From Pseudanabaena sp. PCC 6802 (lineage in GTDB: Bacteria > Cyanobacteriota > Cyanobacteriia > Pseudanabaenales > Pseudanabaenaceae): a stretch of 64,000 nucleotides of DNA. This document shows, piece by piece, positions 1 to 64,000 of this stretch. A program made the position numbers and the translations under genes. Each line of letters opens with the position of its first letter. Position 1 is the first letter of the stretch. Under the pieces are notes generated by a model. It saw only the letters and a program-made list of their open reading frames with translations, ran no database searches and was not told where the DNA came from. The stretch is taken from contig NZ_KB235914.1 of assembly GCF_000332175.1 (NCBI RefSeq), positions 1,613,368-1,677,367 on the forward strand. The letters run 5' to 3'.

Positions 1-2
1 AA

Positions 3-842
3 AAGAGTCGCAGCGCGCTGATCTGCGGTGAATATATTACGCTGCAGGGTACTCAAGATGCTTTGAAGCGCGTTCATACCCTGCTATCGGATCTAATCAT
101 TTCCGATCTACCCGTATTTCTCTGGTGGCAGGGCAGTCCCGCCCCCAATACCAGCTTGTTCGAGAAGTTACTGAGTCTTAGCGATCGCGTCATTTTTGAC
201 TCATCTTACTTTACAGAGCCAGAAGCAGATTTGCGCAAAGTCAGTCAGATGATTAGTGCCGGAGCGCAGGTTGCCGATCTCAACTGGCGTCGCCTCGCAC
301 CTTGGCAGGAACTCACAGCCCAAGCCTTCGATCCACCCGATCGGCGTGCGGCAATTTGGGATGTCGATCGGATCACGATCGACTACGAACGCGGTAATAG
401 CACGCAAGCTATGATGTTTCTGGGGTGGATTGCGAGTCGCCTGGATTGGCACCCCACATCGATTACAAACCAGGGTGGCGATTACAATATCCAACTGATT
501 ACCTTTAAGGGTAAAAACGACATTCATGTCGAAGCAGAGCTAGCTGCGATTCCTACTGCCGATCCTGGCGATGTTATTGGAGATATGCTTGGTTTAAGGC
601 TAACCTCAACTAATCCAAATGCTACCGATGCTTGTAATGTCTTCTGTTCCGAGTCGATGGGTTGTATGCGGATGGAAGCATCTGGTGGCGCTCAGGTCTG
701 TCACATCCATCAGGTGACAACGCTGGCAGATCAAAGGGCAGATACGCTTCTATCTCAGCAACTCCAACGCTGGGGACGGGAAGTTCTCTATGAAGAGAGC
801 CTGGAAGTTACTGCCAAAATTCTCAGCCTTCCCCAAGCTTGA
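3..842 (+). CDS. opcA: OpcA, glucose-6-phosphate dehydrogenase assembly protein (5' end outside window)
   Basis: The reading frame is open from the first bases of the window to the TGA at 840-842, so the N-terminal part lies upstream. The internal TTG at 63 is not the real start because in-frame coding sequence runs back to base 3. About 279 residues are visible, including the DLPVFLWW segment and the cysteine-rich tail CNVFCSESMGCMRMEA typical of OpcA. In cyanobacteria OpcA is a redox-sensitive allosteric effector of glucose-6-phosphate dehydrogenase (Zwf), promoting oligomerisation and activity in the dark oxidative pentose phosphate pathway. zwf usually lies just upstream, which cannot be checked here. 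The visible cysteines fit the known thioredoxin-sensitive behaviour. A strong hairpin follows the stop codon. Confidence 0.88.
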   Translation, partial: KSRSALICGEYITLQGTQDALKRVHTLLSDLIISDLPVFLWWQGSPAPNTSLFEKLLSLSDRVIFDSSYFTEPEADLRKVSQMISAGAQVADLNWRRLAPWQELTAQAFDPPDRRAAIWDVDRITIDYERGNSTQAMMFLGWIASRLDWHPTSITNQGGDYNIQLITFKGKNDIHVEAELAAIPTADPGDVIGDMLGLRLTSTNPNATDACNVFCSESMGCMRMEASGGAQVCHIHQVTTLADQRADTLLSQQLQRWGREVLYEESLEVTAKILSLPQA

Positions 843-882
843 ATCTGTAGGGGTAGGCACGGGGCACACTACCCCTACAGAT
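843..882. terminator. 14-bp palindromic hairpin after opcA
   Basis: ATCTGTAGGGGTAG (843-856) pairs perfectly with CTACCCCTACAGAT (869-882) around a 12-nt loop. It starts directly after the opcA stop. There is no clear T-run, so it may be a dispersed cyanobacterial palindrome acting as a 3'-end stabiliser rather than a classic intrinsic terminator. Confidence 0.55.
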
Positions 883-900
883 AGATTCTGCCATATCCTC

Positions 901-1293
901 TCAAAACTCCAGTTTTTGAACTTCGTAACGAATACTGACATCGTTCACTTTGGTTTCACGTGTAAATATACGAGTAGATTCGGGATGTTGGATTATTAAA
1001 TTGTGATCGCCCTGCCAAATGACATTCAGTTTGGGATAATACTTGATGACAAAAGTATTACTGCTCTTGTTGGTAGGAAGTACTGCATCTGCATTAAGAA
1101 TGGAGACTTGGGTACTGCCACCATCAGTTGCGCCGCAGTCCCGCTCAAATACAACTGCTTTCCTCGTACGATCTGGGGAGGCGATCTCTCTTATAACCTT
1201 ATTACTACACACGAAAAGACTGCAACTGTTTAAGCCCCAGACCATTACTATGAAAATTGGTAAGTTTCCCCAATGATTTTTTTTAATTCCCAT
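901..1293 (-). CDS. Small putative lipoprotein, function unknown
   Basis: This 130-aa protein was not recognised with certainty. The N-terminus is basic (MGIKKNH), followed by a hydrophobic stretch and LNSC at residues 21-24, which resembles a lipoprotein signal with Cys24 as the lipidated residue. The rest is a small mixed alpha/beta domain with the segment ASPDRTRKAVVFERDCGATDG. That pattern (charged start, a DCGATDG-like motif, then a beta-rich half) resembles small uncharacterised envelope proteins of the DUF5412 kind. It lies alone between opcA and the globin gene, on the opposite strand to opcA, and its 3' end is close to the opcA hairpin. Membrane attachment is inferred from the signal only. 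Confidence 0.55.
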   Translation of the reverse strand: MGIKKNHWGNLPIFIVMVWGLNSCSLFVCSNKVIREIASPDRTRKAVVFERDCGATDGGSTQVSILNADAVLPTNKSSNTFVIKYYPKLNVIWQGDHNLIIQHPESTRIFTRETKVNDVSIRYEVQKLEF

Positions 1294-1328
1294 ACCTCGT
1301 CGGTCTGTGTTTGTCAGGACTACAGATA

Positions 1329-1754
1329 TCAGGAGGCTCCTTCCCGTAAGCCTTCAGCTAGAAGTTGCATAACTATAGCATAGGCCTCCGACCAGGCGCG
1401 TTCTGTTGCGATAGTCCAATTGCTAACATTAGAATCGGCAAATGTTGCAAGCAAGGCTTTTTCAAAAAGGTACAAATTCTCTTCTTTGACTCCATAACGA
1501 ACGTGGCGGGCACCCAATCCTCTAAGAGTTGAAGCTAGCATAGCTGGCTTTTCTAAATTTCTTACCACCAGAGTTAGCGCCGATATCAACATCTTTTTTT
1601 GTTCGTCCATGTTTGTCTTGGCAAACAACGGCTGTAATTGCGGCTCCAGGCGAAAGAGATTGACGTAGAAACGAGATGCAAACTCATCTTTTTGTTTCAA
1701 GATCTCGTCAAAGCTTTGTTCGATTGCCCGGACGGATTGGGCTGCAATAGACAT
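1329..1754 (-). CDS. Single-domain bacterial globin
   Basis: A 141-aa protein with the length and helix pattern of a three-over-three single-domain haemoglobin, the same fold as the globin domain of flavohaemoglobins. The CD-corner Phe lies in PLFAKT (Phe44). The proximal histidine is His84 in GARHVRYGV, the typical context in flavohaemoglobin-like globins. No reductase domain follows, so electron supply must come from elsewhere. Likely roles are oxygen or nitric oxide binding and detoxification. The gene is monocistronic and preceded by a near-consensus promoter (1808-1835). The start is supported by the GAGG stretch just upstream of ATG 1754. Family assignment is firm, but the physiological ligand is an inference. 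Confidence 0.88.
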   Translation of the reverse strand: MSIAAQSVRAIEQSFDEILKQKDEFASRFYVNLFRLEPQLQPLFAKTNMDEQKKMLISALTLVVRNLEKPAMLASTLRGLGARHVRYGVKEENLYLFEKALLATFADSNVSNWTIATERAWSEAYAIVMQLLAEGLREGAS

Positions 1755-1807
1755 CTTTGAATTTCCTCAAATAAAACAATTACATCTATTTTGCCCAAAT
1801 TGCTAGG

Positions 1808-1835
1808 ATTATATCAGGGCAACCATGCTTGTCAA
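1808..1835 (-). promoter_or_regulatory. Near-consensus sigma-70 promoter of the globin gene
   Basis: On the minus strand TTGACA (1835-1830) and TATAAT (1813-1808) are separated by 16 bp, with a TG one base ahead of the -10 box (extended -10). The -10 box lies about 54 bp upstream of the globin start codon. The rest of the 350-bp gap (1755-2104) shows only an RBS-like AGGAGAAAG ahead of the rightward gene and no further gene. Confidence 0.7.
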
Positions 1836-2104
1836 AAACATATATACACTGTGGCGCAACCATACAGAGTCTTTTTTCATGAAATTTTGCAAAATCTTAA
1901 GCTTTCCGATCGTTTCAAATTGCCGGAAGGCGATCCATAATTTAGAAATATGGCAGGCAGCAACCGATCGCTGCTAAATCCCTACATATCGCGGATATTG
2001 ACGTTCGAGAATACTGACGAGCAACCTTAATAAAAGCGCTGTGGTACGGATAGAGATGGCAGCGATCGTACCTATGCAATGAGCATGAGGAGAAAGTCGA
2101 ATTT

Positions 2105-2545
2105 ATGCGCAAGCACTTAAACTTGAGGTCGTTTACCCTGGCATTGATGGTACTGACTGGGAACTATTTATCTAGTTTAGCCGATTTCCAAGCAGCGATC
2201 GCAACTACTCCCGATCGAATACGCCAGCAACAAGAGAGGCTTTGTCGAGAGGAGCAAGGGAACAATATTGGGATTAAAGCTTGTATCTGGTTGGAATACG
2301 ATACAGCCGATCGCAAGTTGAATGAGGCGTACAGACAACTGACAGCGAAGGTATCGCCGGAGGAGCGATCGCTCCTGACGGAAGCGCAACTGGGATGGAT
2401 TAAGTTGCGAGATAATACCTGCGAATTTGAAGTTTACAGGAGTCGTGGCGGTACGGGTTTTAGTGGATTTTTGAATGCATGTAAGACGCGCATCACCAAC
2501 CAGCGCCGAGTGGAACTAGAGCGTTACTTAACAAAACAGAATTGA
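2105..2545 (+). CDS. LprI-like (DUF1311) secreted protein
   Basis: A 146-aa protein with a signal-like N-terminus (MRKHLNLRSFTLALMVLTG). The mature part carries the family pattern: Cys in LCREEQ, Cys in GIKACIWLEYDTAD, then ADRKLNEAYRQL, AQLGWIKLRDNTCEF and a late Cys in LNACKTR. This pattern of paired cysteines around a four-helix core defines the LprI/DUF1311 family, some members of which inhibit lysozyme. It is probably exported and disulphide-bonded in the periplasm. AGGAGAAAG lies about 10 bp before the ATG and supports the start. The gene stands alone, and the actual inhibitory target is unknown. Confidence 0.75.
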   Translation: MRKHLNLRSFTLALMVLTGNYLSSLADFQAAIATTPDRIRQQQERLCREEQGNNIGIKACIWLEYDTADRKLNEAYRQLTAKVSPEERSLLTEAQLGWIKLRDNTCEFEVYRSRGGTGFSGFLNACKTRITNQRRVELERYLTKQN

Positions 2546-2575
2546 CACCAAAATTCGATAGTCATTTGAAGTTCT

Positions 2576-3286
2576 CTAAACGGGATCGGGAATTCGTTGC
2601 TTAGTGCAGGTGTAGGTGTAGGTCTGCTCTAAATCGAGCGGAAGAAAAATACCGCCTTTTAGGAAGAGAGGAACCATTGGCAGAGGTTCGCCAATGGTCA
2701 ATGGTTCCTGCCAAATACTGAGATGGGATATCCCATCGATTTCTGCTACTCGATAGGCAACAACATACAGGTCTGACTTCAAAGACTCTGTTTGCAACGA
2801 TAGCTGCTGCATCAAGTTGTGATGTAAATTGGCAGAAAGCGTTGTCACTATATCAACGATTACTAGCCCAATACTTTGTTGCAGATAGGTCTGACACTTT
2901 GAGGTGAAAGCATTGCGATGAGTCGGGCGATCTTTGTTGGCAGGACTGACCAACTCGATCGCTCCCACCAGAGTCGGCCCCGCCTGGGTATTGAAGATTT
3001 GTACTTCAACACTGTCTGTGGTGGGTTGAAATGGGAGCGTTGCTGTGGGTGGCCGTGGACTCCATTGCGTCGATTCTGGGGTTTGTTGAGCGAAACTCGT
3101 TAAGGGAACTTCGCTCAAGGTTGCCACATCAATTTCAATGCCAAACTGAACGTTCGGCTCCGCAAAGTAACCCTCCGGCAATAGTTGATTTAGATTTTCA
3201 GCGAGGTAAGTTGACCAGGCATTATGAAAGCTATGCCAATGCCGTTTGGTGCTGAGGGGAGGGAAAAAATGATCGCGCAATGACAT
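2576..3286 (-). CDS. DUF4058 family protein
   Basis: A 236-aa protein that begins with the strongly conserved DUF4058 block RHWHSFHNAWSTYLAE followed by LLPEGYFAEPNVQFGIEID. The middle part has an IELVSPANKDRP segment, which resembles the core of restriction-nuclease-like folds, and the C-terminus has the usual LxLQxxxxxTYxxCTKQRIPDP tail. The family is abundant and multicopy in cyanobacteria and has no established function. The gene is divergent from devB, and no partner gene is evident. Family assignment is firm and function is unknown. Confidence 0.85.
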   Translation of the reverse strand: MSLRDHFFPPLSTKRHWHSFHNAWSTYLAENLNQLLPEGYFAEPNVQFGIEIDVATLSEVPLTSFAQQTPESTQWSPRPPTATLPFQPTTDSVEVQIFNTQAGPTLVGAIELVSPANKDRPTHRNAFTSKCQTYLQQSIGLVIVDIVTTLSANLHHNLMQQLSLQTESLKSDLYVVAYRVAEIDGISHLSIWQEPLTIGEPLPMVPLFLKGGIFLPLDLEQTYTYTCTKQRIPDPV

Positions 3287-3349
3287 GATGAGTTCCCAAA
3301 TGGGTTAGTCCTATCCTATCGTAAATAAAAAAGTGCGTTATCTGCCAAA

Positions 3350-3367
3350 TTCACCCGATTGGGTGAA
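3350..3367. promoter_or_regulatory. 18-bp palindrome between DUF4058 and devB genes
   Basis: TTCACCC (3350-3356), four bases GATT, then GGGTGAA (3361-3367) form a perfect inverted repeat. It lies about 90 bp upstream of the devB start and about 65 bp upstream of the divergent gene. It is the right size for a dimeric repressor operator, but this is inferred from symmetry only. Confidence 0.35.
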
Positions 3368-3457
3368 CTGGTTGCAGGTAGCACGCAATTTTGTAGCAGA
3401 TAAACTACGATAGGCAGGATACAAATGCATCGTCAAAGCGCCAGCAACAAGACGATT

Positions 3458-4642
3458 ATGGCTCAAGTACGAGATTCGCAGAAAACGTTTAAACCCTGGG
3501 TAGTGGGCGCGATCGCGATCGCCACCTCCCTGGGGGTATTTGCCATAATTTCTAATGTCCTGCAAGCTCAAGCGCCGAAACCTACAGAGACCGCCACTGC
3601 CACCCCCAGTAAAAACGTTACCGCCCTCGGTCGCATCGAGCCAATGGGGCAAGTAATTAAACTATCGGTAATTAATGCCCAGGATAGCCGCGTTGATAAG
3701 CTCTTAGTTCAAGAAGGTGACTACGTAAAGGCAGAGCAGGTAATTGCAGTTTTGCAAGGTTTAGATAAAAAGAAGGCGGCGTTGGCGGAGGCGGAACAGG
3801 AGCTAGCCGTGCAGGAAGCCAAACTAGCGCAAACCCTTGCCGGAGAATCAAAAGTGGGGGAAATCGCTGCTCAGGAAGCTAATATAGCTCAATTAGAAGC
3901 CCGCCTGCGTACCGAAACGGCTGAGAAAAAGGCTGCCATCGCTCGCATTGAGGCGGAATTGCGTAACGATCGAATTACCTATCAACGCTATCAAACTCTC
4001 CACCAGGAGGGGGCGGTCAATACTTCTGATATTGATGAAAAGCGTAAGAATTGGGAAACTTCCCAAGCTAAATTAGATGAGGCAAAAGCACAGTTGGCGA
4101 ACGCGGAATCTACGCTCAAGGAGCAAATCCGCCAGCAGCAGGCCACTCTAGATAAGTTGCAAGAAGTGCGTCCCGTTGATGTGAGAGTGGCGCAAGCGCA
4201 AATGCAATATTCCAAAACTAAGGTGGCGACTGCTAAAGCCGATCTCGATGATGTTTACGTGCGCGTACCCGTAGCGGGTAGAATCCTCAAGATCAATACC
4301 CGCATCGGCGAGCAGGTGAATACGCAGCAGGGCATTGTGGAGTTGGGGCAAACCGATCGGATGTACGCGATCGCGGAAGTCTACGAAACCGATGTCTATA
4401 AGATTAAGCCAGGTCAGAGAGCCAGAATAACCAGCGAAAATGGTGGCTTTGAAGGAGAGCTACAAGGCACTGTCGATCGTATCGGTCTGCAAATTAAAAA
4501 GAAAAATGTCTTAGATTCCGATCCTGCTGCCGACAAAGATGCACGTGTAGTTGAGGTGAAGATTCGCATCGATTCCAAAGATAGTAAGAAAGTGGAGGCT
4601 CTCACTAACCTTCAGACGCGGATTTCGATCTCCTTGAATTAG
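3458..4642 (+). CDS. devB: DevB-like membrane fusion protein (HlyD family) of an ABC exporter
   Basis: About 394 residues when started at ATG 3458 (MAQVRDSQ); an upstream ATG at 3425 would add 11 residues. A single N-terminal transmembrane anchor (WVVGAIAIATSLGVFAIIS) is followed by the first half of a lipoyl-like domain (VTALGRIEPMGQVIKLS). Then comes a long alpha-helical hairpin rich in Ala, Glu and Gln, the second lipoyl half (DVYVRVPVAGRILKINTRIGE) and a beta-barrel domain. This order is that of periplasmic adaptor proteins of the DevBCA type. Such adaptors link the inner-membrane DevC/DevA transporter to a TolC-like outer-membrane channel, and in heterocystous species they export glycolipids. 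It is the first gene of a devBCA operon, with 10 bp to devC. Confidence 0.9.
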   Translation: MAQVRDSQKTFKPWVVGAIAIATSLGVFAIISNVLQAQAPKPTETATATPSKNVTALGRIEPMGQVIKLSVINAQDSRVDKLLVQEGDYVKAEQVIAVLQGLDKKKAALAEAEQELAVQEAKLAQTLAGESKVGEIAAQEANIAQLEARLRTETAEKKAAIARIEAELRNDRITYQRYQTLHQEGAVNTSDIDEKRKNWETSQAKLDEAKAQLANAESTLKEQIRQQQATLDKLQEVRPVDVRVAQAQMQYSKTKVATAKADLDDVYVRVPVAGRILKINTRIGEQVNTQQGIVELGQTDRMYAIAEVYETDVYKIKPGQRARITSENGGFEGELQGTVDRIGLQIKKKNVLDSDPAADKDARVVEVKIRIDSKDSKKVEALTNLQTRISISLN

Positions 4643-4652
4643 TTTAATCGTC

Positions 4653-5837
4653 ATGAAACTGCTACCCGCCAAAGATTTGCTAGATAATCTCGCGCACGAA
4701 CTACCGCTGGGATGGTCGCAACTCGCCCACAAAAAAGTGCGCTTTGCCGTAGCGCTGGCAGGAATTGGGTTTGCCAACGTCTTGATCTTTATGCAGCTTG
4801 GGTTTAGCTCGGCTCTTTTTGACGGAGTTACCCGCATTCACGATCGCCTCAAAGGAGATCTATTTCTTGTCAGTAAGCGATCGAGATATCTCGGCAATCG
4901 CGGGTTCCCTCGGAGTCATTTATACCAGGCAGCAGCAGTGGATAACGTTGCTTCAGCCCGCCCTTTTTACTATGCCCTGTCAGGATGGCGAAACCCTGAA
5001 AATAGGCTATTTGAAGATGTGGGCGTAATCGCCTTCAACCCCTCGCAGCCAATTCTAGATCTGCCAGAGGTGGAGCAACAAATGGATAAGATCGTTATTC
5101 CCGATACCGTATTATTCGATCGCCTATCTCAAGTGACGCTCGGCCCCGTACCCGAGATGTTGGCACAAGGGAAGCGCGTCACCTCTGAAATTAACAAACG
5201 CAAAGTTATTGCCACTGGTACATTCACTTTGGGTGGCACCTTGTTTAAAAGCGGCCACGTTATCACCAGCGATTGGAATTACCTGCGCATCTTTGGCAAA
5301 GATAGTCTGGACGAAATTCAAGTTGGCGTAATTGCGCTCAATCCAGGTGCGGATATCCAAACCGTACGGAGAAATATTAAAGCCAGCGTCCCAGAAGAGA
5401 TTCTAGTTCTCACCCGTAAAGACTTCGTACAGGTAGAGATCGACTTCTGGTCGCAGCACCCCGCCGGAGTGATTTTTGGCTTTGGTACGATTATGGGCTT
5501 CATCGTCGGAGTTGTCGTGGTCTATCAAGTTCTGTATTCTGATGTCAGCGATCATCTACCAGAATACGCTACCCTAAAGGCAATGGGCTACTCTAATCGA
5601 CGATTGCTAGGAGTAGTTTTTCAAGAGGCAGTGATTCTCGCAGTCTGCGGTTTTGTGCCGGGGTGTTTGGCTTCCCTCGGCATGTACGCTGGTTTGAGCC
5701 ATCTGACCAAACTACCCGTAAATATGCGTCCTCATGTCGCTACCCAGGTGTTTGTCCTCACTGTTTCCATGTGTACGATTTCCGCCGCGATCGCCTCGCG
5801 CAAACTCCAATCTGCCGACCCTGCCGATGTGTTTTAG
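4653..5837 (+). CDS. devC: DevC-like ABC exporter permease (FtsX/MacB type)
   Basis: A 394-aa permease. It opens with WSQLAHKKVRFAVALAGIGFAN, the juxtamembrane helix and first membrane segment typical of DevC. A large extracytoplasmic domain follows (roughly residues 40-260), then three C-terminal membrane helices: FGFGTIMGFIVGVVVVYQVL, EAVILAVCGFVPGCLASLG and VATQVFVLTVSMCTISAAIA. DHLPEYATLKAMGYSNRRL is the cytoplasmic coupling segment conserved in FtsX-like permeases. It forms the transmembrane half of an exporter with the ATPase encoded 19 bp downstream. The cargo is not visible; in relatives it is a lipid or glycolipid. Confidence 0.92.
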   Translation: MKLLPAKDLLDNLAHELPLGWSQLAHKKVRFAVALAGIGFANVLIFMQLGFSSALFDGVTRIHDRLKGDLFLVSKRSRYLGNRGFPRSHLYQAAAVDNVASARPFYYALSGWRNPENRLFEDVGVIAFNPSQPILDLPEVEQQMDKIVIPDTVLFDRLSQVTLGPVPEMLAQGKRVTSEINKRKVIATGTFTLGGTLFKSGHVITSDWNYLRIFGKDSLDEIQVGVIALNPGADIQTVRRNIKASVPEEILVLTRKDFVQVEIDFWSQHPAGVIFGFGTIMGFIVGVVVVYQVLYSDVSDHLPEYATLKAMGYSNRRLLGVVFQEAVILAVCGFVPGCLASLGMYAGLSHLTKLPVNMRPHVATQVFVLTVSMCTISAAIASRKLQSADPADVF

Positions 5838-5856
5838 ATTTTAACTATTCCGCACT

Positions 5857-6570
5857 ATGCCTCCACAACCCACCGTTTCTATCCGCAATCTCAACCACGC
5901 TTTTGGTAGTGGCAATCTCCGTAAACCAGTACTTAGCGATATTGATTTAGATATCAATCCTGGCGAAGTGGTGTTGCTCACCGGCCCATCAGGGAGCGGT
6001 AAAACTACGCTGCTTACTTTGATTGGTGGGTTGCGATCGTTACAGGAGGGCAGTTTGCAAATCCTCGGCCAAGAGCTATATGGTGCCAGCCAGAAGCAAA
6101 TGGTACAGGTGCGCAGCAATATTGGCTTTATCTTCCAGTCCAACAACCTTTTGGAATGCCTCACTGCCCATCAGAATGTCAGAATGTCTCTGCGCTTGCA
6201 CGATCGCATTCCCATGCGAGATCGCACCAAACTTTCGGTGGCGATGCTGGAGGCTGTTGGTTTGGGCGATCGCGCTGACTACTATCCCGCTGCTCTATCT
6301 GGCGGGCAAAAACAGCGGGTGGCGATCGCGCGGGCTTTAGTCAGCCATCCCAAACTCATCCTCGCAGACGAACCGACCGCCGCCCTGGACAGTCGATCTG
6401 GTAGAGATGTGGTGGAAATTATGCAACGCTTGGCAAGGGAGCAGGGATGTGCGATTCTACTCGTCACCCACGACAATCGCATTCTCGACGTTGCCGATCG
6501 CATCGTCAACATGGAAGACGGTCGCCTTACAACGCAAGATACAGTTGCGATCGCGATGGCGACAGAGTAA
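5857..6570 (+). CDS. devA: DevA-like ABC exporter ATPase
   Basis: A 237-aa ABC ATPase of the LolD/MacB class. Walker A is [11 protein letters not shown], the Q-loop is GFIFQSNNL, the signature is [15 protein letters not shown], Walker B is [13 protein letters not shown] and the switch histidine is in LVTHDN. It completes the devBCA set. glcD starts 27 bp downstream on the same strand, so cotranscription is possible, although no functional link is obvious. DevA homologue status rests on both sequence class and the B-C-A gene order. Confidence 0.92.
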
Positions 6571-6597
6571 ATTATTAATGAGTTGCTAACTAGTGCC

Positions 6598-8115
6598 ATG
6601 ATTGCGATACCTCAACCATCACCCACAATCGATCCGGATCGTCAGCCCCTTCAACCCGATCCGCGAAAAACTGATTGGCAGAAGATCGCGCAACTATTTG
6701 CCGCGATCGTGGGAGCAAAGAATGTCGTACGCGCGCGCGAAGATCTGATTGCCTATGAGTGCGACGGCCTAACCAGCTATCGCCAGCAGCCCGAAATAGT
6801 GGTTCTGCCCAGCACCACGCAGGAAGTGTCGGAAGTGGTGAAGGTATGCGATCGCTACAATATTCCTTTTGTGGCCAGAGGTTCGGGTACGGGCTTGTCA
6901 GGTGGTGCGTTACCGTTGCAGAATTCGGTTCTGATCGTGACCGCTAGAATGAAGCAGATTTTGGCAGTGGATTTAGAGAATCAGCGCGTGGTAGTGCAAC
7001 CTGGGGTAATTAATAACTGGGTGACGCAGGCGGTGAGCGGTGCGGGATTCTATTACGCGCCCGATCCCTCCAGTCAGATTATCTGTTCCATTGGTGGGAA
7101 TGTGGCGGAGAACTCTGGTGGAGTGCATTGCCTCAAGTATGGCGTTACCACCAATCACGTCCTGGGGCTAAAAGTGGTGCTACCTGATGGAGCAATTGTC
7201 GATTTTGGAGGAAAAATTCCCGAAATGCCGGGTTACGATCTGACTGGCATTTTCGTTGGTTCGGAAGGGACATTGGGAATCGCTACGGAAATCACGCTCA
7301 AAATCCTCAAAACATCGGAAGCAATTAGCGTACTGCTGGCGGATTTTAATAGCGTGGAAGCAGCAGGCAGTGCTGTATCCGATATCATTGGTGCTGGCAT
7401 CATCCCTGGTGGCATGGAAATGATGGATAACATGAGCATCAATGCCGTCGAAGATACGGTTGCCACTGGTTGCTACCCCCGCGATGCTGTCGCTATTTTA
7501 TTAGTTGAAGTGGATGGCTCGCAGGTGGAAGTGGCAGAGAATGCCAAATTGGTGGAAGCAATTTGTCGCAAAAATGGAGCGCGTAACGTTACCTCGGCGA
7601 GCGATCCGGAGCAGCGCCTCAAGTTGTGGAAGGGTCGTAAAGCTGCCTTTGCAGCTATGGGGCAGTGCAGCCCCGACTATTACGTACAGGATGGCGTGAT
7701 TCCGCGCACGAAGTTACCCTACGTTCTGCGGGAAATTGAGGCACTCAGCAAGAAATACGGCTACAACGTCGCTAATGTTTTCCATGCGGGCGACGGGAAT
7801 TTACATCCTTTGATTCTCTACGATAATTCTCAACCTGGAGCTTTGGAAGTTGTGGAGGAATTGGGTGGAGAGATTCTCAAACTATGCGTTAAAGTCGGTG
7901 GCAGCATCTCCGGCGAGCACGGCATTGGTTCTGACAAGCGCTGCTACATGCCCGAAATGTTTACCGACGCTGACCTGGCTACGATGCAATGGGTGCGTCA
8001 GGTATTCGATCCTAAAGCGATCGCGAATCCCACCAAGATTTTCCCTACGCCGCGCACCTGTGGCGAAGGGGCAAAACCTCACATTGACACAGCATTTCCT
8101 GCCGAGCGATTCTAA
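6598..8115 (+). CDS. glcD: GlcD-type FAD-linked oxidase (glycolate dehydrogenase subunit)
   Basis: About 505 residues from ATG 6598; a TTG at 6583 is in frame but less likely. The N-terminal FAD-binding PCMH domain shows [15 protein letters not shown] and [19 protein letters not shown], followed by [11 protein letters not shown]. The C-terminal substrate domain has [17 protein letters not shown] and [15 protein letters not shown]. This layout matches GlcD, the flavoprotein that oxidises glycolate or D-lactate to the 2-oxoacid and passes electrons to the quinone pool. In cyanobacteria it acts in photorespiratory 2-phosphoglycolate salvage. Partner subunits GlcE and GlcF are not nearby. Discriminating D-lactate from glycolate specificity is not possible by eye. 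Confidence 0.9.
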
Positions 8116-8152
8116 GATTCTCTATAGGGATATTCTGCAAGTGAGAATGGTA

Positions 8153-9136
8153 TTAGCGTACAAATAGAGGCATCACTTCGGCGGAAGTAAAGAGACCGTG
8201 AATATGACGCTGGTGTAGCATTTTCCCTGCTTTGAGATAACCAAAGGCTGACCCGCAGACGTTCGCTGCCATACTGGTCTCATCGCCCAAAGTAAATGTG
8301 TGCGTGGAGATTTTGCCCTCAAAGGTTCTGCCCGTGAGTTTCATATTCGTACTGAGCGGTTTCTTGGGATTGCGCGTATCCACAACACCGCCAACCGTAA
8401 CGCGGGAGCGATCGCAAATTCCCAACCGCTCCAACAAAATATCGTCGGCATGTTCCATATTTTCGAGCGTAATGATGCCGTTAGTTTTCTCTAACAACGC
8501 TTCCACTTCCGCATCAGTCATCGCCTGCGCGGTTTCGACGCTGTAACCGGGCATATGGGCAATATCTTCGCGAATGGTGGCGCGATAGGCGGCCCAGTTG
8601 GCAATACCGACACCAAAGGTAATTTCGACACTATGGACTTCGGCAAAACTTTGGGCAGCGATCGAAGCTGCTGCGGTTAGCAAGCCCGGTGTCGCACCAC
8701 AACCAGTCATGTAGGTAATGCGATGCGCGGCGAGATCGCCAGACAAATCGATTAATTGTTCGACGGCGCTGGTACGCTTGATTGCATCGACCAAAACACC
8801 CTGCCACCCGGACTGGATGAATTGCCGAGCCACGCTTGCCATGAAAGTGTTAGGTAGGTTAGGTAAAGCTAGAAAGTAGCCGTCCACATCCCGTGCCGTA
8901 GCAATCAGGTTGGCAATACTGTCCTGACTGGCTGTGCCGTAGGACTCCAGGTGACCCACCGAACCCTTGGCTTGGTAGGCAGCGATCGCCGCACTTACGT
9001 TTAGACCGCTGGAACTGTAGGCGTAGCCGTCTCGATCTGCGATCGCCACCAATGTCATTTCCTGCTTGCCAGCTAGTAGTTTAGCTGCCGCCTGACCCAG
9101 ACCGCCAAAACCTAAAATTCCTACCTTAATCGTCAT
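8153..9136 (-). CDS. Saccharopine-dehydrogenase-like NAD(P)-dependent oxidoreductase
   Basis: About 327 residues from ATG 9136 ([19 protein letters not shown]); five residues more if ATG 9151 is used. The N-terminus is a Rossmann fold with GFGGLGQAA and an acidic end of beta-2 ([11 protein letters not shown]). The central block [16 protein letters not shown] resembles the catalytic region of saccharopine or carboxynorspermidine dehydrogenase-like enzymes. It belongs to a conserved cyanobacterial family usually annotated only as saccharopine-dehydrogenase-like. The substrate is unknown. The gene converges on glcD with a 37-bp gap and is divergent from the serC operon. Confidence 0.7.
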
Positions 9137-9224
9137 ATCAGCTTTACCCAATTTACTTACTCAAAAAGCCAGTCTTAATAATAACCCCGAAGGTATCTTA
9201 AAGTTTTGCACAAGGCAAAAATGA

Positions 9225-9294
9225 GTAATGTCATGACAAATGTAATCGGCAAAACGAGCAATGTCATGACAAGTGTAATCAGCCAGACATGACA
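9225..9294. promoter_or_regulatory. Repeated TGTCATGACA palindromes ahead of the serC-led operon
   Basis: Two copies of a perfect 10-bp palindrome TGTCATGACA lie at 9229-9238 and 9262-9271, each within a longer near-identical direct repeat (AATGTCATGACAARTGTAAT). A third copy with two mismatches, AGACATGACA, is at 9285-9294. They fill the 238-bp divergent region between the oxidoreductase gene and the serC-led operon. Their spacing (33 and 23 bp) and symmetry suggest operators for a dimeric regulator. The regulator itself is not identified. Confidence 0.5.
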
Positions 9295-9374
9295 TTTATA
9301 CGATGTTTTCAAAAACCTCTTCCCGATAAAGTAGGGCTACCGAATGATAGGTTGCTCTTCAAGGGTAAAACATA

Positions 9375-10484
9375 ATGATAACGCTTCAAAAAACAACTTC
9401 TACTTTTAATTTTTCTCCCGGCCCAGGGGCGCTTCCTCTGGTGGTTTTAGAGGAAACTAGACAGGCGCTCGAACGATTGCCAAACGTACCTTTGTCAATT
9501 TTGGGAATCGGTCACCGTTCGCCATGGTTTGATGAGATCCTAAACGAAGCGGAGTCGAATTTAAGAAGCCTGCTAAATATTCCCACATCCTATAAAATCT
9601 TATTCTTGCAAGGTGGTAGCAGCCTGCAGTTTTCGATGGTTCCGATGAATCTCTTGCGCGGGAGCAATCGCACGGCAGACTACATTGTCTCGGGGTATTG
9701 GAGCGCAAAATCTGTTCCTGATGCCCAAAGAGAAGGCAATGTCCGGATTGCATGGGATGGAAGTGCGGATGGATTCATGCGGTTGCCGAATCGCTCCGAA
9801 CTCAACTTGACTCCCGACGCAGCTTACTTGCACTATATTTCAAATGAGACAGTTGAAGGGCTGCAATTTAATAGTATTCCGGGACTTCCCAATATACCGT
9901 TGGTTTGCGACATGTCTTCGGATTTCCTTTCTAGACCCTTTGACATAAATCGGTATGCCCTGGTGTACGCTCACGCTCAGAAGAATTTAGGCCCTTCGGG
10001 GGTGACAGTAGTTATTCTGCACGAAGATCTCCTGGCTAACATCCCAGACAATCTACATACGATGCTGGATTACCGCCCCCATGTTCTCAAGCGATCGAAT
10101 TACAATACGCCGCCGGTTTTTAGCATTTACGTCATGATGTTAGTAACGCGTTGGATGCTACGGGAGATCGCGAGCTTGGATGAAATGCACGATCTGAACA
10201 AACAGAAAGCAGAACGACTTTATCAGTCGATTGATGAAAGCGAGGGATTTTATCGAGGTCGGGCAGCAATTCAAAATCGCTCTTTGATGAATGTTGTGTT
10301 TAATATGGCCAGTCCACAGTTAGAGGCGGAGTTCGCTCAAGAGGCTCAGGCAAATGGAATCTTTGGGCTGGCAGGACATCGAACTTTAGGGGGACTGCGC
10401 GCTTCGCTTTACAATGCAGTGACCCTTGAGGCTGTTGATGCTCTCTGTAGGTTTATGTACCGTTTCCATCGCCGCCATCGTTAG
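9375..10484 (+). CDS. serC: SerC-family phosphoserine-type aminotransferase, first gene of a biosynthetic operon
   Basis: A 369-aa PLP enzyme of the class V aminotransferase fold. The N-terminal FNFSPGPGALP, GHRSPWFDEI, ISNETVEGLQF, DMSSDFLSRP and AHAQKNLGPSGVTVVIL motifs are those of phosphoserine aminotransferase. The Schiff-base lysine is Lys203 and the substrate-phosphate arginines and histidine lie in GHRTLGGLRASLYNAV. The known reaction is 3-phosphohydroxypyruvate plus glutamate to phosphoserine. In model cyanobacteria serine synthesis uses a different class V aminotransferase, so this copy may serve the operon rather than general metabolism. It is followed after 12 bp by the next gene, with a GGAGGGAAAG RBS between them. 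The family call is firm, while the role in the cluster is inferred. Confidence 0.88.
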   Translation: MITLQKTTSTFNFSPGPGALPLVVLEETRQALERLPNVPLSILGIGHRSPWFDEILNEAESNLRSLLNIPTSYKILFLQGGSSLQFSMVPMNLLRGSNRTADYIVSGYWSAKSVPDAQREGNVRIAWDGSADGFMRLPNRSELNLTPDAAYLHYISNETVEGLQFNSIPGLPNIPLVCDMSSDFLSRPFDINRYALVYAHAQKNLGPSGVTVVILHEDLLANIPDNLHTMLDYRPHVLKRSNYNTPPVFSIYVMMLVTRWMLREIASLDEMHDLNKQKAERLYQSIDESEGFYRGRAAIQNRSLMNVVFNMASPQLEAEFAQEAQANGIFGLAGHRTLGGLRASLYNAVTLEAVDALCRFMYRFHRRHR

Positions 10485-10496
10485 GAGGGAAAGAAA

Positions 10497-11075
10497 ATGC
10501 AGTTTTTTCTACTCGATCCCCAAGATCCATTCCAGCGCAATGAATACGAGCGTGCTTTTTTTCAAGCTTTTGCCAACCTCACCTCAAATCGTCTCGTCCG
10601 AAAGCTCTGGCTTTGGGACGACACCAAGCAAACTTTGCGAACCCGCATCCCTTACGATCGCCAACTAATCTATGCAGTGCGGGATTCAGACGGTATTTTA
10701 GATGCTGCTCTAGCGGTAAACTACAAACCCTCACAATTTCAATCGGCTGCGTTTGGCTTCTCACCTCCAGCAAGCGATCGGCAGTATTGCGAACTCATAA
10801 ACATCTTTTCTCTTCGCAATCGACACCTGCATCGACTACTCCAACTCTTGAGCTACTGCTTCACCGACTTACGTCAACAGGGTTGCCAGAGTGCTCTGGG
10901 AACAACTGCGGAACGACCTCTTCGCTCTTATCTTTGGGCTGGCGCGCACCTATTGGCGCAAACCGAAATTGATGGGGAAAAGCGATACTTCTTTGAATTT
11001 CCAGAGTCTGCGTTAGATCGTTGGGCTAGAGCTGATATAGACCAATGCACGCGAACCGTTTCAAGATTGAAGTGA
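10497..11075 (+). CDS. GNAT-like protein of unknown function in biosynthetic operon
   Basis: A 192-aa protein without a firm family match. The second half (CELINIFSLRNRHLHRLLQLL, then FTDLRQQGCQSALGTT and SYLWAGAHLLAQTEIDGEKR) follows the helix-strand-helix rhythm of a GNAT acyltransferase. There is an acidic beta strand, a helix, a strand with a TT-like bulge, and a final G-bearing helix and strand. The usual acyl-CoA pyrophosphate loop (Q/RxxGxG/A) is not clear, so catalysis is uncertain. It follows serC by 12 bp and precedes the fusion gene by 74 bp. That position makes it part of the same transcript, perhaps an acyltransferase for the amino group formed by the first enzyme; that is inference. 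Confidence 0.5.
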   Translation: MQFFLLDPQDPFQRNEYERAFFQAFANLTSNRLVRKLWLWDDTKQTLRTRIPYDRQLIYAVRDSDGILDAALAVNYKPSQFQSAAFGFSPPASDRQYCELINIFSLRNRHLHRLLQLLSYCFTDLRQQGCQSALGTTAERPLRSYLWAGAHLLAQTEIDGEKRYFFEFPESALDRWARADIDQCTRTVSRLK

Positions 11076-11149
11076 AGATGATATTTCGATGCGAATGAGA
11101 ACGCCAGTAAGTCGAGTCAATTTTTAATTTTTTCAACCGAGCAACTACC

Positions 11150-13405
11150 ATGGTCTCTACCCTTCCAAGTTTATCCAGATCGATTCCACAGAACTGGCCT
11201 GCCCAGGGGCCTATCGATTTAGCAATACACGACCTACCTCACAATGCTGCCATTGAGTGGTGGTATATCAACAGCCATTTCACAACCACTGACGGTCGTT
11301 CTCTTTCGCTCTTTGCATCGTTTTTTCGTAAAATTATCGGTTATGACGACGCAACGCAAGAGCCGCAATACGGTCACGCGCTAACGTGGGCGCTGAGCGA
11401 TACAGACAATCATCGTTACCATGCGGTATCGCTGGGCGATCGCTCTGGGCCAAAGACGGTGCTGGAGATGATGGATGGTGGCGAAAAGATTCTCCAGGAT
11501 CCCTGGATGGAACGCACGCTGCGCAAAATGTTAGAAGCTGGGAAAATTCCTGCCCCCGATCGCATGTTTGCAGGAGAAGCATATGCAGCCAGCGATCGCC
11601 TGGAACTGAACTACGACGGCTCGCGATTTCTCAAGCGCGAGGACGGTAGCTACTTGCTCGAACTCTGCGATCCAGAAGCAAAAATTGCTTGCAAGCTGGT
11701 GTTAACTCCGACAAAGCCGCCTACCCGCTACGGAAATAATGGGGCGATCGAGTTCAATAAGTTAACTACGTTCTACTATTTCATTCCCAGATTGGATGCC
11801 AGCGGTTATATCGAACAAAATGGTAGCAAACATGCGATAGATACAGGTATTGCCTGGTATGATCGCGAATTTGGCAGTGTATATCGCGATGAGAGCGATC
11901 GCGAGAACAGCGTGGCAGGGGCTGCCTGGACCTGGATGAGCATTCAGCTTGACAGCGGCTCGGATTTGCTCGTTTCTATGCTGATTGACAAAAGCAACAA
12001 TAAACTCATAGACAAATTTACGATCCTTGTCGATCCCAAGGGTAATTCTCGTCAATACGAAGATTTCTCCCTCAGTCCTGACAATCTCTGGCGCAGTCAG
12101 CAGACATTCAACGACTATCCAACGCACTGGGTACTCCAGGTTCCGGCGGCGAATTTGGAGCTACAGATTGCAGCTTGCTTCGACGAGCAGGAGTTCATCA
12201 CGTTAATTGCAGCACCAGCATTCTGGGAAGGATGCATATCGATGCGCGGAACCATCGACGGGCAGTCGGTTGTCGGTCGCGGATACTTGGAACGCAAAGG
12301 CTTTAACACAATTCACAGCATCGACGATTTTTTTACCGCTGTCGGTCGGGAAGTGCAGAAGTCAATCCACAATCTCCTGCCGGATATCCCAAGCAACGAG
12401 CAGGTTCGCTTTCTGATTGCTAACGGTGGAAACCACGAACTCTTGAATGACATCGATACCAATCGATTTGCGCGCAATATCATCGAGCCAATCCGAGAGA
12501 TAAGCGATCGCGGCGGTAAGTCGTGGCGTTCCTACGCGCTGATGGCCTGTTGCAATGCCGTAGGTGGCGACTTCCGTCCGTACATGCACTTGTTGGGAAT
12601 GCCCGAGTTGATCCACGTTGGTTCCCTCATCGTGGATGACGTACAAGATCGATCGACGGTTCGCCGAGGTGGAAAAACCTGTCACTTACTCTATGGCGAA
12701 CCACTGGCAATCAATGCCGGAACGGCCTGCTATTTCTTGAGCGAACTTCTGCTTCCGTCTGCAAACCTTTCCCCCGATATCAGATTGCAACTTTACGAGC
12801 TATTCTTCAAGACATTTCGCGCCGCGCATACGGGCCAGGCTTTCGATCTAGCAGGGTTGAATTCCGAGATGGATGCTGTCGTTGCCAGCGGAGATAGCTC
12901 GAAACTAGAACGCCAGGTGCTTACAACATGCTGGCTGAAAACGGCTGTACCAGCAGGAACGGCAGCCCGTGCGGGCGGTCTCATCGGTGGTGGTAGCAAG
13001 GAGCAAATCGAAGCTCTCGGACAGTATCTCGAAGCCCTCGGTCTTGCCTTTCAAATTATCGACGATATTCTTAACTTGCGAGGTTTCGAGCGCAACCTCA
13101 AGTTCCGTGGCGAGGATATCATGCAAGGAAAGGTGACGCTTCCCGTTGTCAAAGCCATGTCGCGGCTAACCCATGCAGATCGAACCTGGCTCTGGAATAC
13201 GTTACAGTCACAACCCAAAGAACCAGCAATCGTGTCCGCCTGTATTGACACGATCGCGCGCTGTGGCGCTCTAGAGGCTTGCAGCGATCGCGCGAGGGAA
13301 ATGGTAGAAAATGCCTGGCAATCTCTCGATCCGTTGCTTAAGGACTCCCAAACCAAGATTATGCTGCGTGCCTTCGGATTTTATCTACTGGAGCGGCATT
13401 ACTAG
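11150..13405 (+). CDS. Fusion of AttH/CrtC lipocalin-like domain with a trans-prenyl diphosphate synthase
   Basis: A 751-aa two-domain protein. Residues about 20-400 show the AttH/CrtC (carotenoid hydratase / lipocalin-like) pattern. HNAAIEWWY is at about 31-39, AWYDREFGS, then AAWTWMSIQLDSGSDLL and VVGRGYLERKGF. Residues about 410-751 are a trans-isoprenyl diphosphate synthase. The first Asp-rich motif is DDVQD at 496-500 and RRGGKTCHLL follows it. The second is FQIIDDILN with Asp638/Asp639, and MQGKVTLPVVKAM lies after that. All metal-binding motifs are intact, so prenyl chain synthesis is likely. Small residues before the first motif (GSLIV) suggest a GGPP-length or longer product. The lipocalin-like half may hydrate or cyclise a prenylated intermediate. 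A separate housekeeping GGPP synthase lies at 46257-47186, which supports a dedicated role here. Confidence 0.82.
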   Translation: MVSTLPSLSRSIPQNWPAQGPIDLAIHDLPHNAAIEWWYINSHFTTTDGRSLSLFASFFRKIIGYDDATQEPQYGHALTWALSDTDNHRYHAVSLGDRSGPKTVLEMMDGGEKILQDPWMERTLRKMLEAGKIPAPDRMFAGEAYAASDRLELNYDGSRFLKREDGSYLLELCDPEAKIACKLVLTPTKPPTRYGNNGAIEFNKLTTFYYFIPRLDASGYIEQNGSKHAIDTGIAWYDREFGSVYRDESDRENSVAGAAWTWMSIQLDSGSDLLVSMLIDKSNNKLIDKFTILVDPKGNSRQYEDFSLSPDNLWRSQQTFNDYPTHWVLQVPAANLELQIAACFDEQEFITLIAAPAFWEGCISMRGTIDGQSVVGRGYLERKGFNTIHSIDDFFTAVGREVQKSIHNLLPDIPSNEQVRFLIANGGNHELLNDIDTNRFARNIIEPIREISDRGGKSWRSYALMACCNAVGGDFRPYMHLLGMPELIHVGSLIVDDVQDRSTVRRGGKTCHLLYGEPLAINAGTACYFLSELLLPSANLSPDIRLQLYELFFKTFRAAHTGQAFDLAGLNSEMDAVVASGDSSKLERQVLTTCWLKTAVPAGTAARAGGLIGGGSKEQIEALGQYLEALGLAFQIIDDILNLRGFERNLKFRGEDIMQGKVTLPVVKAMSRLTHADRTWLWNTLQSQPKEPAIVSACIDTIARCGALEACSDRAREMVENAWQSLDPLLKDSQTKIMLRAFGFYLLERHY

Positions 13406-13441
13406 ATTTCTTTTCTGCAGTCAATAGCAAAAGATAGTACC

Positions 13442-14488
13442 ATGTCAAGAAATTCTGCGATCGCTTCCGACTTAGAAGTTGAAAATTCCAGTACGAACTC
13501 TCGTTTTCCCTTCACGTCTTTCCCTAATGGGTGGTTTAGAGTGGCCTATAGCGACGAACTCGCTCTGGAAGAAGTCAAGCCACTATACTACTTTGGTAGA
13601 GACCTCGTCCTCTTTCGCACCATTGATGGTATTCCACATCTACTCGATGCCCATTGTCCCCATCTGGGCGCTCATCTCGGTTATGGGGCAAGCGTTGCAG
13701 GCGAAACGATTCGCTGTCCCTTTCACGGCTGGCAATTCAATGGCAGCGGTCGGTGTACAAACGTCCCCTATACAAAGGAGGTTCCTCCTAGAGCACAGAT
13801 TAACTCTTGGCCGATTTGTGAAGTTAACGGCCTGATTCTCGCGTACCACGATGCAGAGAGAAAAACTCCCTCATGGCAAGTACCAGAATTTACGCAGTGG
13901 AATGCTAAAGACTGGACTCCTTTCCACCGTCAATCCTGGAAAATTCGCACGCACGCGCAAGAGATGGTAGAGAATAGCGTGGATACAACGCACTTTGTAG
14001 CTCTACACGGGGCACATACCTGCGAGCATGCGTTCCTAAAAACAGATGGCACCATATTAACCAATCGAATGCGCGGGGGATATAACGTCTCCTTGTTAGA
14101 AAAACTTATGATTCGAGGCGATATTGAAATCGACTACACCTTCTACGGTCTGGGTTTGTATACAACTCACAGTACCGGGCTGCATAGGGTTCGCAGCTGG
14201 ATCGATGCAACCCTAAAGTTGAACACCATTTTGATCTTCATGCTAACTCCAATCGATCGCGAATATCTCGACGTACATATCCTTTACAGTATTCGGAAAT
14301 TTGCAAATGGTGCAGTTACGCGAGCCATCTACAAAAAGACCCTTGCAGACACAATTAAACTGATCGAACAGGACATCCCCATTATGGAAAATAAACTTTA
14401 CCGCAGCGCTCCTTTACTCTGCGAAGGCGATGGCCCCATTATGCAATGCCGTCACTGGGCGTGTCAATTTTACTCGGAGGGAATCTAG
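13442..14488 (+). CDS. Rieske non-haem iron oxygenase (KshA/DAF-36-like)
   Basis: A 348-aa oxygenase. The Rieske [2Fe-2S] motif is C72-P-H74 with 17 residues to C92-PF-H95 (HCPHLGAHLG then RCPFHGWQF). The mononuclear iron site is ENSVDTTHFVALHG with His184 and His189 and the bridging Asp181. The third ligand is probably the Asp of EQDIPIMENKLY near the C-terminus. The overall pattern resembles 3-ketosteroid 9-alpha-hydroxylase (KshA) and DAF-36/Neverland enzymes, which act on polycyclic terpenoids. That fits a terpenoid substrate from the preceding gene. It needs a reductase from elsewhere. Its stop is 2 bp before the P450 start, so translation is probably coupled. Confidence 0.88.
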   Translation: MSRNSAIASDLEVENSSTNSRFPFTSFPNGWFRVAYSDELALEEVKPLYYFGRDLVLFRTIDGIPHLLDAHCPHLGAHLGYGASVAGETIRCPFHGWQFNGSGRCTNVPYTKEVPPRAQINSWPICEVNGLILAYHDAERKTPSWQVPEFTQWNAKDWTPFHRQSWKIRTHAQEMVENSVDTTHFVALHGAHTCEHAFLKTDGTILTNRMRGGYNVSLLEKLMIRGDIEIDYTFYGLGLYTTHSTGLHRVRSWIDATLKLNTILIFMLTPIDREYLDVHILYSIRKFANGAVTRAIYKKTLADTIKLIEQDIPIMENKLYRSAPLLCEGDGPIMQCRHWACQFYSEGI

Positions 14489-14490
14489 CA

Positions 14491-15900
14491 ATGACTCTGC
14501 CAAATGGCCCTCAAGCCCCCACTCTCTTACAACTATTGCAGCTAAGATTCAATCCCACCCACTACCTGGAAGCGGCTAATCGAAGGTGCCCCAATCTATT
14601 TGCGCTGAAATCCGCTTGGAATTCCAACCATCTAGTGATTGTCAATCACCCGCAGGCTCTCCGTCAGATGTTCGCAAATGAAACGACTCAATTTGATGCT
14701 CCTGGACAGTTACATGAGTTTTTCAAACCATTTTTGGGAGATTACTCAGTGATGACAGTGGATGGCGATCGCCACCAGCGACAACGCCACCTCCTCATGC
14801 CTGCTTTTCATGGAGAAAGGGTGTGGACTTACGGCCAACAAATTTGTAGCCTCACGCGATCGGTGATGGATGGAGTTGCTTGCGATCGCCCGTTTACGGC
14901 TCGCTCTAACATGCAGGAAATCGCTCTGAAAATCATGCTAGAAGTCATATTTGGCATCAGCGATGGGAAGCGCAGTCAGCGTTTTGAATGGCTGATTCGC
15001 GCGATTTTCGAGATCTTCAAATCCCCTGTAAGCTCCACGCTAATATTCTCTACTGCCGCACGCTGGGATTTAGGTCCTTGGAGTCCGTGGGGACATTTCC
15101 TCTCCCTAAAGCGAGAGTTAGACGAACTGATTTATACTGAAATTGCCGATCGTCGTCAAAATCCCCATTCCGAACGGCATGACATTCTGGCGCTGTTGAT
15201 GTCAGCCTGCGATGAAGATGGCATCCCGATGAGCGATGTAGAGATACGCGATGAATTGCTCTCCCTTTTGCTCTCAGGACACGAGACGACATCCGCCATT
15301 CTAGCTTGGGCGCTGTATTGGGTGCATCACTTAAGCGATGTCCGCCAGAGATTGCTGGCAGAGTTAGATGCATTAGACGGCGATCGCGACCCTAAATCCC
15401 TGTATCGACTTCCCTACCTTACAGCCGTCTGCCAGGAAACCATGCGAATTTATCCTGTTGCCTTCATGACGTTCCCGCGAGTGGTGAGATCGCCAGTTCG
15501 CTTACTGGACTGCGATCTCGACCCCGGTACGGTTCTGCTCGGGTGCATCTATCTCACGCACCAGCGCGAAGATCTCTATCCCGATCCCAAGCAATTCAAA
15601 CCAGAACGATTTTTAGAACGTCAGTTTTCTCCTTATGAGTTTTTGCCTTTTGGCGGTGGCAGCCGTCGCTGTATTGGCGCAGCTTTAGCGCAGATGACGA
15701 TCTCACTAGTGTTGGCAACGATCCTCTCAAACTACGAACTGGAGTTGGTAGATCGCGAATCCATACGCCCCCAAGTTCGGGGTCTTCTGCTCGTTCCTTC
15801 AGGAGGGGTAACCATGCGTCTCAAAGGGAAGCGCTCAGAAAAAGAGAGGCAGTCTTCAATGGCAGAAAGTTATGCTCCTTTAAATGCGAGGTTTCTATGA
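14491..15900 (+). CDS. Cytochrome P450, CYP110-like
   Basis: A 469-aa P450 started at ATG 14491, which has GGAGGG 9 bp upstream; an earlier in-frame ATG at 14446 lies inside the Rieske gene and is rejected. The I-helix oxygen-activation motif is SGHETTSA (residues 262-269), the ExxR motif is ETMR at 316-319, and the haem-binding loop is FGGGSRRCIG with Cys394. That haem loop and the overall length match CYP110, a class common in cyanobacteria that oxidises fatty acids and terpenes. It probably hydroxylates the product of the operon. The stop codon overlaps the start of the glycosyltransferase gene (ATGA). Confidence 0.92.
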   Translation: MTLPNGPQAPTLLQLLQLRFNPTHYLEAANRRCPNLFALKSAWNSNHLVIVNHPQALRQMFANETTQFDAPGQLHEFFKPFLGDYSVMTVDGDRHQRQRHLLMPAFHGERVWTYGQQICSLTRSVMDGVACDRPFTARSNMQEIALKIMLEVIFGISDGKRSQRFEWLIRAIFEIFKSPVSSTLIFSTAARWDLGPWSPWGHFLSLKRELDELIYTEIADRRQNPHSERHDILALLMSACDEDGIPMSDVEIRDELLSLLLSGHETTSAILAWALYWVHHLSDVRQRLLAELDALDGDRDPKSLYRLPYLTAVCQETMRIYPVAFMTFPRVVRSPVRLLDCDLDPGTVLLGCIYLTHQREDLYPDPKQFKPERFLERQFSPYEFLPFGGGSRRCIGAALAQMTISLVLATILSNYELELVDRESIRPQVRGLLLVPSGGVTMRLKGKRSEKERQSSMAESYAPLNARFL

Positions 15901-17189
15901 GCAGCCGCATCGTAATTTGCACCAATGGCACCCTGGGCGACTTTTATCCTTATCTGGCGATCGCGCTGGAGTTGAAAGCGCGGGGTCACTCAGTAGTCCT
16001 TGCCACAGGAAGACTTTACCAAACAGAGGTTGAGACTCAGGGTATTGAGTTTTATCCCATTCAACCCGATCTTTCCTCTTATACTCCTGAAGCACTGCGA
16101 GCAGCGATAAGTAAGATGATGGATTGTAAACGAGGTACGGAATACGTTCTGCGCCAGCTATTGATCCCTCATGTCAAAACTAGTTACGATGCTATGATGG
16201 ATATTGTACGCGGAGCTGACTTGTTGCTGACCCACCCACTTTTCTTTGCAGGCCCCCTAGTAGCAGAGAAAACGGGCATTCGCTGGGTGTCTACCGTACT
16301 GGCTCCCATTTCAATTCCTTCGATTTACGATCCTGCCGTCCTGAACGCAGACAGTCTCATTCAGCCGAAAATGGTTAAGCCCTGGCTGGCTCGCCTTTTA
16401 CAGCAACTCGGTAGATGGTACCTGCGTCCCTGGAGCGAACCAATACGACAGCTACGTAACGAACTGGGTTTATCCATTGGAGGCGATCCGCTCTTTGAAG
16501 GTCAGTTTTCGCCTCACCTCGTCCTGGCACTGTTCTCTCAGGTTCTCGCTATTCCTCAACCGGACTGGCCTTCTCAGGTTCGCATCGCTGGTTTTATGTT
16601 TGACGATCGCGATCGTACCAATCGCTTGCCGCCAGAATTAATCGACTTCCTGGATGCAGGTTCTCCTCCTATCGTGTTTACGCTGGGTTCGTCAGCCGTT
16701 TGGGATGCGGATGACTTTTTTATAGAGAGTGCGCTGGCAGCGAGACGCTCAGGCTATCGCGCCGTCTTGCTCGCCGGGCCGGATGTCGATCGCTTGCCAT
16801 CGGAGTGTCTGTCAGAAAACATCGTTGCCTTTGGCTACGTTCCCCATTCAGCTCTGTTCCCACGTGCGGCAGCCATTGTACTCCACGGCGGCATTGGGAC
16901 TACAGCCCAAGCACTGCGCTCCGGTCGCCCGATGTTGTTCGTTCCCTACGCCCACGATCAGCCGGATAACGCTGCTCGCGCTAAGCGGTTGGGCGTTGCG
17001 CGCATTCTCTCTCGCCGTCGCTATAAGGCCAATCGCCTCGCAATCGAACTGAGATCGTTGCTTGAAGACAGCTCTTACACGAACCGCGCTGCAGAAATTA
17101 GCTTGCGAGTGCGGGCAGAAACTGGAGTTCGGGCAGCTTGCGATGCGATCGAAGCACAACTCAAAGTTCCACCCAGAGTTGTAACCTAG
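15897..17189 (+). CDS. GT1-family (UGT/MurG-like) glycosyltransferase
   Basis: A 430-aa GT-B fold enzyme. The N-terminal domain opens with IVICTNGTLGDFYPYLAIA, the glycine-rich acceptor-side loop of UGT and sterol or natural-product glucosyltransferases. The C-terminal donor domain has FGYVPHSALFPRAAAIVLHG, GIGTTAQALRSGRPMLFVP and AHDQPDNAARAKRLGVAR, the nucleotide-sugar signature. It is expected to add a sugar to a hydroxyl created by the Rieske or P450 enzyme. ATGA overlap with the P450 gene indicates translational coupling. The donor sugar and acceptor are not readable from the sequence. Confidence 0.9.
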   Translation: MSSRIVICTNGTLGDFYPYLAIALELKARGHSVVLATGRLYQTEVETQGIEFYPIQPDLSSYTPEALRAAISKMMDCKRGTEYVLRQLLIPHVKTSYDAMMDIVRGADLLLTHPLFFAGPLVAEKTGIRWVSTVLAPISIPSIYDPAVLNADSLIQPKMVKPWLARLLQQLGRWYLRPWSEPIRQLRNELGLSIGGDPLFEGQFSPHLVLALFSQVLAIPQPDWPSQVRIAGFMFDDRDRTNRLPPELIDFLDAGSPPIVFTLGSSAVWDADDFFIESALAARRSGYRAVLLAGPDVDRLPSECLSENIVAFGYVPHSALFPRAAAIVLHGGIGTTAQALRSGRPMLFVPYAHDQPDNAARAKRLGVARILSRRRYKANRLAIELRSLLEDSSYTNRAAEISLRVRAETGVRAACDAIEAQLKVPPRVVT

Positions 17190-17225
17190 CAATTTCCACA
17201 TTATCGTTTAGGAGCAAATTTCTGA

Positions 17226-18056
17226 ATGACACGATTTAATCTACCTTCTGTTGCAGAGGTCACCCTTAAGAACGGCGCAAAGATCTTCTGCCTGCATAAA
17301 GGTGAAGCACAATTTATGGCTGAAGAGGTCAAAGAGTATCTCAAACATGGTATTGAGATTCAAGAAGGCGATACTATATTCGATGTAGGCGCTAATATTG
17401 GCGTTTTTACAATCTGGGCATACCAGCTATGCGATCGCAATGCCAACATCTATGCCTTTGAGCCAATTCCCAAAATTTTTGACGTGCTGTTCCGCAATGC
17501 TCGACGTTTCAATTTCGAGAATCTGAAAGTATTTCCATACGGGCTGGCACAGGAACCTAAAACAGCGACATTCGCCTATTATCCCGCTGCAACACTGTGG
17601 TCGAGTGCCGATCTCGACTTTTCCAAAGAACAGATTGAGGAGTCAAAGAATGCCGTACTCCGCAATATCGAAGCAACACCTCTCTGGTTTCAGCGTCTTC
17701 CCGGTTTCCTGCGAAAAGCCTTTGTTGATTATATGTTTGGGAGAACAACTAGGAATGCGGAGCGCGTCACCTGTCAATTGAGGACGCTTTCTGAAGTTGT
17801 CCGCGAACAATGCATTTGTCAGATTGACTTGCTCAAAATAGATGTCGAAAAAGGTGAGTTGGATGTTCTTCTCGGGATTGAAGAACGAGATTGGCCTAAA
17901 ATCAAACAAGTTGCGATCGAAGTTCACGATGTAGATCGTCGAGTCGAGACGATTTCGGCTTTGCTCAAAGCACGCGGACTGGACGCGATTACCGTAGACC
18001 AGCAACCTATCCTCAAAGGTTCCAGCGTTTTCCTACTTTATGCTAAGCGCCAGTAG
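17226..18056 (+). CDS. FkbM-family SAM-dependent methyltransferase
   Basis: A 276-aa methyltransferase. The SAM-binding motif I is IFDVGANIGVFTIWA, the acidic end of beta-2 is AFEPIPKIF, and the C-terminal FkbM block is DLLKIDVEKGELDVLLGI followed by IKQVAIEVHD. FkbM enzymes usually O-methylate sugars or hydroxyls in natural products and polysaccharides. It is the last gene of the run that begins with serC, 36 bp after the glycosyltransferase, and may methylate the added sugar. The next gene is convergent and ends 32 bp away. Confidence 0.9.
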   Translation: MTRFNLPSVAEVTLKNGAKIFCLHKGEAQFMAEEVKEYLKHGIEIQEGDTIFDVGANIGVFTIWAYQLCDRNANIYAFEPIPKIFDVLFRNARRFNFENLKVFPYGLAQEPKTATFAYYPAATLWSSADLDFSKEQIEESKNAVLRNIEATPLWFQRLPGFLRKAFVDYMFGRTTRNAERVTCQLRTLSEVVREQCICQIDLLKIDVEKGELDVLLGIEERDWPKIKQVAIEVHDVDRRVETISALLKARGLDAITVDQQPILKGSSVFLLYAKRQ

Positions 18057-18088
18057 CAAGAAATCCAACTTCGCAATAATACAGATTT

Positions 18089-21000
18089 TCAGCGCTCAAC
18101 TGCACCCAAAGCCTGCAAGGTAACTTTTTGAGCGGTAGTTAAACCCGTGACACCTTTGATATTCATACCTTCGTAGGGACGATCTACGCGCAGGGTCTTC
18201 AGACATTCCCCCGATCGCGTATCCCAAAAACGAATGGTTTCATCTTCTCCCGCACTGGCTAAAATGTGAGCTTCTTCGCTGTTAGGGCTGAAGGCGATCG
18301 CCCAGACTGGCTTGCTATGCCCGACGAGTGTTTGGATACAAACAGCATCGCGAGGACTCCAGACCTTAACGAGGCAATCATCGCCGCAGGTCGCCAGGAT
18401 CTTATGTTTAGGGCTGGGATGCAGGATAGCGGCTCGCACGGGACGCTCGTGACCTTCCAAAGTTTGGAGGCATTCATAGGTTTCACCATGCCAAAATTTC
18501 ACCGTGCGATCGCCACTGCTACTGGTCAGGCGAGCGCCACAAGGACTATAAGCTACAGACGAGATCCATCCTTCATGACCGGATAAAACCTGGAGGCAAT
18601 TGCCAGTTGCGATATCCCAGATCCGAACGTTTTTGTCATCGCTTCCGCTCGCGAGTGTCTTGCCATTAGGATGGAAGACTATCGACTTGACGCGATCGCT
18701 ATGCCCTTTAAAAATATGCAAGCATTCGCCAGTAACGATATCCCACAACCTCACGGTCTGGTCGTGGCTGCTACTAGCGATAGTTTTACCGTCAGGACTA
18801 AATGCCACAGATTGAATCCAACTACTATGCCCGAGGAAGGTTCTCATACATTCGCCACTGCTGACATCCCATAGCTTTATGCTGCGATCGTCGCTGCCAC
18901 TGAGAATAGTCTTGCTGTCGGGGCTAAACGCTACCGCTGGCACCCAATTAGTATGCCCTCGCAATACTTTAATGCATTTGCCAGTACTTACATCCCATAT
19001 CCTTGCCGACCGATCCTTATTTCCACTTGCAAGCAAACGTCCATCACTACTGAACGATAGAGATGAAATCATATTACTATGCGATTCCAATGTCTTTAGA
19101 CATTGCCCAGTTGCGGTATCCCAAATCTTGACGATCTCATCTTCACCCACACTAACCAGCACAGATCTATCCATGCTAAAGTTTACGGACCAGACGCGAT
19201 CGCTATGACCGTGGAAAGTTTTCACTCGTTTACCATTGGCGATATCCCATATCTGCACGGTTCTGTCTTCATTGCCAATTGCAAGCAATCGATCGTCGGC
19301 ACTGAAGTCGATCGCCCAGGCATATTGGCTATAGCCCTGTAAGGCGTGCGAGAAGGTACCAGTTATGGCATTGTATAATCCGATCTTATTGCCATCGCAG
19401 CCGATCGCCAGAATTTTTCCATCATGACTGAGCGCGATGGATAGCATCCAATTGATATTGACTGGAATTATATATTGGCACTCTCCTGTAGTTAAATTCC
19501 ATAAATCTACCCAACGATCGCTGCCACTAATCAGGTTTTTTCCGTCGGAGCTAAAAATTACTGCCGTAACGCGATCGCCTTGTGCCTGTATGGTTTGAAG
19601 GCAGGCACCATCGCTAACCTGCCATAATTTAATCGTGCAATCGCTACTACCACTAGCCAGAATGCTGCTGTCCGGGCTAAAGAAAACAGAAAGGACGCGC
19701 CCGCTATGACCGCGTAAGGTCTTTAAACATTGCCCCGTGCAAGCATCCCACAGCCTTACAGTACCGTCATGGCTCCCACTGGCAAGGATACTGCCATCGG
19801 AACTAAACTTCAACGCTACTACCCAATCCGTATGACCGCAAAGATTAAAAAGTAACTTACCACTGCTAAGTTGCCAGATACAAATTTCCTGCTCTAAACC
19901 CGTAGCCAGAACCTGGCTGTCGGGGCTAATCGCAGTCGAAAGAATGCTACCAGTCGTTCTAATAAATACAGATCTGCTTAAATCAGCTCGTGCAAAGTTG
20001 ACGTAGTGAAGATTAATCCCCTGAAGATAGGCTTGCCACACGGCAATGTTAGAAAAATCAAAATAGCTTAAATCGATGTCCAAACAGTGCATCAAATTGA
20101 GAATATTGCCGCCAGCGTAACCCAATCTTTTAGGACTTTGCTCTCTCATGTCTGAGAGCATCCGATCGAAGTAGGCTTTGGTACGATCTTCAGTCACGAA
20201 AAAACGCCGTAACATGTCTGCCAGCGGCTTGAGGACTAATCTGACTTGCGTTTCGCGAATATAGTCTTTAGCCTGGGCTTTGATGAGAGCGTAGGTATTC
20301 CAGTAAGGGAGATCGTGCATTAAAACAGGTCGAGTATTGGTAATTTCCAAGTAAATTTGCTCGACTAGACGATCGCTAACATACTCCATTACTACGGGTT
20401 GTTGGGTAAAGCTGTGTTGCTGTTTTTCGATTAGCGATCGCACTTTGAGCGACTCCAATGCCTCTATTAGCTGCCTCGGTAAAACTGGCGTGACAAAGTC
20501 TTCCTGGAGGGTACTGATATCTATCCATTCACGGTTAATTGCCAGCCAGAACATCACCTGTTGCTCTAGATGAGTGAGGCGGTTAAACTGCTGTTCGATC
20601 AAATCGCGAATGTCGCCAAACACAGAATTATGGCTCGTCCAAAAAGCAGCAACATCGCTGCCGTACTGCTCGCGTATCCTGGTTGCAACAATCTTCAGAG
20701 CTAATGGATTGCCCCCATAATGCTGAATCAAAGAATGCCACTGTTCTTCAGAACCGGACAGACCTTTCACCCTAAAAATCTCGCTTCCTTCCGATTGCAA
20801 TCCACTTAAGAGAAACGAACGTACTGGTAACCTTGGCCCTTCATTCGATGACATTCCACTTGGTTTCTCGCGGCTAGTCAAGATCGCACAACTGTTATGA
20901 AGTTCGTCGCCAATACGACGCAGCATTTGACCGTAATTTTCATAGCCAGGTCGATATAAGCCAACGCGATAGTCGATCTCGCTGCCACCATCCCCAGCAC

Positions 21001-21769
21001 TTCTAAGAATTGATTCAAAATTATCCAAAACGATCAAACAGCGCTCGGAGCGCAAATAATCCATCAATTTTGTCAACAACCCATCAAGAGTCTGCGGCAT
21101 TGCCACGCTATCTCCCCTTCGATCCGCGATCGCCTGGATGGAGCTGACTAAGATGCTTTCCACTGTAGGCGCATTCCGCAGCGATCGCCAAATCACGAAT
21201 CTGAAAGCCTTAAACGCCGATCGTGCTTCCCTCCTTTCCTCACCATCTTCTCCAACCTCCAGCCCTTCACCGCCAAACTCTAAAATCTTTTCAACTAACT
21301 TCGCTACCAAAGATGTCTTCCCAATTCCCCCCATGCCTAGAATGGCAACTAAACGGCAGCGATCGGAAGTAATCCATTCAAACAAAGTATCCAATTCCTG
21401 CACGCGCCCACAAAATATTGAGACATCAATTACCTCATCACAATCCTGGTAAATCGATACTTTCTGACTTTGTGGCAAAGTAATTTCAGTATCCAATACT
21501 TTTACTCGTCGCTGACAACGACTCAGGACGGCTCGAATGTTTCCTTTGCTGACTGGTTCGCCGAGAATTTCGCTCAGGGTATGCCAAACCTCAGAGCCAA
21601 CTTTCCTGACATAGTCTCCATCATAGTCAGAGTTGTTTGCCATCTCCGCATAGGTACTTCCTTCGCAGCTTTGGCGAATTACTAATTCTTGAACATCTGT
21701 GAAGGTATCGGATCGCCCTCTTTGCCGCATGACTTCATACAACACGGCGATCGCTTCTGTGCCGTTCAT
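18089..21769 (-). CDS. NB-ARC ATPase with 14 WD40 repeats (STAND protein)
   Basis: A 1226-aa protein. Residues 1-90 are a helical N-terminal domain of the kind found before NB-ARC in cyanobacterial STAND proteins (vMAP-like). The NTPase domain starts with VSIFCGRVQELDTLFEWI, has the P-loop GMGGIGKTSL (145-154) and Walker B CLIVLDNFESIL. A short pentapeptide-like stretch (LQGINLHYVNFARADLSRSVF) leads into 14 WD40 repeats, enough for two seven-bladed propellers. Most repeats end in a GH/WD pair, and repeat 4 lacks residues in its last strand. STAND proteins oligomerise on ligand sensing, and some act in phage defence or programmed death. No separate effector domain is obvious. The gene is monocistronic and convergent with the biosynthetic operon. 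Confidence 0.88.
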   Translation of the reverse strand: MNGTEAIAVLYEVMRQRGRSDTFTDVQELVIRQSCEGSTYAEMANNSDYDGDYVRKVGSEVWHTLSEILGEPVSKGNIRAVLSRCQRRVKVLDTEITLPQSQKVSIYQDCDEVIDVSIFCGRVQELDTLFEWITSDRCRLVAILGMGGIGKTSLVAKLVEKILEFGGEGLEVGEDGEERREARSAFKAFRFVIWRSLRNAPTVESILVSSIQAIADRRGDSVAMPQTLDGLLTKLMDYLRSERCLIVLDNFESILRSAGDGGSEIDYRVGLYRPGYENYGQMLRRIGDELHNSCAILTSREKPSGMSSNEGPRLPVRSFLLSGLQSEGSEIFRVKGLSGSEEQWHSLIQHYGGNPLALKIVATRIREQYGSDVAAFWTSHNSVFGDIRDLIEQQFNRLTHLEQQVMFWLAINREWIDISTLQEDFVTPVLPRQLIEALESLKVRSLIEKQQHSFTQQPVVMEYVSDRLVEQIYLEITNTRPVLMHDLPYWNTYALIKAQAKDYIRETQVRLVLKPLADMLRRFFVTEDRTKAYFDRMLSDMREQSPKRLGYAGGNILNLMHCLDIDLSYFDFSNIAVWQAYLQGINLHYVNFARADLSRSVFIRTTGSILSTAISPDSQVLATGLEQEICIWQLSSGKLLFNLCGHTDWVVALKFSSDGSILASGSHDGTVRLWDACTGQCLKTLRGHSGRVLSVFFSPDSSILASGSSDCTIKLWQVSDGACLQTIQAQGDRVTAVIFSSDGKNLISGSDRWVDLWNLTTGECQYIIPVNINWMLSIALSHDGKILAIGCDGNKIGLYNAITGTFSHALQGYSQYAWAIDFSADDRLLAIGNEDRTVQIWDIANGKRVKTFHGHSDRVWSVNFSMDRSVLVSVGEDEIVKIWDTATGQCLKTLESHSNMISSLSFSSDGRLLASGNKDRSARIWDVSTGKCIKVLRGHTNWVPAVAFSPDSKTILSGSDDRSIKLWDVSSGECMRTFLGHSSWIQSVAFSPDGKTIASSSHDQTVRLWDIVTGECLHIFKGHSDRVKSIVFHPNGKTLASGSDDKNVRIWDIATGNCLQVLSGHEGWISSVAYSPCGARLTSSSGDRTVKFWHGETYECLQTLEGHERPVRAAILHPSPKHKILATCGDDCLVKVWSPRDAVCIQTLVGHSKPVWAIAFSPNSEEAHILASAGEDETIRFWDTRSGECLKTLRVDRPYEGMNIKGVTGLTTAQKVTLQALGAVER

Positions 21770-22039
21770 TACGTATTAATTCGCAGTTACTCTAGGGGTA
21801 TAAGGAATTAAGGATGGTCAGATCGCAAGATCGTAAAATAATCATATAACTTTCATCGAAGTCTGGAAAGCTCTATCTTAGTGGCAGCAATACTGGTAAA
21901 GCTTTCCGGTCGCGCTTCTCTTGAGTGCAGCTTGCCCTCGTTCGATCGTACGAACCGAATTTCACAGGTGAATATTTGCGTGTTAAGGTTCAGTATGTTT
22001 GTTAGGGTATCTTTACAAGCTGGTAGGGTGTAATGAAAA

Positions 22040-23557
22040 ATGGCAAATCATAACAATACGGTGCTGGATTTATTAGCTGGAGAAGACGATCGCATAGCTT
22101 TAACCGCACCAGGTAAACCTGACCTAACTTACAAACAACTGCGGCGGAATGTCAGAGAACTCGCTGCTAAGCTTAATGGTTTCGGTATAGGAAAAGGCGA
22201 TCGCGTTTCTATTGCCATTCCTAACAGCCCTGGAATGGTCGTTACATTTCTCGCCACTGCTACCTGTGCGACGGCAGCACCTCTTAATCCTAAATATAAC
22301 CGGGAGGAATTCGTCTTTTATTATGAAGATACCAATGCTGTCGCGCTCATTGTTCTTGACGAAGGAATCGAAGCCGCACTAGCTGCTGTAACACCTGATA
22401 TACTCGTCATCCGCGCTACATCAAATCCTGATGGAACGCTATCATTCGAGAAAATTAATGGAATAGAGCGATCGCCTCGTGTAGAAGAACTCGCAGAATC
22501 CGACGATATCGCCACGATTTTACATACCAGTGGCACCACCAGCCGTCCTAAGCGCGTCCCCATTCGCCACCGCAATCTAGCAGCCTCTGTAGGTAACATT
22601 ACCAGCGCCTATGAATTATCTCCTGCCGACACGACTTTATGCCTGATGCCTTTATTTCACATTCACGGACTGGTGGGATGTTTGTTATCCACTTTTGCAT
22701 CGGGAGGAACGTTAGTTTGCCCCAATGGATTTAATGCATTGGAATTTTGGAAGTTGGTAGATATCTACAAACCAAGCTGGTATTCTGCCGCGCCGACGAT
22801 GCATCAGGCAATTCTATCGCGTGCCTCTCGCAATGAAGCCATTGTCAAAGCCAATCCATTTCGATTCATTCGCTCTAGCAGCGCTCCTCTGCCACCCGTC
22901 ATCATCGAACAAATGGAAGCTACGCTCAATGCTCCCGTATTGGAATCCTACAGCATGACAGAAGCGGCTCACTTGATGGCAACTAACCCCTTGCCACCTA
23001 AAATCCGCAAGCCTGGAACCGTTGGCTATGGATTCGGTGTAGATGTAGCGATTATGGATGAAGATGGGAATTTACAGGAAAGAGGTCAATCAGGTGAAGT
23101 CGTAGTTAAAGGTGCAAATGTTGTCGATGGATATGAAAACAATCCCGAAGCCAATGCTAAAGCCTTTACTAACGGTTGGTTTCGCACGGGCGATCGGGGA
23201 ATGTTAGATGAAGATGGCTATTTACGCCTGACAGGAAGGCTGAAAGAACTAATCAACCGAGGCGGCGAGAAAATTTCTCCGCTCGAAGTAGATGATATCT
23301 TATTGCGACATCCTGCTGTAATGGAGGCGATCGCTTTTGCCGTACCTCATAAAATGCTAGGCGAAGATATTCATGCCGCGATCGTGGTGACAGATAAATC
23401 CATTACCGAGCAAGAATTAAAGGCGTATTGTTCGGCATCGTTGGCAGAATTTAAAGTGCCGCGACAGTTCCATATTTTAGATGAGCTACCTAGAGGAGCA
23501 ACGGGTAAATTACAGCGTCTGAATATGGCGAAATTGCTGAATCTTACCGAGGGATAG
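22040..23557 (+). CDS. AMP-forming acyl-CoA ligase resembling oxalate-CoA ligase (AAE3/Pcs60 type)
   Basis: A 505-aa ANL-superfamily enzyme. The adenylate loop is LHTSGTTSRPKRVP; in most members the residue after the lysine is glycine, here arginine. Downstream motifs are LPLFHIHGL-like (MPLFHIHGLVG), SYSMTEAAHLMATNPLP, WFRTGDRGMLDEDGYLRL and the C-terminal GRLKELINRGGEKISPLEV and LPRGATGKLQR, with the catalytic lysine. The TEAAHLMATNPLP and RSSSAPLPP blocks match plant AAE3 and yeast Pcs60 oxalyl-CoA synthetases better than fatty-acyl ligases. It probably activates oxalate or another short dicarboxylate. The following panE-like gene begins 14 bp downstream. Confidence 0.78.
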   Translation: MANHNNTVLDLLAGEDDRIALTAPGKPDLTYKQLRRNVRELAAKLNGFGIGKGDRVSIAIPNSPGMVVTFLATATCATAAPLNPKYNREEFVFYYEDTNAVALIVLDEGIEAALAAVTPDILVIRATSNPDGTLSFEKINGIERSPRVEELAESDDIATILHTSGTTSRPKRVPIRHRNLAASVGNITSAYELSPADTTLCLMPLFHIHGLVGCLLSTFASGGTLVCPNGFNALEFWKLVDIYKPSWYSAAPTMHQAILSRASRNEAIVKANPFRFIRSSSAPLPPVIIEQMEATLNAPVLESYSMTEAAHLMATNPLPPKIRKPGTVGYGFGVDVAIMDEDGNLQERGQSGEVVVKGANVVDGYENNPEANAKAFTNGWFRTGDRGMLDEDGYLRLTGRLKELINRGGEKISPLEVDDILLRHPAVMEAIAFAVPHKMLGEDIHAAIVVTDKSITEQELKAYCSASLAEFKVPRQFHILDELPRGATGKLQRLNMAKLLNLTEG

Positions 23558-23571
23558 AGAGAGGAATAGCG

Positions 23572-24549
23572 ATGAAAGTTTGTATTGTTGGTGCTGGCGC
23601 GATCGGCGGCTACCTGGGCGCAAAATTAGCTCAAACAGGTGCTAATGTCACCCTAATTGCGAGGGGCACTCACCTGCAAGCAATTCAGGAGCGGGGATTG
23701 ATCTTGCGATACTCAGATGGGACTGAAGATATCGTTAAAGATGTCGCCGCAACCGAGAATATGACTGCTGCTGGCGTACATGATGTCGTTATCGTGACAT
23801 TGAAAGCGCAAAGCGTTCCTTCCATAGCTCCCTTGCTGCCAGCACTTTACGGCAAAGAGACGACGATCGTCACGGCGCAAAATGGAATTCCCTGGTGGTA
23901 TTTTCGCAAATTAGAGAGTCCCTATGCCGATTATCGCATTCGAGCGGTAGATCCCGACGGCATTGTGGAAGCGAATATTCCGATCGATCGCACGATTGGC
24001 TGCATCGTCTATCCTGCTGCCGAAATTGTTTCTCCTGGTGTTATTCGGCATATCGAAGGCGATCGCTTTAACCTGGGAGAACTGGATGGCAGTAGGAGCG
24101 ATCGCATCCAAAAATTATCGCAACTGTTCAACAGTGCTGGCCTCAAATCTCGCGTGCGCGAGCGAATTCGTAACGAATTGTGGGTAAAACTGTGGGGAAA
24201 TTTAGCATTTAATCCGATTAGCGCCCTTACCCACGCCACATTAGAGCAAATTTGTCAGTATCCGCCTACCAGAGAACTAGCAGCCAATATGATGCGCGAA
24301 GCCCAAGCGATCGCAGAAAAACTGGGCGTGGATTTCGGTATCTCTTTAGAGAAACGCATCGCTGGAGCAGAAGGCGTGGGAGCGCACAAAACCTCAATGC
24401 TACAGGACATTGAAGCGCATCGTTCCACCGAAGTCGATGCGATCGTCGGTTCTGTCGCAGAATTAGGAAGACTCACGCAAACCCCTACACCGTGCATCGA
24501 TGCAATTTACGCCAGCGTTAAATTATTGGAAAAGACGGTGACTAGCTAA
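23572..24549 (+). CDS. panE: 2-dehydropantoate 2-reductase family protein
   Basis: A 325-aa NADPH-dependent reductase. The N-terminal nucleotide-binding loop is VGAGAIGGYLGAKLAQTG and LIARGTHLQAI carries the NADP-phosphate contact. The C-terminal ketopantoate-reductase domain has NELWVKLWGNLAFNPISALT, with the conserved catalytic Lys and Asn, and a late HKTSMLQDIEAHRSTEVDAI block with Ser/Asp/Glu substrate contacts. The known reaction is ketopantoate to pantoate in CoA synthesis. It follows the CoA ligase by 14 bp with a GAGAGGAATAG RBS. Paralogues with other 2-oxoacid substrates exist, so panE function is likely but not certain. Its stop overlaps the convergent anmK stop by 4 bp. Confidence 0.82.
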   Translation: MKVCIVGAGAIGGYLGAKLAQTGANVTLIARGTHLQAIQERGLILRYSDGTEDIVKDVAATENMTAAGVHDVVIVTLKAQSVPSIAPLLPALYGKETTIVTAQNGIPWWYFRKLESPYADYRIRAVDPDGIVEANIPIDRTIGCIVYPAAEIVSPGVIRHIEGDRFNLGELDGSRSDRIQKLSQLFNSAGLKSRVRERIRNELWVKLWGNLAFNPISALTHATLEQICQYPPTRELAANMMREAQAIAEKLGVDFGISLEKRIAGAEGVGAHKTSMLQDIEAHRSTEVDAIVGSVAELGRLTQTPTPCIDAIYASVKLLEKTVTS

Positions 24550-25691
24550 CCATGTACGCGACCCAAGACGACGGGATGCGATGCGCCCGTGACCCGGTGG
24601 AGGTTGCCAGGACGATTTTGTAATTTGAGATATCCCAAAACGGCAAAGGCGATCGCTTCTTTGAAGTCGGCATTCAATCCCACAGATGTAGTATCTGTCA
24701 CCTCGGCAGGTGCTAAGTGGTGTTTTAGCCTTTGCCGCAGGTAGTCGTTGCGACTGCCGCCACCACAAATCAAAACCCGATCGGGGAGCTTCGGCAAAAA
24801 TTTCTGGTAGCTTTGCGCGATCGCGACAGCCGTAAATTCCGTCAACGTTGCCAGAATATCTTGACCGTCCAGTTGCTTGCGATCGCAATCTGCTAAGCAC
24901 CGATCGAGGTAGTCCGGACTAAATAGCTCCCGTCCTGTGGATTTAGGCGGCGGAATTTCAAAGTAATCCTGGCTCAACCACTGCGTTACCAATTGCGGAT
25001 CGGCTTTACCCTGGGCAGCAATCTGACCGCCGCGATCGTAGGATTGACCGAAGAGTTTTTGGGTCGCCATATCCATCAAAACATTCCCCGGCCCGTTATC
25101 CCAACCAAAAACAGCATCGCACTCTGCGGCGGCTGGCAGGTAGGTAACGTTGCTAATCCCACCAATGTTTTGCACGCAGGTTATTTTAGTTGGGTGCTTT
25201 AACAGCAGCCAATCCAGGATCGACACCATCGGTGCGCCCTGACCGCCAGCCTCAATATCGGCGGTGCGGAAGTCGCTGACGGTTTTAAGGCCAGTCAGAT
25301 TAGCAATTACTGCCCCTCTACCCAATTGCACGCTGTAACCCAGTCGAACGCGATCGCCAGTAGTTAACGGCGGGCGATGAAATACTGTCTGACCGTGGGA
25401 ACCAATAAAATCTGGTTGGATCTGACTGGCCTGCATGAGTTGGAGCGCGGCGGTGGCAAATGCCGAAGCGATCGCGTCGTCAAGCTGGCAAATTTGCGCT
25501 ATGGTTCTGGGCTGCTCGGCGCAGACTGCCAGGATTTCCGCTCTGAGCGCCGGATCGTAGGCGATCGTTTCGCCAGCCAGCAGTTCGACCTTAAGCGCAC
25601 CTTCAGTGTCAAAGATCTTAACCAGTGCCGCATCAATACCATCAACCGACGTACCGCTAATTAAACCAATACCTATGGATGGGGACTGCAT
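24546..25691 (-). CDS. anmK: Anhydro-N-acetylmuramic acid kinase
   Basis: A 381-aa kinase of the ASKHA fold. The N-terminal phosphate loop is GLISGTSVDGIDAALV, FIGSHGQTVFHRP follows, then SDFRTADIEAGGQGAPMVS, and VFGWDNGPGNVLMDM carries the sugar-binding Asp and Asn. VLICGGGSRNDYLRQRL is the second ATP motif. It phosphorylates and opens 1,6-anhydro-MurNAc from peptidoglycan turnover to give MurNAc-6-phosphate. No murQ is in view. Length and motifs match full-size members. Confidence 0.93.
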   Translation of the reverse strand: MQSPSIGIGLISGTSVDGIDAALVKIFDTEGALKVELLAGETIAYDPALRAEILAVCAEQPRTIAQICQLDDAIASAFATAALQLMQASQIQPDFIGSHGQTVFHRPPLTTGDRVRLGYSVQLGRGAVIANLTGLKTVSDFRTADIEAGGQGAPMVSILDWLLLKHPTKITCVQNIGGISNVTYLPAAAECDAVFGWDNGPGNVLMDMATQKLFGQSYDRGGQIAAQGKADPQLVTQWLSQDYFEIPPPKSTGRELFSPDYLDRCLADCDRKQLDGQDILATLTEFTAVAIAQSYQKFLPKLPDRVLICGGGSRNDYLRQRLKHHLAPAEVTDTTSVGLNADFKEAIAFAVLGYLKLQNRPGNLHRVTGASHPVVLGRVHG

Positions 25692-25927
25692 ATTTAAATT
25701 TTTAATACCCCTAAAGACAGAATTTCACCGCCATCAGTGTGCCAGATATTTCATAAATTTGTCGCCCAATTTTGTCCCCATGCATCCTGGTAAATGTTTC
25801 TGTATTTCACAAGTAAACGCTCACTCATTGCAGCTTTTTTAATGATTTATATGTACTTTTATTAAGATATTGACGCTTTCATAAAGATTGGGCGAAACTA
25901 TCTAAATAAGTTTGCAGTATTACAAGT

Positions 25928-26149
25928 ATGGAAACTTTAGAGTTTATCATTCGGCCTGACGGTCGGGTCGAAGAGCGAGTAACTGGTATAGTTGGCTCCA
26001 GTTGTGCTGCTGTTACGGCTGCCATTGAAGCCAAGCTAGGCACGGTTGCGTCCCGCGAACTCACTTCTGAAAACTTTGCCCAATCCCTTGCGACAGTTAC
26101 AGGAGAGCGGGTTAGCCAGCAAACAGCCCTTGACTACAGTCAATGGTAA
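25928..26149 (+). CDS. DUF2997 small protein
   Basis: A 73-aa protein with the DUF2997 pattern: an N-terminal beta strand and turn (ETLEFIIRPDGRVEERVTGI) followed by GSSCAAVTAAIEAKLGTV and a short C-terminal helix. The family is almost always next to ycf35 and a ferredoxin in cyanobacteria, as here, where it is first in the three-gene run. Function is not established. The conserved pairing suggests it works with Ycf35. Confidence 0.8.
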   Translation: METLEFIIRPDGRVEERVTGIVGSSCAAVTAAIEAKLGTVASRELTSENFAQSLATVTGERVSQQTALDYSQW

Positions 26150-26241
26150 TAATTCTTTAGCAATCGCAAGGAATCTCGTTATTTCTTGTAGCGATCGCTA
26201 TGTTATCAATTGAAAAATATTAAGTTCAGGAAAGTATCCAT

Positions 26242-26628
26242 ATGTCACACTTCAGCCAGGTTAAAACCCAAATTCGCTCCCTTGAGCCTTTGCAAAAAGC
26301 ACTGACCGATTTAGGTTTAACATGGAAGTCAGGTCCGTCTATCCTGCGCGGCTATCGTGGTGATACTACTTCTGCCGAAGTGGTACTGCAACAGGAAAAT
26401 GGCTACGATGTCGGGTTTAGATGGAATGGCTCCGAGTACGAACTAGTCGCCGACATGCAGTATTGGCAGCAGCCCTGGACAGTGGAAAGCTTTTTAAGAA
26501 AAGTCCTGCAAAGATACGCCGTGCAGACAGTAATGACGGAGTCAGCGCATCAGGGCTTTAACCTCACCGAACAAGAAACTCAAAAAGATGGCTCAGTGCG
26601 CTTAGTTTTACAGCGTTGGCACGGATGA
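26242..26628 (+). CDS. ycf35: Ycf35 (DUF1257) protein
   Basis: A 128-aa protein starting MSHFSQVKTQIRSLEPLQKAL, the diagnostic opening of the DUF1257/Ycf35 family, and continuing with GYRGDTTSAEVVLQQ and YDVGFRWNGSEYELVADMQYW. Ycf35 is conserved in cyanobacteria and some algal plastids and has no proven function. It sits between DUF2997 (92 bp upstream) and a [4Fe-4S] ferredoxin gene (14 bp downstream). The tight link suggests a redox-related role. Confidence 0.9.
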   Translation: MSHFSQVKTQIRSLEPLQKALTDLGLTWKSGPSILRGYRGDTTSAEVVLQQENGYDVGFRWNGSEYELVADMQYWQQPWTVESFLRKVLQRYAVQTVMTESAHQGFNLTEQETQKDGSVRLVLQRWHG

Positions 26629-26642
26629 GGCATAGATGAGAC

Positions 26643-27101
26643 ATGGACGATCTCTCACCAGATCTCTCATCAGAATTAGTTTCTGGGCTAGAACCTGAGC
26701 TTGGCGGCTCGCTACGCGAGCCCGATGCGGATCGTTCTGGCCTGGAACCCGAACTCGGCGGCACTCTGCGACAGAATGCCGTATACGTATATGAAAATAT
26801 TTGCATTGGCTGCAAGCACTGCGCCCATGTAGCCCGCAATACTTTCTTTATCGAAGATAACTACGGTCGATCGCGGGTAATCAGTCAGGATGGCGATGAT
26901 GAAGAGACGATTCAAGAAGCGATCGACACTTGCCCTGTGGATTGCATTGCCTGGGTTAGCTACCCCGAGTTAGCGGCATTGGAAGAAGAACGCAAACATC
27001 AAGTCATTCAGCATATTGGTATGGCTGGTGATGGCAAGCTGGCAAGAGTCAAACAAAATCGCCGCAAGAAAACCAGCGATCGCGCCGCTCTAGGAACCTA
27101 G
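26643..27101 (+). CDS. Single-cluster [4Fe-4S] ferredoxin with duplicated N-terminal peptide
   Basis: A 152-aa protein. The cluster ligands are CIGCKHC (a CxxCxxC motif) and the later Cys of DTCPVDCIAW, consistent with one [4Fe-4S] cluster. The N-terminal 45 residues hold two copies of the peptide SGLEPELGGxLR separated by EPDADR. This low-complexity extension is unlike the compact start of related proteins. The C-terminal basic tail (KQNRRKKTSDRAAL) is family-like. It is the third gene of the DUF2997-Ycf35 run, 14 bp after ycf35. It probably carries electrons, with partner unknown. Confidence 0.88.
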   Translation: MDDLSPDLSSELVSGLEPELGGSLREPDADRSGLEPELGGTLRQNAVYVYENICIGCKHCAHVARNTFFIEDNYGRSRVISQDGDDEETIQEAIDTCPVDCIAWVSYPELAALEEERKHQVIQHIGMAGDGKLARVKQNRRKKTSDRAALGT

Positions 27102-27131
27102 CGTTCCGCAAATCGCAATGCCGATAATTTG

Positions 27132-27154
27132 TAGGGTGGGCAATGCCCACCCTA
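27132..27154. repeat. Short dispersed palindrome
   Basis: TAGGGTGGGCA (27132-27142) and TGCCCACCCTA (27144-27154) form a perfect palindrome about one central base, located 30 bp after the ferredoxin gene. Similar TAGGGTGGGCA palindromes are common dispersed repeats in cyanobacteria. It could also act as a transcript end. Confidence 0.6.
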
Positions 27155-27167
27155 TGTTATACAAAGG

Positions 27168-27309
27168 TATAGCCGTAGACAGATCTGTTAGGACAGGGGG
27201 TGTGGGGGCTGCGCCCCCACGCAGGGGAGGCAGGGCGGTCTTGGGGGTTCCCCGCTAGAGCCACTGCCGTGTGGAACCCCTGCACCCCGTCCTAAGCCTA
27301 TTGGCTATA
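27168..27309. mobile_element. MITE-like element, family A copy 1
   Basis: A GC-rich 142-bp element bounded by TATAGCC and GGCTATA. It shares the core GACAGATCTGTTAGGACA and the following GGGGTGTGGGGGC with copies at 51051-51134 (inverted) and 61197-61280. It contains several internal stem pairs (for example GGGGGCTGCGCCCCC). It has no coding capacity. Confidence 0.65.
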
Positions 27310-27344
27310 GCTATAAAATGAGACTGTAGCTTTGACGCGATCGC

Positions 27345-27995
27345 ATGGTCACTACTCCAGTTGCACCTATATCTTTCGATCTACCTGAGAAGCGGGTGGT
27401 GCTTTACGACCTCAGTTGGCAAGCCTATGAGACGATTTTGGCGGCACTGGGCGATCGTCGATCGGCACAGCTCACTTATTACAAAGGCATGTTGGAAATT
27501 ATGACCCCGTTGGAGTCGCACGAGAATTCTAAGCATGTCATTGGAAATTTCATCGAAATCCTAGTGGACGAAGGGGATTTTGAGGGCATCAAAGGTATGG
27601 GATCGACGACGCTTAATTTCCCAACTCTGCATTCAGGAGCCGAACCCGACCAAGCTTACTATATTGCCAATGAGTCGCTGGTACGAGGAAAGACAGTGGA
27701 TCTCAAGACCGATCCGCCGCCCGATTTAATTCTGGAAGTGGATATTACTCATACCGACATCGACAAAAATGCGCTCTATGCTGAAATGGGCGTGCCAGAG
27801 TTTTGGCGCTATAACGGACGTACCCTCACAATTTATGCTCTGGAAGCTGACAGCTATCAGGAAGTAGAGGTTAGTCCAACATTTCCGGGAGTTCCCAAGG
27901 AGAGGCTTTATGAGTATTTGCGAGACTGCGCTGAGGTGGGCGAAAAGCAGGCCAAGTGGAATTTGCGTAATTGGCTGCAACAACAAAAGAGTTAG
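27345..27995 (+). CDS. Uma2-family (DUF820) putative nuclease
   Basis: A 216-aa protein of the PD-(D/E)XK-like Uma2 family. Visible motifs are LTYYKGMLEIMTPLESHE near residue 45-60, HSGAEPDQAYYI (the acidic active-site strand) and PPPDLILEVDITHTDIDK, the (D/E)xE core followed by the family K/Y site in MGVPEFWRYNGRTLTIYAL. Uma2 genes are multicopy in cyanobacteria, often mobile, and of unproven function. A decayed duplicate of its 5' region lies directly downstream (28031-28160). The gene follows two dispersed elements. Confidence 0.85.
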   Translation: MVTTPVAPISFDLPEKRVVLYDLSWQAYETILAALGDRRSAQLTYYKGMLEIMTPLESHENSKHVIGNFIEILVDEGDFEGIKGMGSTTLNFPTLHSGAEPDQAYYIANESLVRGKTVDLKTDPPPDLILEVDITHTDIDKNALYAEMGVPEFWRYNGRTLTIYALEADSYQEVEVSPTFPGVPKERLYEYLRDCAEVGEKQAKWNLRNWLQQQKS

Positions 27996-28030
27996 AATAT
28001 GTAGTCGTTCAACAAGGATGCCCGTTAGCT

Positions 28031-28160
28031 GTCGGCACTAGGCGGATCGGTAAGGCTCATTTGTTCCAAAGGCGTGTTAGGAATTATGACTCAGTTAGAA
28101 GAATACAAGAATCGCCACTATGTCATTGAAGACCTAGTGGATGAAGGTGATATGAGGATT
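28031..28160 (+). pseudogene. Decayed duplicate of a Uma2 gene segment
   Basis: Bases 28031-28160 align with about 27440-27580 of the intact Uma2 gene: CGGCACT then GGCG, CTCATTTGTTCCAAAGGCGT against CTCACTTATTACAAAGGCAT, and GAATTATGACTCAGTTAGAA against GAAATTATGACCCCGTTGGA. The translation MLGIMTQLEEYKNRHYVIED parallels MLEIMTPLESHENSKHVIGN. A gap removes several codons before LVDEGD. The copy stops where the AT-rich GIY-YIG sequence starts. Confidence 0.75.
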
Positions 28161-29321
28161 GTAACCACATCTAAAAAGGAAATTAGAGAGGTTTTGAAAC
28201 AAAATAGAGAAAGATGTTTTTATGTTTATGTTTTAATCCGACCAGATACAAATGAAGTATTTTATGTTGGGAAAGGTAAAGTATATAGAATCTTTGCACA
28301 CGAAAAAGAAGCCTTAGGAAAGAATTATGTGAATTCCTATAAAAGCAACTTAATAAGGAAGATTTTGAGTCAAGGTTTTCAGATAGTTTATGGAATAGTT
28401 GATTTCTACGATGTAGAGGAAGATGCCCTCGATCGAGAATGCAAACTTATAAAGAAAATAGGTCGAGCTAACTTAGGTTCAGGCACCTTAACGAACCTCA
28501 CAGATGGTGGTGACGGTTTCATAGGTTGGATGGATTTTGAAAAACACTCAAGATCGGGAAGACCACTAAGTGGACAACCTGGAAATATAGATATCATGAT
28601 GGAAAGAGTAGAAGGAGTTTCAGAAGATATGGTTATTGATTACCTTAAGCTAGATGGATGGGGGGATAGTGAGCCTCGAAGTGATTTACTTGATGAACTG
28701 CCTGAAGAATTCAAATGGATAGGCCATAAATTTTATCGAAAACTCAAAAGTGGATATGGCGCAAAGGGTTATTTGTATGAGTATCTCTATGGAGATCTTA
28801 AAGATACGATCCTCCAGAAAATAAATTTAGTTGAAAAATTTGACAATCTGCTGTTTAGGAGAGAGGATGAATTCATATGCATACTTAAAATATTGCTATC
28901 ATCAAATGGTTGGATTAGTAAATGTAAAATAGTTGATGCTTTACTAAAAGAGGTAAATAGATTTAAAGGTCTTCAGAGAGATGATGCAGAAAGAATTACG
29001 AATTTTTTTACTGAGCAATTAAAGCAACTTGGAAAACTCAGTCAAAGAGACGATAAACTAAGGTGGATAAGCAGAAAAAAATCTCCAAAGGTTGAATGTT
29101 CTGGCTTAAAGCCTTCTGAGATCGTCAGGGAAATCGAAAACTTTTCCAAAGGAAACAAAAATATTTATATTGCTTTTTTAGATCGTGAATGCTCCCTAGC
29201 AAGAGATTTTGTCTTTTTCCCTCATCACTTTCGGAAAGGTCTTAAAATTTTCTTTAAGCAGAAAATTGTATTGACAATAAATACTTGTGAAATTTTCTAT
29301 TTAGAGATGATTAGTTTATGA
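28152..29321 (+). CDS. GIY-YIG nuclease domain protein (LEM-3-like), probably acquired
   Basis: About 389 residues from ATG 28152; a longer frame from 28074 would add residues derived from the Uma2 remnant. The N-terminal GIY-YIG domain is visible: CFYVYVLIRPDTNEVFYVGKG gives the paired tyrosines and glycines, followed by a helix with Arg (VYRIFAHEKEA) and LINNED-like NLTDGGDGFIG near the end. This arrangement (long spacing and a C-terminal TDGGDG) is the LEM-3-like subgroup. The remainder is a charged helical region with no recognised domain. Codons are visibly AT-rich compared with all neighbours, which suggests recent transfer. It is followed at once by a family B dispersed element. Confidence 0.75.
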   Translation: MRIVTTSKKEIREVLKQNRERCFYVYVLIRPDTNEVFYVGKGKVYRIFAHEKEALGKNYVNSYKSNLIRKILSQGFQIVYGIVDFYDVEEDALDRECKLIKKIGRANLGSGTLTNLTDGGDGFIGWMDFEKHSRSGRPLSGQPGNIDIMMERVEGVSEDMVIDYLKLDGWGDSEPRSDLLDELPEEFKWIGHKFYRKLKSGYGAKGYLYEYLYGDLKDTILQKINLVEKFDNLLFRREDEFICILKILLSSNGWISKCKIVDALLKEVNRFKGLQRDDAERITNFFTEQLKQLGKLSQRDDKLRWISRKKSPKVECSGLKPSEIVREIENFSKGNKNIYIAFLDRECSLARDFVFFPHHFRKGLKIFFKQKIVLTINTCEIFYLEMISL

Positions 29322-29326
29322 GCATT

Positions 29327-29439
29327 TATAGCACTTTTCAATTGAGAACGGGTTTTATTGATGGGGTGAAGGGGTTCCACCCCTTCTTGGGGGCAACGCC
29401 CCCAAACCCCCTAATCTTTCCGATCTGAAAAACGCTATA
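29327..29439. mobile_element. MITE-like element, family B copy 1
   Basis: A 113-bp element with ends TATAGC and GCTATA. Apart from a few changes it is the reverse complement of the 113-bp copy at 52627-52739. Shared internal blocks are TTGAGAACGGGTTTTATTG, ATGGGGTGAAGGGGT and TTGGGGGCAACGCCCCCAAA. A diverged third copy lies at 60682-60779. Confidence 0.75.
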
Positions 29440-29483
29440 CGATCGCGGCACTGCTTGGCAAACTTTGAATTTGGAATTGCTGT

Positions 29484-29520
29484 AAAAATAGTGGCATGAA
29501 GATGAGTCTTCATGCCACTA
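29484..29520 (-). terminator. Intrinsic terminator of pntB
   Basis: A perfect 14-bp stem, TAGTGGCATGAAGA (29489-29502) with TCTTCATGCCACTA (29507-29520), and a TGAG loop. Read on the minus strand the stem is followed by TTTTTACAG, giving the T-run of a Rho-independent terminator. It lies 42 bp after the pntB stop. Confidence 0.88.
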
Positions 29521-29561
29521 ATACTGTTGCCCAGAATTGCGGTCTAGGGGTCACGCATCTA

Positions 29562-31013
29562 CTATGCGTTTGCTAATACTTTCTCCGGTACGCGGACTTG
29601 AGAAGTTTCCTCGTTAGATTGAATGAGCCTGCCCAAAATTGCGTCAACATTTTTACGCGCATCGCCGAATAACATGCGCGTATTGGGTTTGTAGAACAGG
29701 GGATTCTCAACGCCAGCATAACCGCTAGCCATGCCGCGCTTCATGACGATTACGGTTTTGGATTTCCAAACTTCCAGTACGGGCATCCCAGCGATCGGAC
29801 TAGCGGGATCTTCCATCGCACTGGGGTTCACTGTATCGTTAGCACCAATTACCAAAACAATATCGGTCTCGGGAAAGTCATCATTAATCTCATCCATCTC
29901 CAGGACAATATCGTATGGAACGTTGGCTTCAGCTAACAATACATTCATGTGGCCGGGTAGGCGGCCAGCGACGGGGTGGATGCCAAACCGAACATTGGCA
30001 CCGCGATCGCGCAGAATCCTGGTAATCTCAGAAACGGAATGCTGTGCCTGCGCCACTGCCATCCCATAGCCGGGGACGATAATCACGCTGCTGGCATCGC
30101 GCAGTTGCTCTACAGTCTCATCGACAGTGGTAGCGATTACTTCACCGGCTGGAGTTGATGCAGTATTTGATGCCTTCGCCGTACCCGTACCAAAACCGCC
30201 TAGAATTACGCTGATGAACGAGCGGTTCATCGCTTTGCACATGATGTAACTGAGGATGGCACCACTACTACCCACGAGCGCGCCTGTGATAATCAACAGA
30301 TCGTTGGAGAGCATGAAGCCCGCTGCCGATGCCGTCCAACCGGAGTAGCTGTTCAGCATGGATATCACCACGGGCATATCGGCACCACCGATCGCCATGA
30401 CCAGATGAACGCCCAGGATAGAGGAGATCGCAGTCATAATTAACAGCGATTGCAAGCCAGTCAAGATATTGCCACCCATAAACTCGTAACCCAGCCACAA
30501 TGTAGCGGCTACCATGGCGAGGTTGAGGAAATGGCGACCTGGAAGCAAGAGGGGTTTGCTGCCAATAATCGCGCGCAGTTTCCCAAACGCAATTACGGAA
30601 CCCGTAAAGGTGAGCGCACCAATAAAAATTCCCACAAAAATCTCAATCTCGTGGATTGTCACCTCCACTCCGGTTAAAGCTGGATCTGGTTGTAGGTAGC
30701 TGGCAAAGCCAACTAACACTGCCGCCGCCCCTACAAAACTATGTAAAATTGCCACGAGTTCGGGCATGGAAGTCATGGCCACCCGTGCAGCTAAGAGCGA
30801 GCCGATCGCGACACCGGGCAATACCACCATTGCCAAGGTAGCGTAGGAAGTTACAGCGGGACTGAGAGCGGTGGCGATAATCGCGATCGCCATACCGATG
30901 ATGCCAAAGAGATTGCCCTTGCGAGCGGTTTCTTGATTGGATAATCCTCCTAAACTGAGGATGAACAAGGCACTGGCAGCAATATATGCCACCGTTAGTA
31001 GATTACTGGTCAT
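29562..31013 (-). CDS. pntB: NAD(P) transhydrogenase subunit beta
   Basis: 483 residues from ATG 31013 ([19 protein letters not shown]); 50 in-frame codons upstream of this lack family similarity. The first ~270 residues hold about eight or nine membrane helices, including [17 protein letters not shown], which is conserved in the proton channel domain II. The C-terminal domain III binds NADP(H): [50 protein letters not shown] and [17 protein letters not shown]. Together with PntA it forms the proton-translocating transhydrogenase in the thylakoid or plasma membrane, making NADPH from NADH. It follows pntA by 103 bp and ends at a strong terminator. Confidence 0.95.
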
Positions 31014-31116
31014 AGTTTCAATTTTTCTTCTGTTTGCTCGACATGGTAATTCTGTTGTGAAGGGGGTATTTATGAATTCGCTGGATGCGGAAGATTCTGA
31101 AACCCTTAAAGCTCTT

Positions 31117-32751
31117 CTATTTTTGGAACATTTTGAGCATCCGTTGGGTAACCAGGAAACCACCAGCGATGTTGATCGTGCCGATGAGAATCGCGATCGC
31201 GCCGAGAATGGTAGTTGGTGATGTCAGTTCTCCTGATATTTGCAGCATCCCACCGATAATGATGATGCCGCTAATCGCATTGGTGACGCTCATCAGGGGC
31301 GTGTGCAGCGCGGGTTTGACATTCCAAATCACCTGCCAGCCGACAAAACAAGCCAATACAAATACGGTCAGGTGAGATAGGAATGAGGATGGCGCGCCAA
31401 TTCCAATTCCAATCAAGATGGCACCAAGCAGAATTGGCCAGAGCAGTCCCGTCAGATTGTTAGATTTCTGTCCTACTAATTCTTGAGTAGAGGGAGTAGC
31501 GATCGCGCTTTGAGTCTGAGATTCAGCTTGAGGGGGTGCAGGTGGAGTACTGGGTTGCTTGGGCGGCCAGGTAATCTCGCCGTTGTGCAGGATCAAAGCC
31601 CCACGCACGACCTCGTTATCGCGATCGACCTTGTAGTTTTCGGCTCCCCCCATATCATCCAGCAGGTGGCAGAGGTTAGTGCCGTAGAGTTGGCTGGACT
31701 GCGCCGCCATGCGACTGGGCAGATCGGTAAGTCCGACAATCGTCACGCCATGATAGCGATATACTTCACCTGGCCTGGTTACGGCACAATTACCGCCCTG
31801 TTCCGCTGCCATATCCACAATTACCGATCCCTCTTTCATGCTCTCCACCATCTCCTGCGTAATCAGGAGCGGTGCTGGCTTGCCAGGGATGAGGGCGGTG
31901 GTGATGATGATATCGACTTCCTTGGCTTGTTCGGCAAACAATGCCATTTCCGCGTCAATAAACTCTTTGCTCATGACTTTGGCATAGCCGCCTTCCCCCG
32001 AGCCATCTTCTTTAAAATTAAGCTCCAGGAACTCACCACCCATGCTTTTAACCTGTTCTTTCACAACCAGGCGCGTGTCAAACGCTCGGACGATCGCCCC
32101 CAAACTCCTGGCAGCCCCGATCGCGGCTAGACCAGCTACACCAGCACCGATTACCAGAACTTTAGCCGGTGGTACCTTACCTGCTGCCGTAATCTGTCCT
32201 GTAAAGAAGCGCCCAAAATTATTTGCTGCTTCGATTACAGCGCGGTATCCCGCAATGTTTGCCATCGAACTGAGGGCATCCATTTTTTGGGCGCGGGTAA
32301 TGCGCGGCACGGCATCCATTGCTAATGCCGTGACCTTACGTTGAGATAGCCGATTTAGTAATTCTGGGTTTTGAGCGGGCCACAGGAAACTAATCAGAGT
32401 ACCGCCTTCGCGCAGAAGTTCTGTCTCGTGTCTGTCCAGGGTGGGGTGCAGATCTGGCGCGCAGACCTTGAGCACGATGTCAGATTCCGCCCACAGTGCT
32501 TGGGGATCGGACACGATCTGACAACCTGCCTGGAAGTAGGCATCATTGGGGAAACTAGCCGCTTTGCCTGCGTCAGATTCAATTAAGACGTCAAAGCCAA
32601 GTTTTTGCAGGCGTTTGGCTGTATCTGGCGTAGCGGCTACCCGGCATTCACCAGCTCGAACTTCTTTGGGTATACCAACCTTGAGGCGTGTTTTGGTCTC
32701 CATTGCAACACTAGAACCTATTTCCGTGTTTTTTTCTATGGCGATGGTCAT
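31117..32751 (-). CDS. pntA: NAD(P) transhydrogenase subunit alpha
   Basis: 544 residues. Domain I (NAD-binding) opens with [20 protein letters not shown] and shows [22 protein letters not shown]. The [15 protein letters not shown] and [13 protein letters not shown] region is the mobile loop that contacts domain III. After a proline- and glutamine-rich linker ([17 protein letters not shown]) the C-terminus has three to four membrane helices belonging to domain II. This is therefore the fused form rather than split PntAA/Pnt[12 protein letters not shown] offers an alternative start 16 residues in. It is the first gene of the pntAB pair. Confidence 0.95.
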
Positions 32752-32933
32752 TAATTCTCCTTAGTCAATTAAAAGATCTACCGATCGACCTTGAAAGGGC
32801 TGCGACTTTACAATCATGATTCGATCCCCACAGATCGATCTAGATCTTCAACTTCTCTTAGGATTCAAGCGAACAATATGCGTATTTCGTATCTAAGTAC
32901 ACTACCGGGGAGCAAAAATTGTGGATAGTGCAA

Positions 32934-33764
32934 TTACCGCATGGGGAATTGTGCGGTTAAAGGTTTGACTTTGGCTAACTCAGCGATCGCTGAGTCGTGA
33001 ATATGACCGTTTGTTGACAAAAGTCTACCACTTTTGAGATCGAGATCGCTGCCATCATAGGCAGTAACTTTACCTCCCGCCTCTCTGACTATAACGATCC
33101 CCGCCGCCATGTCCCAGATCGATAAGCCCCGTTCCCAAAAGCCATCTACCCGCCCGCAGGCAACATAGGCTAAATCCAGCGCCGCCGAGCCGCTCCGCCG
33201 CACCCCTTGGGTCAAATGCGTAAAATGACAGAATTCGGCATAGTTATTGTCGTGGGTGCGGGTGCGATCGTAGGCAAACCCGGTTACTAACAGGCTGCGA
33301 CTGAGTTCTGTCGTGTTGGACACCCGAATTGGCTGGTGATCGCAGGTAGCGCCCAGCCCAGTTGCTGCCCGAAATAGCTCGTCGTGAAACGGATCGTAAA
33401 TTACCCCCACAGCTGGTATGCCGTTAAGCATTAACCCAACTGAAACGGCAGAAAAAGGATATTGATGCGCAAAGTTGGTAGTCCCGTCAAGGGGATCGAT
33501 CGCCCAGAGGAACTCGCTCTCTGCGGTACCAAATGCACCTGACTCTTCTGCCAAAATGTTATGACTGGGAAAATGGCGTTGAATAATTTTCATTACCGCT
33601 GCTTCAGATTCCTTGTCAGCAATGGTAACTAAGTCGCCCGGTTGCTTCTCCTGGATGTCTTTGAGTTTGCCCCAATAGGATTTGAGGATTGCCCCACCCG
33701 CACATGCCGCCTCGGTAGCAATATCCAGGTAGGTATGCAAGGCATCACCATTGCCTAAATTCAT
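32934..33764 (-). CDS. Inositol monophosphatase family protein
   Basis: A 276-aa lithium-sensitive phosphatase. Metal-site motifs are visible: GDLVTIADKESE, LAEESGAF, WAIDPLDGTTNFAHQYP (the DPxDxT core) and WERGLSIWDMAAGIVIVREAGG near the C-terminus. In cyanobacteria this group includes inositol-1-monophosphatase and histidinol-phosphatase-like enzymes. The substrate cannot be fixed from these motifs alone. It is monocistronic and divergent from the M23 peptidase gene, with a 154-bp gap. Confidence 0.88.
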   Translation of the reverse strand: MNLGNGDALHTYLDIATEAACAGGAILKSYWGKLKDIQEKQPGDLVTIADKESEAAVMKIIQRHFPSHNILAEESGAFGTAESEFLWAIDPLDGTTNFAHQYPFSAVSVGLMLNGIPAVGVIYDPFHDELFRAATGLGATCDHQPIRVSNTTELSRSLLVTGFAYDRTRTHDNNYAEFCHFTHLTQGVRRSGSAALDLAYVACGRVDGFWERGLSIWDMAAGIVIVREAGGKVTAYDGSDLDLKSGRLLSTNGHIHDSAIAELAKVKPLTAQFPMR

Positions 33765-33918
33765 ATAATCTTAATAATTGTTAATATTTATTTTCTGGAT
33801 TATTCTAAGCTTTTTGTGTGACATTCACTCAGGGAAATCACCCGGAAGCATTAGTTCACTTTCCTCGTTAACTGGGAAAATACGATATTGCTAATATTAC
33901 GGAAGCTTAACTTTTCTC

Positions 33919-35004
33919 GTGAGCAGAAAACTGGTTAAATTGGTTGCGAATATTGCCTTTGGGCTGGCGAGTATTGTTGCCAACTCCTATTTACTGTCAC
34001 CTGCAGCGATGGGAGCTACTGGCAGTTCGGGTTTAGTACCAGATCGAAAGCCAGACGCAAAGCTCGAACTCAAGCCCGCTCTAAAGCCTAATTTAAAACT
34101 AGATTCCAAAGCAAAGCCAAGCGCAAATCCAGATACGACACCAGCCGATTCCAGCCCAGATGATAAATCCTCTTTGTGCGGCACCCCAATCATGGACGGT
34201 CTCAAGCAGCATAAGGTAAAAAAAGGGGAAACTCTGGCAGCGATCGCCAAACAATACAAGCTCACCACCGCCACGATTATGGGGCTGAATCCCAGTACCC
34301 GCGACGGCACGGTTTCACCGGGGGAAATTCTGACGATCCCACCTAGCAATGGCATTTCTTATCGGTTTGGTAACGAGGAAACCTACAAGTCACTTGCTAA
34401 GAAATTTAACGTAAGAGCCGATGTCCTATTCGAGCAGAATGGCTGTCAGTCTCGCCCCAAGGTGGTGTTTGTCCCAGGCGCAGTTTGGAAACCCAATCCG
34501 GTTATTCCCAAACTACCAGCCTTTGCTACGCTAGCCTCCGCCCCGTCGCAACCAGCTATTATTTTCAACTCCGGCGGCTATCCTCTCCCCTATGCCGTCC
34601 CCGTCACGTCTGGCTATGGCTGGCGCATCAACCCCGTCACCGGAGAGTCGGCGTTTCACAGCGGCATAGACCTGGGCGCGCCCATGGGTACGCCTGTCCT
34701 GGCAGCAAAATCCGGTACCGTGCAGTTTGCAGGATGGTCGGGCGGTTACGGTAATTTGATCGAGATCGGTCACGACAATATGGGTACTCGTTATGCCCAT
34801 TTGTCTGCAATCTATGTTAACCCCGGACAGCGCGTTGCCAAGGGACAGCAGATCGGTCTTGTAGGCTCCACCGGGCGATCGACTGGGCCGCACTTACACT
34901 TTGAGATTATGGTACCTTCAGCCGAAGGTTGGGCAACCCTCGATCCCGCCCCATACTTGAATCGCATTGCCGCTGTATTCAGCCAATTTATACCTATTTC
35001 TTAG
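33919..35004 (+). CDS. LysM-M23 family metalloendopeptidase
   Basis: A 361-aa exported protein starting at GTG 33919, with a signal segment (FGLASIVANSYLLSPAAMGA). A Lys/Pro-rich stretch of KPxLKL-type repeats (residues about 40-75) leads to a LysM domain, HKVKKGETLAAIAKQYKLT to GEILTIPP, and a second partial LysM-like block (YRFGNEETYKSLAKKFNV). The catalytic M23 domain (LytM-like) has HSGIDLGAPMGTPVLAAKSG, supplying the zinc His and Asp, and GRSTGPHLHFEIM with the HxH. It probably cleaves peptide cross-bridges in peptidoglycan or helps activate amidases at division. Confidence 0.92.
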   Translation: MSRKLVKLVANIAFGLASIVANSYLLSPAAMGATGSSGLVPDRKPDAKLELKPALKPNLKLDSKAKPSANPDTTPADSSPDDKSSLCGTPIMDGLKQHKVKKGETLAAIAKQYKLTTATIMGLNPSTRDGTVSPGEILTIPPSNGISYRFGNEETYKSLAKKFNVRADVLFEQNGCQSRPKVVFVPGAVWKPNPVIPKLPAFATLASAPSQPAIIFNSGGYPLPYAVPVTSGYGWRINPVTGESAFHSGIDLGAPMGTPVLAAKSGTVQFAGWSGGYGNLIEIGHDNMGTRYAHLSAIYVNPGQRVAKGQQIGLVGSTGRSTGPHLHFEIMVPSAEGWATLDPAPYLNRIAAVFSQFIPIS

Positions 35005-35067
35005 TGCTAATTCCTGCCACGATTGATAGAGGTTATGATGCAAATGCACGTATAACCTCTAAAAACA

Positions 35068-35211
35068 ATGGCTCAAAGACTAAAAAGTTGGGAATCGCCG
35101 CGATCAGAGGGGCGCAACGACAAAGGTAAAGGCGGCTCTGCTCGCCAGCGCCAACGGAGAAAACAGTTGCAGCTTTTACGTAAGAAGCTCAAGGAAGGCA
35201 ATACCTCTTAA
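35068..35211 (+). CDS. Small basic protein, 47 aa, unknown
   Basis: An ATG at 35068 opens a 47-codon frame ending TAA at 35209-35211. The product is strongly basic and hydrophilic: MAQRLKSWESPRSEGRNDKG, then GKGGSARQRQRRKQLQLL and a lysine-rich end. It resembles a small nucleic-acid-binding or ribosome-associated protein by composition. No family is recognised. It follows the M23 gene by 63 bp on the same strand. Coding status is plausible but not proven. Confidence 0.45.
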   Translation: MAQRLKSWESPRSEGRNDKGKGGSARQRQRRKQLQLLRKKLKEGNTS

Positions 35212-35216
35212 CACTG

Positions 35217-35319
35217 CCCAATCCTCGGTGAGGGTTTAGCCCAATCATCGGTAAGGGTTTAGCATTTGTGCGACAGTCTTTAGCGTCAAACGCAAGAATT
35301 CATGACAAATGCTAAACCC
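35217..35319. repeat. Tandem 23-bp repeat and 15-bp inverted repeat
   Basis: Two near-identical 23-bp units start at 35217 and 35240 (CCAATCMTCGGTRAGGGTTTAG). GGGTTTAGCATTTGT (35255-35269), which starts at the end of the second unit, pairs exactly with ACAAATGCTAAACCC (35305-35319) across a 35-nt loop. The structure lies between convergent genes and may end both transcripts. Confidence 0.6.
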
Positions 35320-35790
35320 CTATTCTTTACGTACTAAATGCTTCTGCTTTTTACTGATGGAAATAACATCACCGATTTGGTTGTAGCTGGTCTCCCCGAA
35401 AATCGCCGACTCAAAGCGATAGTGCTTGAACTCTAGGATATTACCGGAATAGTCGGACAGGAAAAAAGTGCGGTGTTCTAAAGGCGTATCGGCAAAGCGC
35501 ACCTTAGGTGATTGATAAAACTTCAGCCGCTTTTCCTGTACTTTCTCTAACAAAGCCATCCAACTACTTTCACACTCAAACACTAAACCAAAATGGCGGG
35601 GGTAAATGCCGGGCTGCGGCTCTAATTCCCCATCCACTACATGAGCTACTAACTGATGGCCGTACAAACTCAGAATAATTGAATTGTCGGACTCTCTTCC
35701 TGCCAAGCAACCCAGACCATCTACATAGAAAGCCTTAGTGCTGGCAATATCAGTAACAGGGAATGCCAAGTGAAACAGTATTTTAGTCAT
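35320..35790 (-). CDS. VOC-family (glyoxalase/dioxygenase-like) protein
   Basis: 156 residues from ATG 35790 (MTKILFHLAFPVTDIASTKA); ATG 35805 would add five residues. The paired beta-alpha-beta-beta-beta units of the vicinal oxygen chelate fold are visible. The first unit has FHLAFPVTDI with a metal-ligand His, and the second has PRHFGLVFECESSWMALLEK and TFFLSDYSGNILEFKHY, which holds the ligand Glu. The C-terminal FKHY segment resembles dioxygenase-like proteins conserved in cyanobacteria. The reaction is unknown. It overlaps the purF stop by 8 bp, so it is probably cotranscribed with purF. Confidence 0.8.
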   Translation of the reverse strand: MTKILFHLAFPVTDIASTKAFYVDGLGCLAGRESDNSIILSLYGHQLVAHVVDGELEPQPGIYPRHFGLVFECESSWMALLEKVQEKRLKFYQSPKVRFADTPLEHRTFFLSDYSGNILEFKHYRFESAIFGETSYNQIGDVISISKKQKHLVRKE

Positions 35791-37246
35791 GGTGCTGCTT
35801 TTCAAGGATTAGTTTCGAGTGCTTGAGCTTATCGGGAATGGCGATCGGGTAATCTCCAGTAAAGCAAGCCGTACAGAAATGGCTAGGATCTGCATTTGTG
35901 GCTTTCAGCATGGATTCCCGGCTGAGATAGGCAAGCGTGTCTACGCCAATAATTTCAGCGATCGCGCTGACAGACTTTGTCGCAGCAATTAAATGATCTT
36001 GGGAATCCGTATCAATACCATAGAAACAGGGATGCGTGACTGGTGGAGAAGAAATACGCATATGTACTTCTCTTGCGCCTGCCTCACGTAATGCTTGTAC
36101 CATTTTACGACTAGTGGTACCGCGCACGATCGAATCATCAATTACAACTATACGCTTATCCTGCAACACATCGCGCAGCGGATTTAACTTCATGCGAATC
36201 CCGGATTCGCGCATTGCCTGAGTAGGCTGAATAAACGTACGTCCCACATAGCGATTTTTGATCAATCCCTCAGCGTAAGGTATGCCAGAAGTTTGCGAGA
36301 AACCGATCGCTGCTGGAATACCAGAATCCGGCACACCGATGACTAGATCTGCTTCTACGGCTGCTTCTTCTGCTAGTAGATGCCCCAGTCGCTTGCGATA
36401 ACTGTACAAACTATCGTGGTGCATGATGCTATCGGGACGGGCAAAGTAAATCATTTCAAATACGCAGAGCTTTGGAGCAGGTCGAGCCAGCCACCGATGC
36501 GAGCTGATACCTGTAGCATCAAGCCAAACTAGCTCTCCCGGCTCTACATCACGCAGAAAATCTGCCCCAATAATGTCTAACCCACAGGTTTCAGATGCCA
36601 AGACATAACTGCCGCTATCGGGGATCTGACCGATTACTAAAGGGCGCAAGCCAGAACCATCTCTTACTGCTGCAATGCCTTGGGGCGTGCCCATCACTAA
36701 GCTAAATGCTCCTTGGCAGCGATGCATGGCTGCGATTATGCCTGCAATCCAATCTTTGCCTTCATTCACTGCTTCGGCAACCGCAAAGGCAATACCTTCT
36801 GAATCAGAAGTTGACTCCAGGACATGTCCCCGTGCTAGGAGCTCGGCTCGCAGCTCTGTAGTATTGACCAGGTTGCCATTGTGGGCAAGTGCAAAGTCTC
36901 CCAATCTGGTTGGGACTACAATTGGCTGCGCGTTATTAATTTTGCTAGAACCCGTAGTAGAGTAACGGGTATGCCCAATGGCAAATTGTCCTGATAGTTG
37001 ACTTAAAATTTTCTCGTCAAAGACCTGTGAAACTAACCCCATGTCTTTGTAGGTGTGCGAATCTCGCTCGCCTAACTTAAATGTAGTAATACCAGCCGAT
37101 TCTTGACCGCGATGCTGCAAAGCAAAAAGCCCGAAATAAGCGAGTTTGGCAACATCTTCATTTGGTGCCAAAATGCCAAATACACCACATGCTTCCTCCG
37201 GGGAATCTGGTAAGTCATCAAAATCTAGACGCGATCCTGAAGGCAT
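35783..37246 (-). CDS. purF: Amidophosphoribosyltransferase
   Basis: A 487-aa enzyme. A short propeptide (MPSGSRLDFDDLPDSPEEA) precedes the catalytic N-terminal cysteine of CGVFGILAPNEDVAKLAYFG. The Ntn glutaminase domain shows LQHRGQESAGI, GHTRYSTTG and AHNGNLVN. The phosphoribosyltransferase domain has VIGVPDSGIPAAIGF and the PRPP loop IVVIDDSIVRGTTSRKMV. Cysteines in the C-terminal half (HFCTACFTGDYP) are those of the [4Fe-4S]-containing Bacillus-type enzyme. It catalyses the first committed step of purine synthesis. The start at 37246 is likely but not certain. Confidence 0.95.
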   Translation of the reverse strand: MPSGSRLDFDDLPDSPEEACGVFGILAPNEDVAKLAYFGLFALQHRGQESAGITTFKLGERDSHTYKDMGLVSQVFDEKILSQLSGQFAIGHTRYSTTGSSKINNAQPIVVPTRLGDFALAHNGNLVNTTELRAELLARGHVLESTSDSEGIAFAVAEAVNEGKDWIAGIIAAMHRCQGAFSLVMGTPQGIAAVRDGSGLRPLVIGQIPDSGSYVLASETCGLDIIGADFLRDVEPGELVWLDATGISSHRWLARPAPKLCVFEMIYFARPDSIMHHDSLYSYRKRLGHLLAEEAAVEADLVIGVPDSGIPAAIGFSQTSGIPYAEGLIKNRYVGRTFIQPTQAMRESGIRMKLNPLRDVLQDKRIVVIDDSIVRGTTSRKMVQALREAGAREVHMRISSPPVTHPCFYGIDTDSQDHLIAATKSVSAIAEIIGVDTLAYLSRESMLKATNADPSHFCTACFTGDYPIAIPDKLKHSKLILEKQHHD

Positions 37247-37874
37247 AGCTTTGCTCTTAAATTTCTCTTAACAATTTACCCATAATTGTAAATTTACTTA
37301 ACGAAGATTTGTTAGTAAATTACCAAACCCTACCTCAATCCAGGAGGTTTCGCGTAAATAAAATACCCGTAGAGACAATCCTCGCTCTGGGTTTCCAATT
37401 ATTTGGGGACAGTCGAAGGGGCACTGCCCCTACAAATTATCAGTGCATTTATCGGTACATTTTCTCATGGAAATCACCTTAGGGACTTGCATGAAAATTA
37501 AGATATTCCTGATGCGTTACGGCGATCGCCTAACACATCCTAACGGTGGGGCATTATTTAACCGCGCTTCCCTTAAGTAATAGCTGGCTCCATCACTATC
37601 ATAGTCCCGTGATGGCTATGTTTAACACGCATACAAGCAGATCAAAATAGCCCAAAGTTAATCACAATCGCATCAGCATTGTGTTTTTGTCCTATTGGTT
37701 GGGGACATTTAGAATCAACAGAATCAAAACTTAACATTTCTTGCCACCTACGAAATCGTTCTTAGGGGCAGTCTCGCTTGTAAACTAAATAGTGCTGGGG
37801 TTGTGCAATCGCAATCAAAAGCAACAAAACTAAAAACTAGATGTTAAAACGGATCGGAAAAGAGGACGCTACGC
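37247..37874. other. 628-bp gene-free region between purF and glpX
   Basis: No gene is visible. It holds a short palindrome AGGGGCACTGCCCCT (37417-37431) and an imperfect pair CCATCAC/GTGATGG around 37590-37614. It should carry the divergent purF and glpX promoters, but no confident -35/-10 pair was found. Confidence 0.5.
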
Positions 37875-38915
37875 ATGGACAGTACAATCAGCCTTGAAAT
37901 TATCGAGGTCGTAGAGCAAGCAGCGATCGCATCAGCGCGCTGGATGGGTAAAGGAGAGAAAAATACCGCTGACCAGGTGGCAGTGGAAGCTATGCGCGAT
38001 CGCATGAACAAAATTCACATGCGTGGAAGAATTGTCATTGGTGAAGGGGAGCGAGACGACGCACCCATGCTCTACATTGGTGAAGAAGTGGGGATCTGCA
38101 CCCAGCCTAACGCCGCAGAGTTATGCACCATTGACGAACTCCAGGAAATTGATATTGCCGTAGACCCTTGTGAAGGCACTAACCTGGTTGCCTACGGTCA
38201 AAACGGCTCGATGGCAGTGCTGGCCATCTCTGAAAAGGGTGGCTTATTCGCAGCACCAGATTTTTACATGAACAAACTTGCTGCCCCTCCCGCCGCTGCT
38301 GGGCATGTAGATATTCGCAAAACCCCCACGGAAAACCTCAAGATTCTGGCTGAATGCTTGGATCGTTCGATTGAGGAATTAGTGGTAGTTGTGATGGATC
38401 GCGAACGTCACAAGGGCTTGATTTCAGAAATTCGTGCGGCTGGAGCCAGAGTCAGACTAATCAGCGATGGTGATGTTTCGGCAGCGATTTCCTGTGCTTT
38501 TGGCGGGACGAACATCCACGCTCTCATGGGTATTGGTGCTGCACCAGAGGGCGTGATTTCTGCGGCGGCGCTGCGTTGTATGGGTGGGCACTTCCAAGGC
38601 CAGCTTATTTACGATCCTGCGGTCGTCAAAACTGGTTTGATTGGCGAAAGCAAAGAAGGTAACATCGAGCGCCTGAAGTCAATGGGTATTAACGATCCAG
38701 ATAAGGTCTACAATGCTAACGAGCTAGCTTCAGGTAGAGAGGTTTTATTTGCTGCTAGTGGCATTACCACTGGCACTCTGATGGAGGGCGTACGCTTCTT
38801 TAACGGTGGTGCCCGCACTGAGTCTTTAGTTATCTCTAGCCAGACAAAAACCGCTAGATTTGTTGATACGATTCATATGACTGGAGACAAACCACGGGCG
38901 GTCAGTCTGTACTAA
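37875..38915 (+). CDS. glpX: Fructose-1,6-/sedoheptulose-1,7-bisphosphatase, class II (GlpX type)
   Basis: A 346-aa enzyme of the GlpX fold. It shows [20 protein letters not shown] at the N-terminus, [20 protein letters not shown] with metal-ligand acidic residues, [17 protein letters not shown] (the DPxExT-like metal site) and [13 protein letters not shown]. In cyanobacteria this is the bifunctional FBP/SBPase of the Calvin cycle. It is light-activated through thioredoxin and tetrameric. The length matches family members. It lies alone on its strand, with hemA about 90 bp downstream. Confidence 0.95.
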
Positions 38916-38927
38916 GTCTTTCTTCTG

Positions 38928-38952
38928 GGTAGCTCACAAACTATGAGCTACC
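38928..38952. terminator. Hairpin after glpX
   Basis: GGTAGCTCA (38928-38936) and TGAGCTACC (38944-38952) form a 9-bp stem with a 7-nt loop, 12 bp after the glpX stop. It lacks a T-run, so it may stabilise the mRNA end or terminate weakly. Confidence 0.5.
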
Positions 38953-39004
38953 TAAACATACTAAATCAATATAAAAACATCATTAAATTATTTAATTTTT
39001 AAGT

Positions 39005-40324
39005 ATGAATATTGCTGTTGTCGGCTTGAGTCACAAAACGGCGACTGTGGAAGTAAGGGAAAAACTCAGTATCCCAGAACCTAAAGTAGAAGCGGCGATC
39101 GCTCAATTGACTAGTTACCCCAGCATTGATGAAGCAGCGATTTTAAGTACCTGTAACCGAATGGAGCTATATGTAGTAACCCGCGAAGCCGAGAGTGGCA
39201 TTCGGGAAATTCTGCAATTTCTCTCCGAGTTCAGTCAACTACCACTACAGTTCCTGCGCCGCTATTTATTCATTTTGCTCCGCCAGGATGCGGTTACGCA
39301 CTTGATGCGGGTATCGGCTGGACTCGACAGTCTAGTGCTGGGCGAAGGACAAATCTTAGCGCAGGTCAAGCACACTCATCGCCTGGCCCAGCAATATAAT
39401 GGTGCCGGTCGCGTCCTCAATCAGCTATTCAAAGAAGCGCTTAAAGCTGGTAAGGACGTACGCACTAAAACTGACATCGGTACCGGTGCAGTTTCGATCA
39501 GTTCGGCAGCGGTGGAGCTAGCGCAGTTAAAACTGCAAAACCTGGCTGACTGTCGCGTAACCATTTTAGGTGCGGGCAAAATGGCTCGCCTGTTAGTCAA
39601 ACATCTCTTATCTAAGGGAGCTACAAAAATCGCCATTTTTAATCGCTCCGTCGAACGAGCAGAAGAGATGATTGGTGAATTTAGGGCTAATGCAGAGGGT
39701 GTAGATTTTCAGGTGCATTCATTCGATCGCTTTTACTCCCGTCTCGAACTATCGGATCTGGTGTTTACCAGTACCGCTTCAACAGAGATATTAGTCTCGC
39801 GCGCTCACCTGGAACCATTTGCCGCTAACCATCCTGGTTTGATGTTGGTGGACATTTCGGTACCGCGCAACGTGCATTCTGACGCGAACGAACTGCCCAA
39901 CGTCCATACTTATAACGTTGACGATCTCCAGGCTGTAGTTGCTAACAATCAGGAGAGCCGCCGCCAGATGGCTCTGCAAGCGGAAGCTCTTTTAGAGGAG
40001 TCGGTGCTCGAGTTCGATCTATGGTGGCGATCGCTAGAGACCGTCCCCACGATCAGCAAACTGCGCCAGAAGATGGAAGTAATCCGCGAGCAGGAAATGG
40101 AGAAAGCACTATCTCGCCTGGGCAGCGAATTTGCAGAAAGGCATCAAGAGGTAATCGAAAATCTGACGCGCGGGATTATCAATAAAATTCTGCACGATCC
40201 GATGGTGCAACTACGGGCACAGCAGGATATTGAAACTCGTCGCCGCGCCATGCAAACCCTACAGATGTTATTTGACCTGGAAACCCCTGGCAAAGTTACG
40301 GAAACTGGCGGGTTTGGCAGCTAA
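39005..40324 (+). CDS. hemA: Glutamyl-tRNA reductase
   Basis: A 439-aa enzyme. The N-terminal catalytic domain has [18 protein letters not shown] and the nucleophilic cysteine in [30 protein letters not shown] follows, and the NADPH domain has [22 protein letters not shown] long C-terminal helix ends in the dimerisation domain. It reduces glutamyl-tRNA(Glu) to glutamate-1-semialdehyde, the first committed step toward haem and chlorophyll. Length and order match the family. Its stop overlaps the convergent gene by 4 bp. Confidence 0.96.
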
Positions 40325-41208
40325 TTATGCGATAACCAAAGCACAATGTTACGCACATAGGCGTGAATATCCTCAAGCGCGCGGGGTTCTGCCTTCATGC
40401 CATTCCCTGGTGGCTCGGAGACAAAACTGGGCGCGCCAGCATTGGCATCCCAGTTATAATCGCAAAAGTGATGAAAAGTCGATTCCGCCAGCACTCTGCC
40501 CAAATCATTGCCATCCTGACGAGGATCTATAGCTACAGCCAAATTAAACGTGCGACCTGTAGTTAGGCTTTTGCCCCGAGCAATGACGCGAGCATGGCGA
40601 TCGCGATCGCTCGCACCCACAGCACCCTCATGGGGATGCGCTGGGAAAAACTCAATGATGCCATTTGGGGATGAGGGATTGCGGAGTAGATCGTGAATTG
40701 GTTCTAGCGGCAGGATGCGCTGAAAATCGCCATTCGCGCCGGAATGATAGTTCGGCCACAGGATCGTAGTGGTTTGGGTATCGTCACAGCAATGTCGCGA
40801 GGCATCCGGGTCGGGGTTTTGGGTATGAAAGTAGTGAAATGCGCCCACGCAGCCCAGGTTGTTAATCGAGCAGCCGAGATCCTGGTGATCGCGGGTCGCC
40901 ATAATGCCGCCACCGCGCGCGTAAAATGACTGAATGCCTTCCGCATCTTTAGCTGTCAGGCCATCCCCCACATCCACGGCAAATAACCATAGCTGATCGA
41001 AATCGGATTCGCCTAACGTGCTTAATATCGGATCGTTACCTGTTAAATCTGATGCGCGATCGCGGGCAGTAACGTTGCATAAAGGTTTACCATCTTCATT
41101 CCGCAGCGATGCCAGATAGTTACTCAGCATCGAAAATCGGGCAATACTCCAGTCATCTTCTGTGGTGGGAATAGTTGTTTGCAACAAAATTTCGATCGGT
41201 CGATCCAT
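40321..41208 (-). CDS. Unknown protein with ThuA/GATase-like N-terminal half
   Basis: About 295 residues from ATG 41208 ([14 protein letters not shown]); ATG 41220 would add four residues. The segment [43 protein letters not shown] fits the strand-turn-helix-strand layout of ThuA-like and class I amidotransferase-like folds. The order is a strand, then xGxGLxxxDxxxIxxFxxxGGGxxAxxDH. It has no nucleophile cysteine at the usual elbow. The C-terminal half has a His/Asp-rich region and ends [14 protein letters not shown]. The function is not known, and the gene is convergent with hemA. Confidence 0.5.
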
Positions 41209-41283
41209 AGTCCTACGCACCTTCTGTTCTCTAAAGTAATTGCATTTTAACCTTCGCGTTGCGGTCTCGCACTCAGAACCACA

Positions 41284-42090
41284 TTACGACCGATCCGATG
41301 GTGCAGCTTCGCTGCCTGCCAAGATTCCGCCATCAATATGTAACTCGCTCCCAGTTACGTAAGTAGACTCATCGGAGGCAAAATATAAGGCGGCATTTGC
41401 TACGTCTAAGGGCGTGCCCATTCGCCCTAAGGGTACCTGGCTGGAGATCTCTCGCATCATTTTCTCGCGCTGTTCGCCCTCGCCAAACATTGGATCCCAC
41501 ATGGGCGTGAGGATGGCACCAGGATGAATGGAATTGCAGCGAATGTTGTAGCGCATTTCAGCACAGTACAACGCCACGCTCTTGGTATGGTTTCGGACTG
41601 CTGCCTTGCTGGCTGCATAGGCCACCATGTGAGGAATGCCGACTATCCCAGCCCGTGAAGAGATATTGACAATGCTGCCATTCCGGTGCTTTTTCATCAA
41701 GCGAATGGCATACTTGCACCCCAGTGCGACCCCGTCAGAATTAACCGCATGAACGTGATGCCAACTAGCCAGATCCATATCCTCAGGATTGTGGGGACCT
41801 GGAGTTTGAATAAAGCCGCTGATGCCAGCATTATTGACCAGGACATCCAAGCGGCCATACCCATGCTCGACGATCTCAAAGACCTTTTGCCAGTTACTTT
41901 CCTGGCGAACATCAAGATGGTGATATGCGGCACGCTCTGAGAATTGTTCGGTTACTCTCATCCCAACTGGGTCGTTGATATCAGTAACTATAACTACGGC
42001 ACCTTCAGCATGGAACCGCTCGGCGATCGCTCTGCCAATACCCTGAGCTGCCCCTGTCACGAGGGCAATTTTGTTTATTAATCTGGACAT
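41284..42090 (-). CDS. Short-chain dehydrogenase/reductase
   Basis: 268 residues from ATG 42090, preceded by AGGAGA; an earlier in-frame ATG at 42114 lacks an RBS. The cofactor loop is TGAAQGIG and VNNAG follows in VLVNNAGISGF. Catalytic residues are Ser in VNISSRAGI, Tyr and Lys in VAYAASKAAVRNHTKS. The C-terminus has LHIDGGILAG, usual in classical SDRs. An Asp at the end of beta-2 (VTDINDP) favours NAD(H). The substrate is unknown, with closest style the 3-alpha/20-beta-hydroxysteroid or cyclic alcohol group. Confidence 0.88.
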   Translation of the reverse strand: MSRLINKIALVTGAAQGIGRAIAERFHAEGAVVIVTDINDPVGMRVTEQFSERAAYHHLDVRQESNWQKVFEIVEHGYGRLDVLVNNAGISGFIQTPGPHNPEDMDLASWHHVHAVNSDGVALGCKYAIRLMKKHRNGSIVNISSRAGIVGIPHMVAYAASKAAVRNHTKSVALYCAEMRYNIRCNSIHPGAILTPMWDPMFGEGEQREKMMREISSQVPLGRMGTPLDVANAALYFASDESTYVTGSELHIDGGILAGSEAAPSDRS

Positions 42091-42308
42091 ATATTCTCCT
42101 GCCGATCTGTTCAAAAGGTGATTACGCTAACTTGCATAATCTGGATTGCTACTATGCCCAAACACTGATATGACTGAATTTCAAGCTCGCGATCGCTCTG
42201 GTTCCCAATCCAAAAGTCCATCAAAGTGGTGAGGCTAAAAGTGCTGTTATTCGATACAATTTTTACAATTTTTGTTTTCAGCTCCTTCACACAAATTTTA
42301 TATTTCAC

Positions 42309-43874
42309 ATGATCGAGAAAGCCCCGATCCAACTCTCTGTTTTTAGTATTGCTCTGCTGGGCAGTACTCTCCCTTTAGCCCTTCCCCTAACAGATACGGC
42401 ACTTTTGGCACAAAATGCTCGACCTCCAGTTCCAGCAACCAGACCCCCTGCAGATTCGGTTGCGGCTGTGGTGGAACGGGCAAATGCTCGTAGGGAGCAA
42501 AACAGGCTGACAGAGGCTGCCAGACTGTATCGACAAGCGATCGCCATTGATGCCAACTTCGTCCCTGCCCACTACGGTCTAGGCGTAACGCTACGGCAAC
42601 AGGGAGATCTAGATGGCGCGATCGCTGCCCATCGTCGGGCGCTGCAAATCGATCGCTCGTACACGCCTGCCTATTACGGTCTGGGTATTGCCCTATATAA
42701 AAAAGGCAATATGAGCGCTGCCGCCGACGCTTACAAAAAAGCGATCGAGTTGAGTAAGGAAGAGTCTAGCCTGGCACCGACTTATTACAATCTGGGTTTG
42801 GCTGAGGAGGGACGAGGCGATCTCAAGGCAGCGGTGGCGGCTTTTCAAAAAGCGGTCGCACTCGATCGTAGCTATGCCACTGCCTATAGCGGACTGGGTT
42901 CAGCATTGCGCCGTCAAGGCGATACCAAGGGTGCGGTAGAAGCGTTTCGCGAAGCAGTCAAGCTAGCACCAAAAAACGTTGTGGCTCAGTATTCCCTGGG
43001 CGTAGCTTTGTACGAGCAAAAGGACTATGCGGGTTCGATCGCCGCTTACAAACGAGCGATCGAGCTAGACGAGAAATTCCCCAACCTCCTCTACAACTTA
43101 GGGATTGCTTTGGTAGCTGATGGCAAGATTGCGGAAGCGATCGAGGCTTATCGCAAGGCTACGGAATTAGACCGACAAAACGATAACGCCTTTGCCGCCC
43201 TTGGTAATGCTCTGCTCCAGGATGGAAAAACCGCCGAGGCAATTACAGCTTTCCGTCGCAGCGTTGTTATCAACCCTAAGTCCGCTACTGCTTACAACGG
43301 TTTGGGGTTGGCTCTCCGCCGCGAAGGCAGGCTAGAGGACGCGATCGCCGCCTATCGGCAGGCGATTCAACTCACCCCTAACTATGCCGCTGCCTATAAT
43401 AACTTAGGCCGCGCCTTGTCCGATCTCGATAAACCGACCGAGGCGATCGCCGCCTTCCGCAAAGCCATAGAATTCGATCCCAAAAATGGAGTTGCCTATA
43501 GTAATTTGGGCAATCTCCTGCGGGCGCAGGGTAACCCAATTGGTGCAATTGAGGCTTTGAACCGAGCGATCGCGCTGGGCAAAGAGGAGCTATGGGTGGA
43601 TTACACGATCTTAGGTTTAGCCTATGCCGAACAAGGAAATATGAAGGAGGCACAGGCTTCCTATAGCAAAGCGATCGAACTCAAACCAGATTTTGCCAAT
43701 GCCCATTTTGGCTTAGGTGCTCTTTATGCAGCACAAGGAGAGGTTAAGCTGGCGATCGGCTCTTACAAAGAAGCTTTGAGGCTATATCAGGCTGCCAACA
43801 GTACCGAGTGGGTTAATCGCACTCAGCAAGCTTTGCAGGCTTTACAAGGCACGCCCCAGTCACAACAACAGTAA
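42309..43874 (+). CDS. Exported tetratricopeptide-repeat protein
   Basis: A 521-aa protein with a signal peptide (SVFSIALLGSTLPLALPL) and a proline-rich linker (ARPPVPATRPPADS). About twelve consecutive TPR units follow, for example VPAHYGLGVTLRQQGDLDGA, ATAYSGLGSALRRQGDTKGA and AAAYNNLGRALSDLDKPTEA. The protein is nearly all repeat and ends in a glutamine-rich tail (TPQSQQQ). TPR arrays of this type act as protein-binding scaffolds in the periplasm or thylakoid lumen, but no partner gene is adjacent. The repeat spacing at the eleventh unit (GKEELWVDYTILGLAYAEQG) is slightly shifted. Confidence 0.85.
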   Translation: MIEKAPIQLSVFSIALLGSTLPLALPLTDTALLAQNARPPVPATRPPADSVAAVVERANARREQNRLTEAARLYRQAIAIDANFVPAHYGLGVTLRQQGDLDGAIAAHRRALQIDRSYTPAYYGLGIALYKKGNMSAAADAYKKAIELSKEESSLAPTYYNLGLAEEGRGDLKAAVAAFQKAVALDRSYATAYSGLGSALRRQGDTKGAVEAFREAVKLAPKNVVAQYSLGVALYEQKDYAGSIAAYKRAIELDEKFPNLLYNLGIALVADGKIAEAIEAYRKATELDRQNDNAFAALGNALLQDGKTAEAITAFRRSVVINPKSATAYNGLGLALRREGRLEDAIAAYRQAIQLTPNYAAAYNNLGRALSDLDKPTEAIAAFRKAIEFDPKNGVAYSNLGNLLRAQGNPIGAIEALNRAIALGKEELWVDYTILGLAYAEQGNMKEAQASYSKAIELKPDFANAHFGLGALYAAQGEVKLAIGSYKEALRLYQAANSTEWVNRTQQALQALQGTPQSQQQ

Positions 43875-43952
43875 ATTTGCGATCTTGAGTTGACAAACCG
43901 CAGCCAATCTTTGATATATTTGTAAAGCTTGTCAAGCGTAAAGCTAAAGCAT

Positions 43953-44024
43953 TGGGGTGTCGCCAAGCGGTAAGGCAGCGGGTTTTGGTCCCGCCATTCC
44001 GAGGTTCGAATCCTTGCACCCCAG
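43953..44024 (+). tRNA. tRNA-Gln (anticodon UUG)
   Basis: A 72-nt cloverleaf: acceptor TGGGGTG pairs with CACCCCA (44017-44023) plus discriminator G. The anticodon stem GCGGG/CCCGC encloses TTTTGGT, giving anticodon TTG, and the T-arm is GAGGTTCGAATCC. CCA is not encoded. It lies 78 bp after the TPR gene. Confidence 0.96.
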
Positions 44025-44194
44025 TTTAACTTCTATTTTCCAGGTTTGTTACGGATAATTAATAACCGTTAAGCATTTACTACACATTTTGGGCAATTAG
44101 GGCAAATTAGGGTAAGTTAGACACAAGTTATGCACTTGGCGTAGTTGTCCGGTCGCCTCGTCGAAATCACCTCAGATAGCTGAGGATAAAGATC

Positions 44195-44860
44195 ATGGCA
44201 ATTGCAATCAGTGAGGAATTATTTAAGCAGATCCAGATTTACCTGCTTACCCTTAGCGAGCAGGGCGATCCCCATGCCCAGGAATTGCTAACCGAAATGC
44301 AGCACCAGGAACATGCTAGAGCTGATATATCCGCGCGCGCTCCTGTCCCTCAAACCATATCGCCCAAGCTGAGCCAAGCTGAATTTGCCCAAAAGCTTTT
44401 CAATACCTGGCAGGATCTGGCTAAAGATGAGATTGGTGAAAATTTCTGGAGCTATCCTATACCGATCGGCGATATTGCCGATGCAATGGAAATGGAGGCA
44501 GAGGCGCTAGTTCATTATCTAACTAATTTTGAGGTAGATCGCATCCAACTAATTCAAGCGCGGGGGCACAACTATCAAATTGGCGAGCAGAAAGCGGCAT
44601 CGCTCACATTTCATCCGATCGCGCATCCCCATACACGCGAATCCAAGCCATCAAGAGTGCCACCCAAGAGTGAGAACGGCATTTTGATTGAAGATGAGAC
44701 AGCCTTTAAAGTTGGAGATCGCGTCCGCGTTAACAACCTCCGACCGCAATATGCCAACCTTAGCGGTACTGTTTCTCAAGTAATTAGTGTAAGTTGTCGC
44801 GTTCAGCTTGATAATGGCTGGTCGGCATTTCTGCCCAATCACTGCCTAGATCGAATTTAA
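44195..44860 (+). CDS. Hypothetical protein with C-terminal KOW/SH3-like domain
   Basis: A 221-aa soluble protein not matched to a named family. Residues 1-40 are helical (EELFKQIQIYLLTLSEQGDP), followed by a middle helical domain with LSQAEFAQKLFNTWQDLAKD and GDIADAMEMEAEALVHYLTN, and a Pro/Ser linker. The last 50 residues, FKVGDRVRVNNLRPQYANLSG to VQLDNGWSAFLPNHCL, form a KOW/SH3-like barrel pattern (GDRVRV...G.V..V....V.LDNG). This suggests RNA, DNA or protein binding. It follows the tRNA gene and is convergent with the pentapeptide-repeat gene. Confidence 0.6.
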   Translation: MAIAISEELFKQIQIYLLTLSEQGDPHAQELLTEMQHQEHARADISARAPVPQTISPKLSQAEFAQKLFNTWQDLAKDEIGENFWSYPIPIGDIADAMEMEAEALVHYLTNFEVDRIQLIQARGHNYQIGEQKAASLTFHPIAHPHTRESKPSRVPPKSENGILIEDETAFKVGDRVRVNNLRPQYANLSGTVSQVISVSCRVQLDNGWSAFLPNHCLDRI

Positions 44861-44873
44861 TACAGGCAGTTAG

Positions 44874-45269
44874 TTAATTGCCAGTCTTCCAAACTGCTTT
44901 ATGCAACTTAGTGTCCAGCATAATTGCACCTTCTAGTTCTGCACCTTGCAGGTATGCCCAACTCAGGTCAGCGCCTCTGAGATCGCTGTCGCGCAGATCT
45001 GCCCTGCGCAGATCTGCTCCCTTTAAGTTAGCTTTACGCAAATTCGCCCTATGCAAATCCGCTCCCTTTAAATCCGCACCACTGAGATCTGCCCCCACGA
45101 GATTAGCTCTGGTGAGCTTAGCATCAGCTAAGTTAGCTTTATACAACCTTGCCCAACTCAAGTTAACTTTGTGCAAGTCCACATTGCACAAATTGGCTCC
45201 ACTCAGATCGATAGAAGGAAATTCCTTGCGCCCAGATCTATACAAACTCAAGAAATCACTGGTTTCCAT
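44874..45269 (-). CDS. Pentapeptide-repeat protein
   Basis: A 131-aa protein made almost entirely of A(D/N)LxX repeats from about residue 18 to 118, for example LSGANLCNVDLHKVNLSWAR and LKGADLHRANLRKANLKGAD. Roughly twenty repeats give five coils of a quadrilateral beta-helix. No signal peptide and no second domain are present. Small cyanobacterial members of this type have been proposed as luminal or cytosolic scaffolds. The function of this one is unknown. Confidence 0.88.
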   Translation of the reverse strand: METSDFLSLYRSGRKEFPSIDLSGANLCNVDLHKVNLSWARLYKANLADAKLTRANLVGADLSGADLKGADLHRANLRKANLKGADLRRADLRDSDLRGADLSWAYLQGAELEGAIMLDTKLHKAVWKTGN

Positions 45270-45346
45270 GTTTTTGTTATCTAGGTGGCGATCGCCCTAC
45301 GAGTAATGTGTGATGTTAAATGCGATCCAGATAGCAATGCGAGATA

Positions 45347-45766
45347 CTATTTTCTCTTCTCTTTGTAATTCTCAATTTCCTCATAGATATCCAGATCCAT
45401 AGCTGCCGATCCGCCGCGCTCTAGTTCTACCAGGAGCTTGCCTAACTGTCGCCATACAAAAGAAGCGCTGCCAATAGTTAGCGGTACTGCAACTTTGTAG
45501 GCAAAGTCAGGTGGAAATCCAAAAATCTCTAAACCAGAACTGAGAAATACCCCAACACATATAGTAATACCAATGTAGGGTAGCTTGACAGGCATCCCCT
45601 TGAGATTGAGTAGATTGCGGGAAGAACGGTTTTGCGTCCATGCTTGTACTAACTGACGCAAAGTCGATTCAAATGCTTTGCCACAGGCTAAACCAGCTAG
45701 CAGAGAAGCTCCAAATAAAAAGTAGGGAGGATTAAGTGGAAAGTAATAACTGATAGCGGGTTCCAT
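45347..45766 (-). CDS. Conserved cyanobacterial membrane protein, unknown
   Basis: A 139-aa protein with a membrane segment near residues 12-30 (PYFLFGASLLAGLACGKAF) and further hydrophobic stretches in YIGITICVGVFLSSGLEIFG and VAVPLTIGSASFVWRQ. The C-terminus is charged (IYEEIENYKEKRK) and probably cytosolic. No known domain is recognised. It lies 40 bp downstream of the PAP2-like gene on the same strand and may be cotranscribed with it. Confidence 0.6.
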   Translation of the reverse strand: MEPAISYYFPLNPPYFLFGASLLAGLACGKAFESTLRQLVQAWTQNRSSRNLLNLKGMPVKLPYIGITICVGVFLSSGLEIFGFPPDFAYKVAVPLTIGSASFVWRQLGKLLVELERGGSAAMDLDIYEEIENYKEKRK

Positions 45767-45806
45767 GGTTTTATCGGGTAATAGTAGTTAGGTTACGAGG
45801 GTTGGG

Positions 45807-46247
45807 TTACAACAGCCAGAACATCAGACCAACACCTAAGATCGCTCCGACCAGGACCTGGATGGGCGTGTGACCGAGCAATTCTTTCAGCGGATCGATT
45901 TCGCGATCTTCTTCAAATACTTCCACGACAATTTGATTGATCACTTTGGCTTGCTTACCTGCGGCTAGTCTAATGCCAGCCGCATCGTACATGACAATAA
46001 AGGCAAATACCGAAGCGATCGCAAATTGCGGGCTGTCCCAACCTTGGGTTCTGGCAATACCTACTGCTAAAGCAGCAACCAAAGCTGAGTGAGAGCTAGG
46101 CATACCCCCAGTCTCCACGAGAACGTGGAGCTTGATTTGCCCAGACTGCACGAACAAAATCAACAGCTTCAATAGTTGGGCTGTGAGACTGGCAGCAAGG
46201 GCAATCAATAGTACTCTATTATCAACGATTTCCTTGAAGGAGTGCAT
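45807..46247 (-). CDS. Divergent PAP2-family membrane phosphatase
   Basis: A 146-aa membrane protein of the divergent PAP2 (acid phosphatase / haloperoxidase-related) family. The core is KLHVLVETGGMPSSHSALVAALAV with the SH motif, then FAFIVMYDAAGIRLAAGKQA and LKELLGHTPIQVLVGAILGV with the GHT motif. Four to five hydrophobic segments are visible. Members of this group are thought to act on lipid or isoprenoid phosphates. Location 9 bp downstream of crtE on the same strand makes a polyprenyl diphosphate a plausible substrate, but that is inference. Confidence 0.85.
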   Translation of the reverse strand: MHSFKEIVDNRVLLIALAASLTAQLLKLLILFVQSGQIKLHVLVETGGMPSSHSALVAALAVGIARTQGWDSPQFAIASVFAFIVMYDAAGIRLAAGKQAKVINQIVVEVFEEDREIDPLKELLGHTPIQVLVGAILGVGLMFWLL

Positions 46248-46256
46248 AGTTTTTGT

Positions 46257-47186
46257 TTAGCGATCGCGTGCTGTTATATAGTCTGCCAGCGCCATTAACG
46301 GGATAGCAGCACTACCAAAGCTTTGCAATTCGGCTTTGGCAGTATTTACGAGTTCCTCAGCTTTTTGTTGTGATGTTGGTATACCCCACAAACTAGGATA
46401 AGTCACTTTTTGGGCAGCAACATCTTTCCCTGCGGTTTTACCAAGTTGCTCGGTAGTGGCAGTCATATCAAGGATATCGTCAATAATCTGGAATGCCAGA
46501 CCGATATTCTGAGCGTAGGTGGATAGCTTGGCTAGATCGGCCCCAGATGCACCCGCCAGGACTGCACCACAAGTAACGCATGCTTCCAGCAGTGCTGCCG
46601 TCTTGTGCATGTGAATAAAGGTAAGAGTTTCTGCCGTAGTATCCGTCTTTCCCTCGCATTCGAGATCGACCACTTGACCGCCAACCAGACCCGTAGCAGC
46701 AATGGCATGCCCCAACCGCTTCACAACATTAATCACGCGCTCGGCTGGTACTCCAGCAGTGCGATCGGCAATAAACTCAAAGGCATAGGCAAGAAGAGCA
46801 TCACCCGCCAGAATTGCAATGTCTTCTCCATATACCTTATGGTTGGTAAGCTTACCGCGACGATAATCGTCGTTGTCCATCGCAGGCAGGTCATCATGGA
46901 TCAATGACATGGTATGTACCATTTCCATGGCGCAGGCGGTGGGCATGGCAACCCGAAGCGCTTCATCGCGGCGGGACGCATCCCCCTGGGAATCGCCGCC
47001 AATTGCCTCATAGGCAGCCAGGCACAAGATGGGGCGCAGTCGTTTCCCCCCCGCCATCAGCGAGTACCGCATTGCTTCGTACACTTTTTCGGGATAGACA
47101 ACTTGAATCGAAGCATCCAGAGCCGCTTCTACATCGACCTTAGCGGCTTTGAGGTAGTTTTCTAGATTGAATGTATTTGTTGACAT
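46257..47186 (-). CDS. crtE: Geranylgeranyl diphosphate synthase
   Basis: 309 residues from ATG 47186 ([20 protein letters not shown]); an ATG at 47207 would overlap folD by 20 bp. It shows [13 protein letters not shown], the first Asp-rich motif [26 protein letters not shown]-like [16 protein letters not shown], and the second motif [13 protein letters not shown]. This is the type II GGPP synthase expected for carotenoid, chlorophyll-phytyl and quinone synthesis. It runs in the order folD, crtE, PAP2-like gene, small membrane protein on one strand. It is clearly distinct from the fusion prenyl synthase at 11150-13405. Confidence 0.94.
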
Positions 47187-47187
47187 G

Positions 47188-48069
47188 TCAATTGTATGCT
47201 GTGCCATATCGCCGACAATAACTCCAAATAGTATTGTGCATCAACATGGTCACAGTCATCGGCCCAACTCCTCCCGGAACGGGTGTAATGTGCGACGCAA
47301 CCTGGCTTGCGCCCTCAAAGTCAACATCGCCAACCAGGCGCGAATTACCCTCGTAGTCAGTAATGCGATTGATCCCCACGTCAATTACTACTGCCCCCGG
47401 CTTGACCATATCGCGCGTGACTAACTCGGGTTTGCCCACTGCGGCAATCAGGATATCGGCACTCCTGGTCGTGGCTTTGAGATCCTCGGTGCGAGAGTGC
47501 GCCATAATCACCGTGGCATTAGCTTGCAAAAGCAACATGGCAACGGGTTTGCCCACTAAAATACTGCGTCCAATTACCACGGCTGTCTTGCCTGCCACTT
47601 CAATATTGGCAGTTTGCAGCAATTGCATTACACCCGCAGGCGTGCAGCTTTGCAAACCCACTTCGCCGCGCATGAGCTTGCCCATATTGTAGGGGTGCAA
47701 TCCATCCGCATCTTTATCGGGGTGAATTGTATTGAGCAGCGCGATCGCGTCGAGATGTTCCGGCAAGGGCAACTGCACCAGAATGCCATCAACGCGATCG
47801 TCCTGGTTGAGCTGAGCGATCGCCTGTTCCAGTTCGGCTTGCGTGACGCTGGTGGGGAAGTGCTGCCCGAACGACTGCATCCCTATACGCTGGCAGGCTA
47901 GCTCCTTATTCTTGACATAGGCGGCGCTGGCGGGATTATCGCCTACCATCAGAACGGCTAACCCTGGGGCGCGTCCGAATTGCGATCGCCATTGGGCGAT
48001 GCGATCGCCCATTTCTGCCTGCATGCGCTTTGCTAGTGCCTTGCCATCAATTATTTGTGCAGATGTCAT
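47188..48069 (-). CDS. folD: Bifunctional methylenetetrahydrofolate dehydrogenase/cyclohydrolase
   Basis: A 293-aa enzyme. Family motifs are [16 protein letters not shown] (catalytic lysine), [52 protein letters not shown] (usually GRSxIVGKP) and [16 protein letters not shown]. It interconverts 5,10-methylene-THF and 10-formyl-THF for one-carbon metabolism. Size and all motifs are normal. It precedes crtE closely. Confidence 0.95.
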
Positions 48070-48306
48070 GTTTTGAGTGGTTTCGAGCGGTAAATTAAGC
48101 TGTTATCTGGAATCAAAATGCTTATATATTTTAAGGGTTTACAGCCAGCGCTTGAATTTAAGCTATAACAATCGCTACATGTTGCTTCTGCCTCCTAAAT
48201 CATATCGGTAGGCGGAAGCTAAAATCATAGCTAGTGCCATGTAACTAGTAGCAGTAGGCAATATCTAAGCTCTTGCCAAATAAAGGAAGTATTACGCCAG
48301 TTTGAA

Positions 48307-48492
48307 ATGGGAAAGAAAAATCATGAAAAAGCTATCAGATCTTTAAACAAGCGCATAGCTGAGCATGAAGATAAAATTAAAAGAGAGCTAGAAAAAGACG
48401 TTCCGGATCTAGGGCTGATTCGGCATTGGCAAGTCGAGATTCGTGCCTTTGAAAAGGGTATTCAACAAGCACAAAAAAGACTAGGGAAATAA
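48307..48492 (+). CDS. Small helical protein, 61 aa
   Basis: A charged, fully helical peptide (MGKKNHEKAIRSLNKRIAEH, then EDKIKRELEKDVPDLGL) with heptad-like spacing that suggests a short coiled coil. It is followed after 2 bp by the 95-aa gene. Together with the truncated DUF29 gene this forms a small same-strand run. No family is recognised, but coding is supported by the tight packing. Confidence 0.6.
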   Translation: MGKKNHEKAIRSLNKRIAEHEDKIKRELEKDVPDLGLIRHWQVEIRAFEKGIQQAQKRLGK

Positions 48493-48494
48493 CT

Positions 48495-48782
48495 ATGCAA
48501 GCGACTGAGCTACCTATAGATCTAATACTTCAAGCGTATCGTCCAACGGCAATCAAAAATACGACCCTGAGTACGCTTGTAGCAGAGCTAGGTGTGGAAT
48601 GTCAAAATATTCTTGCGCTAATTCATCAACTTCAGCTATCAAGCCTGAGTCGCGACCAGACAACGGATGTTTTAGCTGAGCTAACAGCATCGGTGATCCA
48701 CTTGCAAGCCCATTGTGGCGACGACTTGCAAGATCTAATTGCAAATGAGTTAGAGAGCTTGCCTGATGAGCTAGAAACCTAA
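48495..48782 (+). CDS. Small unknown protein, 95 aa
   Basis: A 95-aa acidic, helical protein (TELPIDLILQAYRPTAIKNT, then LSRDQTTDVLAELTASVI). No domain was recognised. It begins 2 bp after the 61-aa gene and ends 27 bp before the truncated DUF29 frame, so the three are probably one transcript. Confidence 0.55.
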   Translation: MQATELPIDLILQAYRPTAIKNTTLSTLVAELGVECQNILALIHQLQLSSLSRDQTTDVLAELTASVIHLQAHCGDDLQDLIANELESLPDELET

Positions 48783-48809
48783 AAGAGTCAGGTAAAGAGG
48801 ATAAAAGCT

Positions 48810-48980
48810 ATGACGGAAATAGTAAAAGCGCGATCGCTTTACGAGCAAGACATCCTGCTCTGGGTAGAAGATACGGTTGCCAAGCTGAAATCGCGAGATT
48901 TTCAGAATCTGGATATCGAGAATTTAATTGAAGAGGTGGAGTCGTTGGGGAGAGAGTTAAATTACCTGAGTGGGTTCTAG
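48810..48980 (+). pseudogene. Truncated DUF29 protein
   Basis: ATG 48810 opens a 56-codon frame, MTEIVKARSLYEQDILLWVE through NLDIENLIEEVESLGRELN, which is the conserved N-terminus of DUF29 proteins. It then ends in YLSGF and TAG at 48978-48980, whereas the family runs to about 150 residues. The 3' part is absent, and the following DNA is the 3' end of the convergent GTPase gene (from 48957). This indicates a deletion or rearrangement at this boundary. Confidence 0.8.
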
Positions 48981-50108
48981 CAATGTTGGCAATAAACCCA
49001 GCCAGAACGATCGCTCCTGCCATTTGTCTGGAGTTGTCTCGGTCAAACTAGTGACAACGGTATTAAGATGTCGCGCTAACTCTGCTTCGCCATTGCCTTG
49101 GGTGAATTTTACTTGCTGGCGCAACATTTCAACCAGGGTGAGCAACATGGCTAAACCATCGGCGATCGCATCCCTAGTGGTGGGAATATCCAGACTCAGA
49201 TGCGGCGACGAGCCGCCAACCCACAGGAACCCCCAGGCGCATGGTTCGCCCGATGCCAGCAATGCCATGATCTTTCTGGTTTCCGCTCCCGAGGGAGTTT
49301 TACCGTGGAATAAATGCTGGATCTCGGTGACGGCGATCGCCAGCGTACCGAGTATGTAGGGGCTGGACTGCGGCTTTAGTGCCTGCTCTGCCAGCTTCAC
49401 CATTGCCTTAGCAATAATATCGAGGATCGCGGTTCTGGTTTCGCTAAAGGCACGGGCATTGACGATATCTTGCCATCTTTGCTGCAGGAGGCTCTCTATA
49501 TCCGCCCTCAGAACATCAACGCCACGAATGTCTAACTGCATGGCATAGTTAACTTCAGGATCGTAACCAAAAGCACAAGTAGGGTAGATGGTCTCAACGC
49601 CCAAATCCTGTTTCCATTGTGCAATAACACGTTCTAAGACAATAGGCTGCCACTTGTCATACTCATCAATTTTGTTGAATACCACAAATACGTGGGCGCA
49701 TTGCCGCCGCAGATCGTCTAAATGTTGCTTTTGTCTGGCATCAGAGGAACCATCCACAACCAGGATGCCTACGTCAACCCGTTCGAGGAACTTGCGCGTA
49801 ATACTGCTATGGTCGGCGCGCACGTCATCCAGGCCAGGTGAGTCGATTAACCGGACGCGATCGTTGAGGCGGAGACACTGTACTTTTTGCGTTACGCCAG
49901 ATTCTGCTCTGACTTTAAATAAGGAATTCTTACGAACCTTGCCCAGTAAAGCATTAATGAGGGAGCTTTTACCGGAGCTAACTCTACCAATCACGATTAT
50001 ATTTAACGTATCTAGACCATCTTGCATCTCTTCTTCAAATCGGGCATGGCTGCTTTCAAAGAAAGAGCTAGCAACCTCACGGTTAACGCGGTCTGATTGT
50101 TGCGACAT
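48957..50108 (-). CDS. Dynamin-like/Era-like GTPase of unknown role
   Basis: A 383-aa GTPase. G1 is GRVSSGKSSLINALLG, G3 is DSPGLDDVRADHS and G4 is FNKIDEYD. After the ~200-residue G domain, the rest is helical (EQALKPQSSPYILGTLAIAV, then AMLLTLVEMLRQQVKFTQG), in the style of bacterial YfjP/dynamin-like GTPases. It has no obvious membrane segments. Function may be membrane or stress related. Its 3' end overlaps the truncated DUF29 frame on the other strand by 24 bp. Confidence 0.82.
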   Translation of the reverse strand: MSQQSDRVNREVASSFFESSHARFEEEMQDGLDTLNIIVIGRVSSGKSSLINALLGKVRKNSLFKVRAESGVTQKVQCLRLNDRVRLIDSPGLDDVRADHSSITRKFLERVDVGILVVDGSSDARQKQHLDDLRRQCAHVFVVFNKIDEYDKWQPIVLERVIAQWKQDLGVETIYPTCAFGYDPEVNYAMQLDIRGVDVLRADIESLLQQRWQDIVNARAFSETRTAILDIIAKAMVKLAEQALKPQSSPYILGTLAIAVTEIQHLFHGKTPSGAETRKIMALLASGEPCAWGFLWVGGSSPHLSLDIPTTRDAIADGLAMLLTLVEMLRQQVKFTQGNGEAELARHLNTVVTSLTETTPDKWQERSFWLGLLPTLLEPTQVI

Positions 50109-50189
50109 AGAACTAAGTACAATATGGGGATTGGCAAATCAGACTATATATTTTAGGCTGATTTAGTCCTGAGCAAATAATTTGAGCCG

Positions 50190-50927
50190 TTAGCGAATTA
50201 ATATGCGCTCGACAAACTTGGCTAAAAGGCGGTGGGATTCTGGTGTTTCAGCCGCGCTATCCAACACTGATTGGAGTTGATCGTCGCTCTCAGTGTACTT
50301 GTGTTTGTAAATAGTCAGGCGTTCTACCAACGTGGCGCGATCTACTTCAGGGTGAAATTGGAATGCCCAAAATGGCTTATCCGTAACGCGAAAAGCATGG
50401 CAACAAGCAGATGTATAAGCTAGAGGCTGACAGCCTGCTGGTGCTCGTACGGCGCGCTCGCGGTGTACGGAAACAGCAAGGAAGGGATCGGGAGTATCGC
50501 ACAAAAGGGGATCGCTGGTGGCCGATCCAGTGAGCTGGATGGGAATCGTTCCCATTTCAAAATCTCGCTCGTCGCGCAGGATCTTGCCGCCCAAAGCTAC
50601 TGTTGCCAGTTGAAACCCAAAGCAGGAAGCAAAAACGGGAATATCCGACTCAACGCAATGGCGCAGAAGATTCTGGCTGGGGGTAAGAAAGCTATAGTTT
50701 TCGGGTTCTAGAACGCTAGCTTCGCTAGCACCACCGACAAAGAGAGCATCGTAGGTTTCAGCGCTGTGGATGGGAAAGTCTGGCGTATCGAAGACGTTCA
50801 ATACATCAATTTGCGACACATGTAGACCAGTGTGGCGGGCAAAGCTGGCAAGTTCCTCGCAGCGTACTTTTTGTTCGTTGCGAATTTGCAGGAGTAAGAC
50901 ACGGAGCTTATGTTTTTTATCGAGCAT
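50190..50927 (-). CDS. Class I glutamine amidotransferase-like protein (GMP-synthase-like)
   Basis: 245 residues from ATG 50927 (MLDKKHKLRVLLLQIRNEQK); the frame reaches back to 50987, but those codons look non-conserved. The catalytic Cys is in PVFASCFGFQLATVAL, and the His-Glu pair is in FWAFQFHPEVD. No synthetase domain is attached. Stand-alone members of this group act on small molecules (for example gamma-glutamyl compounds), with specificity not visible here. The gene is monocistronic. Confidence 0.85.
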   Translation of the reverse strand: MLDKKHKLRVLLLQIRNEQKVRCEELASFARHTGLHVSQIDVLNVFDTPDFPIHSAETYDALFVGGASEASVLEPENYSFLTPSQNLLRHCVESDIPVFASCFGFQLATVALGGKILRDERDFEMGTIPIQLTGSATSDPLLCDTPDPFLAVSVHRERAVRAPAGCQPLAYTSACCHAFRVTDKPFWAFQFHPEVDRATLVERLTIYKHKYTESDDQLQSVLDSAAETPESHRLLAKFVERILIR

Positions 50928-51050
50928 ATCATTCAGAACAACTAACCAGCTTGGGAGGGACAGAATCCCCTTTAAGTCAGCACGCACTCGCCCATGTTAT
51001 ACCAATTTTCTACAGATTGCGGTAAGGGCGAACGATCGCAGGCCACTATA

Positions 51051-51134
51051 TATAGCTGCATTCAACAGGCTCAGGACGGTGCGTGGGCGCTGTGCCCCAC
51101 ACCCCCTGTCCTAACAGATCTGCATACGGCTATA
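51051..51134. mobile_element. MITE-like element, family A copy 2
   Basis: An 84-bp element bounded by TATAGC and GGCTATA. In inverted orientation it shares TTATAGCCGTATGCAGATCT and GTTAGGACAGGGGGTGTGGG with the copy at 27168. It is shorter because an internal segment is missing. It is non-coding. Confidence 0.6.
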
Positions 51135-51215
51135 AATTAACGCATAGTTCTATTTTGAATAATGGGTATAAATCCGCATGTTGCGAAAGCTACCATTCCA
51201 CCATTGTCGAAATCG

Positions 51216-51770
51216 CTACCGATCGCTTTTTAACAATTCCAGCGGTAAAGTCTGCATAAGCCGCAGAAAAGGCTCGGTGCGATCGAGTCCTCGTACCAAT
51301 ACTAAAGCCCCCTGAATTCGTAAAACTGCATCTTCAGCACGATATTTTGCTAACCGATTTTCTAGCCCGGCCTCTTCTAATACGGATGCGATCGCTTCGA
51401 TCCATTGGCAGAGCGATCGCCCGATCTGCTGGTGAAACAAATCGTTGCTAGATCTACCCAATGCCAAAACTGCCCATAGACAGGAGTTATGCCCTTCGTT
51501 AAAAAATTGCTTCACTTGCTCGCACATGGTCTGTAGTTTGTCGATCGGCTTTGCCTTGCTATTCAAATTAGCCAAAATACTTGTCTCCAGCCACAGGTCG
51601 ACTCGTTCGAGCGCAGCTTCTGCCATCTCCTGCTTGCCGCCTGGGAAATAGTGATAAAGATTGGTTTTACCCACGCCCGTCGCTTTAGCAATGTTGGTTA
51701 GACTAGCTCCGTCATATCCATACACGCGAAATACATCCACTAGTTGACCGACAAGTTTCTCTCTAGACAT
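51216..51770 (-). CDS. TetR-family transcriptional regulator
   Basis: A 184-aa repressor-type protein. The N-terminal HTH (residues about 5-50) reads LVGQLVDVFRVYGYDGASLT followed by NIAKATGVGKTNLYHYFPGG, the typical TetR recognition helix. The C-terminal ligand-binding domain is helical with FNEGHNSCLWAVLALGRSS, including a conserved cysteine. The gene is divergent from a DJ-1/PfpI-family gene with a 100-bp region that contains a symmetric site. It probably represses that neighbour and itself. The ligand is unknown. Confidence 0.9.
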   Translation of the reverse strand: MSREKLVGQLVDVFRVYGYDGASLTNIAKATGVGKTNLYHYFPGGKQEMAEAALERVDLWLETSILANLNSKAKPIDKLQTMCEQVKQFFNEGHNSCLWAVLALGRSSNDLFHQQIGRSLCQWIEAIASVLEEAGLENRLAKYRAEDAVLRIQGALVLVRGLDRTEPFLRLMQTLPLELLKSDR

Positions 51771-51795
51771 TGGGGGAATCAGGTGAATTGCAGGC

Positions 51796-51824
51796 TTGAC
51801 ATTTTAACGAACGTTCAGTAAGTT
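51796..51824 (+). promoter_or_regulatory. Promoter with embedded TetR-type operator
   Basis: TTGACA (51796-51801) is followed by a 17-bp spacer and TAAGTT (51819-51824) as a weak -10. The palindrome GAACGTTC at 51809-51816 lies between the two boxes, within TAACGAACGTTCAGTA, where a bound repressor would block RNA polymerase. It faces the DJ-1/PfpI gene. Confidence 0.6.
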
Positions 51825-51870
51825 AATTGTAACAAAGCTTCGGTAAATTATTCAACACCAGGAAAAATTC

Positions 51871-52530
51871 ATGTCTCACAAGATTGCTGGCTTTCGTTTG
51901 GGGATTTATGTTTTTAAAGATGCCGAAATCGTTGACTATGCTGCACCCTATGGCGTGTTTTCGGTAGCGCGGCGGTTCGATCCAGAGCTAGATGCTTTCC
52001 TAATCGCAGAGAATCTACGCCCAGTTCAAACCCAGGCAGGGTTTACCGTAATGCCCAATTACGGCTTTAGCGATCGCCCGGACATGGATGCATTTTTGAT
52101 TCCAGGTGGATTTGGCACGCGCCAGGAGCTGCACAATAAAAATTTGCATAATTTTATTCGCCAGTTACCGGAATCGTGCTTGCTGACAAGCGTTTGCACT
52201 GGATCTTGGATTTACGGCAAAATGGGATTGTTAGATGGGCTGCCAGCCACCAATCGCAAGGAACCGGATCGCTTAGAAGCCTCAGCAATGGGAAAAGTGC
52301 CATTGGATAGACTCGCGGCGATCGCACCTGCTTGTCGCATTAGCCGTGCCAGAGTTGTAGATGCAGGGCGCATCATTACGGCGGGAGGGATTTCTTCAGG
52401 AATGGAAATGGGATTCTATCTGCTCAAGCGCGCCGGGTATGACGATGCCTTCATCCAGGATGTCGCTCGCACCATGGAATATCAACAAGCCTACGAGTTA
52501 TATCGTCACGACATCGAGATCGCCAATTAA
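51871..52530 (+). CDS. DJ-1/PfpI family protein (class I GATase-like)
   Basis: A 219-aa protein. The nucleophile elbow is TSVCTGSWIYGKMGLLDG with the catalytic cysteine, and FLIPGGFGTRQELHN carries the GG loop with an acidic neighbour. The C-terminal part (AGGISSGMEMGFYLLKRAGY) is that of the transcription-factor-like and isonitrile-hydratase-like subgroup without a DNA-binding tail. The exact reaction is not visible; isonitrile hydratase, glyoxalase III or a chaperone role are the known options. It is divergent from and probably controlled by the adjacent TetR regulator. Confidence 0.86.
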   Translation: MSHKIAGFRLGIYVFKDAEIVDYAAPYGVFSVARRFDPELDAFLIAENLRPVQTQAGFTVMPNYGFSDRPDMDAFLIPGGFGTRQELHNKNLHNFIRQLPESCLLTSVCTGSWIYGKMGLLDGLPATNRKEPDRLEASAMGKVPLDRLAAIAPACRISRARVVDAGRIITAGGISSGMEMGFYLLKRAGYDDAFIQDVARTMEYQQAYELYRHDIEIAN

Positions 52531-52626
52531 TACCAAATTCTGGCTTGTTAGCCCCTTTTCTCAGAGTCTGCGAAGGCAGACTTTGCTCGTGTAGCCGCGA
52601 CTTCTAGTCGCCAGGCAATACAGAGA

Positions 52627-52739
52627 TATAGCGGTTTTCAGATGAAAACGAGAAGGGGGTTTGGGGGCGTTGCCCCCAAGAAGGGGTTCTACCCCTTCAC
52701 CCCATCAATAAAACCCGTTCTCAATTGCAAAGCGCTATA
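52627..52739. mobile_element. MITE-like element, family B copy 2
   Basis: A 113-bp element, TATAGCGGTTTTCAGATG at the left and GCGCTATA at the right, in inverted orientation relative to the near-identical 113-bp copy at 29327-29439. It fills most of the gap between the DJ-1 gene and the decarboxylase gene. It is non-coding. Confidence 0.75.
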
Positions 52740-52792
52740 ATGGGTGCAGATTTGGGATAATTCAGTTTCTGGGCAGTATGATGATTGGCAAC

Positions 52793-54430
52793 CTAAATCG
52801 CACAACTCTGATCGGTTGACTTCCGCGTGAATAATAGATTCTCGCGATAGTCCACCGGACAGTCAATAATGGTCGGAACTGACTGCTCTAATGCCTCTTT
52901 GAGCGTCGGCACCAGATCGATTGTAGATTCAATGCGATAACCTTTGAGTCCCATGCTGTCCGCTAGCTTAACGAAATCGGGATTGCCAAATTGGATGAAT
53001 GCCGACTCGCCATAGTGAACTTGTTGTTTCCATTCAATCAAGCCATAACCACCATCGTTAAAGATCAGCGTTACGAATGGCGTACCGATGCGAACGGCGG
53101 TTTCCAGTTCCTGCATGTTCATCATGAATCCACCATCACCCGTTACCGCAATCACCTTGCGATTTGGATAAACTAGTTTGGCCGCGATCGCACCCGGAAT
53201 TGCAATGCCCATGGCCGCAAATCCGTTAGAGATAATGCAGGTGTTGGGGCGATCGCAGTGGTAGTGTCGTGCCATCCACATCTTGTGGGCACCCACATCG
53301 CAAATCACGATATCGTCTGGACCCATCACCTGCCGCACGTCATAGACGATTTTTTGGGGTTTGACGGGAAATCCCTCATCACGGGCGTATTGCTCGTAGT
53401 CGGCGCGAATACTGGTGCGCAAATGCACCGCATGGGGTTCCGGCTTGCCAGAGCGATCGGCACGATGCAAGATTTCAATCAGCGCATCTGAGATATCGCC
53501 TACTACTTCCACGGTGGGGACGTAACTGCTATCTACTTCTGCGGGCGTCTCACCAATGTGGATAATTGGCACCTTGCCAGTGAAATTCCATTTCTTGGGT
53601 GAAAACTCAATCAGATCGTAGCCGATCGCGATCACTAGGTCGGTTTCCTCAAACGCACAGGTAATGAAATCGCGTTGCTGCAATCCCATCGTCCATAGTG
53701 CCAGGGGATGGGTGTAGGGAATCACTCCTTTACCCATAAACGTATTCACCACCGGAATATTAAGCCGCGTGGCAAATTCCGTCAGTACTTCGCTCGCTTG
53801 GGAGCGAATTGTCCCATTACCAGCCAGGATTAAGGGATTTTTGGCTTTAGAGACTAATACTGCCGCTTCGCCCAGACTGCGGTAGGAAGCATAGATTTTA
53901 CCCGTATCCGTCGTGCAAAGTGGAGCGCCTTCAACTTCCATCGCTGCGATGTTTTCAGGCAGGTCAATGTGAACGGCACCGGGTTTTTCAGATTGCGATA
54001 CTTTAAATGCTTTGCGCACGATTTCCGGCGTAATGCTGGGGCGCACAATTTGGGCGTTCCATTTCGTGATCGGTTCAAACAACGCCACTAGATCGAGGTA
54101 CTGATGCGATTCAATATGCATTCTATCCGTGCCCACCTGACCCGTAATTGCCACCAACGGCGCGCAATCGAGATCCGCGTCGGCAACGCCAGTCATTAAG
54201 TTAGTAGCGCCAGGTCCCAGAGTAGATAGACACACGCCAGGCTTGCTCGTCAGCCTGCCATAGACATCTGCCATAAATGCCGCACCCTGCTCGTGACGGG
54301 TGGTGATAAATCGAATCGAGGATTTAGAGAGTGCCTTCAGCACCTCCATATTCTCCTCGCCAGGCAGGCCGAAAATATACTCTACGCCTTCATTTTCCAA
54401 ACAACGTACCAATAGCTCTGCTGTGTTCAT
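52793..54430 (-). CDS. 2-oxoglutarate decarboxylase (acetolactate-synthase-like ThDP enzyme)
   Basis: A 545-aa ThDP-dependent enzyme that looks like an acetolactate synthase large subunit. It has GLPGEENMEVLKALS, the catalytic glutamate in TTRHEQGAAFMADVYGR, and the ThDP/Mg motif VTGDGGFMMNMQELETAVR followed by LIFNDGGYGLIEWKQ. Family labels suggest acetolactate synthase. However, its 4-bp overlap with a succinic semialdehyde dehydrogenase gene is the arrangement known for the cyanobacterial 2-oxoglutarate decarboxylase and SSADH pair that closes the TCA cycle without a 2-oxoglutarate dehydrogenase. On that basis I call it the decarboxylase. No regulatory small subunit gene is nearby. Confidence 0.82.
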   Translation of the reverse strand: MNTAELLVRCLENEGVEYIFGLPGEENMEVLKALSKSSIRFITTRHEQGAAFMADVYGRLTSKPGVCLSTLGPGATNLMTGVADADLDCAPLVAITGQVGTDRMHIESHQYLDLVALFEPITKWNAQIVRPSITPEIVRKAFKVSQSEKPGAVHIDLPENIAAMEVEGAPLCTTDTGKIYASYRSLGEAAVLVSKAKNPLILAGNGTIRSQASEVLTEFATRLNIPVVNTFMGKGVIPYTHPLALWTMGLQQRDFITCAFEETDLVIAIGYDLIEFSPKKWNFTGKVPIIHIGETPAEVDSSYVPTVEVVGDISDALIEILHRADRSGKPEPHAVHLRTSIRADYEQYARDEGFPVKPQKIVYDVRQVMGPDDIVICDVGAHKMWMARHYHCDRPNTCIISNGFAAMGIAIPGAIAAKLVYPNRKVIAVTGDGGFMMNMQELETAVRIGTPFVTLIFNDGGYGLIEWKQQVHYGESAFIQFGNPDFVKLADSMGLKGYRIESTIDLVPTLKEALEQSVPTIIDCPVDYRENLLFTRKSTDQSCAI

Positions 54431-55794
54431 TTAACCCACACCGTTTTAATATTGACGAATTCTTGAATACCATGAAGCCCTAACTCGCGCCCGTAACCCG
54501 ATCGCTTCACGCCACCAAACGGCATCCTGGGATCGGACTTGACCATGCCATTAACGAACACGGCACCTGCTTCTATCTCCGCGATCGCGCGTTCCTGTTC
54601 CTGTAGGTCATTTGTCCAGACGCTAGCGCCCAAACCAAAGGAAGTATCGTTGGCAATTTTAATTGCCATATCTAAATTCGGTACCCGAAATAGAGCCGCG
54701 ACTGGACCAAACAATTCCTCGTCATAGGCAACACTAGTGGGAGGGATATTCGTCAGGATCGTAGGAGGATAAAAATTTCCAGCGCGATCGCTCAGTGGCT
54801 CGCCACCCAATAGAACCTTACATCCTTGCTGAATGGATAACTGTACCTGTTTATGCAGATCTGTCAACATTTGTGGTGTTGCCAGTGGCCCGATATTAGT
54901 TTCCGGTAGAAGCGGATCGCCCACTTTCAGGGCTTGAAACTTCTGTACTAACAGTTCCGTAAAGGCATCAGCGATCGCCTCTTCAACAATAAAGCGCTTC
55001 GCCGCAATGCAAGACTGTCCGTTATTCAGCATTCTTGCCGTGACAGCAGTACTCGCGGCCAATTCCAGATCGGCGCTTTTGAGTACGATGAATGGATCGC
55101 TGCCACCTAGTTCCAAAACCGTCTTTTTCAACTCGTGGCTGGCAATGGAAGCCAGACTTTGCCCTGCTGCCTCGCTACCCGTCAGTGTCGCTGCCTTTAC
55201 GCGCGGATCTTTGAGCAAATTGGCAACGCGATCGGCTCCAACTAGCAAGGTTTGGAATACGCCGGGCGGAAATCCTGCCTCTAGCAAAACCGCTTCAATT
55301 GCTAAGGCGGACTGCGGTACGTTAGAAGCGTGTTTGAGCAAACCCACATTACCCGCCATTAGTGCTGGCGCGGCAAATCGAAATACCTGCCAAAGTGGGA
55401 AGTTCCAAGGCATCACTGCCAGAATAATTCCCAGTGGTTGATAGCGCACGTAGCTATGACTGGCATCCGTGGCAATGGCAACATCTGCTAGAAATTGGGC
55501 AGCATGTTCGGCATAGTAACGACACACAAGCGCGCATTTTTCGACTTCAGCGATCGCAGAATTAATTGGTTTGCCCATTTCCAGGGTCATTATTTCTGCG
55601 TACTGCTGCTTATTTGTCTCCAAAATCTTGGCAGCGTTGTTGAGCCATTCACCTCTTTGGGCAAAGTTTGTCTGTCTGTAGGTGGAAAAAGCCCGCTCGG
55701 CATTGTCTAACTTGGCGGCAATTTCTGCATCAGTCAATGGCGTAAAAGTCTTTAGCGTTTCTCCTGTGGTCGGGTTGATGGAAGCAATAGCCAT
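54427..55794 (-). CDS. Succinic semialdehyde dehydrogenase
   Basis: 455 residues from ATG 55794 (MAIASINPTTGETLKTFTPL). The frame extends upstream to 55908 but those 38 codons lack family character. Aldehyde dehydrogenase motifs are visible: ILAVMPWNFPLWQVFRFAAP, the catalytic Glu in TVLELGGSDPFIVL, and the catalytic Cys in NNGQSCIAAKRFIV. PFGGVKRSGYGRELG is near the C-terminus. It oxidises succinic semialdehyde to succinate. It is the first gene of the pair and overlaps the decarboxylase start by 4 bp. Confidence 0.92.
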   Translation of the reverse strand: MAIASINPTTGETLKTFTPLTDAEIAAKLDNAERAFSTYRQTNFAQRGEWLNNAAKILETNKQQYAEIMTLEMGKPINSAIAEVEKCALVCRYYAEHAAQFLADVAIATDASHSYVRYQPLGIILAVMPWNFPLWQVFRFAAPALMAGNVGLLKHASNVPQSALAIEAVLLEAGFPPGVFQTLLVGADRVANLLKDPRVKAATLTGSEAAGQSLASIASHELKKTVLELGGSDPFIVLKSADLELAASTAVTARMLNNGQSCIAAKRFIVEEAIADAFTELLVQKFQALKVGDPLLPETNIGPLATPQMLTDLHKQVQLSIQQGCKVLLGGEPLSDRAGNFYPPTILTNIPPTSVAYDEELFGPVAALFRVPNLDMAIKIANDTSFGLGASVWTNDLQEQERAIAEIEAGAVFVNGMVKSDPRMPFGGVKRSGYGRELGLHGIQEFVNIKTVWVK

Positions 55795-55979
55795 ACCCTC
55801 ATCCTCATAAACCCTGTCTTTCTCTATTCCACTCCTTTTAATCAGATTGGGAACGGAATAGTTACAAAACTTAATGCTTGCGGCGAACATTTTAGAGGTA
55901 GGAGGCAACGCAGTTAGCCTTCCTTAAGTCCGAGCGATCGCCCCCCTGCAAATACTAGAAAAATTGTTGACGATCGCCT

Positions 55980-56729
55980 CTAATCTTCGGGGAGGCGATC
56001 CGGATCGAATCCTTGCGATCGCAAAAATGCCTCTAATTGTTCGCGTCGTCGTCGCTCGGCTTCGGCGCGTTGTCGCTCCGTATCTGCGCGTTGTCGTTCG
56101 TCTGCGGCTCGCTCTTCTGCAGTGAGGTAGCGATCGCCCTTGACATCAAACCAGGCTAACTGCTCTTGCAACTCGCGATCGAACATCACCTGACTTCGGC
56201 CAATGCCTAATCCCACCTCTGGCATCCAGTACGGCTCCCCCTTCTGTAGCTGATATTTGCCCCCTGTCAGCTTGTAAACTTCAAACGGCTGATGCTGGCT
56301 CTGTTGCCAATACTCTGGGTTATACACCACATAGTACAGCACCCCTAGCTTGGCATAGATGTTCATCTTTGTGCCGTACTCCCCTCTAGGGGTTTGCGAC
56401 ACCATTTCCAATACCATAATCGGGACAACCTCAGCTTCTTCCCACACGGCATAGCTTTTGCGGGATTTGCCTCCTTTTTTACGCTCCACGCCAATGCTCA
56501 AAAAGGCATCGGGAACCACAGGAATGCGGGGATTGTTTCCTGTGGTGTGATAAACTGCCATATCTACGCCAAAGTACCAATCCATCCGCTGTGCCCAGAT
56601 CGCTTTGAGCAGAAATAACAAGATATTAGGTAGTAGATTCTGGTCTTCGTTATCCACAGGTGTATCGTCAGAATCTGGGAGTTCATCCGTGGTGGGCAGG
56701 TTTTTCAGGTCTATCTGAAGCATGAGCAA
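55980..56729 (-). CDS. Uma2-family (DUF820) putative nuclease with coiled-coil tail
   Basis: A 249-aa Uma2 protein. The core has NPRIPVVPDAFLSIGVER with the acidic strand, EAEVVPIMVLEMVSQTPRGE (ExVS in place of ExE/K) and YAKLGVLYYVVYNPEYW, and the C-terminal part has charged ERQRADTERQRAEAERRRRE heptads. The tail is a typical extension of cyanobacterial Uma2 proteins. Function is unproven. It is not closely similar to the copy at 27345. Confidence 0.85.
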   Translation of the reverse strand: MLMLQIDLKNLPTTDELPDSDDTPVDNEDQNLLPNILLFLLKAIWAQRMDWYFGVDMAVYHTTGNNPRIPVVPDAFLSIGVERKKGGKSRKSYAVWEEAEVVPIMVLEMVSQTPRGEYGTKMNIYAKLGVLYYVVYNPEYWQQSQHQPFEVYKLTGGKYQLQKGEPYWMPEVGLGIGRSQVMFDRELQEQLAWFDVKGDRYLTAEERAADERQRADTERQRAEAERRRREQLEAFLRSQGFDPDRLPED

Positions 56730-56802
56730 ACCTCAATCGTCCTGGATATACTAAATTATAGGCGATCGCCACCAAGCCCCAATCGGTGCCAGGATCGTTG
56801 TG

Positions 56803-58314
56803 CTAGCCCAAAAACAGCTTATAGGCGGGGTTCTGGCTTTCATCCCAATAACGATAGCCGAGGGTATCGAGAAATGCCTGCCACTCCGCCATCTCAGCCG
56901 GAGGTACCTGCATCCCTACAACAATGCGTCCGTAATCGGCACCGTTGTTGCGATAGTGGAACATGCTGATATTCCAGTTGGGACTCATGGAGTTGACGAA
57001 CTTCATGAGCGCGCCCGGTCGTTCGGGGAACTCAAACCGATAGAGGAGTTCGTCGTGTGCCAAGGAGGAATGGCCGCCCACCATGTGGCGGAGATGCAAT
57101 TTGGTTAGTTCGTCATCCGTGAGGTCGATGGTTTTGAAGCCGCGCGACTCGAATGTTTTCACCATCGCGATCGCATCGGCACGGTTCTGAATTTGCAACC
57201 CCACAAAAATATGCGCTTCTTCTTTATCGGCAATGCGATAACTGAATTCAGTCAAGTTACGCTTGCCCAGGCATTCACAAAACCGACGCAGGCTACCCGG
57301 CTGCTCGGGAATTTCCACGGCAAAGATAGCCTCGCGGCGTTCGCCAAACTCAGCGCGTTCAGCCACAAAGCGCAGGCGATCGAAATTCATATTGGCACCG
57401 CAGGCCACAGCCACTAAGGTTTTATCCTGGATTTGTTCGCGCTCTACATAGGCTTTGGCTCCAGCGATCGCTAAAGCCCCGGCTGGCTCTAAAATCGAGC
57501 GCGTATCTTCAAATACATCTTTAATTGCGGCACAGGTATCGTCAGTATCGACCAGAATAATCTCATCGACGTACTCTTGGCAGAGGCGAAAGGTTTCTTC
57601 TCCCACCTGGCGGACTGCCACGCCATCCGCGAATAAGCCCACATTAGCCAGACGCACTCGATGACCCGCCTGAAGGGATTGGTGCATGGCATCGGCATCG
57701 ACTGGCTCCACGCCAATAATTTTAATTTCAGGATGCAAGCGTTTGACGTAGGCGGCAATTCCTGAGATTAGACCGCCTCCGCCGATCGCGACAAAAATAG
57801 CATGGATAGGTTGCTGGCACTGCCGCAGAATCTCCATCCCGATCGTGCCCTGCCCCGCAATTACATCTGGATCGTCAAAAGGATGAATGAAAGTCAAGCC
57901 CTTTTCTTCTTCCAATAGTCGGGCATGGGCATAGGCATCGTCGTAGGTATCGCCATGCAAAACCACCTCTGCCCCGAGCGCTTTCACCGCGTCCACTTTC
58001 ACCTGCGGTGTAGTTATGGGCATCACAATAATTGCCCTTGTCCCCAGTCGAGATGCCCCTAAAGCCACGCCCTGAGCGTGATTTCCTGCCGAGGCAGCAA
58101 TAACACCCTGTTTGAGCAAATCCGGCGGTAGGTTTGCCATTTTGTTGTAAGCGCCGCGCAACTTAAATGAAAAAACCGACTGCATGTCCTCGCGCTTGAG
58201 CAGGAGTTTGTTATGCAGTCGTTTAGAGAGGTTAGGAGCGCATTCAAGCGGTGACTCTTGCGCCACATCATAGACGCGGGCAGTCAGGATCTGTACCAGG
58301 TAGTCGCAAAACAT
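56803..58314 (-). CDS. ilvA: Threonine ammonia-lyase (biosynthetic threonine deaminase)
   Basis: A 503-aa PLP enzyme. The PLP lysine lies in SVFSFKLRGAYNKMANL, followed by ASAGNHAQGVALGASRLG and AIGGGGLISGIAAYV. The C-terminal regulatory region has two ACT-like domains (EIPEQPGSLRRFCECLG and EFPERPGALMKFVNSM), the arrangement of the isoleucine-inhibited biosynthetic form. It converts threonine to 2-oxobutyrate for isoleucine synthesis. Length matches the family (about 500 residues). Confidence 0.95.
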   Translation of the reverse strand: MFCDYLVQILTARVYDVAQESPLECAPNLSKRLHNKLLLKREDMQSVFSFKLRGAYNKMANLPPDLLKQGVIAASAGNHAQGVALGASRLGTRAIIVMPITTPQVKVDAVKALGAEVVLHGDTYDDAYAHARLLEEEKGLTFIHPFDDPDVIAGQGTIGMEILRQCQQPIHAIFVAIGGGGLISGIAAYVKRLHPEIKIIGVEPVDADAMHQSLQAGHRVRLANVGLFADGVAVRQVGEETFRLCQEYVDEIILVDTDDTCAAIKDVFEDTRSILEPAGALAIAGAKAYVEREQIQDKTLVAVACGANMNFDRLRFVAERAEFGERREAIFAVEIPEQPGSLRRFCECLGKRNLTEFSYRIADKEEAHIFVGLQIQNRADAIAMVKTFESRGFKTIDLTDDELTKLHLRHMVGGHSSLAHDELLYRFEFPERPGALMKFVNSMSPNWNISMFHYRNNGADYGRIVVGMQVPPAEMAEWQAFLDTLGYRYWDESQNPAYKLFLG

Positions 58315-58568
58315 GGAGTCAAAAAGCGAGCAAATGCCGTATGAGAGACAATTTTACTCTATAGCGGTTAATCGCCACAATGAATCAAAACGTCACCATC
58401 AGCCCAATTCAACCAACGCCGATCGCTCTTAATTTTACCAACTCACCCTCAAGCAGAAGTTTTGAAACCATCATCCCTATACCCTTTTCCTACAAAAGAG
58501 GGGAACAGCACCAAGTACCAAAGCGGAGGCTATGCCACTGCCCCCCTTGAGCATAGGCATCTTATAGA

Positions 58569-59654
58569 TTAGCTAGGGATAGCCGGAGCGACTAGCGCGA
58601 TCGGCTCAACTTCACTGAAAGCCAGATCTAGTGGGAAATTGTGGGCGTTACGTTCGTGCATTACTTCAATTCCTAGATTGGCTCTGTTGATAACATCAGC
58701 CCAGGTAGGAACTACACGTCCGCGAGCGTCCTGAATGGATTGATTGAAGTTAAATCCATTCAGGTTGAAAGACATGGTACTGATACCCAACGAAGCAAAC
58801 CAGATACCGATTACGGGCCAGGCCGTCAAGAAGAAATGGAGCGATCGCGAGTTGTTAAAGGAGGCGTATTGGAAAATCAGGCGACCGAAGTAGCCGTGAG
58901 CAGCAACGATGTTGTACGTCTCCTCCTCTTGACCAAACTTGTAGCCGTAATTTTGAGACTCGTCTTCAGTTGTTTCGCGGATTAGCGAAGACGTGACTAG
59001 AGAACCGTGCATGGCAGAGAATAAGGCTCCCCCAAACACCCCGATTACGCCTAGCATGTGGAAAGGATGCATGAGTACGTTATGCTCTGCCGTAAACACG
59101 ATCATAAAGTTGAAGGTTCCCGAAATACCCAACATCAAGCCATCGGAAAAGCTTCCCTGACCGATTGGATAGATCAGTAATACGGCTGTAGCTGCTGAAG
59201 CAGGTGCAGAAAACGCAATGGGAATCCAGGGACGCATTCCCAGTCGGTAGCTTAGCTCCCATTGCCGCCCTAAATAGGCATAAATGGCAATGAGAAAGTG
59301 GAAGATTATCATCTGATAGGGGCCGCCATTATAGAGCCACTCGTCCATACTGACGGCTTCCCAAACGGGGTAAAAGTGCAGCCCGATCGCATTAGATGTC
59401 GGAACGACCGTAGCGGTAATCAAATTATTCCCATAAAGCAGCGATCCACTTACTGGTTCGCGGATACCATCGATATCAACTGGAGGAGCGGCAATAAATG
59501 CCAGTACAAACACCGTTGCCGCAGCTAGGGCTGTCGGAATCAATAGCACTCCAAACCAACCAATGTATAAGCGGTTGTTCGTGCTCGTTATCCAATCGCA
59601 GAAACGATCCCATAAACTGGCATCGTTTCTATGCTGTTTCAAAGCAGTAGTCAT
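58569..59654 (-). CDS. psbA: Photosystem II D1 protein, D1-prime (low-oxygen) type
   Basis: A 361-aa D1 with one extra N-terminal residue relative to the usual 360. In standard numbering the three D1-prime signature residues are present: Ala80 (NNLITATVV), Leu158 (AVLLIYPIG) and Ala286 (GIWFASLG). Pro144, Phe147 (WIPIAFSAP) and Met173 (SDGLML) also match the known D1-prime changes. Functional residues are intact: Tyr161, Asp170, Glu189, His190, His198, His215, His272, His332, Glu333, Asp342 and the processing site after Ala344 (LDLA). So it should assemble an oxygen-evolving centre. Gln130 is the D1:1-type pheophytin residue. D1-prime is induced by low oxygen. The call rests on residues seen here, not on expression. 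Confidence 0.93.
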
Positions 59655-59694
59655 AATTTCAAAGAGTATGAGTAGAAATTTAGCTTATCAAATA

Positions 59695-59726
59695 ATTATA
59701 TAACTATAAAAGAATATAAATGTCAA
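59695..59726 (-). promoter_or_regulatory. psbA promoter
   Basis: On the minus strand TTGACA (59726-59721) is followed by TTATAT at 17 bp (59703-59698), overlapping TATAAT (59700-59695). The -10 lies about 40 bp from the psbA start. The surrounding DNA is AT-rich. Confidence 0.65.
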
Positions 59727-59927
59727 TGACTTTAGCTTTGCAGCAAATCAGTTTTAGAAGCCAAACTACTTTATAGCTTTATAGTAATATATATGTATTG
59801 CAAACTTGCCTGACTCAGAAGTTTGGCAAACCTCACTCTTAACCCTTCTCCCTCAGGAGAGAGGTTAGGGGACAGAACAGGGGCTGTGCCCCCTGCGATC
59901 GCTACCGAATAAACCAGGGAAAATGCT

Positions 59928-60446
59928 ATGAATATGAATCAACTCAAACAATGGGGATTCTCAGCCCAATGGTGGCGCGGTGAAAGAGGCGAATACTGGG
60001 TAATTGCACAGATCGCTCTCTTCATCGGTTTTATCCTGTTACCCGTCTATCCTGCTGTTGCTCTAGATAGTTTGTCTCCTATTTGGAAATACACGGGTTG
60101 GATAATGACTGGTCTTTTTAGTTTGATTGCCACATTGCTATTATTTGGGGGAGCGATCGCGTTAGGGACAAATCTTACACCCTTGCCCCACCCCAAGGAC
60201 GATGGGGAATTAGTTACCAATGGAGTTTACGGAATTGTCAGACACCCTATTTATAGTGGCGTATTTTTTTTAGCGATCGCCTATAGTTGCTGGCAATGGA
60301 GTTTATCTCACGCGATCGGAGCCATTCTCTTGCTGCTATTTTTGGACTTCAAAGCTAGAAAAGAAGAATTCTGGCTGAAGAACAAGTTTTCTGACTATGA
60401 TGCCTATCGCTCGCGAGTCAAAAAACTAATTCCTTGGATCTATTAA
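59928..60446 (+). CDS. Isoprenylcysteine carboxyl methyltransferase / phospholipid methyltransferase family protein
   Basis: A 172-aa membrane protein with four to five membrane helices and the family core LVTNGVYGIVRHPIYSGVFF (the RHPxYxG motif) followed by a C-terminal EEFWLKNKFSDYDAYRSRV, with the conserved E...F....Y..Y pattern. Such small methyltransferases act on isoprenoid or lipid substrates using SAM. The substrate is unknown. The gene stands alone between the psbA gene and the mobile zone. Confidence 0.85.
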   Translation: MNMNQLKQWGFSAQWWRGERGEYWVIAQIALFIGFILLPVYPAVALDSLSPIWKYTGWIMTGLFSLIATLLLFGGAIALGTNLTPLPHPKDDGELVTNGVYGIVRHPIYSGVFFLAIAYSCWQWSLSHAIGAILLLLFLDFKARKEEFWLKNKFSDYDAYRSRVKKLIPWIY

Positions 60447-60473
60447 GTCTGACACGCCAACTCTGAATATTAT

Positions 60474-60641
60474 TCACTTCGGCTTTTGAGTGCGAATCGC
60501 CATCTTAATGCCATCAATGCCGTGCAACTTGTCCATCACTTGCACTACGCTGCCATGACGGGTATCTTCATCTGCTTCGATTGAGACAACAACATCTTGT
60601 CCCTGGCTTTTACTAACAACTTCCTTTAGTCCGGGTTTAAC
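60474..60641 (-). pseudogene. 5'-truncated ExbD/TolR remnant
   Basis: The minus strand from 60641 reads VKPGLKEVVSKSQGQDVVVS, then IEADEDTRHGSVVQVMDKL and GIDGIKMAIRTQKPK, ending with the TGA at 60476-60474. This is the C-terminal third of ExbD. An in-frame TAG lies just before it, and the N-terminal membrane segment and start are missing. It ends about 40 bp from a dispersed element, so it appears to be decayed. Confidence 0.75.
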
Positions 60642-60681
60642 CTACCGCGTGGCGCTCCAAAGTAAGTTCTAAGCAGATATA

Positions 60682-60779
60682 TATAGCGGTTTTCATATGA
60701 GAACATTTTTGGGGGTGAAACCCCTTGTTGGGGCACTGGCCCCATACCCCATACTCTTTTCGATCTGAAAACCGCCATA
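60682..60779. mobile_element. MITE-like element, family B copy 3 (diverged)
   Basis: A 98-bp element starting TATAGCGGTTTTCATATG and ending CGATCTGAAAACCGCCATA. It shares both ends with the other family B copies. The middle is shorter and more diverged (GGGGCACTGGCCCC in place of GGGGGCAACGCCCCC). Confidence 0.6.
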
Positions 60780-60803
60780 CTCCATACTCATCGCATGCGC
60801 ATT

Positions 60804-61154
60804 CTATTCAGCCTCAGCCTCCTGAGGCAATGCCTGGCTGTCCTCGGTTGACTCTGCTTCTGGCTGAGCTTCTGCTTCAGTCACTTCCTCAATAACTGGG
60901 GGCTTAGCTTTGACAGGTTTTGGCCCGCGCATCAAGGCTGGATTTACCGCTTTTGGTTCCTCGGGTTTGCCACCCTTACCTCTGCCACCTTTACCACGAT
61001 CGCGGTCTTTGCTACGGCTAGAGCGATCGGCACGAGGCTGTTCTGAAGGTTGGGAAGAAAAGCGATCGCCGCCGTCACTAGAGGAGTTTTTAGCTTGTTG
61101 CTCGGATTTTTTAATTGGACGCTCTACCATATGTTTATTTAAACCGTCAGCCAT
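60804..61154 (-). CDS. Low-complexity conserved cyanobacterial protein, unknown
   Basis: About 116 residues from ATG 61154 (MADGLNKHMVERPIKKSEQQ); the frame runs further up, but those codons are unlikely to be used. The centre is rich in Ser/Arg/Lys/Gly (DRSSRSKDRDRGKGGRGKGG). NPALMRGPKPVKAKPP is the most conserved-looking part, and the tail is Glu-rich (EVTEAEAQPEAESTEDSQ). This resembles a disordered nucleic-acid-interacting protein. No family name is assigned. Confidence 0.6.
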   Translation of the reverse strand: MADGLNKHMVERPIKKSEQQAKNSSSDGGDRFSSQPSEQPRADRSSRSKDRDRGKGGRGKGGKPEEPKAVNPALMRGPKPVKAKPPVIEEVTEAEAQPEAESTEDSQALPQEAEAE

Positions 61155-61196
61155 ATCATACCCTGAAACCTGAGCTAGCGTTGAAGGTAGAGATCG

Positions 61197-61280
61197 TATA
61201 ACCATAGACAGATCTATTAGGACATGGGGCGCAGCCCCCACACCCCCACGCAGCGGTGGAACCCCTGCACCCCGTCCTAA
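61197..61280. mobile_element. MITE-like element, family A copy 3, cut by the IS
   Basis: It starts TATAACCATAGACAGATCT and contains TTAGGACATGGGGCGCAGC and GGTGGAACCCCTGCACCCCG, matching 27168-27309. The right terminal inverted repeat is missing. The sequence stops at CCTAA where the IS1380-type end begins, so the IS appears to have inserted in or next to it. Confidence 0.6.
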
Positions 61281-61450
61281 CCTGCATTATTCATGAGGTG
61301 TATGAAGAGAAACAAATTTTGGCTAATTCTGGGAAATAGGGATAGTTGTAAAGAGTAAGAAAGGGAGCAAGCGCTATCAAATGCCTCGAAAAGGCTAAAA
61401 ATGCCTAAATTCACTACAAATGGACACACTAATCCTATGCAGGCTAAGAG

Positions 61451-62243
61451 CTACTCAAATTTCAGAGTCTGGGATGTGGATAAGCGCTGAGCAATCAGAC
61501 GCAGTTCCTTGGCAAAAGGACAGAACGTTGCCAACTCCACCAGAACGCGACGAGCCGAGACCGTCACCTTGGCCGCTCCTTTAATCAGGAGCAAGCGGAG
61601 GCGCTCTACCTGAGCGTTTGCCAGTTGAGTTCCAGCCGCAGCTTGGCGAATGGCGATGGTCAGAATGTAAGCGGCCTGAGAAAGCAGCAAGCGAAACTGA
61701 TTGGCAATAAAGGTAGTGCAACTGAGGCGATCTGCTTTTCAATTGCTGATGGCCATGCGTCGGATCGTCCCAGCCGTCAATATCTAACACAATCTCTTCA
61801 GGTGCAGTCTTGTAACCCTGGATAAATCCATCCACCATCCGGCGGCGCATCGCTGCCACTTCCGCTTTGCTGACATGGTTCTCCAGTCGCGTTATCGTTG
61901 CTTGGCTTGCCAATAAATCTTGCTCTGCTATTGGCAGTCGTTCGCAAGCTATTTTGTAAATGGGGTCGTGCCGCAATACATTACTATCATTGGCATCTTC
62001 ATATCCTCCTACCAGTTGATACACTTGTTGGCTGACCAACTGATTCAGGCTATGCGTGATTTTGCTGGGGTCGCGCCATTCCTCAATACACTCTGATATC
62101 CCCAGACAGACTTGCACTTGTTCTTCCGCTTGACGAGCAAGCAATATACCTGCATCTGAACTTAATTCCAGCCCTGAAAATCGAACCACTAGCCCTCGGC
62201 GTGAGTAAAAATCATAGGGCAGTTCCGAATTACACTCTGTCAT
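61451..62243 (-). pseudogene. IS1380 transposase, deleted and frameshifted
   Basis: The first part (from ATG 62243) gives the N-terminal region and ends in EEIVLDIDGWDDPTHGHQQL, which is the first catalytic strand region. A deletion then joins directly to the C-terminal part in another frame: DRLSCTTFIANQFRLLLSQA, then AYILTIAIRQAAAGTQLANA and VERLRLLLIKGAAKVTVSAR. Most of the RNase-H-like core is missing, including later acidic residues. The protein cannot be active as it stands. It would need an intact relative elsewhere for movement. Confidence 0.85.
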
Positions 62244-62271
62244 GGCAAAATGAATGTACTAAAAATTCTAG

Positions 62272-62307
62272 AGAGCTTGATTCTAAATCGTTTCAAGCTC
62301 TTTTTTT
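62272..62307 (+). terminator. Intrinsic terminator at IS edge
   Basis: AGAGCTTGA (62272-62280) pairs with TCAAGCTCT (62293-62301), and T-run 62301-62307 follows on the plus strand. It lies between the transposase start and the IS right end. It would stop transcription crossing the IS toward the CRISPR array. Confidence 0.75.
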
Positions 62308-62350
62308 GTTCTCTTTCTTCTTTCTTATGAATTATTCAGGTTAGGCTCTC

Positions 62351-62371
62351 AGCACGTTAAAGTAACGTGCT
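62351..62371. repeat. Palindrome at left edge of CRISPR array
   Basis: AGCACGTTA (62351-62359), AAG, TAACGTGCT (62363-62371) is a perfect 9-bp hairpin whose right arm includes the first five bases of the first CRISPR repeat. It may mark the array boundary or be a leftover of a repeat. Confidence 0.5.
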
Positions 62372-64000
62372 CAACGCCTTGCGGCATCAGAGGTTCGATC
62401 GCTAATTTTTTACTGTCGCTTTGTGTTAGATATAGTCTCGTGCTCAACGCCTTGCGGCATCAGAGGTTCGATCGCAGTCCTTGGGCAAACTGAGTAAAGC
62501 TTCATCAGCTAGTGCTCAACGCCTTGCGGCATCAGAGGTTCGATCGCTCGTAGGCAATCTGGAAATCCCTGTTTATGGCTAGTGCTCAACGCCTTGCGGC
62601 ATCAGAGGTTCGATCGCATCCCAGCGCCGCTGTACCTCGGCGATCCATTTCCGGTGCTCAACGCCTTGCGGCATAAGAGGTTCGATCGCAACATAGATTT
62701 CAAAAACAATACTTCGACCAGCAGTGCTCAACGCCTTGCGGCATCAGAGGTTCGATCGCTTATTGCTAAGCATAGTTTCTTCTACTATTAAGAAAGTGCT
62801 CAACGCCTTGCGGCATCAGAGGTTCGATCGCCATATCGGCCACAACTACACCCAAAAGCACGTAACTATTGTGCTCAACGCCTTGCGGCATCAGAGGTTC
62901 GATCGCGGGGTAACCCAACAAAGGCACATTGCGATTCTGTGCCGTGCTCAACGCCTTGCGGCATCAGAGGTTCGATCGCAACCAGATAAAAAGACCTACT
63001 CCTAGCGTATTTAGGCAGTGCTCAACGCCTTGCGGCATCAGAGGTTCGATCGCAGAGTACAATGTGACTTCTCCCATGACATTTAAGTTGTGCTCAACGC
63101 CTTGCGGCATCAGAGGTTCGATCGCCCACATTAGTGCCGATCGCCGCTACTTTGTACTGAAGTGCTCAACGCCTTGCGGCATCAGAGGTTCGATCGCAAA
63201 AAAGCGTCATTAGACACGCCTAAGCCCACACGTGCTCAACGCCTTGCGGCATCAGAGGTTCGATCGCATCGAGCAAAAGCAGGCAGCAAATTAAGTGCAA
63301 AAGGTGCTCAACGCCTTGCGGCATCAGAGGTTCGATCGCTTGATTACCCTCTTCCAAGAACATGTAGCGATCTTGTGCTCAACGCCTTGCGGCATCAGAG
63401 GTTCGATCGCTAATCCTCTCGAATTGATTTATCAATTTTTTTAGCCGTGCTCAACGCCTTGCGGCATCAGAGGTTCGATCGCGGCTAATACCACATGTGG
63501 CTGCTGTTAGGCTATGGAGTGCTCAACGCCTTGCGGCATCAGAGGTTCGATCGCTTCTGTGGTGGGTGTATCCACATTACCCGCATTTAGGTGCTCAACG
63601 CCTTGCGGCATCAGAGGTTCGATCGCTCCACAAAGGGGTAAGGATTGCTGTAAGGAGGATTGTGCTCAACGCCTTGCGGCATCAGAGGTTCGATCGCAAA
63701 ATCTTACCATCGATCCATCACCTAACTCTCCCAGTGCTCAACGCCTTGCGGCATCAGAGGTTCGATCGCAAGTCTTCGTTAGAAACTGAAAGGCTCTATT
63801 TGCTTGTGCTCAACGCCTTGCGGCATCAGAGGTTCGATCGCAATATAAGACTTTTAGAAATATGTCAATACTTTTTTGTGCTCAACGCCTTGCGGCATCA
63901 GAGGTTCGATCGCATTTTGATCGTCTCATGATGATATTCCGTATTTGGTGTGCTCAACGCCTTGCGGCATCAGAGGTTCGATCGCAGCGGATTGGTAACG
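62367..64000. CRISPR. CRISPR array, 23 repeats of 36 bp in window, continues beyond the end
   Basis: The 36-bp repeat starts GTGCTCAACGCCTTGCGGC and ends ATCAGAGGTTCGATCGC. Starts are 62367, 62440, 62512, 62582, 62654, 62724, 62796, 62871, 62944, 63018, 63090, 63162, 63232, 63304, 63375, 63447, 63519, 63591, 63662, 63734, 63806, 63878 and 63950. The 22 complete spacers are 34-39 bp and differ from one another. Only the fifth repeat has a change (C to A in GCATAAGAGG). No cas gene lies in the window. On the minus strand the repeat can fold as ATGCC-GCAA-GGCGT with a GNRA tetraloop and a tail ending GAGCAC, which suggests crRNA comes from that strand and the leader lies beyond the right end. 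Type cannot be assigned with confidence. Confidence 0.97.

Follow-up and report, generated by a model that had tools for sequence, protein, structure and literature searches.

A seven-gene locus of Pseudanabaena sp. PCC 6802 with an AttH/CrtC::prenyl-synthase fusion, predicted to make an oxidised, sugar-tagged terpenoid

What is made by seven tightly packed genes of Pseudanabaena sp. PCC 6802, one of which joins a hydratase-type domain to a prenyl synthase in a single protein? Few cofactor-free enzymes hydrate or cyclise unactivated prenyl double bonds, and such catalysts are in demand for biocatalysis. A natural fusion of a hydratase-type domain with a supplier of prenyl chains would be a testable new terpenoid-forming architecture, and its relatives mark a family of unexplored clusters, of which the PCC 6802 operon is the most elaborate seen. 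This locus also carries sterol-type tailoring enzymes without any detected sterol cyclase. The predicted product is very probably an oxidised, sugar-tagged terpenoid.

Layout of the block and its first two genes

The window analysed here is a stretch of 64,000 nt (assembly GCF_000332175.1, NZ_KB235914.1, positions 1,613,368-1,677,367, forward strand). Its open reading frame listing places all seven genes of the block close together on the + strand (Table 1). The coordinates and the intergenic gaps given by the first-pass annotation (12, 74, 36, 2, -4 and 36 bp, from gene 1 to gene 7) were reproduced, and these gaps hold given a P450 start at ATG 14491, the longest open reading frame beginning at 14446. 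The start at 14491, which is preceded by GGAGGG, is preferred. Inside the block, the frequency of promoter- and terminator-like sites does not exceed that in shuffled sequence. The seven genes may well be cotranscribed. Their GC and GC3 are in line with those of the rest of the window. There is thus no compositional sign of recent insertion, and recent insertion of the block was rejected on these grounds. In the interval that separates gene 1 from bioU, two tandem 33-bp repeats that both contain the 10-bp palindrome TGTCATGACA form a possible operator.

Table 1. Features of the locus, with positions in the window
Feature	Position	Strand	Basis
DevB-DevC-DevA-type ABC exporter, upstream of block	3425..6570	+	ORFs
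Two tandem 33-bp repeats (candidate operator)	9218..9283	.
Gene 1, SerC-type class-V aminotransferase (phosphoserine aminotransferase), 369 aa	9375..10484	+	Pfam Aminotran_5, NCBIfam
Gene 2 (orf2), orphan protein, 192 aa, no family assigned	10497..11075	+	ORF
Gene 3, AttH/CrtC lipocalin-type domain (aa ~12-386) :: trans-prenyl diphosphate synthase (aa ~390-751)	11150..13405	+	Pfam, AF2
Gene 4, Rieske non-heme iron oxygenase, KshA (3-ketosteroid 9-alpha-hydroxylase) type	13442..14488	+	Pfam Rieske + KshA_C
Gene 5, cytochrome P450	14491..15900	+	Pfam p450 3.6e-69
Gene 6, GT1-type glycosyltransferase	15897..17189	+	Pfam EryCIII-like_C / Glyco_transf_28 / UDPGT
Gene 7, FkbM-family methyltransferase	17226..18056	+	Pfam Methyltransf_21 5.5e-17; TIGR01444 3.2e-26

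Six of the family labels first given to these genes (SerC, AttH/CrtC::prenyl-synthase fusion, Rieske, P450, GT1 and FkbM) are borne out by Pfam or NCBIfam, and the seventh, "GNAT-like" for gene 2, is unproven. Gene 2 has no Pfam match even at E = 1 and none in NCBIfam at the default threshold, a PDB profile search gave no lead to a family, and its AF2 model (pLDDT 39) is unusable for fold. A single homologue (39%) turned up when 390 genomes from the class were searched, and its genomic context bears no relation to this block.

Gene 1 looks, from its sequence, like a true phosphoserine aminotransferase (PSAT). It retains the PLP-lysine motif AQKNLGP and GHRSP / GHRTLGGLRASLYNA, matches solved PSATs along its entire length (1e-108), and scores 547 bits against PRK12462 (cut-off 563) and 437 bits against PRK05355 (cut-off 253). 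No other SerC was found in the genome. Of 194 cyanobacterial genomes, a single further one, from the same class, gave a SerC match, and the enzyme is therefore not the one typical of cyanobacteria. The core had also been thought to be aminated. This idea is not upheld, since gene 1 has the motifs and the full-length match of a PSAT and genes 1 and 2 are absent near other fusions, and any role of SerC or orf2 in the pathway would be a conjectural one.

The two halves of the fusion protein

Gene 3 encodes 751 amino acids and combines Pfam CrtC, Lipocalin_9 and polyprenyl_synt domains in a single protein. Its AF2 model (pLDDT 89.3, pTM 0.89) has a confident fold in both halves, and each half retains the majority of its catalytic residues. 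In structure comparison of the model, the C-terminal half matches GGPP synthase 1wy0 over 323 residues (Z 38.2). It has both Asp-rich motifs of trans-isoprenyl diphosphate synthases, DDVQD (496-500) and DDILN (638-642), together with the conserved Lys and Arg residues (Lys457, Arg460, RR505-506 and Lys597). Residues D496, D497, D500, R460, RR505-506 and K597 are invariant among 24 fusions. Compared to enzymes such as 1wy0, gene 3 shares the fold, the first Asp-rich motif and the Lys/Arg residues, but its second motif is DDxxN, ending in Asn, and it carries the N-terminal AttH domain. This intact half supports the prenyl-derived core proposed in the first-pass annotation.

The N-terminal half matches the AttH / kievitone-hydratase fold over the whole domain, with Z 36.5 over 304 residues for AttH (2ich) and Z 31.7 over 300 residues for kievitone hydratase (7a0q) in comparisons of the model, and gene 3 scores 62.8 bits against the CrtC domain PF07143 (cut-off 22.5). 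Kievitone hydratase of Nectria haematococca (7a0q/7a0t) and AttH share with it the double-barrel lipocalin-type fold and a WYDR / WLDR motif; in the phmmer alignment, WYDREFG of gene 3 lies opposite WYDRQWG of kievitone hydratase. Both of these proteins are stand-alone, unlike gene 3, and kievitone hydratase is secreted and hydrates the prenyl double bond of prenylated flavonoids.

In CrtC, the carotenoid 1,2-hydratase of purple bacteria, D268, W110, W283 and W285 are essential by mutation (PMC12402844). Their likely counterparts in gene 3 are D238, W38, W260 and W262. AttH and kievitone hydratase served as bridges in the motif alignment behind this mapping, with W38 placed by position only. 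Across the 24 fusions, the D238 position holds Asp in 20 cases and Glu in 3; Trp stands at the W38 and W260 positions in 22 and at the W262 position in 23. His239 and Tyr266 of CrtC are essential as well (PMC4717167). Neither is matched in gene 3, which has Trp236 at the Tyr266 position and no evident His, and kievitone hydratase likewise reads WYD. Y209 and F211 of gene 3 stand at about the spacing of CrtC His239 and Trp241, a mapping by spacing only. Because the His239/Tyr266 counterparts are missing, gene 3 is not filed as CrtC.

The CrtC system resembles this one in PF07143, in the active-site Asp and Trp residues, and in having some O-methyltransferase in the block. In purple bacteria, CrtC is accompanied by the O-methyltransferase CrtF. 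The PCC 6802 protein differs from CrtC in its fusion to a prenyl synthase and in being nearer to AttH and kievitone hydratase, and its operon contains no carotenoid genes. Since the AttH/CrtC half combines the fold of prenyl hydratases with a large part of their catalytic signature, it is itself likely, as predicted from sequence and model, to be a prenyl hydratase or a noncanonical cyclase. Farnesol and geranylgeraniol are among the C12-C20 terpenes that CrtC hydrates (PMC12402844).

Tailoring genes and relatives of the fusion

The enzyme types for two oxidations, a glycosylation and a methylation, as first suggested, are all present in genes 4-7, in predicted roles. Gene 4, of the KshA type, has the Rieske cluster motif CPH-x17-CPFH and the facial-triad motif DTTHFVALH. 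Its nearest solved relative is KshA 4qdc (1e-39), and the closest relatives found (46-48%) lie in a sterol-type cluster of Cyanosarcina. Assignment as SdmA was rejected (NCBIfam score 73 bits, cut-off 600). Gene 5 carries the heme motif FGGGSRRCIG, SGHETT and ExxR (QETMR), and is assigned at P450 level only, which makes its first label, "CYP110-like", a tentative one. Gene 6 has a GT-B EryCIII-like/UDPGT C-terminal domain and is nearest, among solved proteins, to yeast sterol 3-beta-glucosyltransferase (1e-23). These sterol-like best matches of genes 4 and 6 are partly an effect of which structures are solved.

It had been noted that no standard terpene cyclase is present, and genome-wide this is so for squalene-hopene/oxidosqualene cyclase (PF13243), with 0 matches in PCC 6802 and matches in control genomes. 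PF19086 (class I bacterial terpene synthase) gave 0 matches here and in the control genomes alike. As no sterol cyclase is detected, an endogenous steroid looks unlikely as the substrate of gene 4. In bacterial sterol clusters with a Rieske enzyme (Calothrix NIES-4105, PMC10202945; a Cyanosarcina contig), terpenoids are also oxidised by Rieske and P450 enzymes, but these clusters rely on squalene epoxidase and oxidosqualene cyclase, and no such cyclase is detected in PCC 6802.

Used alone as query against a genome collection, the fusion protein retrieved nothing; a four-sequence alignment as query found the family. There are 23 homologues of the fusion in at least five phyla, including Myxococcota, Bacteroidota, other Cyanobacteria and Actinomycetota. 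In 386 sampled cyanobacterial genomes no full-length relative of the fusion came up, yet other fusions exist, and uniqueness to PCC 6802 was rejected. A tree of the fusions gave no reliable placement of the window protein.

A GT1 lies within two genes of the fusion, or is fused to it, at 4 of the 23 other loci, and at one of these four FkbM is present as well. Among 55 ordinary prenyl-synthase loci there is no such case (0 of 55 against 4 of 23, Fisher p 0.006). SerC, orf2, Rieske and P450 genes stand beside none of the 23, so their links to the fusion rest on the PCC 6802 genome and the complete seven-gene order is unique among the genomes searched. The expected co-location of homologues in other genomes therefore holds for fusion and GT1, and once for FkbM, but not for the remaining genes or the whole block. 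Closer relatives of gene 6 (46-48%) occur without a nearby fusion in four other cyanobacteria. The GT1s next to other fusions are accordingly not its close orthologues, and the association is one of enzyme type rather than of a co-inherited pair. ABC exporter genes lie near or flank several fusions. LolA-like lipid-carrier genes are close to two.

The locus L051 of Cyanosarcina radialis has a fusion (47%), FkbM (37%) and GT1 (27%) in a tight same-strand block, but in the order fusion-FkbM-GT1 and with no adjoining SerC, orf2, Rieske or P450. In Tolypothrix PCC 7601/7712, a plasmid protein joins sulfotransferase-like, GT1, AttH and prenyl-synthase parts in one polypeptide, with 34% identity over the AttH::prenyl-synthase part and adjoining DevBCA-type genes; it differs in the sulfotransferase-like part and in having no adjoining SerC, Rieske, P450 or FkbM. 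The first reading recognised no described cluster in this gene order. The literature searched contained no description of an AttH::prenyl-synthase fusion or of a cluster with one.

Proposed pathway and its alternatives

In the pathway that we infer, including its order of steps, its substrate size and its preference for hydration over cyclisation, the C-terminal half of gene 3 would make a linear prenyl diphosphate. The N-terminal half, like kievitone hydratase and CrtC, would then protonate a prenyl double bond through Asp238 and add water to give a tertiary alcohol, or would form a ring if water is excluded. The Rieske enzyme and P450 would oxygenate the hydrocarbon, the GT1 would attach a sugar to a hydroxyl, and the FkbM enzyme would O-methylate. 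This joint reading, an oxidised, glycosylated and methylated terpenoid with a two-step fusion that makes and then hydrates the prenyl chain, is about evenly balanced between true and false. The Rieske and GT1, nearest to sterol-acting solved enzymes in a genome with no detected squalene-hopene/oxidosqualene cyclase, were counted in its favour. More tentatively, with confidence somewhat short of even, the fusions may be undescribed, cross-phylum, one-protein makers of terpenoid scaffolds, in which the AttH/lipocalin domain hydrates or cyclises its partner's chain, and which here yield a new cyanobacterial class of terpenoid glycosides with sterol-type tailoring.

The same sterol-like traits, namely the KshA-like Rieske with its closest found relatives in a sterol-type cluster, the GT1 nearest to a sterol glucosyltransferase, and the lack of a detected squalene-hopene/oxidosqualene cyclase, also fit a different role for the AttH/CrtC half. 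It could be a noncanonical, protonation-started terpene cyclase, whose polycyclic, sterol-sized core would be decorated by the Rieske, P450 and GT1; the catalytic logic of CrtC has been likened to that of squalene-hopene cyclase (PMC4717167). This is rather unlikely, as the closest characterised prenyl-acting enzyme of the AttH fold is a hydratase, CrtC acts as a hydratase on open-chain terpenes, and the literature searched offered no example of an AttH-type terpene cyclase. It is improbable, too, that the AttH half binds or presents a prenyl lipid, or is another AttH enzyme such as a pericyclase, with the operon leading to a glycolipid or meroterpenoid whose acceptor comes from elsewhere. Diels-Alderases share the AttH fold (CghA; PMC8159843) and the neighbouring exporter and LolA-like genes would suit a lipid, but the hydratase-signature Asp and Trp are retained in nearly all fusions.

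A further alternative concerns the operon rather than its chemistry: the seven genes may not serve one pathway. Five of them (genes 3-7) would form a terpenoid group of their own, with which a housekeeping SerC and orf2 are cotranscribed. Short of an even chance but a real possibility, this arrangement agrees with the retained PSAT motifs of the sole SerC, with the absence of SerC and orf2 near other fusions, and with the position of the widest gap of the block (74 bp), which separates gene 2 from gene 3. The single strand, the chance-level promoter and terminator signals, and the rarity of SerC in cyanobacteria argue against it. For genes 3-7 it is compatible with the hydration pathway.

Between the upstream DevBCA-type exporter genes and gene 1 lie bioU and a glcD-like gene. 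Several further DevC copies occur in the genome, and the best DevC elsewhere in the family reaches 46%, so the exporter genes were rejected as specific evidence and their membership is uncertain. By analogy with the Tolypothrix fusion, which DevBCA-type genes flank, it is possible that they export the product.

The gene 3 fusion and its catalytic residues

Gene 3 of the seven-gene block encodes a 751-aa fusion of an AttH/CrtC half and a trans-prenyl diphosphate synthase half. Sequence search alone matched it to AttH (3e-28) and kievitone hydratase (3e-5), and an AlphaFold2 model based on an alignment of 21 fusions (pLDDT 89.3, pTM 0.89) gave a predicted structure for both halves. The predicted N-half superposes on AttH 2ich (Z 36.5, rmsd 2.6, 304 residues) and kievitone hydratase 7a0q (Z 31.7, rmsd 3.1, 300 residues), and the predicted C-half superposes on GGPP synthase 1wy0 (Z 38.2, rmsd 2.0, 323 residues). 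The gene 3 motif WYDREFG aligns with WLDREWS in AttH and WYDRQWG in kievitone hydratase, which adds water onto the prenyl group of kievitone (PMC6013536).

CrtC, whose substrates include C12-C20 terpenes hydrated at the terminal double bond, has the essential residues D268, W110, W283, and W285 (PMC12402844). Their likely counterparts in gene 3 are D238, W38, W260, and W262. Across 24 fusions, the D238 position holds Asp in 20, Glu in 3, and Gln in 1, while Trp is found at W38, W260, and W262 in 22, 22, and 23, respectively. Residue comparison found no match in the N-half for two further CrtC residues, His239 and Tyr266 (PMC4717167); the Tyr266 position is Trp236, as in kievitone hydratase. 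Given these matches and residues, the N-half is filed as a predicted AttH/kievitone-hydratase fold that probably works in a CrtC-like manner, and not as CrtC. The prenyl-synthase half features DDVQD, DDILN, K457, R460, RR505-506, and K597, of which the first motif does not vary over the 24 fusions, nor do R460, RR505-506, and K597.

Relatives of the fusion and their neighbourhoods

No full-length relative of the fusion was found among 386 sampled cyanobacterial genomes. Plasmids, together with a scan across 84,980 species genomes, yielded 23 further fusions, mostly full length and 26-50% identical, in Myxococcota, Bacteroidota, Cyanosarcina radialis, a Tolypothrix plasmid, actinomycetes, a Pseudomonadota MAG, Nitrosomonas stercoris, and a Phycisphaerales MAG. 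Myxobacterial fusions have the highest identity to gene 3 (50%), and a tree of the fusions gives it no reliable placement. This patchy host distribution suggests horizontal transfer. The diverged fusion on the Nitrosomonas stercoris plasmid (L046, 11359-14864) has an AttH part without the EWWY region and is followed by a flavin monooxygenase-like gene.

Genes were called at the 23 fusion loci and at 55 control loci with ordinary prenyl synthases. At 4 of 23 fusion loci (Tolypothrix, a Myxococcales MAG, Cyanosarcina, and Membranihabitans), a GT1 homologue of gene 6 sits no more than two genes away from the fusion or is fused to it, and this holds for none of the controls (Fisher p = 0.006). The Cyanosarcina genes run fusion, FkbM, GT1, with tight spacing; the 1530-aa Tolypothrix protein has DevBCA-type exporter genes and IS elements on its flanks. 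None of the 23 loci has SerC, gene 2, the Rieske enzyme, or the P450 nearby, so the seven-gene order noted in the first-pass annotation is unique within the loci searched, while a core of fusion plus GT1 recurs.

ABC-transporter genes are close to several other fusions, and LolA-like lipid carrier genes are close to two. At L053 (2083-7023) and L061 (1-5307), two fusion loci, the fusion adjoins ABC ATPase, LolA-like carrier, and methyltransferase genes, and these neighbours suggest transport of a lipid product.

Tailoring enzymes and a proposed pathway

The Rieske enzyme (CPH-x17-CPFH; DTTHFVALH) and the P450 (FGGGSRRCIG, QETMR) have complete motifs. Along its entire length, gene 4 aligns with 3-ketosteroid 9-alpha-hydroxylase 4qdc (1e-39), and the two best relatives found for it, at 48% and 46%, both belong to a Cyanosarcina gene group that also contains a squalene-cyclase-family protein, squalene epoxidase, ERG4/ERG24 reductase, a further Rieske enzyme, and a P450. 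A similar sterol cluster has been reported in Calothrix NIES-4105 (PMC10202945). The nearest solved protein to gene 6 is yeast sterol 3-beta-glucosyltransferase (1e-23). No PF13243 cyclase was detectable in the host genome by a search that was positive in control genomes; a class I terpene synthase search gave no matches, but none in its control either, so it does not demonstrate absence. Since no squalene-cyclase-family enzyme was detected, the gene 3 product is the more likely substrate of the tailoring enzymes. Gene 3 is the only PF07143 protein in the genome. Relatives of gene 6 at 46-48% occur in other cyanobacteria away from any fusion, and thus the operon seems to combine parts that differ in origin, despite having the base composition of its host.

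In the most likely pathway, the C-half of gene 3 would make a prenyl chain, and Asp238 in the N-half would protonate a prenyl double bond. The cation would be quenched by water or by an internal double bond, after which the Rieske enzyme and P450 would oxygenate the product, GT1 would add a sugar, and FkbM would O-methylate. The genes, predicted folds, catalytic residues, and GT1 association were computed here; from such data we infer substrate, step order, and product. All assignable domains belong to known families. No description of the fusion or the seven-gene operon was found in the open-access library searched, and the fusions may realistically represent a new type of terpenoid-forming enzyme.

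The core had also been proposed to be aminated. Gene 1, the only SerC found in the genome, has complete catalytic motifs (AQKNLGP, GHRSP, GHRTLGGLRASLYNA) and retains the hallmarks of a genuine phosphoserine aminotransferase; there is therefore no support for an amino group on the terpenoid. Possibly SerC and gene 2 are passengers, or they may supply serine. SerC of the gene 1 type occurs in 17 of 194 cyanobacterial genomes, Pseudanabaena sp. PCC 6802 counted, and only one other of the 17 is of the same class. The sole other gene 2 homologue found (39%; L169, 11705-12250) has cytochrome b6f genes nearby, an unrelated setting.

Operon layout and surroundings

The window covers 64 kb of contig C5 of a 5.6 Mb cyanobacterial genome (completeness 99.7%). 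The seven plus-strand ORFs and their coordinates (9375-18056) were confirmed, and the annotated gaps hold with a P450 start at 14491. Pfam and NCBIfam bear out six of the seven family labels; gene 2, previously called GNAT-like, has no Pfam match even at E = 1. Promoter-like or terminator-like sites inside the block did not exceed shuffled expectation.

Coordinates of features in the window and at two loci in other genomes
Feature	Position	Location	Description
DevBCA-type exporter	3425-6570	Window	
bioU	8153-9151	Window	Divergent from operon, flanks block; NCBIfam equivalog, score > cut-off
Two tandem 33-bp repeats	9218-9283	bioU-gene 1 spacer	Palindrome TGTCATGACA in each
WD40 gene, 1226 aa	18089-21769	Window	Convergent with operon, flanks block; numerous WD40 repeats, N-half putatively an ATPase
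1530-aa protein	9586-14178	L044, Tolypothrix sp. PCC 7601 plasmid	Sulfotransferase-like, GT1, AttH, and prenyl synthase
Sterol-type gene group	8627-19857	L150, Cyanosarcina radialis	Contains both best gene 4 relatives (KshA-type Rieske)

The spacer between bioU and gene 1 is 223 bp, and its tandem repeats, which hold the only two copies of the palindrome in the window, are operator-like. The exporter is one among several paralogues in the genome, and the best match to its DevC within the family shares only 46% identity. Positions 28001-30000 are AT-rich (GC 0.396 compared to ~0.49 around), and an ORF with a GTG start is found at 28074.

Follow-up and report, generated by a model that had tools for sequence, protein, structure and literature searches.

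In the passages cited here, three enzymes are described that work at the end of an isoprenoid: kievitone hydratase, which hydrates a prenyl C=C bond (PMC5805349); carotenoid 1,2-hydratase (CrtC), which hydrates a terminal isoprenoid C=C bond (PMC4717167); and a putative 25-phosphosteroid lyase, which takes a phosphate off tertiary C25, so that a terminal-type alkene results (PMC11061730). A tertiary centre at the isoprenoid end is common to all three. The alanine scan excerpted from PMC4717167 found H239, W241, Y266 and D268 of RgCrtC essential, with D268 as the proposed acid, and the cited portion of PMC12402844 adds that W283 and W285 also matter and that RgCrtC acts on C12-C20 terpenes, geranylgeraniol at 4%. 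AttH (NE1406, 2ich) is a stand-alone protein of unproven function. Making GGPP and then transforming it within one protein is described for fungal prenyltransferase-cyclase fusions such as PaFS, in the cited part of PMC8190136. Two entries for copalyl diphosphate synthase, 9q3i and 8v0f, likewise have their synthase-like part at the C-terminal end. We take the second domain of PaFS, 9q3i and 8v0f to be a helical terpene cyclase, not a beta barrel. The gromomycin (PMC12105684) and sordaricin (PMC9095873) systems employ other enzymes according to the cited extracts.

Here we analyse a gene in a 64,000-nucleotide stretch of the Pseudanabaena sp. PCC 6802 genome (the window) that joins a CrtC/AttH-type double barrel to a trans-prenyl diphosphate synthase. 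The original prediction held it unusual for a single polypeptide both to build and to modify a prenyl chain; given the fungal fusions this needs some qualification, since it is the type of partner domain that sets the present protein apart. It would work like the fungal fusions without being one of them. Plasmid records annotate such fusions as 'polyprenyl synthetase family protein', and no characterised member of the family was found in the open-access literature searched.

Gene and domain structure

The fused gene and its two domains are as follows.

11150-13405 (+), fused CrtC/AttH-type double-barrel and trans-prenyl diphosphate synthase gene, 751 aa
11252-12298 (+), residues 35-383, N domain, two calycin-like beta barrels (Pfam CrtC, PF07143, and Lipocalin_9, PF17186; AlphaFold2 strands)
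12320-13402 (+), residues 391-751, C domain, all-helical trans-prenyl synthase (Pfam; AlphaFold2; GGPP synthase 1wy0, Z 38.4)

The frame contained no internal stop, and all three Pfam domains exceeded their curated cut-offs: the CrtC N-terminal lipocalin at residues 35-243 (62.8 bits, cut-off 22.5), Lipocalin_9 at 258-384 (82.5 bits, cut-off 26.2) and polyprenyl_synt (PF00348) at 444-701 (160.9 bits, cut-off 27). AlphaFold2 (AF2) modelled the full-length protein from a 20-row alignment as two confident domains (mean pLDDT 89.3, pTM 0.88), with strands over residues 35-383 and helices over 391-747. The fusion of CrtC/AttH and prenyl synthase domains proposed from the DNA alone, its predicted two-domain fold and its EWWY, YDREFG, GRGYLE, DDVQD and DDILN motifs were all recovered in this one frame. 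Two ways in which that proposal might have failed can be set aside. The N part does not lack a lipocalin-like fold, as it was modelled confidently by itself (pLDDT 88.4, pTM 0.88) and aligned to AttH with Z 36.7. A sequencing error or gene-fusion artefact is excluded, since 19 other full-length genome loci, and the plasmid records of Tolypothrix PCC 7601, Tolypothrix PCC 7712 and Streptomyces canus, have these domains in identical order within a single frame.

Barrel domain

Among the solved structures listed by Foldseek and VIA-align, AttH ranked first (over 308 residues), ahead of kievitone hydratase (Z 32.0 over 300 residues). The fungal Diels-Alderases CghA, Fsa2 and Phm7, of the same fold, followed at Z 23-24 and 25-phosphosteroid lyase at Z 22.3-22.6; the next unrelated entry reached only Z 8.2, in a ranking that holds among the families listed and does not thereby exclude others. 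When a profile of 22 N domains was searched against all PDB sequences, AttH (5e-41) and kievitone hydratase (1.6e-18) were the sole matches with E under 0.1. By its Pfam scores and the double lipocalin-like barrel predicted for it, the N domain belongs to the CrtC/AttH superfamily; AF2 made it mainly of beta barrels, not a helical class I or II cyclase domain. That AttH/CrtC relatives hydrate carotenoids or act as pericyclases, as first suggested, agrees with the isoprenoid hydratases in the cited parts of PMC4717167, PMC12402844 and PMC5805349 and with the Diels-Alderases in the fold search.

Conserved motifs were located in an alignment of 23 fusions.

11255-11266 (+), residues 36-39, EWWY; E36 in 23/23 rows, W38 in 22/23 (one gap)
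11855-11875 (+), residues 236-242, WYDREFG; D238 aligned with RgCrtC D268 and is proposed as proton donor
11927-11935 (+), residues 260-262, WTW, aligned with W283/W285 of RgCrtC, cation-stabilising in the cited part of PMC12402844
residues 376-381, GRGYLE, placed from the residue numbering (G376, E381)

Trp, Asp and Glu residues of the domain were strongly conserved over five phyla. The column of D238 held Asp in 19 of 23 rows, Glu in three and Gln in one, while W260 and W262 were kept in 21 and 22 rows. In Polyangium sp. 15x6 (L027), a full-length fusion has both Trp of the WxW pair replaced, by V and R, which makes it a natural test of what the pair does. A proposed mapping of RgCrtC W110 onto the EWWY motif was uncertain and was dropped.

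For comparison with CrtC we assembled six annotated or homologous sequences from plasmid records (6 of 11 records found), in which H119, W121, Y146, D148, W163 and W165 were invariant and spaced like the six RgCrtC residues. The N domain aligned to this set modestly with hhalign (E 3.6e-4, probability 37%), pairing D238 with the Asp, W260 and W262 with the WxW, W236 with the Tyr, F208 with the Trp and T206 with the His. CrtC and the fusion thus share the Pfam CrtC domain and the Asp268 and WxW positions, but only D268 of the four residues essential in RgCrtC is identical (W241 corresponds to F208, Y266 to W236 and H239 to T206, in one of the less conserved columns, ranked 213 of 390). With other residues at the places of that Tyr, that Trp and the catalytic His, the N domain is, as aligned, not CrtC proper; CrtC, unlike the fusion, has His239, carotenoid substrates and no synthase domain.

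Kievitone hydratase of Nectria haematococca (7a0q/7a0t), a prenyl C=C enzyme, came closer. It has WYDRQWG and WTW at matching places and is identical to the fusion at W236, Y237, D238, R239, W260 and W262, so that a WYDR-x-[FW]-G plus WxW signature lies on the same double-barrel fold in both. It differs in being a stand-alone fungal protein with a signal peptide, a phytoalexin substrate and no prenyl synthase, at 16% identity, and from these sequences we would credit the fusion with the kievitone hydratase signature only, not with membership. AttH, the closest relative in both fold and sequence, also has the Asp and WxW, and these residues are therefore not specific to hydratases.

Synthase domain

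The C domain had the features of a trans-polyprenyl diphosphate synthase (PF00348): the Pfam score, both Asp-rich motifs, an Arg pair, a Lys and a Gln.

12635-12649 (+), residues 496-500, first Asp-rich motif DDVQD; D496, D497 and D500 in 23/23 rows
12731-12736 (+), Y528-F529, chain-length floor position, with H560; aligned to yeast GGPP synthase 2dh4
13061-13075 (+), residues 638-642, second Asp-rich motif DDILN; D638 and D639 in 23/23 rows

Both Asp-rich motifs are intact, as claimed at the outset, with all five metal-site Asp, as well as R505, R506, K597 and Q635 of the active site, present in every row. At the chain-length floor Y528 was found in 23/23 rows, F529 in 20/23 (Y in three) and H560 in 23/23, matching chain positions 112, 113 and 144 of 2dh4, which we take to be native Y107, F108 and H139 of the yeast enzyme. 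In yeast GGPP synthase the Y107/F108/H139 floor halts elongation at C20. Since this Y/F/H floor of the eukaryote-type (type III) GGPP synthase is kept, the alignment suggests a C20 product, GGPP. The fusion also shares the LIVDDVQD...RRG, YF, H.GQ.LD and DDxLN features with 2dh4. It differs in being fused and in having a GGPP product that is so far a prediction. Its best PDB sequence match by profile, moreover, was the archaeal GGPP synthase 1wy0, closely followed by long-chain and other GGPP synthases.

Distribution and evolution of the fusion

The fusion is real and more widespread than the original prediction could see. Close to home it was rare: no full-length match occurred in the 57 other relatives searched (three had partial synthase matches), and at E<=1e-25 a class sample of 388 genomes yielded only the genome itself and one contig-edge fragment (genome G299, 52% identity over residues 559-744). 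tblastn against plasmids recovered Tolypothrix PCC 7601 and PCC 7712 (34% identity, 98% query coverage) and, at 30% identity, Streptomyces canus. When 84,980 species genomes were scanned, the window protein as lone query found no match and a four-row alignment as query found the family, with 497 relatives, the best 80 of which included 19 full-length fusions (27-50% identity) and two contig-edge pieces. These fusions came from Myxococcota, Bacteroidota (including the isolates Flavobacterium sp. 1355 and Membranihabitans marinus), Cyanobacteriota (Cyanosarcina), Actinomycetota and Planctomycetota, plus one MAG labelled Proteobacteria. The N-domain profile gave 22 other matches in a 386-genome phylum sample, all in frames of <=621 aa with no full fusion among them, and a split version, with a stand-alone AttH gene adjoining a stand-alone synthase relative, was sought in the loci collected and not found.

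Two plasmid loci stood out in their architecture. In Tolypothrix PCC 7601 (L009:11649-16178, also L108), a 1509-aa chain combined a sulfotransferase, a glycosyltransferase, the CrtC/AttH part and the prenyl synthase; DevB/DevC/DevA relatives and IS701 transposases flanked it, and the adenylyl-sulfate kinase gene cysC lay about 10 kb off. The locus suggests a sulfated terpenoid glycoside made mostly by one chain. On a conjugative plasmid of Nitrosomonas stercoris (L011:13359-15308), a synthase of the family adjoins genes for an FMO-type monooxygenase and an LCM methyltransferase; its N part had no CrtC/AttH profile match, and no N domain was recognisable in it.

Trees of the N and C domains from the same 23 fusions agreed broadly by eye, with the Bacteroidota, an Archangium pair and Streptomyces grouped in both and some open forks differing. 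We also built a synthase tree by a quick method, with long branches, from the 23 fusions and 32 single-domain synthases (from 29 of the 59 control loci and three others). It placed 22 of the 23 fusion synthases in one group (SH-aLRT 98), which also takes in two single-domain synthases of actinobacterial origin, nested beside the Nocardiopsis and Streptomyces fusions; the remaining fusion synthase, L031, sits beside the main group on a branch of almost no support (2). An exclusive clade of the 23 fusion synthases was rejected (AU test, p 0.003) because these two actinobacterial synthases nest inside, as is expected if they lost their N domains. A single fusion event with later loss of the N domain is the simplest reading. 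The nested synthases are L012:11971-12996, which retains adjoining ABC transporter genes, and L033:10001-10915, which has a P450 within 3 kb.

Operon and neighbouring genes

The genes from 9375 to 18056 share a strand, overlap or stand 12 to 74 bases apart, and form a likely operon.

3425-6570 (+), DevB-, DevC- and DevA-like exporter genes (HlyD, FtsX, ABC ATPase), a possible export partner of weaker association
9375-10484 (+), SerC-type aminotransferase (NCBIfam), an accessory gene that opens the likely operon
10497-11075 (+), 192-aa protein between the transaminase and the fusion, no Pfam or NCBIfam match
13442-14488 (+), Rieske oxygenase with KshA_C domain (Pfam)
14446-15900 (+), cytochrome P450 (PF00067, E 3.6e-69)
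15897-17189 (+), GT1/GT28-type glycosyltransferase (Pfam, NCBIfam); the Tolypothrix counterpart is fused into the same protein
17226-18056 (+), FkbM-family methyltransferase (Pfam, NCBIfam)

The P450 and Rieske genes overlap by 43 bases, and two genes, one on the opposite strand, separate the DevBCA-like genes from the operon. The aminotransferase scored 547 bits against PRK12462 (cut-off 563) and 437 bits against PRK05355 (cut-off 253). This SerC-type phosphoserine transaminase has a housekeeping look, yet a search of 38 other relatives gave nothing for it at E<=1e-60; it may supply an amino-bearing part of the product. In the class sample, none of 290 other genomes matched the Rieske gene at E<=1e-50. 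Because neither gene has matches in the relatives searched at these thresholds, the operon looks as if it was acquired as a block. Directly after it, on the opposite strand, comes a 1226-aa protein with many WD40 repeats (18089-21769). Further on, GC content dips to 0.396 at 28001-30000 from about 0.49 around it, over a GIY-YIG-domain gene (28074-29321) with a Uma2-type gene just before (27345-27995).

Neighbours were counted at 26 related loci (short contigs and the N-domain-less L012 included, the window excluded) against 59 control synthase loci. With the window's own ABC protein as query, a DevA-like ATPase was found within 3 kb at 7 of the 26 related loci, L012 among them, and at 0 of 59 controls; the Tolypothrix fusion is placed between DevB and DevC/DevA relatives. 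Glycosyltransferases occurred within 3 kb at 5/26 loci versus 0/59, a count that is biased, as three of the four queries came from counted loci (L009, L015, L022) and the L009 glycosyltransferase is part of the same polypeptide; the window glycosyltransferase as sole query matched in L009, L014 and L022. FkbM followed the fusion directly in two other cyanobacterial loci, Cyanosarcina (L015) and G299 (L008), with a glycosyltransferase next, and had no match in Tolypothrix. Relatives of the Rieske and P450 genes were seen neither within 5 kb of the 26 loci nor among 20 chosen neighbour proteins scanned beside other fusions, where gene calls were misled by antisense frames in GC-rich loci. Given their absence within 5 kb, the Rieske and P450 are probably local tailoring genes.

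Proposed function and alternatives

We lean, with somewhat more belief than doubt, towards a bifunctional enzyme that makes GGPP and whose barrel then protonates the far end of the chain, leading to hydration or, less probably, cyclisation. The C domain would condense IPP with allylic diphosphates, most likely ending at C20. Between its two barrels the N domain would bind the distal, hydrophobic end of that chain, where D238 could protonate the terminal C=C and W236, W260 and W262 could stabilise the tertiary cation. Water would then quench the cation to a tertiary alcohol in the manner of kievitone hydratase and CrtC; alternatively an inner double bond might attack it and close rings, in the style of class II cyclases. 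We rank hydration above ring closure since the nearest solved prenyl-end enzymes of the fold are hydratases or a lyase. The product would be oxidised by the Rieske and P450 enzymes, glycosylated, methylated and probably exported. The Glu (3/23) and Gln (1/23) at D238, the loss of W260 and W262 in Polyangium and the absence of a recognisable N domain in Nitrosomonas count against this mechanism. So do the single identity (D268) among the four essential RgCrtC residues, the Asp and WxW in AttH, the modest hhalign match to CrtC and the lack of Rieske or P450 relatives within 5 kb of the 26 loci.

It was also suggested that the barrel may replace a terpene cyclase missing from the operon. In line with this, the genome had no match to SQHop_cyclase_N or Terpene_syn_C_2 (one Pfam family for each cyclase class), so that no competing conventional cyclase of these two kinds was found. 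It encodes one CrtC-family protein and three prenyl synthases. The nearest prenyl-end enzymes, as hydratases and a lyase, favour hydration instead. Talk of a missing cyclase moreover presumes that one is needed, and the tailored product could be acyclic. The further proposal that the family are calycin-fold, proton-initiated terpene cyclases fused to their own GGPP synthase, so that a single bacterial protein would carry C5 units through to a diterpenyl diphosphate that is cyclised or hydroxylated, is one we regard as tentative and on balance doubtful.

The main rival makes the N domain a non-catalytic prenyl carrier that collects the synthase's isoprenoid and delivers it to an ABC exporter of the FtsX type, as AttH might do. 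AttH has recurring ABC neighbours: stand-alone AttH genes adjoin ABC genes in both rhizobial records examined, AttH has an FtsX-permease match next to it at 5 of 9 short cyanobacterial loci, and the cited portion of PMC2954199 reports the same link. The DevA-like ATPases near 7/26 related loci (with L012 lacking the N domain) and the DevB/DevC/DevA genes flanking the Tolypothrix fusion fit a carrier too. Yet 19 of the 26 loci, several of them contig ends, have no such ABC gene within 3 kb, L012 has the exporter but no N domain, and the retained proton-donor and cation-box residues are those of kievitone hydratase, all of which leaves a carrier unlikely. Lower still we place a hydratase or isomerase working on a later, oxidised intermediate instead of GGPP, the fusion tying only expression and location. 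The oxygenase genes of the operon and the kievitone hydratase substrate, an already decorated prenyl compound in the cited part of PMC5805349, would suit it, but with no Rieske or P450 relative among the 20 scanned neighbours or within 5 kb of the 26 loci, a late substrate shared by the family is unlikely.

A structural or regulatory add-on, with the protein merely an extra GGPP synthase, seems to us a shade less probable again: two actinobacterial relatives do keep the synthase with no N domain, and the genome already has a CrtE-type GGPP synthase at 46257-47207, but strong conservation of Trp, Asp and Glu in the N domain over five phyla argues for more than an appendage. Hardly credible is a lipocalin-like pericyclase. 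CghA, Fsa2 and Phm7 have the same fold, but their Z of 23-24 falls far below the 32-37 of kievitone hydratase and AttH, and no PKS or NRPS partner was present among the scanned window proteins of 9375-24549.

Implications

Genome mining by known cyclase families would take this fusion for an ordinary prenyl synthase. Should the barrel work on the distal end of the chain, the family would give access to terpenoids of an untapped class, spread over five or more phyla, and to a compact enzyme that needs no cofactor to make a C20 chain and then hydrate (or cyclise) it. The long-standing puzzle of what AttH does is also linked to isoprenoids here, through a directly testable protein. The fusion may be an unstudied one-protein route to a modified terpene.
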